From Aquilaria yunnanensis (lineage: Eukaryota; Streptophyta; Magnoliopsida; Malvales; Thymelaeaceae): a stretch of DNA of 64,000 nucleotides. The stretch covers positions 84,272,893 through 84,336,892 of the forward strand of contig CM077594.1 of NCBI GenBank assembly GCA_039654915.1. The letters run 5' to 3'. This document shows, piece by piece, positions 1-64,000 of this stretch (positions are counted from its first letter, which is position 1; every line of letters begins with the position of its first letter). The notes below the pieces were generated by a model. The model did not search any database, was not told where the DNA came from, and saw nothing but the letters and a program-made list of their open reading frames with translations. A program made the position numbers and the translations under genes.

Positions 1-300
1 TAGTTACCTCGGTATAAAATTTCATCTGAAAATTACATTATTTGCTAAGAAGTCACACTTGAGTCGATGGGCAAAGCTACTGATTTTTCTACAAAATTTC
101 TTAAATAGTTATAAGGTATTTTCTACCCGTAGCTATGAATTTTAGCAACTTACTTCTAGGTTTTTCTTTATACGTTAAGGCTTAAAGCTGCATCATTTAC
201 ACAAAAAAGCTCATAATTGCATATTGGAAGTTGTTATTCAATTCTTAGCCACACGATAGGTTTTAGATGCATAAGTGACTCGGAACTTGAACATATAAAT
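1..300. other. Gene-free left edge
   Basis: AT-rich DNA with no open frame of note and no recognisable repeat end. It adjoins the MULE-like terminus that begins near 301. Confidence 0.5.
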
Positions 301-460
301 ATGTCCTAAAACCACGAATAGCCCCTAAACTTTGGTAACTCATACACATAACCCCTTAGACTTTTACTCAGGCCAACTTGCCCCTCCAACTTTGGTGGGT
401 GAGACACTTAAGCCCCTCAAATGATGGAAATGAGACATGTGATTTATTTATATTATATAA
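301..460 (+). repeat. MULE-like terminal inverted repeat, left member
   Basis: The stretch beginning CCTAAAACCACGAATAGCCC and continuing through several CCCCT-rich phrases is repeated in reverse complement at about 20760-20930 and in direct orientation at 35519-35700. Long (>100 bp) inverted termini of this kind are typical of plant Mutator-like elements. Removing the later LTR insertions between the two ends would leave a DNA element of roughly 2.5-3 kb with no transposase. I do not see a clean target duplication outside the two ends, so the exact termini are uncertain. Confidence 0.55.
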
Positions 461-2326
461 TTGATGCACTTGATAGTATGATGGCTGAAAAGAATACAAG
501 AGAAAACTCAAAGGACATGAAATGGTTTCTTCCCATCAAATGAAAGGGCACGAGTGTGGCCGCGACACTAAGTGACATGCATTTGGAAAGGGAAATATAT
601 ACAAAATAATAATTTACAGGCAACCTCTCCAAAAAGTTATGCATGGATGAAATATTTCATAAACCTTTACCACCTTCTAGATTCTGCAATGACAAAGTGT
701 CGAATTCTTTTCAACTTCAAATAATCATACACATTTTATGAAAGCTTACTAAAAGAATAATCCTAAGTTAACATATTGATCAGCATCATGGGTGAGTAAT
801 TATGATTGTTGGCTTGTACTTGCTACTCTAGAGTAAAGATCATGATCAAGAAGTGGAATTCAAAAACAACAGCAACCTTATTTAACTTATGACCAGGGAA
901 AGTACCTTAACATACAAATGTCTGGCTTTACTTAGAATAAAGCATCAAAAGGTGAACCATGAATTGTATTATTCCATTATAACAAAAGAAGATGGCATCC
1001 CTTTCTACGATTCAGTAGCAAAGGAAAATAATCCTCAAAACAATAAAAGGAAAAGTTTTTAGAAAAATTTGATTCCTTGAATCAAATTAATCAATCATAA
1101 AACCAAAGAACATTTGTGTTCTATCATCAAGACCAAACCAAAAGTAAAACTAGAAGCATACATGGATCCATTGAATATTCTAGAGCAAGGATCTTCCTGG
1201 CTTGTTGTCTTTCAAATCAGTACACAAGAGTTCCTCTTTACACTATTTAATGATGAGGACTCAAAAAAGGCAGAAACTGAAGAGAGAATCTTAGCACATA
1301 TGATTTGGGGGCCATAACCTTCTTATATAGATTGGCCATGTTAGTTTTGTGTATCTTTTATTTCAACCCATCAAAAAATAAAAGTTATACTTTGCCCTCT
1401 ATACATTAAAATTATCCACATTTTACAAGATATCTAAAGCCTAAAGCTAAACCTTATTAGATCATTTTCAATTGGGCCAAACATTATGATAGCATATGTA
1501 GTGCACAATTTATTCAAATATGAGGCCATATAAAAATCCAAAAAATGTTGCAAATAGAAATAGGTCATTAAGTTCATTTTTGTAAATCTTGGTTAAGATA
1601 TTTCCCGGGAGTTGTAGCCACTTGCATCAAGAAAATGGATAGTACATCATCATTTCATGTCTTCATTTAGTGGTTGAAATGACATAAAAAGCTAGAACCA
1701 TAAATGAATTTCCTAAACATCTAAATATTAATCAATCTTGTTCTTAATAAATCTCTTGCCAAACATTCCCTAGAAATCTCTTAAACATGAATTTTACAAA
1801 TGAACATGTGCTAGAAGTTCAATGAATAAAAACAAAAATAAAATTTTTGTTTAATAATACTAGTCATTTAAAAAATCATAGAACAAAAATGAGGCTAACT
1901 TACATGTTAACAAATAAATCGTAGAAACATGGAAGACTATGGAATTCTAAGAAAATGAAGAAACTAGGCAGTAGGGGGCACATACTCACGATCTTGAGAT
2001 GTATCATGGATTGCCACATTAGAACAAAACCATAGCCAGGAAAAAACTGGCATCATGGGTTTTAACTGCTGCTCTATTTTTTTCCGTATTTCCCTTTGGT
2101 GCACTCTTCCTTTTACTTGAGCTAGAAATGGTTCATCAATCTACAAAAAAATACCCACTTCCTTGTCTAAAAACAAGAAAATTTGTCATCTTATTTCCAA
2201 ACAATAGTTTTTTTCATTTCAGTAGCAAAATACGAAATACAACACATAGTCCAATCTCCATTCACCTAATTAGTGTAGAATTTGAACCCAAAAACCCTTA
2301 TTCCAATATTATCCTCCTTTGTTTGT
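461..2326. other. Interior of the MULE-like element, no gene seen
   Basis: AT-rich with only short chance frames, the longest being 60-90 codons with no family resemblance. It is interpreted as the left interior of the non-autonomous element whose ends are at ~301 and ~20930. Confidence 0.4.
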
Positions 2327-2978
2327 GTAACACCCCCATGTCCCACATGGGTGAATTGTGGGAAGCCTTATGTGGATATATAGGCTCCAATTCCAGAACA
2401 TAAGCACCTAGCGCTTATCCTTTTCATAAAGGTTAGCCCATGTAGTGTGGGCAGGTGTTCCATTGACCGGTTCTGGATTTACATCATTACAGATGGTATC
2501 AAAGCCAGGTTTGGTTCAAAGTATGTGGTTGTGTCCGCTGGTATGGGACGGGGGAACTTCCTTATACTAAGAGTCCATTCCTAAGTACCTAGTGCTTATC
2601 CTTTTCTAAATGTATTCCGTTGACTGGTTCTGGACTTGGGTTGTTACAGATGGTATCAGAGCCTGGTTTGGTTCAAAGTATGTGGTTAAGTCCGCTGGTA
2701 TGGGACGGGGGAACTTCCTTATACTGAGAGTCCATTCCTAAGTACCTAGCGCTTATCCTTTTCCAAAGAATAGCCCATGTGGTGTGGGCAGGTGTTCTGT
2801 TGACCGGTTCTGGACTTGGGTCGTTATAGATGGTATCAGAGCTGACCCGGGACCACGATGGTGTGACATAGTGGGTATGCACATGCATCGTCTACCAGGA
2901 CTGATCCTGGATTCGAGAGGCTACTTGGCCAGGGGCCAAGTAGTCCGATTAGAGAGGTTACTTGGTCTGGGGAACCAA
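2327..2978 (+). mobile_element. TRIM-like short LTR array with three tRNA-Met primer sites
   Basis: The unit starts TGTAACACCCCC at 2327 and its first copy ends CATCATTACA at 2490. Immediately after comes a primer-binding-site-like motif (TGGTATCAAAG at 2494); further copies of the motif (TGGTATCAGAGC) occur at 2651 and 2831, each after a GTTACA- or GTTATA-type LTR end. TGGTATCAGAGC is complementary to the 3' end of initiator tRNA-Met. The copies share the LTR 3' half (CCTAGCGCTTATCC, then GGTTCTGG) and a short internal stretch with GGGACGGGGGAA. No coding capacity exists. This fits a terminal-repeat retrotransposon in miniature that has multiplied its LTR/internal unit in tandem. The right end is set where the next LTR appears to begin and is approximate. 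Confidence 0.6.
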
Positions 2979-4502
2979 GAAACGCCCCTAAATTTTATGA
3001 ACCTTAATTTTAAAAGATATCTTAAATTCCCGGAATTATAAAGCATTTAATTAAAAATAATTTAAGAAATATGAGGTAAAACATTTTATTTTAAATTATT
3101 TTCCAAACCATAAGAGTATTAAACGAAATCAGAGTAGTTAAGTGACAATCTCAGGAAAACTAATATGCGGATAATGTGCCAATTTAAACAAACCATATGT
3201 TTCTTTAGAAATCAAATAACACAAAGTTGAAACCCAGTCCCAGCCAATTTTACTTTCGAGGGGCTACAGTGTACCCTCACTCAATCTGCTCCACATCTTG
3301 AACCTCATTATATGGTTCAGTGTACTCTGTCTCCTCATAGTACTCACCTAAGAAAACATGTTAGAATGAGGGGTGAGCACAACTTGCTCAGTAAAGGAGA
3401 AGTATCAAGCCCATCACGTGGGTCCTAATATTCCCGCAACAAACAACAATGAATAATAAACTTTAATTTCTAGCAATTTAATTAAAGAACAATTTTGTAC
3501 ATCATCATAACATCAATATCAAAATCCTATTAGCATGCTTGAACTACCATGCATATGCCTTATTCCTTTTACCGATTAAATCATATCTTATTGATCAATA
3601 ATTTAATCCAATACTTAAATGCCGTCGAACGAACCTAGGGTGGTGAGTGTGTACATCACCCACTCTCAGGATAACTCTTAGGCAATGCCACTAGGGATGC
3701 CACCAAGCCAGAGCCTCTCGGGATACCTACGCCGAGGTAGAGCCTCTTGTGATACCAGCCATAAGCATGGTCCCTCGCTAGCTATGGTCTGGCAGCGCAC
3801 AAATCATATCTTCATACTCCGTGTCAATATCGGGTCATGACTAGGGACGGTCCGCTGCCACCCTAGCATACCTCTCGGGTTCGAATCATCCATTTCGAAC
3901 CTCTCGTCTAAATTTACGGCTTGTCAGGTCATGCAGATATGGTCCATCGCCAACCATGCATGCCTCGTGTTTTATTTTACTCCTCGAATCCTTTATTTAA
4001 TGCAGTCTTGTGTATTACAATCATCAATCATATGCAACAGCCAATTGATGCATGATCGTAACTCATTTTATTTAGCCCTTTTTAGTAAAGTGCCATGATT
4101 CTAATGCATTTTATTTCTTTTATCTTGTTATCTTACCTTAGTGTTCCATGATGACATGACAATCAATGATATTTCTTTTAAGTGTATTTATGATATATGT
4201 TCATGTCCTCTTTCATGAATTCTTTCTAAGTTTGTCATTTAGCATTTACACTCCTAATCATTTATCTACTGGCTTATAGTAATTTATTACGGCCCTAACA
4301 TGCCACTAACAGTTTCCTTCAATCTCATCACGTTGCTAGCGAGCTTGTCGACCTAAACATGGTACTAGCAGTGTTTTTCTCGCCGGCCCTAAACATGGTA
4401 CTAACGAGTTTATTTAGGCGGTCCTAACATATTTCTATTTTAATTCTTGTTACAAGCGCTCCTAATATGATACTAGTGCTAAACATACATCATACATCAT
4501 AC
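2979..4502 (-). mobile_element. Tekay-type LTR, left part (interrupted at 4503)
   Basis: Begins with a slightly altered LTR end (AACGCCCCTAAATTTTATG from 2981) and carries the TGAG/CTCA hairpin at 3374-3390 followed by GTAAAGG, which is shared with the other Tekay LTRs here. The likely continuation is 18438-20470, ending GGGTTGTTACA; the two parts total ~3.56 kb. Degenerate ~35-bp repeats containing CCTAACATG or CCTAAACATGG lie at 4290-4490. The hairpin polarity indicates minus-strand orientation. Membership is inferred from the hairpin and end sequences, and no target duplication was found. Confidence 0.5.
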
Positions 4503-5338
4503 TGATGCCCAGAGTCATCTTCGCTGGAAGACATGGAGACTTCGATGGGGACTTCCTAAGAGGGAGATCGCCGTGACCTGAGATTTCCCAGAGGAGTGTG
4601 CCTGAAAATACTCAGAAGAAAGGGTTAGGAGGTCCCTGGGGTGTTTTTCCGGGGAGGAGCCTTCGACGCCCAAGTCAATTTCTCAAGAGGGTAAGAGGAG
4701 GAGCACTAAAGATTTCAGTGGCCTTGCCTGTTTTCTCAAAGAGAGGGAGTCGAAGCCAGGGTCTGTTCCTTGGTATTTATAGGAATGCCCGGCCCGTTCA
4801 AATCGCGACACGTGTTCGGTCGGATCTTCTCTGTAATGGACAAGTAGCTGTTTGTAGGCTTCCTCGAGCCTTGGTCCAAGACAGGTCGTGACAAGACCTG
4901 GACGGCGTCGGCGTGTCAAATCGCCATTTGAGGCGACATGTCAGAGGCTCCTTAAATGCTCATGCCGTACTCCTGAGGTCCCCTGGGAGAGGTCGCTCTT
5001 TGACACGGTTGCCCTTCTTCGGGAGTTATGCTCTCTGTTCGGGATTTCCACTTTTGGGGAACTCCCTACCTCGGAGGTCCTGTCTCTGGGGAGGTTCTCT
5101 CCTGCTTGTATCAGCTGGTTAATTATTCCCGAAGGCAATCCGTTTCGGCCCTCCGAGGGAGCCGGCAATGGTTCTGAGATTCCTGGCCTTATGGCCGAAG
5201 TCCCGAGATCAAGGTGTTCGGCTTCCTTTCTTCCAAGGTAGGTCATGGTACCTCCTTTGGATGACGCCAGGCTTGCTCGGAGATGATCTTTGGTAAGAAG
5301 TAGATTCTGAGAGAGGAGATAGTCCTTCGGCTATCACA
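4503..5338 (-). repeat. 3' LTR of the Tat element (836 bp)
   Basis: Pairs with 14331-18437 over its full length once the 3.24 kb nested insert is set aside. Bounded by TG...CA on the minus strand (TGTGATAGCC to GGGCATCA). Scattered substitutions and a ~25-bp extra segment in the partner near 18019-18043 show the two LTRs have diverged noticeably, so the insertion is not recent. Confidence 0.9.
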
Positions 5339-5353
5339 AGCCCCCCTCCGGAA
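5339..5353 (-). promoter_or_regulatory. Polypurine tract of the Tat element
   Basis: On the minus strand the sequence directly before the 3' LTR is CCGGAGGGGGGCT, a purine run of the type used to prime plus-strand DNA synthesis. Confidence 0.75.
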
Positions 5354-5749
5354 AGCCGAAGTGAGAACTTCGGTTTGCCAGCTTTCCAAGGGAGTACTCC
5401 GGGGCCTTGGGTGTAGCACTTTTTGCCGAAGATGCACCTTCTGTCCAAAGACATAGGCTATTCAATCATAGCCTATTTTTTATGTCCCCAAGGTAACCTA
5501 CTTCTTTTACTTTTGTAGGCTATTGGAACGTCGCGTCTCGTAATCAGGCGTGTCAGTCTGGAGCGGCGCGCCATTTGTCAGAAAGCGTGTTCCCCTTTTG
5601 GCGGGACTGCTGACACGTGGCACGTTTGTCATTGGCCAGGGTTGCATCGGTCACAGCGAGTGCGTCTTTTTATGCATAGTGAGCAGTTATGGCGACGGTT
5701 CACCTTCGTACAGCACTTATGACGCCAATTCGCTTACCCCCTCTCGGCC

Positions 5750-5757
5750 TATATATA
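5750..5757 (+). promoter_or_regulatory. TATA box of the antisense gene in the Tat element
   Basis: TATATATA follows a GC-rich stretch and is followed by ACTCTCACTCCG. The first ATG downstream of it on the plus strand is at 6002, the start I assign to the antisense gene. Spacing fits a plant core promoter with a ~220-nt leader. Confidence 0.6.
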
Positions 5758-6001
5758 CTCTCACTCCGTCATAACCTCCTTTTGCTTTTGCTTTTGCTCT
5801 CCTCTGTCCCTCAACTACTCTTGTGTTTTTTCCTGTTTTTCACGGCGGCGCTATTAACAGAGTTTTTTCCGGTCACCTTTCACGACGGCGTCTTCAAATC
5901 CGGACTTCGGCAAATCATTCGGTGCGATTTTGTTCTCCAGAGTCCTCTGATTTTTGCTTTTTCAAGCTTTCCCAAACTTGTTTTTGCCATTTTCCAAACT
6001 C

Positions 6002-8448
6002 ATGTTTCAGCCAATCATGCCTGTTCTCGAGAGCTGGCAACCTCTTCTTTCTCACCCTTGTTGCACCACCTCTAAAAAATTGGAAAAATGGAAGAAAAAA
6101 TTCTTCCTTCCTTCTTATGCCACCACGAGGTTGCCACGTTCGGACCAATTCAGCTTTTCAAACCGTAGTGACGAGGTTACTATTTTTCGAGCCCAGCTGA
6201 AGGCTGGACTTCGGTACCCTCAGCCGAAGATGGTTTGCGAGTTTTTCCATTTCCATGGCATTGCCGTAAACCAACTTCCACCGAACATGTACTGCTACTT
6301 CAACACTTTTCTTTGCATGTGTGGCGTCTTCAAAATAGAGCCACACTTTATCCTCTTTTTGCAGTACTATAAGCTCTTCGTGGTCCCAAAGGGTGGCTTC
6401 TATTTTATGCTACCTCGGGGATCAGGGAGCAAAAAATATAAGTTCACCTTCGCCAACAAGGACAGCTGGCGAGGGTGGCAACAAAAATTTTTCTTCATGA
6501 AGAAGGAGGAGGCCTGGTCGCATGTTCCGACCAAGTGGGCTTGGGGAAGGCTGGAGATGGATGTCGTAGATCCGAGAATACTGCTGACTCCCGAGTTGGC
6601 ACCTATTTTTGCGGACTTCGATAGACGGATCCGAGAAGTCTCTGACTGGGATTCTGAGGTCCCTGCGCGCCCTCTTTACCCTTTTCCTATTAACTGGAAG
6701 CTGATGACCGAAGAGATCCTTCGGGAGCTAAAGGTGGTAAAGGAGCACAAGACGGACCTCGGGATGTCGGCTCCCGCAATTGCCGGGAAGGATTCCTGGT
6801 TGGTGCAACTTCCTCGGGAGGAAAAATCTTACGAAGATTTTTACGAAAGTAAGTCATCTCCAAATCCCTTTGTTATAATTTCATCTTGGACTTGCGCTGA
6901 TGTCTTTTTTCTTTTCCAGAGATGGGCGACGACACCGCTGCCTTTTACAAATCACTTTTCCTCGGTCAATCCGAGAAAGGTGAACAAACGAAGAAAGCCA
7001 TCTCCCGAAGACGGAAGACTATTGGTGCCGGGCTGTCCTCGGCCAAGCAAGTGAAGAGGACCGCGCCCCATCTTTTGCCGGAAATTCCCGAGGAGGTGGG
7101 CGAAGAGCCTGAGGCTGCTGCTGCTCCTTCGACCAAGGTCGGTCCCGACGTCCCCTTGACCGACGTCCCTCCTCAGAGCCCTACCCCGTCACAGACTCTT
7201 CTGGATGCCGTGGTAGAGGTTCCTTCTGCCGAGGAGCGGCGCAAACGCAAAGGAAAGGGGATCTCCACCGAGGAGGCCCTGGACTCTAGCAACGACGTCG
7301 TCGAGGTGCCCCCAGGTTCGCTTTCTCAGGCAAAGTGTTATGTTTTCACTTTTTTTAATTTTTTGGAATGCACTTGCCTTGACCAGCTTCTTGTTTTTGC
7401 CGTGCAGGGGAGTCACTTACTTCGAGCTGGCTGGCCGAACATGCCCGGAAGCGAGCCCTTCGTGATGCTCAAGTCCTGCAAGGGAAAATCCCGAAGGAGC
7501 CTTTCTGGTCATTTACGGAGGACATGAATCTGTACTCCGGAGACTGCCAGCAAATGGCCAGAGAGATAACGAAGGGGATGATTACTGAGGGCTCCTTTAG
7601 GGCTATTATGGAAGCTCATCCGGGTGACGATTCCCTTGCCGCGAAGGTTTCCGAGCACGCTGCCCAGGTATGCTTCACGCCCATCTTTTTTCCCTTCAAA
7701 TTTTTTTTTTAAGTACTTAGCCTTCTTTTTGTCTTACTGACCTCGCCTTTACCCCTTTGCAGCTGCTGGGGTATGCCGGCTACCTCAGAGTTCGGGTAGC
7801 CAGGCAGACAGCATTTCGAACCTCGGCCATGGAGGTTATTGACAAAACTAAGGCCATGTGTTCGGAATTGGCTAAGAAGAACCTGCAGCTGGCTGATGCT
7901 GCAGAGAAGGAGGTTGCTGCCTTCGGGGGGAGTTCCAGAAAGAAAAATAAGAACTTTTGAAGGACTCCTCCCAGAAGATCTCTGACCTCGGCTCCCAAGT
8001 GGCGGAGCTGATCTCGGCGAATGAGGTGCATCTAAAGGAGAAGTCGGACTCTGAGGCTCTCCTGGCGCAGGCGCTTGCTGAGAAGGCCGAGCTCCAAACC
8101 GAGGTCGATTCTTTGAAGAAGGAGCCGAGGAAGAAGAAGATGAAGGCACTGAAGCAGGAGGTTGCAGATCTGACGAAAGACCTTGAGGACCTTGGTGTCG
8201 AGAAGGATAAATCCGACCAGATGACCAAAGTTGGTTTTCAGGACGGATTTTGCCTCGCCCGACACCAAGTTCTTCAGAGGTTCCCAGATCTGGACCTCTC
8301 TTTCTTGGAGGCCCTGAACATTCCCGAGGGGCCTCGGTGGTCTTGGTCCAAGATTGAGCACCTGAACCTGCCCTCCTCGCTCCCAGTGCCGAAAGTGGTG
8401 GAGAAGGACGCGGGAGCTGGTGGCTCTCAAGACGCCGGGAATCCTTAG
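6002..8448 (+). pseudogene. Antisense spliced gene of Tat retrotransposon (putative gypsy-type transposon protein), broken
   Basis: The reading frame is consistent across four exons: 6002-6848, 6920-7315, 7408-7667 and 7763-8448. Introns begin GTAAGT, GTTCGC and GTATGC and end in CAG; phases match at every junction (1, 1, 0). Exon 1 (~282 codons) resembles the plant 'putative gypsy type transposon' domain (Pfam Transposase_28 type) carried antisense in Tat elements. Exon 2 is Pro/Glu-rich and acidic, and exon 4 encodes a long charged coiled coil (LKEKSDSEALLAQALAEKAE) with an acidic/basic C-terminus. The stop is at 8446-8448. Two breaks sit in exon 4: a one-base length change in the G-run near 7925-7930 and an in-frame TAA near 7947. 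The molecular role of this family is unknown. The start was chosen because it is the first ATG after the TATA box and is in frame. Confidence 0.75.
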
Positions 8449-8534
8449 TTTTTCTCAGGGTCCTTTTGCCTTCATTTTCTTCTTTTTCGGACTTCTTCTT
8501 TTGGCACTCCTTTCTTTGTAAGCACTTTTATTTC

Positions 8535-8540
8535 AATAAA
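8535..8540 (+). terminator. Polyadenylation signal AATAAA of the antisense gene
   Basis: AATAAA lies 87 bases after the stop codon of the antisense gene and follows a T-rich stretch, as expected for a plant 3' end on the plus strand. Confidence 0.6.
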
Positions 8541-8546
8541 GAAAAT

Positions 8547-8815
8547 TTGGCTAAGTCTTTTTGCGAGATCTATTCATTTTCCTTTGTCCCGAATTCGTTT
8601 GCTCAAAGAACTTCGGAAAAACTCATCTTCGCTTAGTACGGCGACCTTCTTCGCGAAATTTTGACTATGACGACTTATGCTCAATAATCTTGGCTAAGTC
8701 TTTTGCAAGCCTTTTTTCCGTTGTCCCGAACATGTTTGCTCAAGAGAATTTGGAAAATAATATCTTCGCTTATTCGGTCGCTTTGGCGAAATTTGCACCA
8801 CTTATGCTCAAGATA
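8547..8815. repeat. Two-copy ~143-bp tandem repeat in the Tat spacer
   Basis: The phrase TTGGCTAAGTCTTTT starts at 8547 and again at 8690; both copies continue through TTTGCTCAA, ATCTTCGCTTA and CACTTATGCTCA-type phrases. Tandem repeats between the coding regions of Tat elements are common. It lies between the 3' ends of the sense pol and the antisense gene. Confidence 0.7.
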
Positions 8816-8876
8816 GTTTTTTGTACTTAGAGAAAATTTTGCTAACTTGCATAGCACAATCTTTTTTGCCGAAATC

Positions 8877-11294
8877 CTAAGCATAGAATTTTCTCAAGGC
8901 GTTCGAATGCCATGTATTTTTCAACTCTACACCTTCGAAATCGCCGAGCTTATAGACCCCTTTTCGTACTTCAGCAAGAACCAGGTAGGGACCTTCCCAG
9001 TTCGCGCGAAATACCCCGTGGGATGGCCTCCGTGGTGCAAATTCAGCCTTTCGGAGAATGAGGTCTCCTTCCTTTATTCCTTTTGGCCTAGCGCGCAAGT
9101 TTGTAGCCGCGGCCACCCTTTGCTGAAAAGCTTTTCTTCTCAGCTCGGCTATTTCTCTGTGTTCGGCAACGAGGTCGAGCTTGGTTCTTAGGCCGAGGTC
9201 ATTTCCACTTTCATCGAAAACTTGCACTCGGACTGATGGTTGTACTACCTCGACTCGGATGATGGCCTCTGTACCGAAAATGAGTGAAAAAGGTGTTTCC
9301 CCTGTGGCTCTTCGGGGTGTTGTTTGGTAGCTCCATAATACACTTTGGAGCTCTCCTGGCCATTTCCCTTTTGCTTCCCCCAATCTCTTTTTCAGACCAT
9401 CTTTTATGGTCCTGTTAGATACTTCTACCTGGCCATTGCTTTGGGGATGAGCTACTGGGGTGAAGTGCATTTTTGTTCTGAGGTTACTGATAAATTCCTG
9501 GAACCCTTTATCTATAAACTGGGATCCATTATCAGCTACGAGTACCCTCGGTATGCCGAATCTGCATACAATGTTTTTCCATACGAACTTCTGCACTTCT
9601 TTTGCAGAGATAGTCGCCAATGGTTCTACCTTGACCCACTTAGAGAAATAGTCTACTGCTACCACGCAGAATTTCATGCCTCCAGGCGCTGTTGGGAGTG
9701 GTCCTATGAGGTCTATGCCCCAAACGGCGAAGGGCCAAGGATAGTCAGCCGAAGTCACCATTTCCGAGGGTATCCTCTGGATTTTCGAGTGTCTTTGGCA
9801 ATTACCGCATTTCTGGACGAACTGCCTAGCGTCCTTTCTCAGGGTAGGCCAAAAATATCCTTGGCGAAGTATCACTGCTGCCAGGGCATCGGTTCCGATG
9901 TGTGAACCGCAGGCCCCCTCGTGAAGTTCTTTGAGGATCATTTCAGTATCCTCTTCGCCTACACATCTCTGTAACGGATTTGCATATCCCAGCCGATATA
10001 GCTCTTCGCCAATTAAGAAGAATCGACCGAAGCGTCTTCGCACTTTTGCGGCTTCGCTGGGGTTTTCGAGGAGCGTGTTGTCTACAAGATACCTTTTTAT
10101 CGTGTTTTTCCAGCCTTTTCCCGAAGTCACTATGCTCAGTACTTCGATGCTCGGGCGGTTTAGTACCTTGGTGTATGTTTTTAACTTCACTAAGCAGTCT
10201 GCTTCGGCGTTGTTCCGTCGAGGTACATTTTTGATTCGTATGGTGTCGAACTCTCGGATGAGTTTTGCCACCAGTTCATGGTATTTTGCCAAGGTTGGGT
10301 CCTTCGCTCCATAGCCTCCTGCCGTTTGCCGAACTACTAGCTGGGAATCGCTGTGGACCTTTAGATTTCGCACACCAATTCTCCTGGCTAGGCGCAATCC
10401 TGCTATGAGTGCTTCATACTCAGCCACATTGTTGGTGATGTTAAAGCTGAATTTGATAGCCTTCATTACTTCAAGGCCTTCGGGACCCCTGATAATTACC
10501 CCAGCTCCCTGGTGTTCGGACCCCGAGGCTCCGTCGACGTACAAAGTCCCTTTTGGCTCACCTTCGCTTGGATCTGGATGGCTATCCTCGGTGGTGGGTA
10601 CCTCGGCAATGAAGTCTGCCAAAGCCTGAGCTTTTATGGCTTTTCGAGGTTCATAAGTGATATCGTGTTCGCCAAGCTCTATGCACCATTTGGAAAGCCT
10701 TCCCGAATGATCAACTTTTTTCATGACATCGCGCAAGGGTAGGCTGCTTCGGACAATGATAGGGTGAGCCTGAAAATATGGTCGCAGCCTCCTTCCTGCT
10801 AGCACCAAGGCATATATAGCTTTCTGCAACAAAGGATACCTGACTTTGGCGCCATGCAGGGACTTGCTCACGTAATAGACCGGCCATTGCTTCGCCCCCT
10901 CCTCTTTCACAAGGACCGAGCTTACGGCTTTTTCTGTGACGGCGAGGTATAATACGAGGGGCTCTCCCTCACGAGGTTGCCGCAAGGTGGGCAGGCCGGC
11001 TAAGTAGGTTTTGAGTTCCTCCCAGGCCTTTTGGCAGTCTTCACCCCAAGGATAATCATTGCTCCCGAAGTTGTCCTCCTTTTTTGCTGCCTTAGTGAGG
11101 ACTTTGAAGAATGGTCGACATCGGTCTCCATATCTGGAAATAAACCTGCTAACGGAGGTTATCCTTCCGGTGAGTCTCTGCACATCTTTTATTGTGGTAG
11201 GAGTTCGGAACTCGAGTAGAGCCTTAATTTTTTCTGAGTTGGCATCAATGCCTCTTTCTGATACCATATACCCGAGGTTGCTCCGAAGATGCAC
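8877..11294 (-). pseudogene. pol: Tat pol, part 2: RT end, RNase H, extra RNase H and integrase
   Basis: An 805-codon open frame. In order it shows the end of RT (LGYMVSERGI), an RT-type RNase H region, a second RNase H of the archaeal-like type found in Tat elements (LYVDGASG, then AEYEALIAG, then HSDSQLV) and an integrase. The integrase has an HH-CC-like zinc region (KCGNCQRH), a core with Asp in GIDLIGP, Asp in VADNGSQF and Glu in GQVEVSNR, and a C-terminal strand region (GPYLVLAEVRKGVYKL). The frame is displaced relative to the preceding protease-RT frame, so it cannot be expressed as one product. It ends at a TAG at 8877-8879. Confidence 0.9.
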
Positions 11295-12544
11295 TTTTCG
11301 GGATTAAGGTGAATACCGAAGGCCCTGAGTTGGTGGAAAGTTTCCTCCAGGTCTGCAACATGGTCGTCAGGCAGTTTGCTCTTGACTATCATGTCATCGA
11401 CGTATACTTCCATGTTTCTCCCTATTTGGTTGTTAAAGACCTTGCTCATCAACCTCTGGTAAGTGGCTCTTGCGTTTTTGAGCCCGAAGGGCATTCTGAC
11501 GTAACAGTATGTCCCTCCCTCGGTGATGAAGGCAGTTTTCTCCTCATCTTCGAGGTCCATCCTTACTTGATGATACCCACTGAAGGCGTCTAAGAAACTT
11601 AGGAGCCCATATTCGGTGGTTAAGTCTACCAATTGGTCTATTGGTGGGAGAGGATACGAATCTTTTGGGCAAGCACTGTTCAAGTTTCTGAAGTCGATGC
11701 ACATCCGAAGCTTACTGCTACCTTCTTTTGTGGCAACTACCACATTGCTTAGCCATTCGGGGTACTTGACCTCCCTGATGACACCAGCGTCTAGCAAGCA
11801 CTGTACTTCGGTTTTGATGAAATTGTTTTTATGGACTGAGATGCCCCGTTTCTTTTGCCGGACAGGTTTTACTTCCAGGCTTACTTTAACACTGTGCTGT
11901 ATTACGTCAGGGTCTACCCCTGGCATATCTTTCGGCGAGTAAGCAAACAGATCTTTATTTGTCAGTAGAAAAGATACAAGTTTTTTCTTGTCACCTTCGG
12001 CCAAGTTTTTCCCTATGCGCGTGTTTTGGCCTGGGACAAGCTCTATTTCTTCCCTTTCCGCTTTCGTGGGATCTTCTTCTTCGCCCTTTTTTGGTGCTTT
12101 TGCTTCTACAGCTTGCGCGAAGTTGCTTGCTGGAGCTTTTCGTGCTTTGACGAACACCTTCCTTACTTCGCCCTGATCTATGAAGATTTCAGCATCTCCT
12201 TCCTTGGCGGCAAAGGTAATAGTCAAGTACTTCACATCAGGGCGAATGTGCAAATTTCCCTGTGTTTGTCTTCCGAGGATGGCGCTGTACGACGAAGGGA
12301 CATCCATGACAATGAACCTTGCCATCGTGGAGGCGTATAACTCAACAGTTCCATTTACTGAAGTCCCTTTCAGCATTAAGGGGAGATCGATCCATCCGAG
12401 GACAGGCAGCTCAGATGGTCCTACCCCAAATGTAGGTGAGGTGACAGGCTTAAGGTCGCTGCTAGATATGCCCAAGTTTGGCAGCAGGTGTGAAAACAGG
12501 ACGTCGGCGTTTGATCCATCGTCAAGCAACACTCTCTTGACGTC
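11189..12544 (-). pseudogene. pol: Tat pol, part 1: aspartic protease and reverse transcriptase
   Basis: The frame is continuous with gag but follows an in-frame TAG (12545-12547). The protease active-site region (LLDDGSNADVL) begins only a few codons after the stop, so the stop falls inside the protease domain and not at a domain boundary. RT motifs follow: LDAFSGYHQVRM, MPFGLKNA and YVDDMIVKS (around 11400). The frame goes wrong after HLNPEKCIFG near 11280. The residues that normally link that motif to LGYM are short by several, so a small deletion that is not a multiple of three is the likely cause. I describe the break only. Confidence 0.88.
11262..11294 (-). other. Frameshift/deletion joint in Tat RT
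   Basis: Here the RT reading moves from the frame ending at 11189 to the frame starting at 11294. The sequence between CIFG and LGYM is shorter than in related elements, which points to a small deletion and not to a programmed shift; there is no slippery heptamer with a plausible stimulator. Confidence 0.65.
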
Positions 12545-14362
12545 CTAATTTCCTATCCTCGCCATGACCAGCAGCAGATCGTCATGGGGAAAGATGACGA
12601 CGGAACCATCCTTTCGGACCACTTTCTTCGCCGGACTCTGGTATTCCATGACTGCTATTTCCCTGGCCTTCCTCTTCCTTTCCGAGGATGGAAGTCCCGT
12701 CATGATTGTTTGTATCACTCCTGCCGGAGGTGGAGGGCGCCTCTTCGGACTTCGGTTTCTCCGCCTATCGGAGTAGTAGTCCTCATCTTCTGCCTTTCCT
12801 TCCTCCTCTTTCCTCCCTTTCGGGGAAGGCATCCGCAGGTAACGCCGAAGTTGCCCCAGTTTTATCAGCGACTCTATGTATTTCTTTAATTGAAAGCAGT
12901 CTTCGGTGTCATGACCGTGGTCGCGGTGGAACTGGCAGAACTTCTTTACATTCTTTTTGTTATCAGCGGTCATGGCTCTTGGCTGCTGAATCTGGCTCCC
13001 TTGTCTTTCCATCGCCATGAGGATGTTGGTCCTCGTGGTGTTCAAGGGTGTGAAGTTGGGGGGTTTCCTTCCTCTCGATCTGCGAGGTCGGTCTGTCTGC
13101 TCGGTCGGATACCGGTTTTGCTGGCTGGACCCTTCGGCCCGGGTGTGATCTGACTTCGGTCCACCCATTCTTAGCTTTTCGGCCGTCATGTGCTGTTCGG
13201 CCCTTCGGTAAAATTCGCCAAGCATGTCCGGGGGGTCCTTGTAGAACTTGTAAAACAGCTGTGAGTCCCTCCGAAGGCCCCTCATCATGGCGACAATGCG
13301 TATTTCGGGCCAAAAGTCTGGCACACTCAAGGCCTCTCTATTAAATCTTTCAACATAGTTACGGATGGTCTCTCCGTTTCTCTGTGCTATGTCAAACATC
13401 TGAACCGGCATCTTCGCCGTTGGCCTGCTACCGATGAACTGCTGTGTGAAGGCCGTGGATAACTCCTGGAACTCCGTGATGGTTCCTGGGGCCAATGAGT
13501 TATACCAGGCTGTTGCTGGTCCTGTGAGAGTGAATTCAAAACATTTGCACAAGGTGGAGTCATCGGCACCGTGCATCATCATGCTGCGTCTGTATTTGGT
13601 CAGATGGGCCTGCGGATCAGTACGGCCATCATAAGTTTCCAGCCGAGGTACTCTGAAGTCACCTGGCATGGCTACCTCAACTACGGCTTGGGTGAACGGG
13701 GACTCATCCCCGCAGAAGGTCCCATTCAGCCTGGTCCAGACAGGTTTGCGGGCCACTTGCTTTTCCACTCTGTCCAACCTCGCCAATATCTTTTCCATAA
13801 GGAGCGTGGCGCTAGGTTCTTCTTCAGGGCAGGGAGATTGTCGATACCTCTTCGGGGAATGAGTTCGGCGCTGGGGGGATGGGGACTTCGCCTCAGGTGA
13901 CGAGCTCCTTCGGCGTGGGGCTTTGGGTCATCCGGACCCTACTTGCCCCACCCGCCTTGCCCCGATGGGCCTGTTTTCCATTGAAGACTCCTCTCGTGGG
14001 TCTCTGCTGCCCGAACTACGATGAATTGACTTAGGGCTTTTCCCCCGAGGGTGTGCTGGCGAAAGGGGTCTTAGGGCCTGGGCTTGCTGCGGCCACCTTT
14101 TGTCTATCTGCTGCGCTACTTCGGCTACAACAGAACGTTGGAAGTCACGTAGAAAGTTCATGGTGATGACTAGAGGACGATCTTCCTCAGGCATGGAAGT
14201 CCCTGGAAGGGTTTGCTCAGTAGCCGGTTGGACTTCAGGCGCGGACGGGGACTTCGGGAGTCCCTTGTCCTTAGAACGCCGAGTCTTAACGACGGCTACC
14301 TGAGGGTGGTTTCCCACAGACGACGCCAAATGATGCCCAGAGACATCTTCGCTGGAAGACAT
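12545..14362 (-). pseudogene. gag: Tat gag with one internal stop
   Basis: From an ATG at 14360-14362 the minus strand is open to a TGA at 13928-13930. It then stays open in the same frame through 13799-13927 and on to a TAG at 12545-12547: ~605 codons with a single internal stop. The N-terminal part is Ser/Pro-rich and basic. The central part has a retrotransposon gag (capsid) domain (LTGPATAWYNSL, FTQQFIGSR, YVERFNREA). The C-terminal part has an HxxHGHDTEDC zinc-binding-like motif (CQFHRDHGHDTEDC) followed by basic and Pro-rich sequence. The start codon lies 32 bases inside the 5' LTR, so the frame reads through the primer-binding site. Confidence 0.85.
14311..14330 (-). promoter_or_regulatory. 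Primer-binding site of the Tat element
   Basis: On the minus strand the bases directly after the LTR end (GGGCATCA) read TTTGGCGTCGTCTGTGGGAA. This is the type of tRNA-complementary site known from RIRE2/Grande-like Tat elements. It is overlapped by the N-terminal gag frame. Confidence 0.75.
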
Positions 14363-17300
14363 GGAGACTTCGATGGGGACTTCCTGAGAAGGAGATCGCC
14401 GTGTGCTGAGATTTGCCAGAGGAGTGTGCCTGAAAATACTCAGAAGAAAGGGTTAGGAGGTCCCCGGGGTGTTTTTCCGGGGAGGAGCCTCCGACACCCA
14501 AGTCAGTTTCTCAATAGGGTAAGAGGGGGTGTCACACCTCACTCAGGCCCTGGCCTATCATTTGCTAATTTAACCCCCAAACTCAATATTTAATCTCAAA
14601 GTGTTTGGTTTGGCCAAGCAAGTAATGGCAACTTTTAAGTCTTATTTTCTTAAGTTAAGAGGCCTGGGAGGTGGCCCAGGTGGCTTTAACAAAGGTCCAT
14701 TAACAACTTGCAGCAAGGGCAAGGCCCAAAACCCCTAACTTGCACAACAAGCAAGGCAACACTTAAATGCAATTTAAGTACATACATGGTGTGCATCAAG
14801 TGTACTAACTATATGGCAACCAAGAAGCCCACAAGGTTGGTTTAGGTTTTGAAAACAACAAGTAAAAATGCATGATGCTCTCGGCCTACTAATGTACATA
14901 CCATTATGCACAACAGTTCCACATAACTAGGTCCATAAGCATTCACATAAAAGTGGCAACTTTGGCCCATAATATCCAGCATACATAGGCAAGCATAATG
15001 CCATCCATAAGTCCATACATAACTTGGCATCCAAAATCCACAAAACATCCACAAACTAGGTATCCAAGACTACACATATATACAAATCAAAATGGTAGTC
15101 TACCTAGTATCTACCATGGCTGTATATGCCAAGCATCCATAAGTTGTTCATGCCAAGTTACATACAACCCGAGACCATACTCTTAATGGTCAAATAAAAC
15201 CTTGAGAATCCCATACAGAAGTACACACTGCAACACCAAACCTATGGCCATATTCATGGTCATAAAGGTGAATACCACAATCAGAGCTAAAGTCCAAGTA
15301 TCCATGCTCTCCTAGACAGTTCCCACTCTACAGCCTGCAAACTTAAAACATAAGTCTAGGCCAACCATAGGTAAATAAGACTTGTAATGAAACCAAAATG
15401 CTACGCCAAGCACACATTGGCACATACCTTGGTAACTAAGCAAATAAACACTAAGCACACACACAAGGCAGCTTAGCACTACTCAGGCCGAATATTCTTG
15501 CCTGAAAAATAAAGGATGGGCAGTGAGCATATAACTCAGTAGGAATCACTTAAAACATATACAACTCATATTGAGTCTATTTAGTTAAGATGAGTAATCA
15601 CTCAAAGCTTAACCTCCCATTAGTTAGCTCAACCTGCAAAACAAACACCAAGACAAGAAAAACAGGCATATACATATACAAGACAGATAAATAAGTCAAA
15701 TATTTCATAAGTGGGGTTAGCATGCACAAGGAACCACCAAAGCACACAAGTACACACACACACTCCACAATGTTGCTCTCAGCCATATAAGCCATACATG
15801 TACCCATGTGCATTTCTTGCACACAAACTTACCAATACACCATTTCCATTTGGAGCTCCCAAAATGCCAAGCAAATAGGCCACATTTACTTGCATTTCTA
15901 GTACATGTACCATAGTTAATTAGCTAATCAACAAAACAACCAAGTATAAGCATTAAGCCCATCAAGCAACTAAGGTCATATGGCACATTTAACCATCACT
16001 TAGCCACTCTAGACACTTGAATCATGGTGTACATTACCAAGCAAAGTCAAGTGCCAGTGAACCCTACCTCAATAGCTCTCGGTCTCAAGCCAACTTCAAA
16101 TGTCCAAGTGCCCTTCAACCACAATGCCTACCATAACAATACATAGGCATTAACAACACAAACCCATGGATTAACTACCATGATTTCTATGAAGGACACT
16201 ACAATACACACACTTAAGCTCTCGGCCAAAGTGCCCACCTTCACATAGTTATACTATCCATCCTTCTAATTCATTACATAATCATGTAATCAGCCATAAA
16301 GCTTGCTCATGGCACAATTACCATGTAACCAAGTAAAACACACTATTTCACATTAAGTTTAGCTCTCAGCTAAAATGCCCATAATCACATAACAATGTGC
16401 TTCATCAATTTAGTTCATCATATAATCACCAAATCACCACTAAACATGTTTCATGGCATCATTACCATGTACTCAAGTAATGGACACTAAATTATACCAC
16501 TTCAAGCTTTTGGCCATAAAATCCAATTTCACCCACATTTGTTCTTCATCATTCCAACCCAACATACATTCACTATATCATCAATAATCAAAGCTCATTG
16601 GCATCAATGCCATGTAGTTAGAGGTAGAACATGATTTACCTCAAATTCACCTTTCGGCCAACACACTAACTTCCACAAATTTGGTGTCCTTCACCCCAAC
16701 AACCTATCACAAGATTACATCGGTAATATCAAGCATCAAACATGGATAAATATATCCATCTTTAAGAAGAAGAACACCATGTTCATTCATCCAATTCATT
16801 CGGCCAGCATTTCACTTCCAAACCGAAGCATTTCTTGCTCATTTGACTTAATACATCTTCAATTGAGCACTTAGGTTCCTTGTACATGGAAGAACTACCA
16901 TGAATTCAAGGAGACATGGACATTACCTCAAAACCCTAGCTCAATTAAGCTCGGTTTCCTTGAATCTTCAAGAACCAAGCTTGATTCCAAGCAAGCACAA
17001 GCCGAAACACTCTTCTCCAAGCTTGAATCCTTCAAGTATCTTCAAGAATCTTGGATTTCAAAGCCAAAATGTGAAAGAACTCTCAAGAACACTCTCGGTT
17101 TAACAAGAACAAGCAAGCCCGAAATGAACAAATGGCCTTGGACTTGATTTCGGCCGAAAGTCATGTGTTTTTAGTTGGCTAGAATGCCAACTTTGCCTTC
17201 CACAATTTTGCATGGTGCAAAGTAGTCTTCCAAGCCCATATAAGTACAATGCCACCCTTAAACTTGTGGTTAAATGGACACTCAAGTCAATTCTTGGCCC

Positions 17301-18437
17301 ATTATGCCAAGCACATGATAAACACAAGTACCAAGATGTCATAAGTACCCTTGTAAAACCGGCCATGTAACTAAACTAATGACTAGTTAGCTTAACTAGT
17401 AACTAGTGAATAGTACACTAGTGGTAGACAAGAATTTGACTAGCAATCATTGTTGTCTCCCAAAAATGGTCTAGTCTTGGACTAGCCATCATAAAATTTT
17501 GCATGGCCAACAATGCCATCCTTAAGCTTGTGGTTTCACTTGTACCACTTAACTTAGTGCACAATTTAGTCCCCTTTCTCTGTTTTCTGTCAGCTTTCCC
17601 ATAGTACATTTTCTATGTGCAATTAAGTCCTGAAAGTCTCCAGTTTTGCACATAAGTCACTGTACTAGTCTCCGGAGCTTCTCTTACTTCCCCTTTCTGT
17701 TTTCTCTCACTTTCCTTGGTTTTCCTTGATATTCCTTGGCCTAAGCCAAGCACTTAGGAGGTGCCTAACAGGGGGAGCACTAAAGATTTCAGTGGCCTTG
17801 CCTGTTTTCTCAAAGAGAGGGAGTGGAACCGTTTGCCAGGGTTTGTTCCTTGGTATTTATAGGAATGCCCGGCCCGTTCAGATCACGACACGTGTTCTGT
17901 CGGATCTTCTCTGTAATGGACAAGTAGCTGTTTGTAGGCTTCCTCGAGCCTTGGTCCGAGACAGGTCGTGACAAGACCTGGACAGCGTCGGCATGTCAGA
18001 TCGCCGTTTGAGGTGACATGTAGCGTCTGTGGGTGACATGTCAGAGGCTCCTTAAATGCTCATGCCGTACTCCCGAGGTCCCCTGGGCGAGGTCGCTCTT
18101 TGACACGGTTGCCCTTCTCGGGAGTTATGCTCTCTGTTCGGGATTTCCACTTTTGGGGAACTCCATACCTCGGAGGTCCTGTCTCAGGGGAGGTTCTCTC
18201 CTGCTTGTATCAGCTGGTTAATTATTCCCGAAGGTGATCCGTTTCGGCCCTCCGAGGGAGCCAGCAATGGTTTTGAGATTCCTGGCCTTATGGCCGAAGT
18301 CCCGAGATCAAGGTGTTCGGCTTCCTTTCTTCCGAGGTAGGTCATGGTACCTCATTCGGATGACGCCAGGTTTGCTCGGTGACGATCTTTGGTAAGAAGT
18401 AGATTCTGAGAGAGGAGATAGTCCTTCGGCTATCACA
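14331..18437 (-). repeat. 5' LTR of the Tat element, split by a solo LTR
   Basis: Left part 14331-14529 and right part 17771-18437 together match the 3' LTR at 4503-5338. Without the insert and its duplicated GGGGG the LTR is ~861 bp, about 25 bp longer than its partner because of an extra segment near 18019-18043. Confidence 0.88.
14530..17770 (-). mobile_element. Nested solo LTR (3241 bp) with GGGGG target duplication
   Basis: Begins TGTCACACCTC and ends GGTGCCTAACA, with GGGGG on both sides (14525-14529, 17771-17775); the uninterrupted partner LTR shows a single copy of the site. No internal coding region, PBS or second LTR is present, so this is best read as a solo LTR left by LTR-LTR recombination. 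It contains the TGAG/CTCA hairpin motif at 15524-15538 followed by GTAGG, as in Tekay LTRs, and that polarity suggests minus orientation (starting TGTTAGGCACC). It holds no gene. Confidence 0.8.
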
Positions 18438-20470
18438 TAGATCACATCATTACAACCATGCAACCAACCAACCAACCAAAAATTACATCTCAATGGAAGA
18501 GAACTAAAATAAAATAAAATAAAATAAAATTCTAGAAAAACTAATTAATTACCCTACCCATGTTGCCCATGTATTTAAAGATTTTGTTTAGCCCAATTGT
18601 TTACTTAAAATTTATTATTCGGGTTGATGCTTATTTTGGGCCTAAGAGGGCCCACGAGAACTAACCCGTTCTTCCCCCTTACCTAGTTCGAAATAATATG
18701 GCGAAAGATGGCAATTTCCTAGGACGGTCTTACAAAATGTTAGTAAGGTAGAAAATTAGAAAAATATATTAAAAATTGGAAATTTCCTAAATGGTACTTG
18801 GAAGTATCATGTTCTTGGCATCTAGGTCGGAATTTTACCTAGTGAGCAAAAAAGGTCTCGGGGTGTCTCCGGTGGCCTCGTGCCTATTCGGGATCATGTC
18901 AGAAGCCTTCTTGATATTGATCCTAAAAATTATAGCGACCACACACTAAGTTATATGCTCATTTAATGGCTGTAAAAACTGATCTTGAAAGGAAATTTTT
19001 TTATTTCAGTTACCGATGTGTTTTCAGGATCTCTGGCGGTCTGGGAGTCCAAAGAAGTGCCAAACCTTCAAGTAAGGATTTTTCTAACCCTTTGCAACAA
19101 CATGGACAGCAAAGATAAGATAATTGTTAGGGCTGTAAGATTTGAAATTGGCAGCCGAAAGGATTTTAAAAAGACTACGATGACTTACCGGGGTTTAGAA
19201 GCAAATATGGACCCGATTGCACTGGAAACGAGTGCAAAACCCAAAACTCAGATTAACAATGATCTACCAAGAACTTACAGCAAAAATATTAGGACTTTAG
19301 GTGCTGGAAGAAAAGAAAAAAAAATGAAAAAAGTAATACCGAAGAATTTTGGGTCACGCGAATCAAATCGGAATCATCGATACTCGTAAGATCGCTTTTG
19401 GTGTCTGGATGTGGTTTCCCTTCAACTTAATAAACCTAAGCAATAATAGGGAATTAAATAGAATTCAAAATTGGTTGGATGATGGAGAAATAAAAGCCCA
19501 AAGGGCTGGACTTACGCCGGTTCGATAAAGATCACGATCAAGCCGGTAACGGAGCGGAGAGTGCGATGACAATCCTTTGGTGTGATAATTTCTTCTCCAC
19601 TCTACTATGCAAGTCGCTGAACAATGGTGGAATTAGGAGGCTATCTGAATGAATTAAAGGAATGAAAAAGAGAAATATACACAAAGGTTGAAGGAGGCAG
19701 CTGGAATGGCAAGGTGGAACATAGCGATCATTGGTGTTTTTCCCATTGTTGTTGCTTAAGTGGATGTTGCGCATGGACTAGAAAAGAAAGGAAGTGGCAG
19801 CAGGCTTTGGTACCGAATTGGATTTTTTTTTTGACCTAGGAGAGATACGGGACAAGAATATTAAATTAAAAGAAAGAGTTATAGTTATATTAGGATAATA
19901 ATGAAGGTTTTTAAAATAAAGAAAATATAGATAAGTAGGTAAATTAAATTAAATTGTTTTTTTTAAGCAAACAAAATTCCAAGGACGCATGCGGCTGAAA
20001 TTTTTTAGAATAAAAATTAGGGTTAGTTGGGAAATTATTATATACAACAAAAGCACGAACCCGGTTTAAACCCTACATGCGCGTAGGCTAAATTTTTGGA
20101 AATCTAAGCAAACGGATTCAGAATTGAGTAAGACAAATTTCTCTTGACTCATTTTTGCGAGAAGAATTCAATGGTGCTCCCAGATTTTTCATCCGATGCT
20201 TAGTTGGAAATGACAAAAATGCCCATAGCCTAAAGAAAATGACTTTAAGCTTCTGGTTTGAAATTTTGACTTAATAAGTACTAAATGAATTATCTAAGGA
20301 TTAAGACTCTTAAGTTTATATTAACTTTCTAAATTGGTAAGTAAAAATTAGAAAAATACCCTTAAGGATAAAATGTTAATTAATTTATTTTTATTTTTAT
20401 TTTAATTTTATTTTAGTTTATTTAGGGCAATTTGGTAATTTTCTTTTCTTTAATTTCTAGGGTTGTTACA
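18438..20470 (-). mobile_element. Tekay-type LTR, right part (continuation of 2979-4502)
   Basis: Runs from the Tat element's outer edge to GGGTTGTTACA at 20470. It is AT-rich with poly-purine patches. A 134-codon frame at 18985-19389 has no family resemblance and is not called a gene. Confidence 0.45.
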
Positions 20471-20759
20471 TTTTGTCATCAAGCTTTCTCCCTTTATATT
20501 GCATCAAAACATTGTGGTGTCTCCAAAATCAAATCTCATCCTTGCAGCAAACATTAAAAGTTTGTTAAATCGGTACTTATAGTGAGAAATTTTTTTGCTA
20601 AGATGGTTTAAGGTTTTATCAAAAGATTTCATTCACAACAAACACCAAAGTGTTTGCTCCTCTGCTACTAATGTGTTTATTTGCATACTCTGAGAAGAAA
20701 CCCAAATTTGGAACCTTTTGAGTTTTCCTTGATTTTTTTTTGTCACCATATAATCAGCT
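20471..20759. other. Right interior of the MULE-like element
   Basis: Nothing coding is visible. It lies between the Tekay LTR end and the right inverted terminus. Confidence 0.35.
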
Positions 20760-20930
20760 GCAGGAATTATGGAACAAAAATAAATCACATGCATGTGCCT
20801 TATTTCCAGTATTTGAGGGGCTTAGGTGTCCTAGTTACCAATGTTCGAAGGGTGAGTTGGCTTAAGTCAATGTTCAAGGGGTTATGTCTCTGAGTCACAA
20901 AAGTTAAGGGGCTATTTATGGTTTTAGGTC
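20760..20930 (-). repeat. MULE-like terminal inverted repeat, right member
   Basis: Its reverse complement reads CCTAAAACCATAAATAGCCC and then follows the left terminus (301-460) phrase by phrase with moderate divergence, including the GGCACATG and GATTTATT stretch on the inner side. The outer flank does not show a clear copy of the sequence before 301. Confidence 0.55.
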
Positions 20931-23789
20931 TATAAACAAAACCAAAATTTGAAGTTTTTGGTTTGAGAGTGCATACACTTTCTTTCTAAACCAACATGAT
21001 GAAACAAACTCTATTGGTGGAAATATTGGTGCTATATGTAATTTCTTTTTTCAAGCAATCATAAAAGAAATTGAACCTACTCTCTCCAGACATTGCAAAG
21101 AGAACACAGACACAGATGGGAAACTTTATTCAACTTTGTTTTTCTAAGTAGATTTTAGGTAATTATATGCATACATCTTCTTCAGTGTTAAAATCTCTTT
21201 TCTAGCTTGTTTTTTCTTTGGATGAACCAACCACATCCGCTAATATCACAAAATAATGAATCAAAAAAATGTAAAAATTTACAGCTTTTATCATCTGGAA
21301 TTATACCATCTTAAATTAATTAAGCTAAACAATGGTAACAAAATCATCAACATATGAAATAAAAATTAGAAAAATCAAATCGCTTACTTTCTTGTATCTG
21401 GGACATCCATAAAACCTTTTCCCTGTATTCTGGTTCTCTTTCTGAGCTAGAAACATTTTGATACATAATCCACAAAAACATAGTGGTGAATCTTCTCCCA
21501 GAAGAATTCAAGCCTAAGGCTATTCTTATTTTGTTTCATGAATCCTATAAACTTGTTGTACAACTGTAGTTTTGTTGTTTGTCAATGAAAAGTTGGGTAT
21601 AATCCTCCTCTATCTCAAACTCATGTTCTAAGCCTTCTTAATTGACTATCAATGTCACTTCAGTCAAACCTAAGTCACCTATGCCTCATTTCAAACCCCG
21701 TCAGTCAACCAAAGTGACAATTAAACTAAGCCACCAACTTTTGCAAAGTTCTAGAGCCAACATTTAATGAATTATGAGTTATGGACTAACTCACTCAAAG
21801 TATGAAAATTTTACGCCAAATGTATAGTTTGTCCATTTATTGGAACCTACTTAAATGTCACATCAGATTTCCTTTCATAAATGGCAAAATTATCTCCAAA
21901 TGTTAAATGTAGTCCCATGAATATCCTACAAATGTGCTACTCAAAACCAAATATGACTTCTAATCTAAAATGTTATGTTTAGTCTAAAAACTTATTCTTG
22001 AACCCAATCTACATCACCATTTATAAGGGCCTAAAATCAACATTAATTATCATATCAAAATAATTTTTATATTCATTTTTTAACCCATATATATTTACAT
22101 ACTTGATGCCATGCCTTAATGGTATCTTCTATGCACACCAAATTGGACATCTCTTTTTTTGTAGTGTAGATTTTCTTTACTCTCTCATCAATTCTAACTT
22201 GTATTTGAATAAAAAAACCATATATATGTAAAAAAGATATCTGGTAAAAAAAATTCAAACTAACATATACAACAATTTTTTATTAAATTACACATATTAT
22301 GCTTAATGTATTTTCAGAAGAAATATCTTTACATTTTTATTACTCAAAAGCATCTTTACAAGCATATAAGGTTGATAGTATATATATATCTAAGGAAGGG
22401 GCGTGTTTGTTTTTTTTGGACCCTGGAAAGTCGTTGAACCAACATATGTAATATTTAAGAGGTAATTGACAGAGGCATGGCTGAAATCCTCAACCTCCGT
22501 TGAGTGTTCCTAAGCCTCAGACCACTAGTTTGAATATGCGAGACAATATCATTCCTTTCAATTTGTTTAGCATATACTAATATATCTTAACTTCCAAAAT
22601 CCCTTGACTTTTAGTTATCTCTCCCCTCTCTTTTATAAACTTCAAGGCCTTTTCTCTCTGTATTTTTTTTCTAGTGATTATTCATTTTTGTTTGGTTTAG
22701 TCTTCTCTTCATCTATCTTGTTCTTGTTAAATGGCTTATATTCTATATTGATATCTTTTAGTTAATCATTTTTTTCTTTATGGGAATGGTTGAAAAGATG
22801 TCCAATTAAAAGTTAAGATGGTGATCAGATGGCTTGATGTTGATCTATGCCTATTAGATGGCCTGGAAATCATGTTGTGTAGGTCTAATCTAATGGGAAA
22901 CGCTAAGTGTAATGACAATGACCTTATGCCTGTGGGCTACTAACATTTACCCACTACTGCATTCAATCTTACAATCAATGAAAGGCCTTAGGGTACAACT
23001 TTTTCCTTATGCAACACAGAGGTCTTTCATGACAACACTTGCCCTCGAGGCTTTACACCTCTACCTCTGATTGCATGTGCTTGGTAACTCTTGCTTTTCC
23101 TCAAGGTGTTGCTAGTATAAAATTTTCCTTACACCTTGGGCACTTGCTTTCTTCATCCTTTCTTACTCCTTTCTAGGATAACTCTTGGTTATTCATCGTA
23201 GATTATCTATTCCCAAGCTATTGTTAGGATCTTATTTTTTCCTTAGAGAAAATGTTATCCTCGGCTCGGTGCAATTGAGTCCTTAGTGTCCGTTAGCCCT
23301 TATGGCCATAGCATCAACATACTCTTGATGAGGATATATTACTTTTTGTGAGGATACATTACTTGGCTTGGTAGACCTGTGGATCCTTAGTATACCTTGA
23401 TCTTTACCCTTAGGCTATGCATCCAACTCCTCTTTTTGGGGCCTGCTTATACTTTATCCCTAAAGGATGCTCTTCTGCAATAGGTTACCCTATGTTTTGC
23501 ATAGAAAGGTACCAACTCAACTCCTGGCATGCTATTAGGATTGATACCTTCTTTAGCCTTAGTATTTAGGCTTACCTTGAAATAGTTTGGCCTGCACGAT
23601 TCATTTCCTTGGGTCATTTCCCCAATTCCTTAGGCCTTTAAATCCCTTAGGATCATCCCTTATCTTGCTCATTTTAGGGCTACTTAACCTTCGTAGGGCC
23701 ATTTGAATCCTTGCTAAGATCACTTGTAATTCCTTTTCTTATGTTCACAAATGTCCCTACAAAAGAAAGCCAAAAGACATCCCCATGTA

Positions 23790-23827
<38 letters not shown>

Positions 23828-24049
23828 CAACAACAACAACAACAACAACAAAAACAAAACAAACAATAATAATAATAATCATCATACTTACCACCTACAC
23901 TAAAAAAATACCAACAATAAAAAAAATTTTATACATAGAACAAAGAAGGACTTTCTTTTGTTCTCAGACACTTTGGCTCTCGTAAGAATCTTGCAAAACT
24001 TCCTAAGCCTTATTCTAATACTACTATAAGGGACACTACCTAGGGTCTT
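20931..24049. other. Gene-free stretch
   Basis: No frame over ~70 codons and no recognisable domain on either strand. Sequence around 22900-23760 contains repeated CCTTAGG/CCTTGGG phrases that look like decayed transposon DNA but could not be assigned. Confidence 0.4.
23791..23878. repeat. AAT/AAC trinucleotide microsatellite
   Basis: About ten AAT units followed by about nine AAC units, an A-rich interruption and further AAT units. Expected to be length-polymorphic. Confidence 0.9.
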
Positions 24050-24900
24050 TTATTTATTCATGAAGTGGTGATCCCATACATAGTTGCAATTTACTGGTCA
24101 GTACTTGCAATTCTTTAAAACTTTCATGCAACTAGTTGATTAAACTAGAAAATGATGTATGCATGCTTAACTTCAACTTTAAACAAGTAAAATAAACAAT
24201 CAAACTCCTAGCCAATCATTTATAAAACCACTTAAAAACATAAATTGAAGTCATAAAACAAGTATGTGAAACTTCACACATTAATTCTATGTACATCACT
24301 TAAGCACTCAATGTACATTCAAAAGCAACCACCATGTTTAAAACGTGCCATTAAAGTCTCTTTTACAACAACTTTCAATACTAGATACATAAGTTAGTTT
24401 ATCTATGTACTCAACTACTAACACGTCTAAGATCACAAATAACCTAGCTCTAAATTAAGCTAATTTGCCCTTGAAGGTACATAGTCCGTTTTCTTTCCTT
24501 GTGCACTTCTTAACCTTTTTACTGTTAAGGCCATGAAATAGCTCAATATGCATGTGATAAGACTAACTATTATGTTAGAGTTGATCAATCTAGATTCATT
24601 AAGCATATACTTGAAATAAAATTTTAGCTTAGCACCCTACATTTGGTGTTAGGCTCGACAAATGGCATAATTTGCATAATATAAAACAAAAAGAGTGAGA
24701 ATTTGATTATTCTCAATAAAGGATTTCTTAACCTACAAGAATCTTAAGGCAAGCAATTTTATCAAATATAAATGCATTGTTGGCATGAGCTTGTAAAAAT
24801 ATTATGTCCTAAGGTCTTAACTAATGGCTAATAGTTAGAGTTCTATGATGGGAACCCATCCTCAACTTAGTCCTACTTTGGTTCTTACCTTAGCATACTT
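24050..24900 (-). mobile_element. Old Tekay-type LTR fragment
   Basis: Contains CTAGTTGATTAAACTAGAAA and ATGTATGCATGC (24130-24160), matching the outer part of the LTR at 25737, and the hairpin TGAGAAT...ATTCTCA at 24696-24715 followed by AATAAAGG. It is more diverged than the intact LTRs and lacks clear ends. Confidence 0.5.
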
Positions 24901-25731
24901 TGCTTGCGCCTTGGTATGCGTAAAATAGGTTGCTGCATTGAAATCAAAAGAAGTCATGATTGTAATTAGTGGTGCATTTTGTGTTTAAATGCTTGTGGTT
25001 TCCTTTTAGTAAGGGATCTTAAGCTCCAAGTGTGTTAATTGATGCATTTTTATGTTGTTTTATCAAGTGGGAGGAATTGTTGGTTGGCACCAAATAGAAT
25101 TAGCCATATGAAAAAGCATTAGGCTAAGTGTGACGAGTTAGCACAAAGTTGTGTTGTTATTCTAGGTATGAGTTGTGGTACCATGGCACTAGGAATGTTG
25201 GAGTTCATAGCACCAAATACAACATAGCATTGCAGCATGGCCTTGGGCGTTGCAGTGCTAGGTTGCGTTTAGCCCCAATAAAAAGAGTCCAAATGGATCC
25301 TAAAAGGTACTAATGAGTTCTTAGGCCTATTTGGTATTTAAAAGGCTAAAATTAGTCTTAGATTTGCTCCTAAGTTGAGTTAAATGCATTAATTAAGGGT
25401 GTAAATGGTGGATAAGTATAATTGGCTTAAGGCTCATGTAACCTAAGAAGGCCTCAAGTAATTGTGTAGGTGCTAAATATCCAATAGAGATTTTGAACCT
25501 CAAGTGTACCCTAGCTAAGTTATCATAGCTGGGCAACATGAGCCATTAAGATTAAGTATTATTCTTGTACAATATGAAAAGAGAAAGAAAGCTACACTAA
25601 GAAACCCAAAAAAATCAAGAGAGTTGACATATTCATGGTTTTTTTTTTCTTTGTTAAGATGAAATCTTTAGTACAAAAATAGATGTCATGAGAAGCAAGT
25701 TATTTTTATTACTATCTTCATGATCAATAAG
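24901..25731. other. Gene-free stretch before the Tekay element
   Basis: No coding frame or repeat end recognised; its right end supplies the ATAGA target site. Confidence 0.4.
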
Positions 25732-25736
25732 ATAGA

Positions 25737-28155
25737 TGACACGACCGCCCGTGCCCCTGCCCAGGAAGCCCTGTGAGAGTTGGTCTCACGGTGGATTGTA
25801 ATTGGCTAGTTGTGTATGTGTGCGGATTAAATCCCATGCTACTAGTTGATTAACCTAGAATATGCAATATGCATGCTCTTATGCTTTGACTTGGTTTATT
25901 AAACCATAAAACATTAAAACAATAACTCGGCCTAGTAATTTCTACACAAATAAATACAAACAGCCAAAGCATACCAAAAATCAACATTTGTGTGGGTTTA
26001 CTACACATAAACAACTCGTGAAAGCATTCATACATAAACCAACTAATGCCCTCACCCAAGAGCAATCCTGGAGTCAAGGACTCTTTATAACATAGACTAT
26101 GGAGGCAAACTAAAGTACTGTATAAATACAAGACTTTATTGAGATCTCTTTACCCTAACTCCCACCTTGGAAACACGTCCCAGTGGCGAGTCTACAAAGT
26201 CTTCTGCTAATTGCTACTAGGCTCTGCAGCCAAAGGAAGAAACTAGTTAGTACTGTTACCTGACCAACAAACCAACTAAGCCCTTATGTAGACTAGAATC
26301 ACGAGGATTCTCAACTGCCATACCTGTACACACAAAAGAGTACTACCGAGATAATCCTCAATAATTACCCGGTCCAGTAACTTCAGGCTCTATATAACAA
26401 AACCAGGGAGTGAGAATTCGACAATTCTCAGTAAGGGATCTTCAATGTACCTGCAAGAAAAACCTAGGACTCTTGCTGCGAGCTCACTCAGCATGAGGGT
26501 GCTATTATATATGCATATATAACTAGGTCCAAGACCTCTCCTCAAGTAGTCCTCCTCACGGAGTATTACTCCGCGCCTAGCGAGTTATAAACATAACCCG
26601 CTCCTAGCAAGCCGAAGCTTACTGCAAACAATCATGTAGCCTTCCCATAGTTGTTATACAGGGGAATTATGGTGGGACTTTGTAGACTAGGCCGCAGGGC
26701 CTCGTTGATGTAGACTAGATGAACAAGGTTTCACCTTGTGACCTCATGGCAACGGCACAGCTAGGCCGACAAGGGTTCTAAACCTCTCACCTGAGCTAGT
26801 GGTAGCTAATTACGTTCATTTGCAACATAGTTTCCTTAAAAACTTACCTCCACTTTGAGTTAATATACATCTAAAACTGAGACATTTTAAGTGTTTTTAA
26901 AACATTGAGGTGATAGTACTCCCTCTTAGCTTCGCGTGGAATCTTGAATCACCTTAATCGAACACCCGAGCAAAAAGTTATACTGAAAACAAAATCGGGT
27001 GTCAGATGCTGTCTCGGCATCGCCACGGTTGGCGACGTTCTGAGACAGTTTTTCTGGATTGGCAACGCGTCACTGGTTTCGACCTGAAATTGGCAACGCG
27101 TCGCCAATCTGCAAAATTGCAAAATTGGCGCATTTTGCTGCTATGAACTTTGGACGATTCCTACACGTACCAAACATGCATGGAATGCCTCCAAATTTCA
27201 TACACACATAGTACATGTTGCATAGAACATAACCAACTATCAAAAGCTAAGCTATGATGTCTTGTAACATCAAGCCAATCCTCCCAATTCCTCTAGTCCA
27301 CCATAATTCAACCAAAACGTTTCCTTAATGCCTTAGCTAAAACCACTCAAATTTCTCAAGCAAATCCAAGCTAATGGCTTTCCATGCACTTAAAAACACA
27401 ACTCCCTTACCTCAACTCCAAGTTACAAGCAAGAATCACCCTCCTTTTCAATCAACTAAGCACCCAAAGCTCTACACAAGTTTCAATCCAAAAACAAAGC
27501 ACCAAACATCAAAATTATGCTCTCTAACCAAAACCCAAGCCCTAATTCAACTAAATAGTATGAATTCAATCAAGAACACAACTCTTACCTCGTTCAAAAA
27601 TAGGGGATCTGAGAAAACGTCTCTCCAAGCTTCAAAAACATGATTTTATGCTTGAAAATCACTTCTCCAAGCTTATATACTTTGAATTGCTCCTCTTGGC
27701 ACCAAAATCTCTTTATTCCAAGCTCAATTTGAGAGCTAAATGGGGGTGAGAAGGCTGGAAACGGGATTATGGCAGCCATAGCCCCCTTTCCCCTTCTTAA
27801 ACCTTCACTTAACCCATAAAACCTCAAAGTATTAAGCTTGTTACAATTAAGTCCCCCATCTTTGTAACTTAGCAATTCTTGATTAAATTCTTGTCTATTT
27901 TTCAAGTTTGAGTTAAGGTTGAAAGTTTAAGTTCTAAAAGTTCATTTTAAAACACTCAGGACTCGTCTCGGCTATTCAGGATGCAAAATTACCATTTTGC
28001 CCCTGAACTTAGTTCAGTGCTTTATTTTTCTTGAAACTTGGTGAACTTTGCTAAACTTCTTTATTCTTGCTATGTAAACTTGAATTAGGCTTAGAACCTT
28101 AATTTAAAACACTTTACCTTCCTCAATTGCGCTTCCCACTAGAAGCGCTATAACA
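25737..28155 (-). repeat. 3' LTR of the Tekay element (2419 bp)
   Basis: Plus-strand ends are TGACACGACCGCCC and GCTATAACA. Matches 32974-35411 with scattered substitutions and one ~30-bp deletion near 27018-27040 inside a CpG-rich inverted-repeat cluster. The TGAGAATT...AATTCTCA hairpin is at 26411-26430. Confidence 0.95.
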
Positions 28156-29792
28156 TTCTCCCCTCCTTCTTGAATTTGGTCCCCCAAATTCCATTGCAAC
28201 TCCGGAAAAATACTAGGATATCTTTTCAGCATATCCTGCTCCGTCTCCCAGGTAGCTTCCTCCTCACTATGGTTAGACCAAAGGATCTTAACCATCGGAA
28301 TCCACTTAGTTCGCAATTTTTTGACTTGCCTATCTAGTATCTGAACTGGTTTCTCCTCGAAAGTCAAGTCTTCCTGAATGGGTATTACTGAAGGATTTAC
28401 TGCCTGTCCCGGTTCCACTGTGCACTTTCTGAGTAGACTAACGTGAAACACGTTATACACTTGGGATAGGTTAGGTGGTAAAGCTAACCGATAAGCAACT
28501 TTCCCCACTTTCTCCAACACTTCATAAGGTCCAATAAACCTAGGAGCTAACTTGCCCCTTCGCCCAAAACAGCTAACTCCTTTCATGGGCGACACTTTCA
28601 GAAGTACTTTATCCCCAACTTCAAAACTCAAGTCTCTTCTCCTCAAATTCACATACTTGGTCTGCCTGTCATTGGCTGTCTTGATCCTTTGCTGGATTAA
28701 CTTGATCTTAGCTGTAGTGTCAGCTATGATTTCAGGTCCAATAACTACCTTATCTGCTGGATCTGCCCAACAATGAAGTGTCATACATCATCTCCCATAT
28801 AAAGCTTCATAGGGCGCCATTCCAATAACAGTTTGATGACTGTTATTATAAGCAAATTTGATCAGTGGTAAATGCTGATCCCAATCACCTCTGAAATCAA
28901 TAGCACACATCCGTAGCATATCCTCCAAAGTCTGGATCACTCTCTCAGATTGCCCATCAGTTTGAGGATGAAAAGCAGTACTGAGACTAACTTTACTTCC
29001 CAATGCTTCTTGAAAAGCATTCCAAAATCGTGATGTGAACCGGGGATCTCTGTCAAATATAATCTGATCCGGTATCCCATGGAGTCTCACAATCTCCTTG
29101 AGATACAACTGAGCCAACTTCTCCAATGTATAAGTGATTCTGATTGGTATGAAGTGTGCCGACTTCGTCAATCTGTCAACCACTACCCATATAGCATCAT
29201 GCTGACTCCGGGTATTCGGCAACCCTACTAGGAAATCCATAGTAACGGATCCCCACTTCCTCACTGGCAGAGGTAAACTCTGTAGTGTGCCTGCTGGTTT
29301 CTGATGTTCAGCTTTAATCATCTGACATGTTAAACACTTTGCCACATGTCCTCGTACATCTCTCTTCAAACCTGGCCACCAAAAATGTGTCTTCAGATCT
29401 TGATACATTTTACTAACACCAGGGTGGATATTCAAAGTGCTACTATGTTCCTCATGTAGGACTTGTTGCCTAAGTCCTTCAATATTCGGTACATAAAGCC
29501 GATCTCCATAATGCAATACTCCGTCCTTGTATCTGAATTCCTTCCTTACAGTTCCAGACTTAGCTTCGCCTGAAATCTTCTTCAACAATGGATCTTGCAT
29601 CTGAGCTTCTTTGACTCTGACTAACCAAGCTGACTGGACTTCCAAAATGTAGACTAGGGATTTTTCTCGACTTTGCCATAATTCAAACAAAGCTAAGAAA
29701 CAGCCCCTCAATACTCCTTCAGAGGAATCTGTAACCTGATCCTTGGATAAGATCACTCTCGTGTACTTCCGGCTCAATGCATCTGCTACCAC
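28104..29792 (-). pseudogene. pol: Tekay integrase with C-terminal chromodomain
   Basis: The first part shows an HHCC-type zinc region (HPGVSKMYQDL, then CLTCQ) and the integrase core with Asp in TMDFLVGLP, Asp in IFDRDPRF and Glu in GQSERVIQ. A TGA at 28788-28790 follows YEALYGR. The frame then continues through the GPYEVLEKVG region into a chromodomain (PVQILDRQVKKLR, then EEEATWETE), a module thought to steer integration toward marked heterochromatin. The frame runs past the PPT and ends inside the 3' LTR at 28104, so the usual stop near the PPT appears to be lost. Confidence 0.92.
28156..28170 (-). promoter_or_regulatory. Polypurine tract of the Tekay element
   Basis: The minus strand reads AAGAAGGAGGGGAGAA directly before the 3' LTR start TGTTATAGC. 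Confidence 0.85.
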
Positions 29793-31607
29793 ATTTCCCT
29801 TACCAGCACAATACTCAATCTAATAGTCATAATCTTTTATGTATTCAATCCATCGCCGCTGTCTTATATTCAGATCCTTCTAGGTAAATAAATATTTCAA
29901 ACTCTTGTGATCGGTGAAGATTCTGAATGACCATCCCATCAAATAATGCCTCGACAACTTCAGTGCAAAAATCACTGCTGCCAGCTCAAGATCATGAACA
30001 GGATAGTTCAACTCATTAGGCCTCAGCTGTCTCAAACCATAAGCAATCACCTGACTGTCCTGCATCAACACACATCCCAAACCTGAACCAGATGCATCTG
30101 TATAAACTGTAAAAGCTCTGTCTGGATCTGGTAAGACAAGTATAGGTGCACTAGTCAATTTTTCCTTCAACTTCATGTAAGCTTCTTCACACTTCGGTGT
30201 CCACTCAAACTTCTGAGTCTTCTTAGTCAATGCTGTCAACGGTGTAGATATCACGGAGAATTTCTCTATAAAACGTCTGTAGTAACCTGCCAAACCCAAG
30301 AAACTCCTGACCTCTATAACTATAATTGGTCTCTTCCACTCAACTACTGCTTGACCTTTTTCAGGATCAATTGACAACCCTTGAGCACTGATGATATGTC
30401 CTAAAAACTGAATCCTCTCAGACCAAAACTCACACTTAGACAACTTTGCATAGTACTGATTTTCCTTCAGCACTTGCAAAACTGTTCTAAGGTGCTCCTC
30501 ATGCACTAATGTAGACTGTGAATATACCAGAATATCATCGATGAAGACTTCAACAAACTGATCCAAAAATGGCTTAAAGATCCAATTCATAGCTTCCATA
30601 AATACTGCTGGAGCATTCGTCACACCAAAAGGCATAACTGTATATTCATAATGTCCATACCTCGTCCTGAAAGCAGTCTTCGAAATATCTTCCTCCTTAA
30701 CTCTGATCTGAAAATACCCATACCGAAGATCAATTCTGGAAAACACCTTTGCTCTTTTGAGTCTGTCAAATAGATCATCAATTCTAGGAAGTGGATATTT
30801 ATTCTTAACTGTCACTGCATTCAACTTCCTATAATCAATGCACAACCTGAAAGTTCCATCTTTCTTCTTCACAAATAACACTGGAGCTCCCCACGGTGAT
30901 ACACTAGGCCTTATAAAGCCTTTCCCTAGCAATTCCTCCAACTGCTTCTTTAATTCATCCATCTCAGGAGTTGACATCCTATAAGGTGGTATGGAAATAG
31001 GCTCAACCCCTGGCTGCAGATGGATTGCAAATTCAGTATCCCTCTTAGGTGGTAACCCAGGTAACTCTACTGCAAACACCTCAGGAAACTGATTAGCTAC
31101 AGGAATTCTCCCCAATTCCTCTTCTATAGCCACTCCATTTAATGAATAATACTTTTCTTCACCAACTACAGGGATGGTATCTATAAGTCTAAGGTGCAGA
31201 CTCTTAGCACTAGATGCCAACCTTCTTGTGCAAGTCACCCTAGCTCCTTGAGCATTAGTAATGTCAACTGAGTGATTCACACAGTCAATTTGTGCCTTAT
31301 GCTTACTCAACCAATCCATTCCCAACACTAGGTCATAAGACCTCAGCTCTATCACCCATAACTCACAGCAAAAATCATGATCACCTAACTGCAAGGGATA
31401 CCTAGTAACCACTTCGTTGGTCACAATAAAACCTTTCCCTGCAGTCCTGATGAGTCCCAACTCACCCGAGATTTCTCACTGCAATTTAAACTTATCTACC
31501 AAAGTAGAAGATATCACTGATAGAGTAGCTCCCGTATCGAAAAGCACTCTAACACTACTGTTCTGAAAAGTAAAATTACCTCGAACTGCGGGCGGTTCTC
31601 TGGCCAC
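29793..31607 (-). pseudogene. pol: Tekay protease, reverse transcriptase and RNase H
   Basis: The protease active-site motif (FDTGA) lies near 31530, upstream of a TGA at 31476-31478. From 31460 a 526-codon open stretch holds RT: the [19 protein letters not shown] lead-in, [31 protein letters not shown] and the catalytic FIDDILVYS. RNase H follows ([16 protein letters not shown], then [12 protein letters not shown]). TAG codons at 29880-29882 and 29820-29822 break the RNase H region before the VADALSRK phrase. No frameshift is seen anywhere in the region. Confidence 0.92.
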
Positions 31608-32849
31608 CTAACTCGTCAGTGCAAAAACTCTCGGCTCAACTGCTGCTGCAGCTACACCAGGCCGATTTCCTATAGCAAGAGGTACTGGGGGTAAAGTCTG
31701 AGGCGGACCTGACACCGGTCGAACCCTTGGGCATTCCCTCGCCCAATGTCCTCTCTGACCACAGATATTGCAAGCATCTGTCCCCATAGTGCATGGTCTT
31801 CCACCATGAAACCGTCTGCATCTAGGACACAAACCCGTCTTCCTTCTTTTGGATGGACCTTGGTTCTCCACCATTGGTCGCTTCCCGGCACTCTTTCCCA
31901 AGTTGGCTGGTCCAACCTCCACCTTTTTGCTAGGTACTCTGGAATCCTCAAATTCCTTTTCTAAGGCCAACGCCTTCTGAACTACCTGGCGATAGCTCTT
32001 GATGTCCACTGTCGCCATATACCTCCTGAGTACAGGTTTCAGGCCTTGGAAAAACTTCTTAGCTTTCAGCTCATCATTTAACAACATATACGGAGCATAC
32101 CGGATAAGAGAATTATAACGCTGCTCATACTCCCGCACAGACATCTCTCCCTGTGTCAGATTTTCAAACTGGATCCTCCTCTGATCCTGTGCAGCTTCAC
32201 TGATGTACTCCTGTCTGAACTTCTTCTCGAAGTCCGACCACTTGAGCACCTTTTTCTTGTGCTCTGGGCGAGTACCATTACTTTCCCTCAGTAATTCCAT
32301 TACATCATCCCACCATAAACTAGCTCTCCCTCTCAGAAAGAAAGGTACTAAAATCATCCTTTGCTCTGACTCATAACCACCACAAGTGAAAAGTCTGTTC
32401 ATCCTCGACAACTAATCCTCTGCTCTGTCAGGATCACCTGTCCCATCAAAGCTCGGTGGATCAACAGTCTTAAACTTCTCCAATAATCTCATTTGATGTG
32501 GAGTGTCTCCCCTCCTTGGAGCCTCCATTATCTCTGGTTCCTCTTCTTCCTCATGAACATAATTTCTATATCCATGAGCTCTAGGCACTTGCTGTTGCTC
32601 AGCATGCCTTTCCTACTCCTGTTGTGGGTCAGCCTCCTTCTGGACATCACCTCTGTCCTCATAATCTCTGAACATTTCAGTCACAAGGGTGTTCATACCC
32701 TGTGCCACTTGGGCCATAGTCTCTGTCAACCCCTGTAAAACTCTGGATATCTCATCCAGCCTTGCCACAACTGGGTCACTAGAACCTTCACCAAGCTCCC
32801 TAGTTCCCCTTGAAGCTCCTGACCTAGGGTCAACCATAGCAACCTGCAA
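31608..32849 (-). pseudogene. gag: Tekay gag with CCHC knuckle, three stops
   Basis: Starts near MVDPRSG (ATG at 32837 or 32849). A TAG at 32613-32615 ends the N-terminal part and a second TAG at 32412-32414 lies just before LSRMNRLF. From there a 267-codon open stretch holds the gag domain (FFLRGRASLWWDDV, FRQEYISEAA, YEQRYNSLIRY) and a zinc knuckle CNICGQRGHWARECP; it stops at a TAG at 31608-31610 right after VFALTS. The same frame continues into the protease, as expected for a Tekay single gag-pol frame. Confidence 0.92.
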
Positions 32850-32952
32850 CCACAGCCAGACAACGTTCCTCAGATGTTGGTCAGTACTAACTTCCTAGCA
32901 CTTGGACTTTTCCAAACTAGATCTCAGTCTTAGCCTCCAATATCTATGAAAC

Positions 32953-32970
32953 CTCAGCTCTGATACCAAA
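32953..32970 (-). promoter_or_regulatory. Primer-binding site (initiator tRNA-Met) of the Tekay element
   Basis: The minus strand after the LTR end TGTCA reads GTTTTTGGTATCAGAGCTGA; TGGTATCAGAGC is complementary to the 3' end of initiator tRNA-Met. Confidence 0.9.
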
Positions 32971-32973
32971 AAC

Positions 32974-35411
32974 TGACACGACCGCCCGTGTCCCTGCCCA
33001 GGAAGCCCTGTGAGAGTTGGTCTCACGGTGGATTGCAATTGGCTAGTTGTGTATGTGTGCGGATTAAATCCCATGCTACTAGTTGATTAACCTAGAATAT
33101 GCAATATGCATGCTCTTATGCTTTGACTTGGTTTATTAAACCATAAAACATTAAAACAATAACTCGGTCGAGTAATTTCTACACAAATAAATACAAACAG
33201 CCAAAGCATACCAAAAATCAACAGTTGTGTGGGTTTACTACACATAAACAACTCGTGAAAGCATTCATACATAAACCAACTAATGCCCTCACCCAAGAGC
33301 AATCATGGAGTCAAGGACTCTTTATAACATAGACTATGGAGGCAAACTAAAGTACTGTATAAATACAAGACTTTATTGAGATCTCTTTACCCTAACTCCC
33401 ACCTTGGAAACACGTCCCAGTGGCGAGTCTAAAAAGTCTTCTGCTAAGTGCTACTAGGCTCTGCAGCCAAAGGAAGAAACTAGTTAGTACTGTTACCTGA
33501 CCAACAAACCAACTAAGCCCTTATGTAGACTAGAATCACGAGGATTCTCAACTGCCATACCTGTACACACAAAAGAGTACTACCGAGATAATCCTCAATA
33601 ATTACCCGGTCCAGTAACTTCAGGCTCTATATAACAAAACCAGGGAGTGAGAATTCGACAATTCTCAGTAAGGGATCTTCAATGTACCTGCAAGAAAAAC
33701 CTAGGACTCTTGCTGCGAGCTCACTCAGCACGAGGGTGCTATTATATATGCATATATAACTAGGTCAAAGACCTCTCCTCAAGTAGTCCTCCTCACGGAG
33801 TATTACTCCGTGCCTAGTGAGTTATAAACATAACCCGCTCCTAGCAAGCCGAAGCTTACTGCAAACGATCATGTAGCCTTCCCATAGTTGTTATGCAGGG
33901 GAATTATGGTGGGACTTTGTAGACTAGGCCGCAGGGCCTCGTTGATGTAGACTAGATGAACAAGGTTTCACCTTGTGACCTCGTGGCTACGGCACGGCTA
34001 GGCCGACAAGGGTTCTAAACCTCTCACCTGAGCTAGTGGTAGCTAATTATGTTCATTTGCAACATAGTTTCCTTAAAAACTTACCTCCACTTTGAGTTAA
34101 TATAAATATAAAACTAGGACATTTTAAGTGTTTTTAAAACATTGAGGTGATAGTATTCCCTCTTAGCTTCGCGTGGAATCTTGAATCACCTCAATTGGAC
34201 ACCCGAGCGAAAAGTTATGCTGAAAACAAAATCGGGTGTCAAATGCTGTCTCGGCGATGCGTCGCAAACCGTGACGACGCGTTGCCACAGTTGTCGATGT
34301 TCTGAGACAGTTTTTCTAGATTGCCAACGCGTCGCTGGTTTTGACCTGAAATTGGCGACGCGTCGCCAGTCTGCAGAATTGCAAAATTGGCGCATTTTGC
34401 TGCTATGAACTTTGGACGATTCCTACACGTACCAAACATGCATGGAATGCCTCCAAATTTCATACACACATAGTACATGTTGCATAAAACATAACCAACT
34501 ATTAAAAGCTAAGCTATGATGTCTTGTAACATCAATCCAATCCTCCCAATTCCTCTTGTCCACCATAATTCAACCAAAACGTTTCCTTAATGCCTTAGCT
34601 AAAACCACTCAAATTTCTCAAGCAAATCCAAGCTAATGGCATTCCATGAACTTAAAAACACAACTCCCTTACCTCAACTCCAAGTTACAAGCAAGAATCA
34701 CCCTCCTTTTCAATCAACTAAGCTCCCAAAGCTCTACACAAGTTCCAATCCAAAAACAAAGCACCAAACATCAAAATTATGCTCTCTAACCAAAACCCAA
34801 GCTCCAATTCAACTAAATAGCATGAATTCAATCAAGAACACAACTCTTACCTCGTTCAAAAATAGGGGATCTGAGAAAACGTCTCTCCAAGCTTCAAAAA
34901 CATGATTTTAAGCTTGAAAATCACTTCTCCAAGCTTATATACTTTGAATTGCTCCTCTTGGCACCAAAATGTCTTGATTCCAAGCTCAATTTCTAAATGG
35001 GGGTGAGAAGGCTGGAAACGGGATTATGGCAGCCATAGCCCTCTTTCCCCTTCTTAAACCTTCACTTAACCCATAAAACCTCAAAGTATTAAGCTTGTTA
35101 CAATTAAGTCCCCCATCTTTGTAACTTAGCAATTCTTGATTAAATTCTTGTCTATTTTTCAAGTTTGAGTTAAGGTTGAAAGTTAAGTTCTAAAAGTTCA
35201 TTTTAAAACACTCAGGACTCGTCTCGACTATTCAAGATGCAAAATTACCATTTTGCCCCTAAACTTAGTTTAGTGCTTTATTTTTCTTGAAACTTGGTGA
35301 ACTTTGCTAAACTTCTTTATTCTTGCTATGTAAACTTGAATTAGGCTTAGAACCTTAATTTAAAACACTTTACCTTCCTCAATTGCACTTCCCACTAGAA
35401 GAGCTATAACA
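32974..35411 (-). repeat. 5' LTR of the Tekay element (2438 bp)
   Basis: Same ends as the 3' LTR. It keeps the full CpG-rich inverted-repeat cluster (34246-34367), including the perfect palindrome GGCGACGCGTCGCC at 34354-34367, and the hairpin TGAGAATT...AATTCTCA at 33648-33667. The ATAGA duplication follows at 35412. Confidence 0.95.
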
Positions 35412-35518
35412 ATAGAACTCAAAACCACTTTATTTTTATTAATGCACTAGACTTCAATAAATTCTTTGGTTGCATTTATGTTTCATAAAGATAACATTCA
35501 CTTAATTATAAAAAGAGC

Positions 35519-35700
35519 TAAAACCATAAATAGTCCTTGAACTTTGGGAACTCATACATATAAGCCTTTGAACTTTGATTCAGGCTAACTCATCCCTCAA
35601 ACTTTAGAAAGTGGGACACTTAAATCCCTTAAATGATGGAAATAAGGCACATGATTTATTTCCGTTACAGAATTGATCCAATTGGTTGTACAATTACTGA
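35519..35700 (+). repeat. Further copy of the MULE-like terminus
   Basis: CTAAAACCATAAATAGTCC and the following phrases match the termini at 301-460 and 20760-20930, in the same orientation as the former. No inverted mate is visible in this window. Confidence 0.5.
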
Positions 35701-36363
35701 AACGAAAATAAAAGAAAACTCAAAACCTTGACTTTGGTTTTCCCATCATCCATTCCTAAATTGACAAAGATACTAAAATACCTGGTCAATAACGATACCC
35801 CCCATTTTTTAGAATTCCTAAAACTTTTCAGAATGTGTCAGTTAATGACCCAAATTAGAAATTAGTCACAAAAAGACCAATGGATTGGTAGACTAAAAAA
35901 AAACCTATTGATCCGGTAACAGGTTGCAAGGGAAATGGGATAGGCAGGAACAAAGGAAAAAGAAGGGGAAATTACTGAAATGGGTAAAGTAAACATAAAA
36001 TATATATTTATTTTAAGGTATTATGGGTATTAAATATAAATATATATTTATTGAAAAATATAATTGTACGTAATAAGATGAGAATGACTAGAAAGAATTA
36101 TTGTACGTACTATAGATAATAAATATATAAAATAAATAATTTATTTTTTTATTTGGTGGATTAGTAAGTAAGAATAATTCAAAATGTATGTATTATATTG
36201 GTATTAGATATAAAATATACATTTATTTGTGCATGAAGATAATAAATAAGTGCAAAATTAAGGTGTGAATGAAGGGAAGGAAATATAAGAATTAAGTGAA
36301 AAATTTTTGTGTAAGTTATTTATATTGAAAAATAAATTAACCTAAAATTAGTGCTACGAAGAT
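35701..36363. other. AT-rich gene-free stretch
   Basis: Long A+T runs (36000-36350), no coding frame and no repeat ends. Confidence 0.4.
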
Positions 36364-37506
36364 AGGGTTATAGTGGTACCCATTTATGGTTATAGTGGTA
36401 CCAAGTTAAGGTTCTAGTCGTACCAAGTTATAGCTGTTATGGTACCAACTTAAGGTCATATTGGTACCAAAGTAAGGTTCAATGGTACCAGTTTAAGGTT
36501 CTAGTGGTACCAAGTTATAGTTTTTGTGGTATCAAATTAAGGTGTCAATGGTCCCAAGTTAAGGTTATAACGGTACCAAATTAAGGTTTTGTGATACCAA
36601 GTTAAGGTTATTGTGGTACCAAGTTAGGGCTCTAATGGTATCAAGTTAAGGTTATACTGGTACCAATTTAAGGTTCAGTGGTACCAGTTTAAGGTTCTAG
36701 GGGTACCAAGTTATGGTTTTTGTGGTATCAAATTAAAGTGTCAATGGTCCTAAGTTAAGGTTATAACAGTACCAAATTAAGGTTCTACCGGTGCCAACAT
36801 AAGGTCATATTGGTATCAAAGTAAGCTTCAATGGTACGAGCTTAAGGTTCTAGTGGTATCAAGTTATGATTTTTGTGGTACCAAATTAAAGTGTCAAGGG
36901 TCCCAAGTTAAGGTTATAACGGTACCAAATTAAGGTTTTGTGATACCAAGTTAAGGTTATTGTGATACCAAGTTAGGGTTCCAATGGTATCAAGTTAAGG
37001 TTATACTGGTACCAATTTAAGGTTCAGTGGTACCAGTTTAAGGTTCTAATGGTACCAAATTATGGCTATACTGATACCAACTTAAGGTTCTACTGGTATC
37101 AACTTAAGGTCATAATGGTACCAAAGTAAGGTTCAATTGCACCAACTTAAGGTTCTAGTGGTACCAAGTTATTTTTTTTGTGGTATCAAATTAAGGTGTC
37201 AATGCTCCCAAGTTAAGGTTATAACGGTACCAAATTAAGGTTTTGTGATACCAAGTTAAGGTTATTGTGGTACCAAGTTAGGGCTCCAATGGTATCAAGT
37301 TAAGGTTATACTGGTACCAATTTAAGGTTCACTGGTACCAATTTAAGGGTCTAGGGGTACCAAGTTATGGTTTTTGTGGTATCAAATTAAGGTGTCAATG
37401 GTCCCAAGTTAAGGTTATAACGGTACCAAATTAAGGTTCTACCGGTGCCAACTTAAGGTCATATTGGTATCAAAGTAAGGTTCAATGGTACGAGCTTAAG
37501 GTTCTA
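36364..37506. repeat. ~20-bp minisatellite with GGTACC core and higher-order structure
   Basis: More than fifty degenerate units of the form GGTACCAAGTTAAGGTT plus a 3-5 base linker. Marked variants (GTGATACC, GTGTCAATGGTCCC) recur together at 36591, 36940 and 37245, showing amplification of multi-unit blocks of ~300-350 bp. Not coding. Confidence 0.9.
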
Positions 37507-40284
37507 GTTCAGTAAACCCAAAAAGAGTTAACCTGAGTCTTACAGACCAAAAAGGGTAACATCTGGATCCCTAAGAAATTACAACCCAAAATGGGAGTGT
37601 AAGGAGGAACCATGAAAGCACCATTAGCTGATAGGCTTTAAGGACAACCCAAGTGAGTTGAAAAAAGAGTTGTCCTAAACAATTTTAAAATCAGGACCTA
37701 TAGCTAATAAAAGTGCCTATGGAGACAAAATGAACTCCAAGCAATAGGCTTATGCCTAGTAATTTTTTTGCTACAATCTGTGTTGACCTAAGGCTGCTCA
37801 TGAAGAGTAAAAGTGCATTGGGCAATGTCTTCAAAAGTTTGAGAGTTCATTCATTCTAGATAGTGAAGGCTCATTATGAGTTTGAAAGAGCTAAGAAAGC
37901 TTAAGCCAAAAGACTAAAAGTGTGGACCTAAGTTAACCTAAAGGTTCATAAGATAAAGGGCCACCCTAAGGTCCAAAGTGTACTCCATTATCGAAGGGTC
38001 CTGGATAAATCAGAAAGGATCGGCATTGCTTTAGTTAGGTGTGAATGCCAAGTTAAGGTCTTAAATATAAAGAATCTCAAGATGGAGCTAAGTGTGAATT
38101 GAGGTAATAACCTTACTAGTGGATTCAAGGAAACTGAAAGTTTAGGTTTGTTGAAAATTATGTGAGCTTGTTAAGCCTAAGAAGTTTATGGGATTCTTTA
38201 TTCCCTAAGGGGTAAAAAGTTATCTAAGTAATTTAAGAGTCTAAGTGTGGTCAACTGGTGACTAAGAAAGATTCTTGAATAAGTAGGTAGCCAAGAAAAG
38301 AACTAAAGCCCCAAGGAAAGGTTGTGGGAGCTAAGGTAGTTGGAACTACCTAGTAAGTCCCTAAAGTTGAGCTACTAAATAATGGTCTTGAATCATTAAG
38401 AGCCCAGGAAAGTGAGTCATAGTAAAGACTCTAGGAAATCTTAGTGTTTGAAAAAACTTCAAAAGCCTAAGTGAAATATGGGCAAAAAAGGTACCAAGTA
38501 AGACTTCTTCAGGCATAATGAGGTTATAGGACTCAGTTAAGCCTAAGGGTGCACACACTATGGGCTATGGGTGTGTAAATCACACTGAGTAGTCATGGTG
38601 GTTAGTGCATAAGGATAGGCTAGCAAGGCGACGACCTAAGAATGTGCCTAAGTGTTAGGAAGCAAGGTATAGGTACCAAAGTGGCCTCAAATAAGGCATA
38701 AGATTTGTAAGTATCATTTAAACACAATTGTGTGTTGGGAGCACTCAAGGGCAATAATCGGGTTATCTTAACCTGATTAGTTCGAGATGTTAAGAAAGAC
38801 TGCTATGGATTCCATGAGAAACCAAGATAAGTGAGAAGGAAAATAAAAAATGCTAAGTTGGAATCAAGTAAACTAAGATTCCTGAGAAGGCCAAGGGTGT
38901 GGCATGAGTTGTAGGACACAAAGTGTATCCAAGTGTAGGAGCTACAGTAGGACCATGAAAGGCTGAACGCCAAGAGTCCTAAGAGCTTCCTAAGAAAATT
39001 TAAAAAAGGTCATGGGGCCTAAAGAACTTAGTGCCAAGTATACACCCGAGGTGGCCAAGTAATCAAGCTAAGGCCTTAGGTCATGTTAGTGACATGTCGG
39101 GCAGTGCGGGGTATTTAAAGCACCTAAGCAAGTTAATCAATGGTGCTAAGGATTGGTCTTAAGTAATTTGAAGAGACCTAAGAAAAGGTTATAATGGCCT
39201 AAAATACCCCACCACCAAAGGAGGCCAAACTGATTAAGTAATGACTCCTGGGTAATAAAATGTGAAGAAGCATGCTAAGGGTGTCTTAAGAATTAAGGGG
39301 CAAGAAATGGCTAAGTGACTAAAGAGTAGTCGAAGACCCTGACCATGTTAAGTGATTACCTAGATGAGTCAAGTTTGAAGAACTGGGTAGTCGGTGGTAC
39401 ACCTAAGAACACCTGAAAAGATGTAAGGTCTATATGAGCTAAGGTGTTATACCATGCTCAAGGCTGTTAAGTTATGAGTGCCTAAAGCAGCTAAGGAACC
39501 CTAAGGTAGTAAGTGTGAATGGCTACCTAAGAATGTTAAAGGTGAGTTACCACAATAGGGTACCATACTTAAGGTGCTAAAGTGCAATGATGCCTAGCAT
39601 AAGTTATCATGAAAAATATGTGCCCACAGCATCAAAGGGCAACAAGATTAAAAATGCACCTAAGAATTAGCTTAAGTGCCTAAGTCGAGTGTAAGAGTTA
39701 CTAAGTCAAAAGTGTGTCCTAAGCACTAAGGTTCACTAAGAGTTAATAAAATGATAATGTACCCAAGGTAGCTTAAATGCCTAAGATGGGTGGAAACATT
39801 GCCAAGTTGAATTGTGCTAGGAGAGCTAAGCGGTGGTGACCAAGAAGCACCTAAGTGAGGCTTAAGGGGGCCTAAGTGAGGTGTGAGTTTGTGACAAGTC
39901 CCAACAAGGGTAAAAACTCAAAGTAGGGGACTAAGTACTTCCAAAAGTAACCCAACTGGGAGAATGGCTAGAAGGGAGCAAGTTAGGCTTAAGTGAAAAT
40001 TGAGAGTATGAGGATGTGCCTTGTAAACAAAGGTGAGGTGTCTACCCCATAAGTAATGTCTCCAAGGAGAGGTCTCATAATGAGTACCTTAAGAAGTTTC
40101 TTGATCAACAAGCCAAGAAGCTAAGAACTTGAATAAGCTCGTGGTTAAGGAGCTATAGGCATCCATAGTAAGAAAAAGACCATGAGTAAGAAAACTAAGT
40201 AGGATATAAGAGGATTATCATCCAAGTGTTATGCTCGGTTAAGAATCAAAATTTGGAGAACCAAATTTTTGAATGAGGGGAAAA
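37507..40284. other. CCTAAG-rich decayed repeat DNA, probably interior of an old Tekay element
   Basis: The plus strand is unusually rich in CCTAAG, GCTAAG and TTAAG words and has no frame over ~65 codons. Its right end carries a PPT-like block (GGAGAACCAAATTTTTGAAT, then GAGGGG) homologous to the 3' end of the Tekay pol region, directly before an LTR start. No pol motif survives, so assignment rests on position. Confidence 0.4.
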
Positions 40285-40501
40285 TATAAAGGCTCCCCAA
40301 GTACCTCCCCTAGCTCAACTATGGATTTAAGTAAATCCCAAGTTACTTTTTCCTCAAATAATTTTTATTAAGCAAGGAAAGCAAGTTGAGTAAGATTAAG
40401 TTGAGTTCCAAAAAGTAATTGGCACCTAAGGGTCAAAAATGGAAAAATGATAATTTTGGCCCAAGTTAGTGGCGTGAACGTAATTTATATGAAATTAGGT
40501 T
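40285..40501 (+). mobile_element. Plus-strand Tekay LTR, left piece (split by the Ogre-like element)
   Basis: The block before it parallels the Tekay PPT region at 28156-28185 in reverse. The LTR continues after the insertion at 56126 to about 58590, where the outer-end phrase GCCAATTGTAACC and ATGCATATTTTCTATGCAT match the LTR at 25737 in reverse complement. Confidence 0.55.
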
Positions 40502-40998
40502 TGTTGACACCCAATTTCGTCCGACCATAAAAAATTTTAAAAGAAATTAAATAAAAGAAATTAAATAAAAAAAATTATTATTTTTATTATTATTATTATT
40601 ACTAAAAATTTTAATTAGTTTAAAATACATTTTTTTTTTGTGAAGATTTGATTTAAAATGATATATGTGTGTATTTGAAAGAAAAAAAGAAAACTCCAAA
40701 AAAATGGTAAAATTTAAAAGTTTGAGGTAAAAATGACAACATTAAGAAGTTTCGGGAAAAATTGACAAATTCTGAAAGTTCCAGGAGCATTTGGTAGTTT
40801 GTCACATAAAATTTTGGGCCTGCCGACGTTTCTGGCGCAAATTGACAGAAAACGACAAAATTGTCAAAATCAGAAGCTTCAGGAACTTATCCAGAGGCTG
40901 AGAGACGTAAAGGACTAAAATTGTCATTTTACCAATTTAAAAGATAAGTTTGAAATTTTTTATTAATTTATCCATCAACAGTTCAGCCAAACTTCCTC

Positions 40999-41006
40999 TA
41001 TAAATA
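40999..41006 (+). promoter_or_regulatory. TATA box of the Ogre-like LTR
   Basis: TATAAATA in the context CCTCTATAAATAGCCCCCC; transcription would start near 41030. The identical site occurs in the 3' LTR at 54025-54032. Confidence 0.75.
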
Positions 41007-41449
41007 GCCCCCCAAATTTTGTGCTGAACACAGAGAAAAATAGAAAGAAAAGCTTAGAGCTCCGTTTTTAAAATAGAAAAAATTACAGCCTTAGTCCCTA
41101 GCTCTCCTTCCTTTCCTCAGAAAATCTCAACACTTTTCATTTTGACGATTAAGCCATCTTCTTCCCCCCGTCGCGCGCCCTCTGTTTCCATTTCTCAGAA
41201 TTCAGAATTTAAAATCAAGGGTACAACTCTCATTTAATCCTTCATCTTTTCAATTTCTTTCACTTTGGTCACTAACTTTGTATTTTATTCTTGCAGAATT
41301 AATTACTAACCCTTTTAATTTTTACTTGTTTGTTTATTATTTGTTTATTACTAACCCCTTTTTTTATTGTTGTTATTAACTTACTAACAACTAACTTTTA
41401 ATACTATTATTGTCACTAACCTTTTAATTTTTGCATTATTACTAACTTT

Positions 41450-41890
41450 TATAATTGTTGTTAACAATTAATTAACTTTTATTATTGTTGTTAATTAATT
41501 AATTTAATTAACTTGGCTAACTTTTATTATTGTTGTTAATTAATTAATTTAATTAACTTGGCTAGCTTTTTATTATTCTTGTTAATTAATTAATTTAATT
41601 AATTTGGCTAACTTTTTATTTATTGTTGTTAATTAATTTAATTAACTTGGCTAGCTTTTTATTATTGTTGTTAATTAATTAATTTAATTAATTTGGCTAA
41701 CTTTTTATTATTATTGTTAATTAATTAATTTAATTAACTTGGCTAACTTTTTACTGTTGTTAATTAATTAATTTAATTAACTTGGCTAACTTTTTATTAT
41801 TGTTGTTAATTAATTAATTTAATTAACTTGACTAACTTTTTATTATTGTTGTTTAACAATTAATTTAATTAACTTTGCTAACATTTATTA
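41450..41890. repeat. Tandem repeat of TTAATTAATTAATTTAATTAA units in the LTR
   Basis: About eight copies of a ~55-58 bp unit made of a palindromic TTAATTAA block, a CTTGGCTAACTTTTT block and TATTATTGTTG. Mirrored at 54475-54915 in the 3' LTR. Confidence 0.9.
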
Positions 41891-42289
41891 TTATTTTTAA
41901 AGTGGATGGCCAAAAAGCCTCACTTTATTATTATTAATTTTTTTCTTTATATATTTTTTTTATTTAATTCTCCTTTACCCTTTACTAATTAATAAATAAA
42001 TGAAAATTAAAAGAAGATTATTTTGTAATTAATTATTAAGGCTAATAAAAATCATTTTTAAAAAAGCCAATTATTTTTATTTTTATATACATGTTTTTAA
42101 TTCTTTAAAGATAACAAAAAGTTAAAATTAATTTTAATAGTTATTTTTATCCAGTAAAAATAATAAAAAATAAAAATAAAACCTGTTTAAAAAAAATACA
42201 TGAAAATTAAGACTTTATATTTTACTGATTTATTTAAAATATAACTTTTAAATCCACTAAAATAATAAATATTTTTCATTAAACAAGAA

Positions 42290-42490
42290 AACAAAAAGAA
42301 AACTAAAACAAGATAAGAAAAAGATAAGAAAGACAAGAAAAAGAAAAGAAAAGAAAGATAAGAAAAAGATAAGAAAGATAAGAAAAAGAAAAGAAAGAAA
42401 AGAAAGAGAAGAAAGGAAAGATTAAATCAAAAAGAAAAAGAAAAATATAAGAAAGAAAAGAGAGAAAAGAAAAGAAAGAAAATAAAAAAA
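42290..42490 (+). repeat. ~200-nt purine tract in the LTR
   Basis: Nearly all A and G on the plus strand with AAGAAAAG words; mirrored at ~55315-55515. Such tracts can form triplex DNA, but no function is shown. Confidence 0.85.
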
Positions 42491-42609
42491 TAAAAATTTT
42501 TTATCTAAAAGTTCTATAACAAAAAGAATTACGAATTAGTAATTAAACTAATAATTAATTCCATAAAATTAATAATTATATAACTAACAATAAATTAAAT
42601 TTAATTTCC

Positions 42610-42832
42610 ATATCCGGATGATCCGGCAGGATCTACGGTTTGGAAAATATCAAACTTTTTAAAATAAATAAATTAAATAAAAAGATAAAAAATCCATATT
42701 TTTACAATATGGATAAAATTGTTTAAAATTTCACCAAATTCCGTGTCCAAATGACTCGGCAGAGTCCATGGTTCGGAATCAAAATCTTCCGTGTCCAAAT
42801 GACTCGGCAGAGTCCATGGTTCGGAAGTATAA
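42610..42832. repeat. Direct repeats with TTCCG...CGGAA ends in the LTR
   Basis: Two copies of a ~40-bp block starting TTCCGTGTCCAAATGACTCG and ending GGTTCGGAA, plus a diverged third copy at 42608-42645. Each block has short inverted ends (TTCCG/CGGAA). Confidence 0.75.
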
Positions 42833-43098
42833 AATTTTATACAAATTAACTTAAAAATCCACATTTCGACTAATTCAGTTAAAATCTCTAAATTAACTGA
42901 AAATTATTTAAAAGCAAAGTAAAAAAAAAAAATTTAATTAAAAACAACTAAGGTGCCAATTTTGGGCGCTATAACAATATTGTTTTAGCGTAACCGTACT
43001 CCCGATCCCCGAACTCTCGCAGACCAATTTTAAGGTGACCAATCGACCTAGGTAAACGGATTGGTGGCGACTCCCGAAAACCCGACGTTGCCACAGCT

Positions 43099-43116
43099 TG
43101 GCGACTCCACTGGGGA
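43099..43116 (+). promoter_or_regulatory. Primer-binding site of the Ogre-like element
   Basis: TGGCGACTCCACTGGGGA begins three bases after the LTR end. This is the site type known from Ogre elements, where it pairs with a tRNA-Arg 3' end. Confidence 0.8.
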
Positions 43117-43850
43117 GTCGACGTTAGTGAGTCGAGCCTAAAGTTGATTTGTTTTAATTTACTTTGCTTATTATGTGGATTTTTATATGCTATATTTACT
43201 TAGCGAAAACATGCATTATGCATTCACAATATGAAGCTCTATACCCGAGCTTACTTAAATCGAACACGATTCTTTCTAAGCGGAATTGGTGTTGTTGTCC
43301 TTGTGAGGCCATGGTCTCCAAGCCTTCACCGGTTTCAAAGTAGCAAAGTAGTGTATTGCCTTCTGAGACGGTTAGTCTCTGCATGGGCCCACGAAAAGCT
43401 ACGACTCGAATTAATCCATTCCTTACATAAACCCTAGAGGGTAAGGAATCGGGCCGTCACTATAATTTAGTGACGGGATTCGGGAACTATCCCTTGCCTT
43501 TTTGATAAGCCACCTTATGCATATAGAACTCCCCACTTAACCATAGAACTGACCATAGTATTCCTCCCATTTACCAACGCCATAAGCATATCCTTGTTAT
43601 GCTGTGTTGTTGCTCTACACTTTTATTTTCGTATTTATGGTTTTAACTCATTTTTCCATAATAGTTCATGAGTTGTTAATTGCTATTTAAGTTATTAATA
43701 AACTTATCTTTCTTTTGTTATACTTCTGTTTTGTGCAAATATTCTTCATGCATCAAAACCACGCATCAAACTATGCTAACTTTTTGGTCTTTTTAATAAC
43801 AACTAAAAGTCTTGAAGTTCCACGATAGTGGATAATCAAATTCACTCATC

Positions 43851-44093
43851 GCATACATCCATTACATTAATCACGTGCATATAAAGTCTGATAAAAACAT
43901 AATCTCATTGCATACATCCATTACATTAATCAACATTAATCACGTGCATATAAAGTCTGATAAAAACATAATCTCATTGCATACATCCATTACATTAATC
44001 ACGTGCATACAAAGTCTGATAAAAACATAATCTCATTTTTCCTACATGCATCCATTGCATCAATCACATACACATAGGATCTAATAAAATATA
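43851..44093. repeat. ~60-bp tandem repeat in the 5' leader
   Basis: Three good copies and one diverged copy of GCATACATCCATTACATTAA followed by TCACGTGCATA and TAATCTCATT; the second copy has a 10-bp internal expansion. The CACGTG core is repeated in each of the first three. Confidence 0.85.
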
Positions 44094-44159
44094 CCTTACT
44101 TTTAAAAGGATAAAATTGGACCTCGACACCTATATTCAACTCGGCTCCAAATAAGATTA

Positions 44160-45056
44160 ATGGCAGAACAAATCGAAGGACGTCTCATAAAGATAGAGTC
44201 CAAGATAGAAAGTATGGCCGAACAAATGAGACAATTGATCGAGCTAATCAAGGCGAAAGCAATTCAAGAAGCACAAGTTCAGCCACCCATGACAGAAAGA
44301 GAAATGGTCACTTTGTTTGTCCAGACACTGAAGTACCTATATTATGACGAACTCATTGGCAATTCGGCAACTAATTTTTCTAACATTGTCATGTCTGGAG
44401 AAAGAATCGAGCATGAGATTAGGACTGGGAATATTGCTGAATCCTTTAATAATCCTATGAAAAGAGGAGGACCATCCAGAAGAAAAGATGACGAAGTACA
44501 ACAAATAGGACGCGGAAGAAGGATTCCCCTCGTGGACACTGTGGCTATCGGACCTCGCCTATCCTATTTTGCCAATGGGCCCGATAATTACCTTCCAAAT
44601 AGGCCCAATGATTATCCTCTGAATAGGCCCAATAATTATCCTCCAAATAGGCCCAATGATTATCCTTCCAATAGGCCCAACAATTATCCTTTTAACAGAC
44701 CTAATCAGTCATGGCCACCTGCTCCTACTCCTCCAGTACCTGCACCAAGACCAAGAGAAGTTTTCACACCAATTTCCATGACTTATACTGAGTTATACCC
44801 AAAACTCATTGAAAGACAATTTATCCGTCCAATTCCTACAAAGCCATTCAAACCCCCATATCCAAGGTGGTATGACCCTAACATTACCTGCCCATATCAT
44901 GATGGCATTCCAGGCCATGGCTTGGAAAACTGCATGGCATTGAAGCGTATAGTTCAACAATTAATCGAGTCAAAGTGGTTGGACTTTTCCGATGAGCCAA
45001 ATGTCACCCACAATCCATTGCCGCCTCATCAAGCAAAACCAAGTCCAAGTTGCTAG
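44160..45056 (+). CDS. gag: Shortened gag-like protein of the Ogre-like element (298 aa)
   Basis: The N-terminus is a short coiled-coil stretch (IEGRLIKIESKIESMAEQMR). It joins directly to the gag C-terminal part: QPPMTEREMVTLFVQTLKY, a VMSGERIEHEI motif, then an Asn/Pro-rich repeat (seven NRPN-type units between residues 140 and 185), and a CX2HX5HX4C motif (CPYHDGIPGHGLENC, ~residues 244-258) followed by NVTHNPLP, a phrase typical of Ogre/Tat gag ends. The large central capsid domain seen in full-length relatives is missing at the junction near residue 40. The frame is open and ends at TAG; nothing resembling protease follows. It may still bind element RNA, but self-assembly is doubtful. 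Confidence 0.75.
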   Translation: MAEQIEGRLIKIESKIESMAEQMRQLIELIKAKAIQEAQVQPPMTEREMVTLFVQTLKYLYYDELIGNSATNFSNIVMSGERIEHEIRTGNIAESFNNPMKRGGPSRRKDDEVQQIGRGRRIPLVDTVAIGPRLSYFANGPDNYLPNRPNDYPLNRPNNYPPNRPNDYPSNRPNNYPFNRPNQSWPPAPTPPVPAPRPREVFTPISMTYTELYPKLIERQFIRPIPTKPFKPPYPRWYDPNITCPYHDGIPGHGLENCMALKRIVQQLIESKWLDFSDEPNVTHNPLPPHQAKPSPSC

Positions 45057-45875
45057 GCCCGATGTGATTGATAATTGAAAAGTGAAGATTTCGAGCTAGA
45101 ATTACATTAATTTTGGAAGGACTCCAAGTCAGATTTGACCTAACAGTCCGCACACACTTTTGAATGACAGGGAATCCTTTGAATAAACTTGTATCTTTGA
45201 AAGCTTGCAAAAGTAATCTAATAGTAAAAATCTCCTAGATTTAGTCCAGAATCTAGGGTGTAGTCTTTGTTAAATGGACACCTGCTATTCTTTTTCTGGT
45301 ACAACAAAAAGATGTAATGCGTGCATTCTACTACTTTCCATTTTTACACTCTTTGCCATTATATTATCCATTATAGCCATCACACTTTACTTTTTGACAA
45401 CCAGTAATTCTTTTTGTTCTCCAACAAAAAGATGTTATATGTGCATTCTACCACTTTTTAATTCCATTATTACATCTACACATTCTACCAATTTTTACCA
45501 AAAATTCAATTATTACACCTACACATTTTACCACTTCTTACCAAAAATTCCATTTTTACATCCATCTCTCACTCCTTTCCATTATACTATCCATTATTGC
45601 TATCACACTTTACTTTGAAAACGATACTGCTCGTGGGTGAAAATAAAAAGTTAAGGGAGATTTAATAGTGGCGATTTTGAAAGTGCTGTCAAATCTAGTA
45701 AGAATGATTTCATATGTTGCACCCCAACTCTTAAAAAAAACAAAAAAAATTCACAGTGGTTATCAACATCCTTGCAAGAAGTCTGGGGTTAGCTTCCAAA
45801 GAAGGTAGCTCTCATATTAAATGACTTCAGTGGACTCCCAATTCTCACAAATGCTCAATACAAAAAAAAAAAAAA

Positions 45876-46185
45876 GGTTCTCAGTTTTCCGCAACATAAA
45901 TTCCAAAAAAGGAAAGAAGTTCATCCCTTCCATCAAAAGCCATTAAAGGGAAAATCCAAAACAAAAATAGACTGAGAGCAAACACAAGCAAGTAAGGCCA
46001 CTTGAGTCATCTCACTTCAAGAGGGCTATGATCTCGGTTCTCTGCAACACAAACTCCGAAAAGAAAAAAGTTCATCCCTTCCATCAAAAAGCCAACAAGG
46101 GAAAATTCAAAACCAAAAAGAGACTGAGAACAAGCACGAGCAAGCAAGGCCACTTGAGTCATCTCACTTCAAGAGAGTTATCAAG
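45876..46185. repeat. ~158-bp direct repeat
   Basis: GGTTCTCAGTTTTCCGCAAC at 45876 and GGTTCTCTGCAACACAAACT at 46035 begin two copies sharing AGTTCATCCCTTCCATCAA and GCCACTTGAGTCATCTCAC. Confidence 0.8.
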
Positions 46186-46478
46186 TATGTCATCACCATA
46201 GTTCACACAAAAAAAAAAAGAAAGGGAAACAAAAAAAACAAAAAAAAAACAAAAGAAAAGAAAAAGGGCTCAAACTAGAGCAAAAGAAAAAAAGAAAAAG
46301 TGAGCTATGGATTCTAGACTGAAAACCTGCAAAGGTGGTTTAGAACACAAAAGCAACTTTCAAGCCAAGCATACATAAAGACCACGATAGTTAGGGGGCA
46401 ACAGATGAGGTTTAACTTTCTGGGAAGAGTGGCAAGTTTGAGGTCATCACTATTGAGTTTTTCATCATAATCAAATTT

Positions 46479-46860
46479 GCTCACGAGTAATATTAAAAGA
46501 CCCTTCTTTCAAACCACTTAAACTTAACTTTCCTCAGACTTATCATCCTCATTCAGTTAAAAGACTATCATTGTGAATCATACTTCTACCTTATTTAATA
46601 CTGCTCACGAGTAGTATTAAAAGACCCTTCTTTCACACCACTTAAATTTAACTTTCCTCAGACCTAATATCCTCATTCAGTTAAAAGACTATCATTGTGA
46701 ATCATGTTTCTACCTTATTTAATACTGCTCACGAGTAGTATTAAAATACCCTTCTTTCACACCACTCAAACTTAACGTTTCTCGGACCTAACACTTACCT
46801 CTTGATATCATCGTCATTCAGTTAAAAAGCTATTATTATGAATCATGTTTCTACCTTATT
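46479..46860. repeat. 124-bp tandem repeat with GCTCACGAGTA motif
   Basis: GCTCACGAGTA begins copies at 46479, 46603 and 46727, each followed by TATTAAAAGACCCTTCTTTC and ATCATTGTGAATCAT-type phrases. The bases TACTGCTCACGAGTAGTA form an inverted repeat. Confidence 0.88.
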
Positions 46861-47816
46861 GCCTTGCACAGTTTATGTCTTCGAGTTGGAAAGGGAAGAA
46901 TGGCAGGATATTTTAATTAAAAACAAAGACCGTAAATTACTTTATCAAGCTTTGCAAATTGATGAAAGTTTTTCTTTAAGGCCAAACCATTATTCATTAA
47001 TGTATGTAGACTTAAAAGTGAGGAGATAGCTTGAGTCTTTCTTTAATAAGATGTGGTTCTTGTAAGAGAAATTTACGATCAAGTGCCATCACAAAGGTCT
47101 AGAAATGCTCGACCTTCTGTTAAAGGCGAGATGATACCTTTTATCCACATAAATACCATATTCAGGGGGGCAAAGTAGTCTCTACGAAGCGTAAGAGGAG
47201 TACTGCCAACAAAGAAGTTCAATAGACAAGGGGGCAAGTCTTATGGATCAAAACATGAGTTCAAGGAAGAGCAATCATTCAGATTATGACATGAGGATAA
47301 GTAAATGTCGGCACGGTCACAAGAAAATGGGCAAAGTAGACATTGAAAGTAAAGCCTTTGATGGTATCAAATCCATGACAATGGATGAGTACCCGAAAGA
47401 GATAGAAATTATGAGGCGGGCCAACTTTAAAGAAATTGAGGCCAAAATTCAAAGAACAAGTCAAAGAAAGAGGATTTTGAAAAGAGTTGGGCTTTTGAGA
47501 CAGTGAACAAAAGCTGGAAAGCATAAAGAGATTCAATGATAGTCCAAGAAGGCCATCACAAAGAGGATCCAGTAAAGCAAAGACATAAAGAACTAGATCC
47601 ATACAAAAAAAAGCCATTAGTTACACATGCTCTGCATTCATGCATTTCATATCATGCATACATAGCCTTTACATAACAAGGACCAAACGAGAATCACATT
47701 CACAGCACAGTTACAGCAATATAAGCTGAGATCTCAATGTCATCAGCTCTTACCAATCTATCACTGGATACACAGCTAATATGCGGGACCAACCCACATC
47801 AGGAATTCAAGGATAA

Positions 47817-48200
47817 AGTAGACAATATTGTCAAAAGCTTGGCTACCGATTCAATAATCGAGGCTACACCTGGAAGGATAGGATTGACGCCAGCTAGTAG
47901 TATCCAAGATAAGAGATAGCTATAGTCAAGGATAAGGCAGATATAAAAAAAAAATATAAAGTAGACAATATTGTCAAAAGCCTAGCAATTGATTCAATAA
48001 TCGAGGCTACACCTGGAAGGATAGGATTGATGCCAGCTTAGCAGCATCCAAGATAAGAGATAGCTGTGGTCAAAGATAAGGCAGACATCAAGAAATATTG
48101 TCGTTGAAACTTTGTCAAAAGCGGACAATGGATTCAATAATCGAGGACTGGATCAACGTCAGCTCGATAGAATATCCAAGATAAAAAATATCTATCACAT
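47817..48200. repeat. ~135-bp triplicate upstream of the first cargo gene
   Basis: Three copies of a block containing AATATTGTCAAAAGC, GATTCAATAATCGAGGCTAC and ATCCAAGATAAGAGATAGCT; the third copy is more diverged. It ends ~130 bases before the first 182-aa gene. Confidence 0.8.
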
Positions 48201-48331
48201 CAAAATGAAGTAGGATCTACTTTTCCGGTTAAGCGGCGGATACGGTACTCCGTGACTCTTAAGTCGGTTCTCTCAGTTGCCCATAATAACTAATTCTCTC
48301 CTCTCTTCTTTCTTTTACTTCCCTCTAGAAA

Positions 48332-48880
48332 ATGGATCCTACTCTTTCTGTCTTACGAAAATATTTTCCTTCTCTCCCAATGAACATTCTAAAAAAGATC
48401 TACCAAGTTCGCTGTGAACGATTAAGAGTTCTGATGCACAAAGGAATCCCTGAAGATGTGCGGTGGTTAATCGAAGCCAAGGTTCGTCTGGCAGGTGAAA
48501 TCCTAGAGGCATTTGTGTCTCACATGCCTGGTATAGGCAAAAGCTCTTATGCCAAAAAGCGAAGAGCGAAAAGGTTACAAGTCTGCCATAAATGTGGACA
48601 GTGGACTTGTAATACTAAATGTCGTTCTTTAGGGATGATCTCTGATAATCGAGAAGATAAAATACGATTCATTAAGAATGGCCTGAGTAAGGACTCGTTG
48701 GATGATATCCAATTGACTCTTGAGACGCATTCTTGTGGATCAGTGCAACGTGAACTTCTTGGTTTATGGAGTATTTTTCATGAAGAACGAAACCGTTACA
48801 GTCCCGGGAATCTGACTGTAAATGACCCTGTTTGCCAGCTTGTAGGAAAACTGGATGGGAAGCAAATCCTCGACTTATAG
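48332..48880 (+). CDS. Cargo gene 1: 182-aa basic cysteine-rich protein (viral CRP-like)
   Basis: Intact and intronless, from ATGGATCC to TAG. The N-terminus (1-60) is predicted helical (LRKYFPSLPMNILKKIYQ). A basic stretch YAKKRRAKR at 73-81 is followed by CX2CX4CX3C (Cys85, 88, 93, 97), then RFIKNGL (112-118), a HSC motif (133-135) and DPVC (165-168). A helix-rich leader, an Arg/Lys run, a four-Cys cluster and a downstream FIKxG phrase in this order recall the small nucleic-acid-binding, silencing-suppressor proteins of carlavirus-type plant RNA viruses, though the Cys spacing differs and this protein is longer. That kinship is inference and needs profile searches. The leader (CCGTGACT to CTCTAGAAA) is homologous to that of gene 2, but its TATA box is not obvious. 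Confidence 0.8.
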   Translation: MDPTLSVLRKYFPSLPMNILKKIYQVRCERLRVLMHKGIPEDVRWLIEAKVRLAGEILEAFVSHMPGIGKSSYAKKRRAKRLQVCHKCGQWTCNTKCRSLGMISDNREDKIRFIKNGLSKDSLDDIQLTLETHSCGSVQRELLGLWSIFHEERNRYSPGNLTVNDPVCQLVGKLDGKQILDL

Positions 48881-49042
48881 AAGCCGTTAATGCCGTTACT
48901 GGACATAAAACCAGTGGAAGATGTGAGCCACAGTCACAATTACTGTACATACAGTTTGTTATATTTGGAAAAGTTTACATTTTCTTTTGACAGATGTACA
49001 TGCTCCCCTAAGTGTAATCGACACGTTATCCCTTTTTATCAC

Positions 49043-49049
49043 TATAAAT
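49043..49049 (+). promoter_or_regulatory. TATA box of cargo gene 2
   Basis: TATAAAT in the context GTTATCCCTTTTTATCACTA, 121 bases before the ATG. The same surrounding words occur before cargo gene 3 and, in altered form, before the LOG gene. Confidence 0.7.
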
Positions 49050-49169
49050 GTGTGTTCTTCTTTCTGATTAACCAGCGGATAAGATACCCCGTGACTTCTA
49101 AAGTCGGTTATTCCAGTCTCCTACAATAACTGATTCATTTCCCTCTTCTCTCAAATTCTTCTCTCATCA

Positions 49170-49718
49170 ATGGATTCTACTCTTTCTGCACTGCGAAAAT
49201 ACTTTCCTTCCCTTCCAATAAATGTTCTTAAAAAGATTTATCAAGCTAGATGTGAACGATTCAGAGTATTTATGCACAAAGGCATTCCTGATAATGTGCG
49301 GTGGCTAATTGAAGCTAAGGTTCGTTCAGCTGGTGAAGTTCCAGAAGCGTTCTTTCCCCGTATGCCCGGCTTTGGTAAAAACGCTTATGCCAAAAAGCGA
49401 AGAGCAAAGAGGCTAGGTGTCTGTCATAAATGTGGACGATGGAATTGTAATACTAAATGTCGCTTTTTAGGATACATCTCCAGAAATCATGAAGATAAAA
49501 GAAAATTCATCAAGAATGGCCTGCGTAAGGCATCTTTGGATGATATCCTATTAACTTTTGAAACACATTCTTGTGAAATAGTGCAATGGGAAATTATGGA
49601 TTTATGGTGGACTTTCCGTAAAGAACAGGATCGTTACAGTCTTGGAAATCTAACTTTTAATGACCCTGTTTGCCAGTTTGTGAGAAAACTGGATGGGAAG
49701 CAAATCCCCGACTTATAG
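49170..49718 (+). CDS. Cargo gene 2: 182-aa basic cysteine-rich protein (viral CRP-like)
   Basis: Same length and layout as cargo gene 1: N-terminal helical part, YAKKRRAKR, VCHKCGRWNCNTKC cluster, KFIKNGL, THSC and NDPVCQF. From 49215 to 49380 its DNA is identical to cargo gene 3, whereas the region after the cysteine cluster differs at many residues. Against gene 1, a 41-codon stretch (from the PMN/PIN codons) shows about 12 silent and 8 replacement codon differences by hand count, which suggests purifying selection because replacement sites are about three times as numerous. Intact frame, own TATA box, plus-strand like the element. Confidence 0.82.
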   Translation: MDSTLSALRKYFPSLPINVLKKIYQARCERFRVFMHKGIPDNVRWLIEAKVRSAGEVPEAFFPRMPGFGKNAYAKKRRAKRLGVCHKCGRWNCNTKCRFLGYISRNHEDKRKFIKNGLRKASLDDILLTFETHSCEIVQWEIMDLWWTFRKEQDRYSLGNLTFNDPVCQFVRKLDGKQIPDL

Positions 49719-49868
49719 AAGGCATTGAAGCCGTTACTAGACATAAACTAGTGGAAGATGGGAGCCACAGTCATGATTGCTGTACATATAAGCTGTCATT
49801 TGTCTTTTCTTTTGACAATAATGTACTTGCTTCTGTAAGTGTAATTAACACATTATCCCTTTCATCAC

Positions 49869-49876
49869 TATAAATA
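49869..49876 (+). promoter_or_regulatory. TATA box of cargo gene 3
   Basis: TATAAATA preceded by TTATCCCTTTCATCAC; 59 bases before the ATG at 49935. Homologous to the promoter of cargo gene 2. Confidence 0.7.
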
Positions 49877-49934
49877 TGTGTTAGTTATTTTCGTTTCCTA
49901 CAATCACTAATTTCTTTCTTTGCCTCCTTTATCA

Positions 49935-50483
49935 ATGGAGTCTTCTCTTTCCGCCCTACGAAAGTATTTTCCTTCTTTCCCAATAAATGTTCTTAAAAAG
50001 ATTTATCAAGCTAGATGTGAACGATTCAGAGTATTTATGCACAAAGGCATTCCTGATAATGTGCGGTGGCTAATTGAAGCTAAGGTTCGTTCAGCTGGTG
50101 AAGTTCCAGAAGCGTTCTTTCCCCGTATGCCCGGCTTTGGTAAAAGCGCTTATGCCAAAAAAAGAAGAGCAAAGAGGCTAGGCGTTTGTCATAATTGTGG
50201 ATGGTGGATTTGCAGCAATAAATGTCGTTCTCCAGGAGTGATCACCAGAAATCGTAACGATAGAATAAGATTCATTAAGAATGGCTTGCGTAAGGAATCT
50301 CTAGAAGATATTCGAGAGGTTCTTGAAGCGCATTCTTGCGGAATAGTGCAATTTGAGGTTGTTGGATTATGGATAATTTTCCAAAAAGAACGAGATCGTT
50401 ACAGTCTTGGGAATCTGACCCTAAACGACCCTGTTTGCCAGTTTGTGAGAAAGCTAGATGAGATGCAAATCACCGATTCATAG
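49935..50483 (+). CDS. Cargo gene 3: 182-aa basic cysteine-rich protein (viral CRP-like)
   Basis: The ATG at 49935 is chosen over an upstream in-frame TTG because it gives MESSLSALRKYF, matching the starts of genes 1 and 2 and the same 182-aa length. The Cys cluster is VCHNCGWWICSNKC with conserved spacing; the basic run, RFIKNGL, HSC and NDPVCQF are kept. Its C-terminal half is the most diverged of the three, while its N-terminal 55 codons are identical in DNA to gene 2, so the gene looks like a mosaic. Intact and intronless. Confidence 0.82.
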   Translation: MESSLSALRKYFPSFPINVLKKIYQARCERFRVFMHKGIPDNVRWLIEAKVRSAGEVPEAFFPRMPGFGKSAYAKKRRAKRLGVCHNCGWWICSNKCRSPGVITRNRNDRIRFIKNGLRKESLEDIREVLEAHSCGIVQFEVVGLWIIFQKERDRYSLGNLTLNDPVCQFVRKLDEMQITDS

Positions 50484-50498
50484 AAAGCATTGAAGCCA

Positions 50499-50960
50499 TT
50501 ACTGGACGCAAAGCCAGTGGAAGACGAGGATCAAAGTCACAATTACTGTACATGCTAGCTGTCGCTTTTGAAATTTTCCTCCCCTTTTGGTAATAATGTA
50601 TCCACTCCTGACGTGAACCAAAGTCACGATTACTGTACACGCTAGCTGTCGCTTTTGAAATTTTTCTCCCCTTTTGGTAATAATGTATTCACTCCTGACG
50701 TGAACCAAAGTCACGATTACTGTACACGCTAGCTGTCGCTTTTGAAATTATCCTCCCAATAATGTACCCACTCCTGACATGAGATACAGTTATGATTACT
50801 ATATATAGCTGCCACTTTTTAAAATTTTCCTTCTCTTCCAACAATCACGTACCTACTCCTGACGTAAGCTACAATAGTGACTACTGTACATGCTAGCAGC
50901 TATTTTAAAAATTTTCCTCCTCTTTTAACGATAGTGTACCCATACCTGACCAGAGTCATA
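50499..50960 (+). repeat. ~90-107-bp tandem repeat carrying TGACG motifs upstream of LOG
   Basis: About five units of the form GTCACGATTACTGTACACGC...TTTTGAAATTT...CACTCCTGACGTGAACC, derived from the segment that follows each cargo gene. TGACGTGA occurs at 50609 and 50696 and TGACGTAA at 50870; TGACG is the core of as-1-type elements bound by TGA bZIP factors in plant and pararetroviral promoters. Enhancer function is inference. Confidence 0.75.
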
Positions 50961-51036
50961 CTCGTGACTACTGTGAATAGCTGGCAATAATGTATCCATT
51001 CTTGAAAATAAAATTATTGCCTTATCTCTTCATCTC

Positions 51037-51044
51037 TATAAATA
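51037..51044 (+). promoter_or_regulatory. TATA box of the LOG cargo gene
   Basis: TATAAATA preceded by TTATCTCTTCATCTC, closely paralleling the promoters of cargo genes 2 and 3. It is only 40 bases before the ATG at 51077, implying a very short leader. Confidence 0.7.
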
Positions 51045-51076
51045 TATCCTCTTTTCTCACAAGGGTAAGGATAGGA

Positions 51077-51706
51077 ATGGAGAAAACCCCAACTCATAAA
51101 TCCCGAAGTATTTGTGTATTTTCTGGGGCTTTTCCTGGAGAAGATGAAGAGTACTTAAAGGCAGCCAACCATTTGGGTAGTGTATTAGCTGAGCGAAAAA
51201 TACACTTAGTTTATGGAGGAGGTAGTGTCGGATTAATGGGAGCTGTAGCATCAGCAGCATCTTTAGGAGGAAGCCAGGTTCTGGGTATTATCCCTGCATC
51301 TCTGAAATCAGTTTCTGGGGGCACGATTGGAGAAGAGCTAGTGGTTAAAAATCTGCAAGAGCGCTTGTTACAAATGCTTTTTAATGCTGATGCTTTTATC
51401 GCTCTACCAGGTGGCTTTGGCACATTAGGAGAAGTATTCCAAATTGCTTCCATGGCCCAACTTAATTTGCATCAAAAACCCATTGGGCTGTTAAATGTTA
51501 ACTATTTCTTCGCAGGTCTATTATCTTTTATGAATCGTGCTGTGAAGCAGAAGTTTATCCCTGAGGTGACACGACGAATCATAATATCCGTAACAACTGC
51601 TGAAGAATTGCTAGATAAAATGCAAGCTTTTGTTCCTGAACCAGATCCAGCGATGATCCAAATAGACTGGGCACGACAGTCTTTCCCAACCAGTTCCATC
51701 CCATAA
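51077..51706 (+). CDS. Cargo gene 4: LOG-type cytokinin riboside 5'-monophosphate phosphoribohydrolase (209 aa)
   Basis: LOG enzymes release active cytokinin bases from nucleotide precursors in one step in the cytosol. The protein shows SICVFSGAFPG (11-21), LVYGGGSVGLMGAVA (45-58), GIIP (70-73), an Arg at 96, and PGGFGTLGE (111-119), which fits the LOG signature PGGxGTxxE. Arg96 and Glu119 are spaced exactly like the catalytic pair of plant LOGs (98/121 numbering), followed by QKPIGLLNVNYFFAGLLSF. The usual Lys after the Arg is Leu here. Length is normal for the family. Plant LOG genes have several introns; this copy has none, pointing to capture from mRNA. The ATG at 51077 is preferred over the in-frame upstream codon at 50990 because it follows the TATA box and aligns with LOG N-termini. 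The frame is intact in a very young element. Confidence 0.92.
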   Translation: MEKTPTHKSRSICVFSGAFPGEDEEYLKAANHLGSVLAERKIHLVYGGGSVGLMGAVASAASLGGSQVLGIIPASLKSVSGGTIGEELVVKNLQERLLQMLFNADAFIALPGGFGTLGEVFQIASMAQLNLHQKPIGLLNVNYFFAGLLSFMNRAVKQKFIPEVTRRIIISVTTAEELLDKMQAFVPEPDPAMIQIDWARQSFPTSSIP

Positions 51707-52223
51707 TTGTCCTTTTACCCGGCCTGTTGAAGCATTGTGGAAGAATAAGCGATCTGATCCGTTTTTCTTGTCCTTTCGTTTTAATTATCAGCATTTTCTT
51801 TCGTATTTCAGTTTTTCCTTTCAGGGAATTTCTTTTTTTTATAATATAGTTTCGTCCATGCTGATATTAAAACCATAGGACAATGCCTTTAGGTTGGAAT
51901 GGCTGAGTAAAGAGTAATTTTTGTTACTCTTGAGACGCATCCTATTAGGTCTACTAGGCATAACATTTTGGGATAGTTAAGCTTTAACCTTATTCGGATG
52001 ACATATCTCACAAGGGAATCTATATTTACTAAAGAAAATATTAGATGAACCTTGAATATTGATTCCAAACATCCGTTCCCTTTACATAGTTTGTCAGTAT
52101 TATTGTCATCATCAAGATTCACTCGTTTTATCGAAGCCTAATTCTTTGCGCTCGCCTATTATGAAAATTCACACTTTCGAAGAAAATTATTCCAACTTCA
52201 ATTGCTTTCATATAAATTTCGCT
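51707..52223. other. 3' flank of the LOG gene, no gene seen
   Basis: T-rich sequence with no coding frame of note; AATAAG at ~51746 might act as a weak polyadenylation signal. Confidence 0.4.
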
Positions 52224-53422
52224 CGAGGTCCTAAGGAAAGCTCCTTAGCCTCAAAATCAATTTTCATCATCAGGGTTTTAAGGATGGAACCTTTGCCTCG
52301 AAAAGAATCAATTTTCATCATCGGGGTTTTAAGGATGGAACCTTTGCCTCGAAAACATTCAATTTTCATCATCGGGGTTTTAAGAATGGAACCTTTGCCT
52401 CGAAAATAATCAATTTTCATCATCGAGGTTTTAAGGATGGAACCTTTACCTCGAAAACAATCAATTATCAATCCGAGGTTTTAAGGATGGAACCTTTGCC
52501 TCGAGATCAATCAATCAATTCGAGGTTTTAAGGATGGAACCTTTACCTCGACATCAATCAATCAATCCGAGGTTTTAAGGATGGAACCTTTGTCTCGAGA
52601 TCAATCAATCAATTCGAGGTTTTAAGGATGGAACCTTTACCTCGACATCAATCAATCAATCCGAGGTTTTAAGGATGGAACCTTTGCCTCGAAATCAATC
52701 AATCAATCCGAGGTTTTAAGGATGGAACCTTTGCCTCGAGATCAATCAATCAATTCGAGGTTTTAAGGATGGAACCTTTACCTCGACATCAATCAATCAA
52801 TCCGAGGTTTTAAGGATGGAACCTTTGCCTCGAAATCAATCAATCAATCCGAGGTTTTAAGGATGGAACCTTTGCCTCGAGATCAATCAATCAATTCGAG
52901 GTTTTAAGGATGGAACCTTTACCTCGACATCAATCAATCAATCCGAGGCTTTAAGGATGGAACCTTTGCCTCGAAATCAATCAATCAATCCGAGGTTTTA
53001 AGGATGGAACCTTTGCCTCGAGATCAATCAATCAATTCGAGGTTTTAAGGATGGAACCTTTACCTCGACATCAATCAATCAATCCGAGGTTTTAAGGATG
53101 GAACCTTTGTCTCGACATCAATCAATCAATTCGAGGCTTTAAGGATGGAACCTTTACCTCGACATCAATCAATCAATCTGAGGTTTTAAGGATGGAACCT
53201 TTGCCTCGAAATCAATCAATCAATTCAAGGTTTTAAGGATGGAACCTTTGCCTCGAAATCAATCAATCAATTCGAGGTTTTAAGGATAGAACCTTTGCTT
53301 CGAAATCAATCAATCAATCCGAGGTTTTAAGGATGGAACCTTTGCCTCAGAAACAATCAATTTTCCTTCAACGATAGGAGAGCTCCTATCGCCGGGGTTC
53401 TAAGGAGAGTTCCTTAACCTCA
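52224..53422 (+). repeat. 47-bp minisatellite (~24 units), each a potential stem-loop
   Basis: Unit: CGAGGTTTTAAGGATGGAAC, CTTTGCCTCG, then a CAATCAATCAAT-type spacer. GAGG pairs with CCTC and AAGG with CCTT. Units are organised in threes (141 bp) by the alternation GCCTCGAG/ACCTCGAC/GCCTCGAA. The array is bordered by stronger hairpins of the same design at 52224-52253 and 53395-53422. Open frames across it are by-products of the 47-bp period. Confidence 0.9.
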
Positions 53423-53513
53423 GGATTTAGGCGGCGAAAAGGTTTTCAATGCCTAGCTAAGCCGGACGAAATTTGGTAACGACTTTGCATACATCATGTC
53501 TCATGAAGCATGC

Positions 53514-53526
53514 AAAGGGGGGCAGC
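53514..53526 (+). promoter_or_regulatory. Polypurine tract of the Ogre-like element
   Basis: AAAGGGGGGCAGC directly before the 3' LTR, the typical Tat/Ogre form. Confidence 0.88.
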
Positions 53527-56120
53527 TGTTGACACCCAATTTCGTCCGACCATAAAAAATTTTAAAAGAAATTAAATAAAAGAAATTAAATAAAAAAAAT
53601 TATTATTTTTATTATTATTATTATTACTAAAAATTTTAATTAGTTTAAAATACATTTTTTTTTTTGTGAAGATTTGATTTAAAATGATATATGTGTGTAT
53701 TTGAAAGAAAAAAAGAAAACTCCAAAAAAATGGTAAAATTTAAAAGTTTGAGGTAAAAATGACAACATTAAGAAGTTTCGGGAAAAATTGACAAATTCTG
53801 AAAGTTCCAGGAGCATTTGGTAGTTTGTCACATAAAATTTTGGGCCTGCCGACGTTTCTGGCGCAAATTGACAGAAAACGACAAAATTGTCAAAATCAGA
53901 AGCTTCAGGAACTTATCCAGAGGCTGAGAGACGTAAAGGACTAAAATTGTCATTTTACCAATTTAAAAGATAAGTTTGAAATTTTTTATTAATTTATCCA
54001 TCAACAGTTCAGCCAAACTTCCTCTATAAATAGCCCCCCAAATTTTGTGCTGAACACATAGAAAAATAGAAAGAAAAGCTTAGAGCTCCGTTTTTAAAAT
54101 AGAAAAAATTACAGCCTTAGTCCCTAGCTCTCCTTCCTTTCCTCAGAAAATCTCAAAACTTTTCATTTTGACGATTAAGCCATCTTCTTCCCCCCGTCGC
54201 GCGCCCTCTGTTTCCATTTCTCAGAATTCAGAATTTAAAATCAAGGGTACAACTCTCATTTAATCCTTCATCTTTTCAATTTCTTTCACTTTGGTCACTA
54301 ACTTTGTATTTTATTCTTGCAGAATTAATTACTAACCCTTTTAATTTTTACTTGTTTGTTTATTATTTGTTTATTACTAACCCCTTTTTTTATTGTTGTT
54401 ATTAACTTACTAACAACTAACTTTTAATACTATTATTGTCACTAACCTTTTAATTTTTGCATTATTACTAACTTTTATAATTGTTGTTAACAATTAATTA
54501 ACTTTTATTATTGTTGTTAATTAATTAATTTAATTAACTTGGCTAACTTTTATTATTGTTGTTAATTAATTAATTTAATTAACTTGGCTAGCTTTTTATT
54601 ATTCTTGTTAATTAATTAATTTAATTAATTTGGCTAACTTTTTATTTATTGTTGTTAATTAATTTAATTAACTTGGCTAGCTTTTTATTATTGTTGTTAA
54701 TTAATTAATTTAATTAATTTGGCTAACTTTTTATTATTATTGTTAATTAATTAATTTAATTAACTTGGCTAACTTTTTACTGTTGTTAATTAATTAATTT
54801 AATTAACTTGGCTAACTTTTTATTATTGTTGTTAATTAATTAATTTAATTAACTTGACTAACTTTTTATTATTGTTGTTTAACAATTAATTTAATTAACT
54901 TTGCTAACATTTATTATTATTTTTAAAGTGGATGGCCAAAAAGCCTCACTTTATTATTATTAATTTTTTTCTTTATATATTTTTTTTATTTAATTCTCCT
55001 TTACCCTTTACTAATTAATAAATAAATGAAAATTAAAAGAAGATTATTTTGTAATTAATTATTAAGGCTAATAAAAATCATTTTTAAAAAAGCCAATTAT
55101 TTTTATTTTTATATACATGTTTTTAATTCTTTAAAGATAACAAAAAGTTAAAATTAATTTTAATAGTTATTTTTATCCAGTAAAAATAATAAAAAATAAA
55201 AATAAAACCTGTTTAAAAAAAATACATGAAAATTAAGACTTTATATTTTACTGATTTATTTAAAATATAACTTTTAAATCCACTAAAATAATAAATATTT
55301 TTCATTAAACAAGAAAACAAAAAGAAAACTAAAACAAGATAAGAAAAAGATAAGAAAGACAAGAAAAAGAAAAGAAAAGAAAGATAAGAAAAAGATAAGA
55401 AAGATAAGAAAAAGAAAAGAAAGAAAAGAAAGAGAAGAAAGGAAAGATTAAATCAAAAAGAAAAAGAAAAATATAAGAAAGAAAAGAGAGAAAAGAAAAG
55501 AAAGAAAATAAAAAAATAAAAATTTTTTATCTAAAAATTCTATAACAAAAAGAATTACGAATTAGTAATTAAACTAATAATTAATTCCATAAAATTAATA
55601 ATTATATAACTAACAATAAATTAAATTTAATTTCCATATCCGGATGATCCGGCAGGATCTACGGTTTGGAAAATATCAAACTTTTTAAAATAAATAAATT
55701 AAATAAAAAGATAAAAAATCCATATTTTTACAATATGGATAAAATTGTTTAAAATTTCACCAAATTCCGTGTCCAAATGACTCGGCAGAGTCCATGGTTC
55801 GGAATCAAAATCTTCCGTGTCCAAATGACTCGGCAGAGTCCATGGTTCGGAAGTATAAAATTTTATACAAATTAACTTAAAAATCCACATTTCGACTAAT
55901 TCAGTTAAAATCTCTAAATTAACTGAAAATTATTTAAAAGCAAAGTAAAAAAAAAAATTTAATTAAAAACAACTAAGGTGCCAATTTTGGGCGCTATAAC
56001 AATATTGTTTTAGCGTAACCGTACTCCCGATCCCCGAACTCTCGCAGACCAATTTTAAGGTGACCAATCGACCTAGGTAAACGGATTGGTGGCGACTCCC
56101 GAAAACCCGACGTTGCCACA
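53527..56120 (+). repeat. 3' LTR of the Ogre-like element (2594 bp)
   Basis: Nearly identical to 40502-43095, including TATA box, TTAATTAA repeats and purine tract; followed by the AGGTT duplication. Confidence 0.95.
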
Positions 56121-56125
56121 AGGTT

Positions 56126-58590
56126 CATGCAAGTATTTTGAGCTAATTAAGTTAAGAAAATAAGTATTTCTATGCATTTGAACCAAAAGTGAAAGTTAAG
56201 GGTGAAAAATGCACTAAGTAAGAAATTAAGCTATTTTGTCTTATAATGGCTTAAGTAGTTTGAGGGCTTCATGTTTGGGTAAGAAAAGCCTTTCAAAGGG
56301 ATGAAGGAGTGATGGTGTGGAAAGAGTTTAAGTGGCCTAGGTGAATCATAGTTAAGTTTGAGGGCCTAAGTGTCAAGTAAATTAGAGGTTGGCTATATAA
56401 TGGAAGGAAGATGACACTATTCATCATCTCCTCCATTTGCAATTTCGTGGCTCTCTCTCCTTCATAGCTCTCCACCTCCAAACCTCCAAAATCATTCAAG
56501 TTTTCATAAAAATTGAAGGTCCCAAAGCTATCCCAACAAGCCCATAACTCATTGTTTGGTGAATTTGGTGCATTTGGAGTTCTTTTTGCAAGTTTTTGGT
56601 TCAAACCCAAAGGTAAGCGTGTTTGATCCTTGTGGGTTAGTTCTAAGCTTGTTAAATGGTTATAAATGCTCTTAACTTTGTGCTCTTGGTGTCCAATTTG
56701 GTTGAATTCAAGCTTGGAACTCAAAGGAACTCTATGAAGCTCAAGTATGCTTGTTGCTTGTTTCTTGCTTTCAAAATGATTTGAGGTAAGGGATTTAAGT
56801 TAATTAAGCTCAAATAATGCATAGAAATGTAGTATTACATGTGGGAATGATGTGGAAACAAAACCCAAGTGAGTTGGCTTTGGGATTAGAAAGATTGAGA
56901 CATTTTATGTAAGTTTGCACACTGTCACGCAATGTTGTAGAGCATTGGCGATGTGTCACCACTGGTGACGCGAATTGGCGATGCGTTGCCAGCAATCTTA
57001 CAAGAGCCCGAGCACTGATTTTGGTGCTGACGCGTCACCGATGGCGTCACCAAAGCACAAGTTCCTCAAGTTCGAGGCATCCTAAGTATGCCTCAATGTC
57101 TTGGTTATCATCTCTAGGCCATTCTAAGATGTTCTGTAGCCTCGGTCAGGTCTAGAAGTCATTCTTAAGTTGGGAATTATGCATTATTTAGGTGGTAGCT
57201 AGGTGGTGTAGTTAAGGTAGGGTAAGGAATGGTGGCTAAGGAAGGTTAAAGTGTATAAGTTGTTAAGGGAGCACTAAAGGGATTAAGGTGGTTTCAGGCT
57301 GTTTGTTAGCCTAAGTGGAAGGTTTAAACCTTCGGGCTATGAAAAGAAAACCTAAGAAGATCCCAACCAAACCTTGTGGTTTGGTAAGTAATCCACTAAG
57401 GAGCCCTAAACTAAGCTCTAGAGCTTGGTAAGTTGGACCATATAAGGCGGCTAACCTGCTCAATGAATTGAAGGGAAAAGACGAGTAATCGTGGAGTAAG
57501 TGATGGCTTGCTCTGAATAACTTGTCAAGGCGGGCAAGGGTTGAGTAAAAGATGACTTACTCTAAGGCATTCATAAGAGGACTTCATGGGGTTAGTCAAG
57601 TCATAGCATAGGATATGAGGGCCAATATCTAAGTAACCCAGCCGTAAGAGCTCAAGACAAGTCTAGCACCTACGAATGTAAGGAAATCCTAAGTGGATTT
57701 GCTTGTGCACATTCCACTCATCCATCCATCTATCCACTCATTATTTGATTTGTTATTTTTATTCTTATTTTTGTTTGTGCTATTGGTTGCTTGTTTGTTT
57801 TGTTTTGTATGTTATATATGTATATAGTTGTATGCTTGTTGTGCCTTGCATGCTTGCATTGTTTTTGCCCAGCAGGTACTGAATCTCTTACTGAGTACTT
57901 TAAAGTACTCACCCCTTTAAGTGTTGTGCAGGTATTAAGCAGGCTAATCAAGCCTAACAATTGATAAGGAGCAGCTATTAAGGCTAAGTTTTATTGGTTC
58001 AAAGGTACTCCTTAAGCAAGAAACCTTGTGTTTCCAAGTTACTTGTAGCATAAGCTAGTACTAACCAAAGTGTTTGCCTTTTAGTTTAAGGCTAAGTGAG
58101 TACAAGGAAAGTGTGACTCATCACTTGAAGCTAGCTCGCTTGGGTGAAAAGCTAAGGACAAATCTTAGTAGATATAAGCTTTTTCTTCTTTATGTATGGT
58201 AATTTCATGCATAGATTGTCTCTACTAGTGTCCATTGGTGTGTATAACACGAGGGTTACATTTGGGTGCATATAAGTTTGAAATGTATGCATACAGTTGT
58301 TACTTGAAGTTAAAGCAACTAAAGTTTGACATCTTGGCTTGTTTTAAATTGGGTTTTCATTAATTGCCATGGCACTTTTTTCAATATTGTTTTAATATAT
58401 TGTTATTGCATAGTCAGGACGATGCATGCATATTTTCTATGCATGGTAGGCCAAGTAACTAGTTGCACATAACAATTTAAGATACTTCACGAGTAATAAC
58501 TAGCCAATTGTAACCTAAATGGGATCACAGTTCCTAAAGAGCCTACCAGTGTTAGTAAATCAGGGCACTGGAGCACTGTTCCACCACACC
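56126..58590 (+). mobile_element. Plus-strand Tekay LTR, right piece
   Basis: Continues the LTR interrupted at 40501. It carries a CpG-rich block of short inverted repeats (56930-57060: GGCGATG, GGTGACGCG, TGACGCGTCACC) like the one in the 25737/32974 LTRs. The perfect palindrome TGAGTACTTTAAAGTACTCA at 57892-57911 is preceded by TTAC, the reverse complement of the hairpin in the minus-strand LTRs. The right end is placed near CCACCACA at ~58586 by comparison and is approximate. A 143-codon minus-strand frame at 56293-56724 is not credible as a gene. Confidence 0.6.
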
Positions 58591-58904
58591 TAAAAAGTAC
58601 AAAAAGCCTAAGAAGACCAATGTAGCTAAAATGTGAAAGACCCCAGTATGTCTTAGTTATATAATGTTACTGCAAAGACTCATAAACTTCAGCTAGACAA
58701 TGCAATAATAGGATCATGGCACTATTGGAACCAAGAGAAGCTGAAGCTCCTGTCTTTCTTTGAAATCCAAACAAAAGACTTGTATTGAATTGTGTTGAAT
58801 ATCCCTATAGTGGAAAGCTTTGCCATTGAATATCTTTGAATTTCTTCCATTCCATATCCTTGAAATAACTAAATGGTAGTTTAGGGACAAACACTGCAAT
58901 TTAG
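58591..58904. other. Short gene-free stretch
   Basis: No coding frame with family resemblance; its right end supplies the MULE target site. Confidence 0.4.
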
Positions 58905-58915
58905 CATAATTTTTA
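58905..58915. repeat. Target-site duplication of the MULE, left copy
   Basis: CATAATTTTTA, identical to 60221-60231. The 11-bp length is within the 8-11 bp range of Mutator-like elements. Confidence 0.85.
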
Positions 58916-60220
58916 GGCCTAAAGGCATTTTTAGCCTTCAAACTTATATGATTCACACACTTAACCCCTAAGCATCAACCCGGTCCCAACTCGCCCTTTC
59001 AATTTGGTACAAGGGTACACTTAAGCCCTTTCCCTCCTCTACTTAGTTAGGTATTATATGTTCGAAGTCTCCTAACTTTGTTTTTCATTCATTTTCATGC
59101 CTAATTTCATAAGCTTTATAATTATTTTCCCAACATTTCTAAAAAGTCCAAAAATTCTTTTCTCATTTGAATTTATGTTTAACTCAAGGATAGGTCTCTA
59201 TTCTAACTCTATTTTATATTTTGGGTCAAAATATGATGAAAGATGTAATGAGTCAAAGTTCAATTTCAAGCCCTCTAGCAATGAGGACCTCCTTCATGGA
59301 GGAAGCTAATTCAAAAATGGGGCATTATAGTGCAGAAGAAATAAAGGAGAGAGTCTCAAAGTACAGAGCCAAATGCAACTAAAGTAACTTCAACAAGATG
59401 ATTAAGGTTAATTAAACAATATTAATAACCATTTAAACAATATGAAAACAGTAAAGTTGGTCAATTATTGTGGTTAGTAAATGGTATAATTATTTTTTAT
59501 GCTGGTAGCAGAACACATGCTAGAAAATGCTGGTAACAACTGCCTGCATATATGCAAGGTTGTCAGAAAGTTTCTAAACAGTGAATATCCATGGGTACCA
59601 TTATTGTTTGATCATATCCCTATTACATCCAAGCATGCTGACAGTGGTGTTCATTCTATATTAATGATGGTGATGGCTGAAATGTAGAGAGAAACAAAAA
59701 TTTGGATTTATTGAATTTCAAATACCTTAAAGGAGGTATTTTTCATGGAGCCCTTCTATTTCTCATTTCCTCGTAACTACCCAGCCAATACAGAAACATT
59801 TTCAAGTCATACGTCAATTAATGTAAAAGCAAATGATAGACACGGTGTAATGGGCAAGCTTCCCATCACTAAAGGGCTCAAAACCAACCTTTGGATCATC
59901 ACACCTTTTGTCATATTCTGACCTAAAATACAAAATAAAGACTCTCTCTCAAGTCAATCATAGATTCAAATGAGGGAAGAATTTTTGGGCTTTTTGAAAA
60001 GTTAGCAAAGAATCATGAAACTTGTGAGGTTAGGATTGATAATGAACAAAAAAAAACCTAGGGGACTTCCTGCACATTTTACACATTTTACCTAATACAG
60101 CAAGAAAAGAAGGGCTTAAATACATCATTTTAACAAGTTGAGGGGGTGAGTTGAACTAATGGATTTTTAAGAGGTTTAGTGCCCGAGTTACCCAAGTTTA
60201 AGGGCTAAAAATGCCTTAGG
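58916..60220. mobile_element. Non-autonomous Mutator-like element (~1.3 kb)
   Basis: The left end CCTAAAGGCATTTTTAGCC and the reverse complement of the right end CCTAAGGCATTTTTAGCC begin long imperfect inverted termini (~120-150 bp). The 11-bp target duplications are exact. No transposase is present. The interior has a 62-codon frame after a CAG acceptor-like site, which may be a captured exon. Confidence 0.8.
59499..59687 (+). pseudogene. Possible captured exon inside the MULE
   Basis: The 62-codon frame (including HICKVVRKFLNSEYPWVPLL) has protein-like composition, follows a T-rich stretch ending TAGCAG and ends in TAG. I do not recognise the family. If it derives from a host gene, the element would be a Pack-MULE; if not, it is a chance frame. 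Confidence 0.3.
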
Positions 60221-60231
60221 CATAATTTTTA
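60221..60231. repeat. Target-site duplication of the MULE, right copy
   Basis: CATAATTTTTA, exact match to 58905-58915. Confidence 0.85.
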
Positions 60232-60259
60232 CTACAGCATTTTCTTTTTACTTGTGCAG

Positions 60260-60346
60260 ATTGTTGCAGGCAATAACTTGTTGGACCCACGAAGAGTGGC
60301 CTGCATCTTCACCTATTGGCCAAATGTCATCGACTATTACGGTTGA
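60260..60346 (+). pseudogene. Exon-like segment after a splice-acceptor-like site
   Basis: A T-rich run ending CTTGTGCAG is followed by 28 open codons (IVAGNNLLDPRRVACIFTYW and a few more) and a TGA. It is GC-richer than its surroundings. It could be the last exon of a disrupted gene; the family is not recognised. Confidence 0.3.
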
Positions 60347-60508
60347 AGCACATCCTTTAAGTTGGTCTTGATTTTCTTTTGTCTTTTTTTGTTTAACTAT
60401 GTCCTAAAGATGGTTCTGTGTTCGTGTTTTACTCATTTTCAAACCAAAGCTAAAATAGGATTTCAATAGCATTAAAATCCTAGGAAATTGTCAAACCTTA
60501 AAGTTTAC

Positions 60509-60512
<4 letters not shown>

Positions 60513-60557
<45 letters not shown>
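60513..60557. repeat. (TA)n microsatellite
   Basis: About 22 TA units, followed after ~35 bases by a TTTATTTATTATTTATTATT repeat. Probably polymorphic in length. Confidence 0.92.
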
Positions 60558-60560
<3 letters not shown>

Positions 60561-60619
60561 TAGTGGCAAAATTTGATAATTTCATATTTGCCTATTTATT
60601 TATTATTTATTATTTATTA

Positions 60620-62539
60620 TTTATTAATAAAATTTTCCTTCTTGTTTGATTATTCCAAACTAGATGATGTTAGATATAAAAGTTTTTGCGAGAATTTTAG
60701 TTTGACATCATAAAAGAATGATTTCAGAGATAAGTTCTAGCTTAATGGGCTCAAAATAAAGCTGATTAGAATTAATTCCTAACTGATCTAATAGACTCAA
60801 AACCCTAAGAAAGACCTTTACACTTTTTACCACCATCAATTTAAGGACACATGGCACAATCCTATGTCCATGACTCCTCTATGAATAGCTTCTTCTTTCC
60901 CACTATATAATACATTTCCCTCTTCTACAAATAATTGTCATTCACAAAATGTATGGAATGAATACTTGTCATACAAAAAGTCCTCATCACTAATATAAGT
61001 TATTGCTTAATCACCTGTAACGGTCCAGCAGTTGATGTAAAATATATTGACCAAGAAGTTGATTATGTGCTGAAAAACAAATATACAAAAGAAAAAGCTA
61101 CCGTTTAAAGCACCAGCTTGAATATGCTAGCAAAAGATTCCAAGCCTTTGGATATTTGCTGAATAAACCTAAACATTCTACAAAAATCATCAACTTGAAG
61201 TAACAATGTAGAAAACACTTAGCTAATGTGATTCTAAAAAGGACAAGGACTACAAGATGAACATTGATGTAAGCAAGCACAAAACACCTTATCAAATGAA
61301 AAGGACAAAGATTCTCGTATTTTTTTTTTTTTTTTGCCTGGTCAAATTCATTTCTATTAACTTAGCATTTTTCATCACTTGCATTTGTTTGTTGTTCCCG
61401 TTTTTTATAGTTATTTGTGCTTTGTTGACATGAAATGATTTGGCAATAGCTGAATTTTAGGATGAAAAATAAACGAATAGATCAAGTTTGGCTCGATTTA
61501 AAGCTCATTCGTAAGTCATTCTAAAAGTTATCAAGTCAATCTTAAACAAAATTTAAAGCTTGACATACAATTCAAGCAAAGCTTGATTTGCTTCCTACTC
61601 GACTCGGCTCAGTCTAATTTTAGCTTTTTTCTTTAATTTAATCAAACAGCTCAAGCTTGACTTGAGTTTAATCAAATAAAAGCTCGTTCATAGCTCATTT
61701 ATATTGTTTTTAATCCAAATATGAACAAAACATCAAAATTGATAAATTATTCAAGCTGAATATGATCTATCTACTACTCAGCTTTGCTCAAATAATTTTC
61801 AGCCATACTAAATTTTCTCTTAATGTTATGGTGTTTCACATTTGCAAAATTGTCTTCAGATGTTTTTCTTTTTTTCTTTTTTTTTTATTAGCTATTTCTG
61901 GTGATCTTTGTCTACTTCATTTGCTTCTTTTAGGAATTCCTTTCGTGCTTAACAATACGAGGGAAAAAGGTCTGGTAGTTGGTTTTACTAGGTAACGTTG
62001 TTAATTAAGCAAAGCATTTTTCCTTGGCAAAGTTCTTTGCTTTGATATGAAGGTACATTGCAAGTTGAGGAAAGGGTTAAAAAGCTTGTGGGATTTGACA
62101 GATGAAGATTTCTCCTTGTGTTATGTCTAATAATGTGTTATGTTTTGGATTACTTGCCAAACTGTTTCAAAATTCTTTGCTGTTTTAGGTTTCTAAAGTT
62201 TTTTTTAATTACATGCAGGTTATTATTATTCCTTTTCTACTGATATAAATTTCAACTGGCATTAAGTGCACAAATGTTTTCCCTATATGGGGCTTCAGTT
62301 GCTGAAAGATATTCACCCAGTCTGTAGAGCTCCCAGATAAAAGTGGCCAATTAAGTAATGCTTAACTGAGTCAGGAGCTTCACCAGGAGTCCTCTAAATT
62401 TATTAGGGAGGGAGCGGAGCTTCTTTTGAAGTTTCTTGGATGAACAATAAAATAACTCTTGTTCATAAAAAAATAGAATGACAAAAGCTTTAAAGGTGTG
62501 TGGCAAGCCAAGAAAGAACTTAGAATTCAAAAAAATCTT
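60620..62539. other. Gene-free stretch
   Basis: AT-rich, with homopolymer T runs at ~61319-61335 and ~61880. No confident coding region. Phrases near 62260-62540 could be decayed 5' sequence of the VIN3-like remnant but are too broken to align. Confidence 0.4.
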
Positions 62540-62934
62540 ATCCAATTCCAGCAACCATCGCTTCTTTAAGAGGCAGAATAGGAAAGGGAAAACCTAACAA
62601 GGCTATGTTCAGCTATTGGCTAATCTCTGGATTTGGGATTTTCAAATTCTTGGGTTTGTAAAAATTCTGGATGCAAGGCCATTGTTTTCATAGATGACAC
62701 ATTCTACAAAAGGTGCTCTTGTTGTGTCTGTCACTTGTTTCATGACATCAAGGACCCCAATCTTTAGTTTGTTTCTGCTTCTGAATCTGGTGGTCAGGAT
62801 TACTGTGGGTTGTCATGCCATCTTGAGTGCACTATTCAACGCAGTAAGGCGGGAGTTGTTGATCTTAGCAATTTGATGCATCTGGATAGAAGTTATTGTT
62901 GTGCCTTCTGTGGTAAAGTTTATAGAATAATAGG
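62540..62934 (+). pseudogene. VIN3-like (VEL) PHD-finger exon, disabled
   Basis: Read on the plus strand, the sequence from ~62647 gives WVCKNSGCKA, TFYKRCSCCVCHLF, KDPNL, then YCGLSCHLECTIQR, KAGVVDL and YCCAFCGKVYRIIG. This is the C4HC3-like PHD region characteristic of VIN3-like proteins, which work with Polycomb complex 2 in vernalisation and flowering control. The exon ends at a good donor (AGG/GTGAGT at 62935). It is disabled: a TAG at 62765-62767 sits where the family has Trp, and two metal-binding Cys positions are replaced (Tyr in TFYKRC, Ser in FVSASE). Upstream, RKGKT-type basic linker sequence is also interrupted by stops. No neighbouring exon is convincing. Confidence 0.8.
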
Positions 62935-63702
62935 GTGAGTAACAGAAGTCTACTCTTTCATGCTTAATTTTCTTTAATGACTTCATACCCCTATTTTGCA
63001 CTAGATAGATTGAATTTCATTCTACAATATATTCAATTTTTTGTAAAGAATTATGCGAGTTGTTTGGTGAAAGTATTGAATTAGCATTTCCAGCAACAAC
63101 AATTAAAGAAGTTGTAAAGATTTGGGATTTTTATTCTCTATCATTTTTCAGCTGGAAAGTCTACAGTTGCGTCGAGTTAGTAATTATTGCTTTAGTGAGA
63201 GGTCTGGTATATCTTTTTTGGATTATTCTTGTATTAAGGATCTTATCACGAAACCTTGCCAAGAGGTTAAGAATTGAATTTTCACCATCTATTTTGTCAC
63301 AAAACACCTTAAAAGCCTTCTTTAAAGCCTGTTTTGCGTAATGCATGTTAATACAGTCTAACTAGAATGAGATGTAACCATAAAACAACCCATTTTGAAA
63401 TATCCAGCACAAATCCTGTGAAACAATGTGTTGTTTGAAAAGCAGTCTGTCACATAAGCCATATGTTTATCTTGCAATTTTAATACTTTACAGATGAAGA
63501 CCTGAAAATCCCAAGTTATATGGAATTTCTTACGTTGGCATCTTACAGTAGCTTCCAATGGAGGCATTTTAACAGTCCTACACACCAGCATGAGTAGAAG
63601 TCTTCAATGACAATATATTATCTTCGCCTGAAATGACAAATTAGTTGTGTACAACAATTGTTACTAAAAAAAAACTTGTATGATGGAATGGAAAGAAACC
63701 AA
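62935..63702. other. Stretch without an assignable gene
   Basis: A 93-codon plus frame (63060-63341) is AT-rich and has no recognised motif. The CAG-preceded segment at ~63151 (CTGGAAAG) superficially looks like the next VEL exon start but does not continue as one. Confidence 0.4.
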
Positions 63703-63935
63703 AGAATATTTGTTGGAAGAAACTCATTTTTTGCTTTTGGCAAAAGAATGTAATTAAGACACTACCCCTCAACTATAAAAGTAAGAATCAAGTGCCCTCT
63801 CTCTCCAAATGTCAAACAGAAGAATATTTGTTGGAAGAAACTAGTTTCTTGCTTTTGACAAAAGAATGTAGGACACTACCCCTCAACTATAAAAGTAAAA
63901 ATCAAGTGCCCCCCCAAATGGCGCTCATTTGTTCT
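63703..63935. repeat. 118-bp tandem duplication
   Basis: AGAATATTTGTTGGAAGAAA starts at 63703 and 63821; both copies continue through GACACTACCCCTCAACTATA and ATCAAGTGCCC with small differences. The CCCCT-rich phrases resemble MULE-type termini. Confidence 0.85.
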
Positions 63936-64000
63936 ACTCATGAAGAGCATTTTAGCACTCACCATATTAAAAAGGGTGTGGGGGCAATATCCATAAAACA

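Follow-up and report, generated by a model that had tools for sequence, protein, structure and literature searches.

An LTR retrotransposon at positions 40502-56120 of the window, the whole 64,000-nucleotide stretch of Aquilaria yunnanensis DNA analysed here, carries three genes of nucleic-acid-binding protein (NABP) type and one LOG-type gene. Since the other sampled copies of the element carry the same set, this cassette has moved repeatedly as a unit and did not come together by accident. The element has paired LTRs, a 5-bp duplication, a PBS-like stretch, a PPT and a short gag (Table 1). Its LTRs, of equal length, end in TGTTGACA...TTGCCACA (TG...CA type) and differ by three substitutions and two one-base indels, which supports the initial annotation in calling the element young; AGGTT lies on both sides. 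The same annotation had described three 182-aa cysteine-rich paralogues and a LOG gene, open and on the plus strand; indeed, the gag-like, NABP and LOG reading frames are all uninterrupted and on that strand. They are the only ORFs of at least 150 aa in the element, and Rfam gave no match anywhere in the window.

Table 1 Features of the retrotransposon and its target duplications in the window
Feature	Positions	Strand	Remarks
Target duplication AGGTT, left	40497..40501		5 bp; identical copy at right end
5' LTR	40502..43095	+	2594 bp
PBS-like stretch GCTTGGCGACTCCACTGGGGA	43096..43116	+	directly behind 5' LTR
gag-like ORF, 298 aa	44160..45056	+	shortened; other copies reach 405 aa
114-aa ORF with hydrophobic stretch	45274..45618	+	tblastn match in other copies
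NABP1, 182 aa	48332..48880	+	Viral_NABP and Carla_C4 over cut-off
TATA box, upstream of NABP2	49043..49050	+	kept in 10/10 copies examined
NABP2, 182 aa	49170..49718	+	Viral_NABP and Carla_C4 narrowly over cut-off
TATA box, upstream of NABP3	49869..49876	+	kept in 8/8 copies examined
NABP3, 182 aa	49935..50483	+	Viral_NABP and Carla_C4 over cut-off
87-bp tandem repeat	50532..50757	+	between NABP3 and LOG
TATA box, upstream of LOG	51037..51044	+	kept in 9/9 copies examined
LOG-type gene, 209 aa	51077..51706	+	PF03641; 238 aa if from ATG at 50990
47-bp tandem array, 22.8 copies	52274..53361	+	between LOG and PPT
Polypurine tract (PPT) AAAGGGGGGCAGC	53514..53526	+	directly before 3' LTR
3' LTR	53527..56120	+	2594 bp
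Target duplication AGGTT, right	56121..56125		5 bp

For comparison we used 10 other elements of the same genome, namely all LTR pairs 12.4-14.5 kb apart (the window's own excluded) among 40 LTR matches scored of 2562 first-look candidates, a sample biased toward copies close to the window. Each was represented by the 10 kb adjoining its 3' LTR, a slice that stops as much as roughly 2 kb short of the gag side. No pair lacked the cargo: all ten enclose NABP-NABP-NABP-LOG in the same order and on the same strand, and nine have exact 5-bp duplications, in agreement with the earlier claim that the cargo moved with the element. The PBS-like stretch follows the 5' LTR in all ten, with two variable positions, the PPT is identical in nine and differs by one base in the tenth, and the distance between the LTRs of a copy is 0-0.0163. 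The idea of an intact cargo set held for the window, where all four genes are open, but only one of the ten sampled copies has all four at full length; in the other nine at least one is short or broken, so a copy does not require a full gene set of its own. Among 30 loci fetched by NABP1, a second NABP lay behind in 29 and a third in 27, and the NABP tandem is also present in a copy with only 84.6% identity to the window. Judged by such sequence matches, the window element is one member of a large family, most of whose candidates (2562 for the LTR, 8226 for NABP, 3659 for LOG) are unscored.

The absence of pol, as initially annotated, was borne out: Tat-like and chromovirus pol sequences from the window itself and a single plant integrase, used as tblastn queries, gave no match in the element interior at E ≤ 0.01. 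Likewise, the 10-kb slices of the ten other copies contained no match to reverse transcriptase, RNase H or integrase, and the element is therefore non-autonomous. The gag-like ORF had no Pfam match, and a protein search with it returned one near-identical protein and one partial Mucuna gag. The gag of some other copies resembled the window's Tat-like gag weakly (at best 29% over 121 aa, 1e-12). The element, in which no reverse transcriptase was found, is probably of Ty3/gypsy type and possibly of its Tat/Athila side, a placement to which the weak gag matches of those other copies and the NABP region shared with two integrase-bearing loci are relevant. The 114-aa ORF was found by tblastn at full length in three of the ten other copies and partially in the remaining seven; pN/pS was 0.27 for this ORF (4 rows) and 0.42 for gag (7 rows).

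All three NABPs passed the curated cut-offs of two viral Pfam families, Viral_NABP (23 bits) and Carla_C4 (20.9 bits), two of them narrowly: NABP1 scored 31.9 and 26.6 bits, NABP3 27.6 and 21.4 bits, and NABP2, barely above both, 23.9 and 22.7 bits. When 94 plant NABP relatives were compared with the two families, 82 and 81 matched at E ≤ 0.001. The proteins have a basic stretch and a four-cysteine finger (C-X2-C-X4-C-X3-C); of the 23 NABP rows of full length, 22 retain all four cysteines. These sequence data support the assignment of the cysteine-rich genes to a viral silencing-suppressor family, whose carlavirus members (CRPs) blunt silencing or alter host transcription, according to PMC12172455 and PMC3689765. 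A search of solved structures with NABP1 gave a single match (E 0.7) and two structure predictions were weak (mean pLDDT 59.0 and 66.8); therefore we make no structural claim. IMG/VR, scanned with NABP1, with an alignment of NABPs and with a single plant LOG, yielded no relative. PF05515 matched none of 14 control genomes, which says little about other plants.

Several points were observed directly: the structure, the fact that the complete cassette has inserted repeatedly and recently, low pN/pS in all four genes, conserved TATA boxes for three of them, and old integrase-bearing relatives in which NABP directly follows the integrase. The explanation that accounts best for them, to which we give somewhat better than an even chance, is a recently active non-autonomous Ty3/gypsy-type family in which the cassette of three NABPs and LOG replaces pol. 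Such a family would have arisen from a pol-NABP ancestor that lost pol, acquired LOG and came to have three NABPs through triplication. Its full-length RNA would be packaged and reverse-transcribed by the enzymes of another element, and internal promoters would drive transcription of the cargo. NABP, as a basic zinc-finger nucleic-acid-binding protein, might blunt silencing or shift host transcription like the carlavirus CRPs, and LOG could free active cytokinin in the same cells, promoting division and thereby helping new copies to enter the germ line. The products would work partly in trans, given that elements with a damaged gene have moved as well. A benefit to the element through silencing and cytokinin is a plausible hypothesis. 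If the cargo works in this way, the family combines virus-like counter-defence with growth-hormone genes and could serve directly to examine whether transposons steer the development of their host so as to enter its germ line. That an old class of flowering-plant retrotransposons, in rosids and asterids, combines a cytokinin-activating enzyme with a virus-type gene for a silencing suppressor or transcription factor to alter the host cells in which it replicates, as growth-manipulating retrotransposons, is a tentative extension, which we regard as possible but doubtful.

The LOG product matches PF03641 (6.6e-33), the Lysine_decarbox domain, and belongs to TIGR00730; its best solved relative is At2g37210 (1.5e-50), the top hits among solved structures being plant LOG proteins. 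Like a plant LOG phosphoribohydrolase, the predicted protein has the whole domain with the motif Arg and PGGxGTxxE, which we take to be active-site residues; unlike it, the gene is an uninterrupted, intronless frame located within an LTR element, and this one genome has thousands of first-look candidates (3659, of which the best-scoring 150 were scored). The window copy retains the motif Arg and PGGxGTxxE, as do five of eight other full-length copies, the remaining three being altered at Arg or Glu of the motif or within PGGxGT; among 120 listed plant relatives, the Arg is present in 116 and the Glu in 118. The changed motifs would suit a different reading, which is unlikely although it is the strongest of the alternatives: NABP would be an accessory replication protein (a nucleocapsid or RNA-chaperone substitute, a packaging or export factor) and LOG an enzyme acting generally on nucleotide monophosphates or a hitchhiker, neither with a hormone role. 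Nucleic-acid binding is in keeping with the basic stretch and the four cysteines, the window gag is short, and LOG, in the wide TIGR00730 family, scores 102 bits where the NCBIfam LOG equivalog model has its cut-off at 300, weak evidence as that model is for bacterial and archaeal annotation. However, a longer gag coexists with the same three NABPs in other copies, and the pN/pS of LOG (0.26) and its likeness to solved plant LOG proteins argue against this reading.

The pN/pS values of full-length frames from the 11 elements including the window were 0.24 for NABP1 (6 rows), 0.39 for NABP2 (10 rows), 0.32 for NABP3 (7 rows) and 0.26 for LOG (9 rows). The measure pools pairs that are not independent and is biased low, since spacer controls gave 0.42-1.0 and not 1, and the NABP2 value is scarcely under the lowest spacer. 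With this reservation the values point to purifying selection on the cargo genes. They also bear on the quite improbable alternative that host genes were caught and amplified with no effect on the success of the element, looking intact because the copies are young. Gene capture by LTR elements is known in plants, the LTR distances are small and nine copies have a damaged gene, all as expected of passengers; on the other hand, pN/pS is low at a dS of up to 0.42 between NABP2 variants, the tandem occurs in the 84.6%-identical copy, NABP and LOG relatives span several plant orders, and NABP stands behind integrase in two further contexts. The claim that the cargo genes have promoters of their own was upheld in part, at the level of sequence: conserved TATA boxes lie upstream of NABP2, NABP3 and LOG, but one is absent before NABP1 in seven of ten copies (rows searched of the 11 elements: NABP1 10, NABP2 10, NABP3 8, LOG 9). 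The LOG TATA box sits between the two possible ATGs.

Recent integration of a carlavirus genome, or of its 3' end, into the element was rejected as very improbable. The three proteins do exceed viral cut-offs, and in a carlavirus CRP, too, a four-cysteine motif comes after a basic stretch. However, the CRP is the 3' gene of a viral genome, whereas the 182-aa NABP sits in an LTR element with neither replicase nor coat gene and no further ORF of at least 150 aa. Relatives number 264 proteins at E ≤ 0.01, the named ones among the 120 listed being from plant genomes, and this genome has at least 150 scored copies (the best-scoring of the 8226 candidates). The cysteine spacing also differs, being 2-4-3 here and 2-9-4 (C-X2-C-X9-C-X4-C) in the carlavirus CRP reported for potato virus H. 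A misassembly or a chance gene neighbourhood between two LTRs has next to no probability and nothing in its favour, as ten copies at other sites hold the same content, and nine of them are each flanked by an exact 5-bp duplication of their own.

It is already known that Gypsy elements of plants can have extra ORFs and that some contain a LOG domain. The Ty3/gypsy elements with extra ORFs described in PMC7264820, and in Steinbauerova 2011 as cited by later papers, share with our element sense ORFs before the 3' LTR, but there these follow gag-pol, whereas here pol is absent and four cargo genes stand in fixed order, three of them Viral_NABP. Retand (PMC11963269), some members of which are non-autonomous, similarly shows an extended region ahead of the 3' LTR, tandem repeats and some copies without coding domains; its extra ORFs are antisense and mostly TRP28, while here all are sense and encode NABP and LOG. 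In the literature searched we found no published description of NABP as cargo of such elements. For LOG the initial view of novelty has to be qualified, since section 12 of PMC9289625 reports that Gypsy consensuses from Citrus and from Populus include a YgdH (LOG) domain. We found no mention of NABP in the passages of that paper that were searched; as its screen started from the reverse transcriptase domain, pol-less elements fall outside it.

The NABP set probably grew from a pol-NABP ancestor, because NABP follows integrase at two loci of this genome, out of three with an integrase that were checked. The element and two integrase-bearing loci have NABP and its flanks in common, the integrase-bearing loci with NABP are stop-ridden, and the same arrangement occurs in a contig from another plant (L049). 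The family provides a cellular reservoir for a gene family named after RNA viruses. The carlavirus nucleic-acid-binding gene may descend from a retrotransposon NABP gene or have given rise to it, and an ancient exchange between virus and plant may have gone in either direction. Related NABP and LOG proteins occur in several plant orders. Their lists (120 rows each) have three contig sizes in common (2128, 4511 and 8723) against about 0.15 expected, each pair with a common source; the comparison covered 2 kb to less than 1 Mb and omitted shorter shared sizes (for example 905, 1006, 1018 and 1386) and whole chromosomes. This is suggestive only of NABP-LOG linkage in other plants. The LOG relatives (at least 120) include many named proteins, scattered on chromosomes of Reevesia, Diplodiscus, Populus and Paulownia; these may be transposon cargo taken for host hormone genes, a warning for annotation.

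The LTR retrotransposon that the initial annotation had placed at window positions 40502–56120 is real: its LTRs (2594 bp each, with TG...CA ends) differ from each other by 3 substitutions and 2 one-base indels, AGGTT is duplicated on either side of the element, and both a PBS-like stretch and a PPT were found in it. The window also holds two other retroelements, of which one (gag and pol frames) is presumably Tat-like, its pol domains having been detected here, and the other presumably chromovirus-like. Using the two pol sets from the window and one integrase from another plant as tblastn queries, we found no match for reverse transcriptase, RNase H or integrase in the element or, for ten other copies, in the 10-kb slices next to their 3' LTRs. 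In a single slice, L043, residues 1–88 of the Tat-like frame, which precede the reverse transcriptase, were matched weakly (E 0.007). The element belongs to the non-autonomous LTR retrotransposons that carry extra genes.

Features of the element and of the two other retroelements in the window
Feature	Position	Strand	Remark
LTR retrotransposon	40502–56120	plus	pol-less
gag-like ORF			298 aa; inside the element
ORF with hydrophobic stretch	45274–45618		114 aa; behind gag
NABP1, NABP2, NABP3			three ORFs, 182 aa each; inside the element
LOG ORF			inside the element
Tandem array			47-bp unit; inside the element
87-bp repeats	50523–50947		between NABP3 and LOG
Other retroelement	8877–13798	minus	
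Other retroelement	28104–32411	minus	

The 114-aa ORF is also present in other copies and could be an additional gene of the cargo or an accessory one. The 87-bp repeats resemble by eye the stretches flanking the NABP genes, possibly representing a doubled promoter or 3' region. P0246, the protein of a 2039-bp NCBI contig, is nearly identical to the window gag and could derive from a transcript of this family.

To find other copies, the 842-Mb assembly (window, C2:84272893–84336892; eight scaffolds of 86–120 Mb among those examined) was searched with the LTR's first 799 bp, and 40 of 2562 candidates were scored. All ten pairs among these matches that lay 12.4–14.5 kb apart, besides the window's own, were taken as the sample, blind to their content. 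Rather than being absent from other copies with the same LTRs, NABP1, NABP2, NABP3 and LOG were present in all ten, in this order and on a single strand, confirming that the cargo moved as a set. The NABP2 unit was doubled in one copy, with both units damaged. The 5-bp target duplications were exact in nine copies and matched at 4/5 positions in the remaining one. The LTR distances of 0–0.0163 correspond, at a substitution rate of 1.3e-8 per site and year, to insertion ages of 0–0.63 million years. Among 30 loci fetched with NABP1, including the window, a second NABP followed in 29 and a third in 27; the same NABP tandem was present at a locus sharing 84.6% identity with the window element, where the stretch examined ends within NABP3. 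A first look at the genome gave 8226 NABP and 3659 LOG candidates, and 148/150 and 133/150, respectively, of the best 150 scored were stop-free.

The initial annotation had also asked whether the genes are open in other copies. Full-length frames occurred in 5 of the ten copies for NABP1, in 9 for NABP2, in 6 for NABP3 and in 8 for LOG; all four were full length together in only one copy, in addition to the window. The NABP1 stops of five copies affect five different codons. Since three of these five copies have LTRs differing by ≤4 substitutions, such damage probably dates from before the last insertion or from the insertion event itself, and a copy carrying a broken gene can move, through help in trans or redundancy. 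In pooled, non-independent pairs, and with a measure that runs low here according to the controls (0.42–1.0 for two spacers in three frames; 0.50–4.28 for the wrong frames of the genes), pN/pS of the full-length genes was 0.24 for NABP1, 0.39 for NABP2, 0.32 for NABP3 and 0.26 for LOG; the values for gag and the 114-aa ORF were 0.42 (7 rows) and 0.27 (4 rows). We take these values to indicate purifying selection acting on the cargo, with NABP2 as the least secure case.

All three NABP proteins scored above the curated cut-offs of the carlavirus families Viral_NABP (PF05515) and Carla_C4; for NABP2 and NABP3 the margin was narrow in one or both families. In all three proteins a basic RRAKR stretch precedes the pattern C-X2-C-X4-C-X3-C, and the four cysteines were all kept in 22/23 full-length rows. 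The best PF05515 matches of the genome (e.g., C2:93479254 and C3:42187245), with NABP in open frames of 189–194 aa, outscored the window proteins (up to 40.8 versus 31.9 bits) and may belong to other subfamilies; the only such locus inspected, C4:16298971, is an old member of the element's own family. LOG matched PF03641 (6.6e-33), with At2g37210 as its best solved relative (1.5e-50), and keeps the motif Arg and PGGFGTLGE; of the other full-length LOG copies, 3/8 had an altered motif residue. The protein scored far under the NCBIfam LOG equivalog cut-off, whose model is prokaryotic.

The proposal that the genes have their own promoters fits the sequence ahead of three of them. TATAAAT occurs four times on the plus strand of the 10431-bp interior, and three of these boxes precede NABP2, NABP3 and LOG by 127, 66 and 40 bp, respectively. 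The box was kept in 10/10, 8/8 and 9/9 copies examined, those of the paralogues NABP2 and NABP3 not being independent. NABP1, in contrast, had no TATA box in 7/10 copies examined, including the window. Because a TATA box falls between the two possible ATGs of LOG, the predicted 209-aa form is favoured.

A 3330-bp plant contig, DAIEQH010000041.1 (L049), carries an integrase ORF followed, after 192 bp, by a NABP ORF; positions 1–3330 are filed under a Nomurabacteria MAG, a bacterial genome record apparently contaminated with plant DNA. Its integrase was used as a genome query (91 of 26992 candidates scored), and 1 kb behind three loci was inspected. In the loci ranked first and third, a stop-ridden integrase was followed by a NABP 80% and 66% identical to NABP1, and the likeness to the window extended beyond the NABP gene at both ends; in one of them this was followed by 46 bp matching the sequence that lies behind LOG. 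The third inspected locus, from a group with a 1809-aa open frame, had no NABP within 1 kb behind the integrase. The simplest history would start from a pol-NABP ancestor and involve loss of pol, multiplication of NABP and acquisition of LOG. In an alignment of 94 plant NABPs, including the window's three, 82 matched Viral_NABP and 81 Carla_C4 at E ≤ 0.001. Since the window's three cluster with two further proteins in the tree (support 100/97), the triplication is, judging by the sequences, young within the family.

The initial observation holds, now on stronger ground; new are which genes form the cargo, the fact that the set stays constant from copy to copy, and the signs of selection. In the text available to us, a YgdH (LOG) domain is reported in Citrus and Populus Gypsy consensuses, crediting Steinbauerova 2011 (PMC9289625), and a betaflexivirus replicase in cucumber (PMC3136472). 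The accessible parts of PMC7264820, PMC6317226 and PMC11963269 contained no NABP, carlavirus or LOG terms, and that of PMC3136472 no match for NABP, nucleic acid binding or cysteine-rich. A literature search, with subscription journals mostly outside its range, found no report of retrotransposons carrying NABP genes. In the sections consulted, silencing suppression is reported for carlavirus CRPs, and the chrysanthemum virus B CRP is described as acting as a transcription factor, with hyperplasia (PMC12172455, PMC3689765). The most economical function of the cargo would be counter-silencing combined with cytokinin.

Named NABP relatives came from Populus, Xanthoceras and Orobanche (best 120 of 264), and LOG relatives included Reevesia, Diplodiscus, Populus, Paulownia, Parasponia and Xanthoceras (best 120 of 7712). 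These relatives place the source of the window among flowering plants. Three contig sizes common to both lists only suggest NABP-LOG linkage outside this genome.
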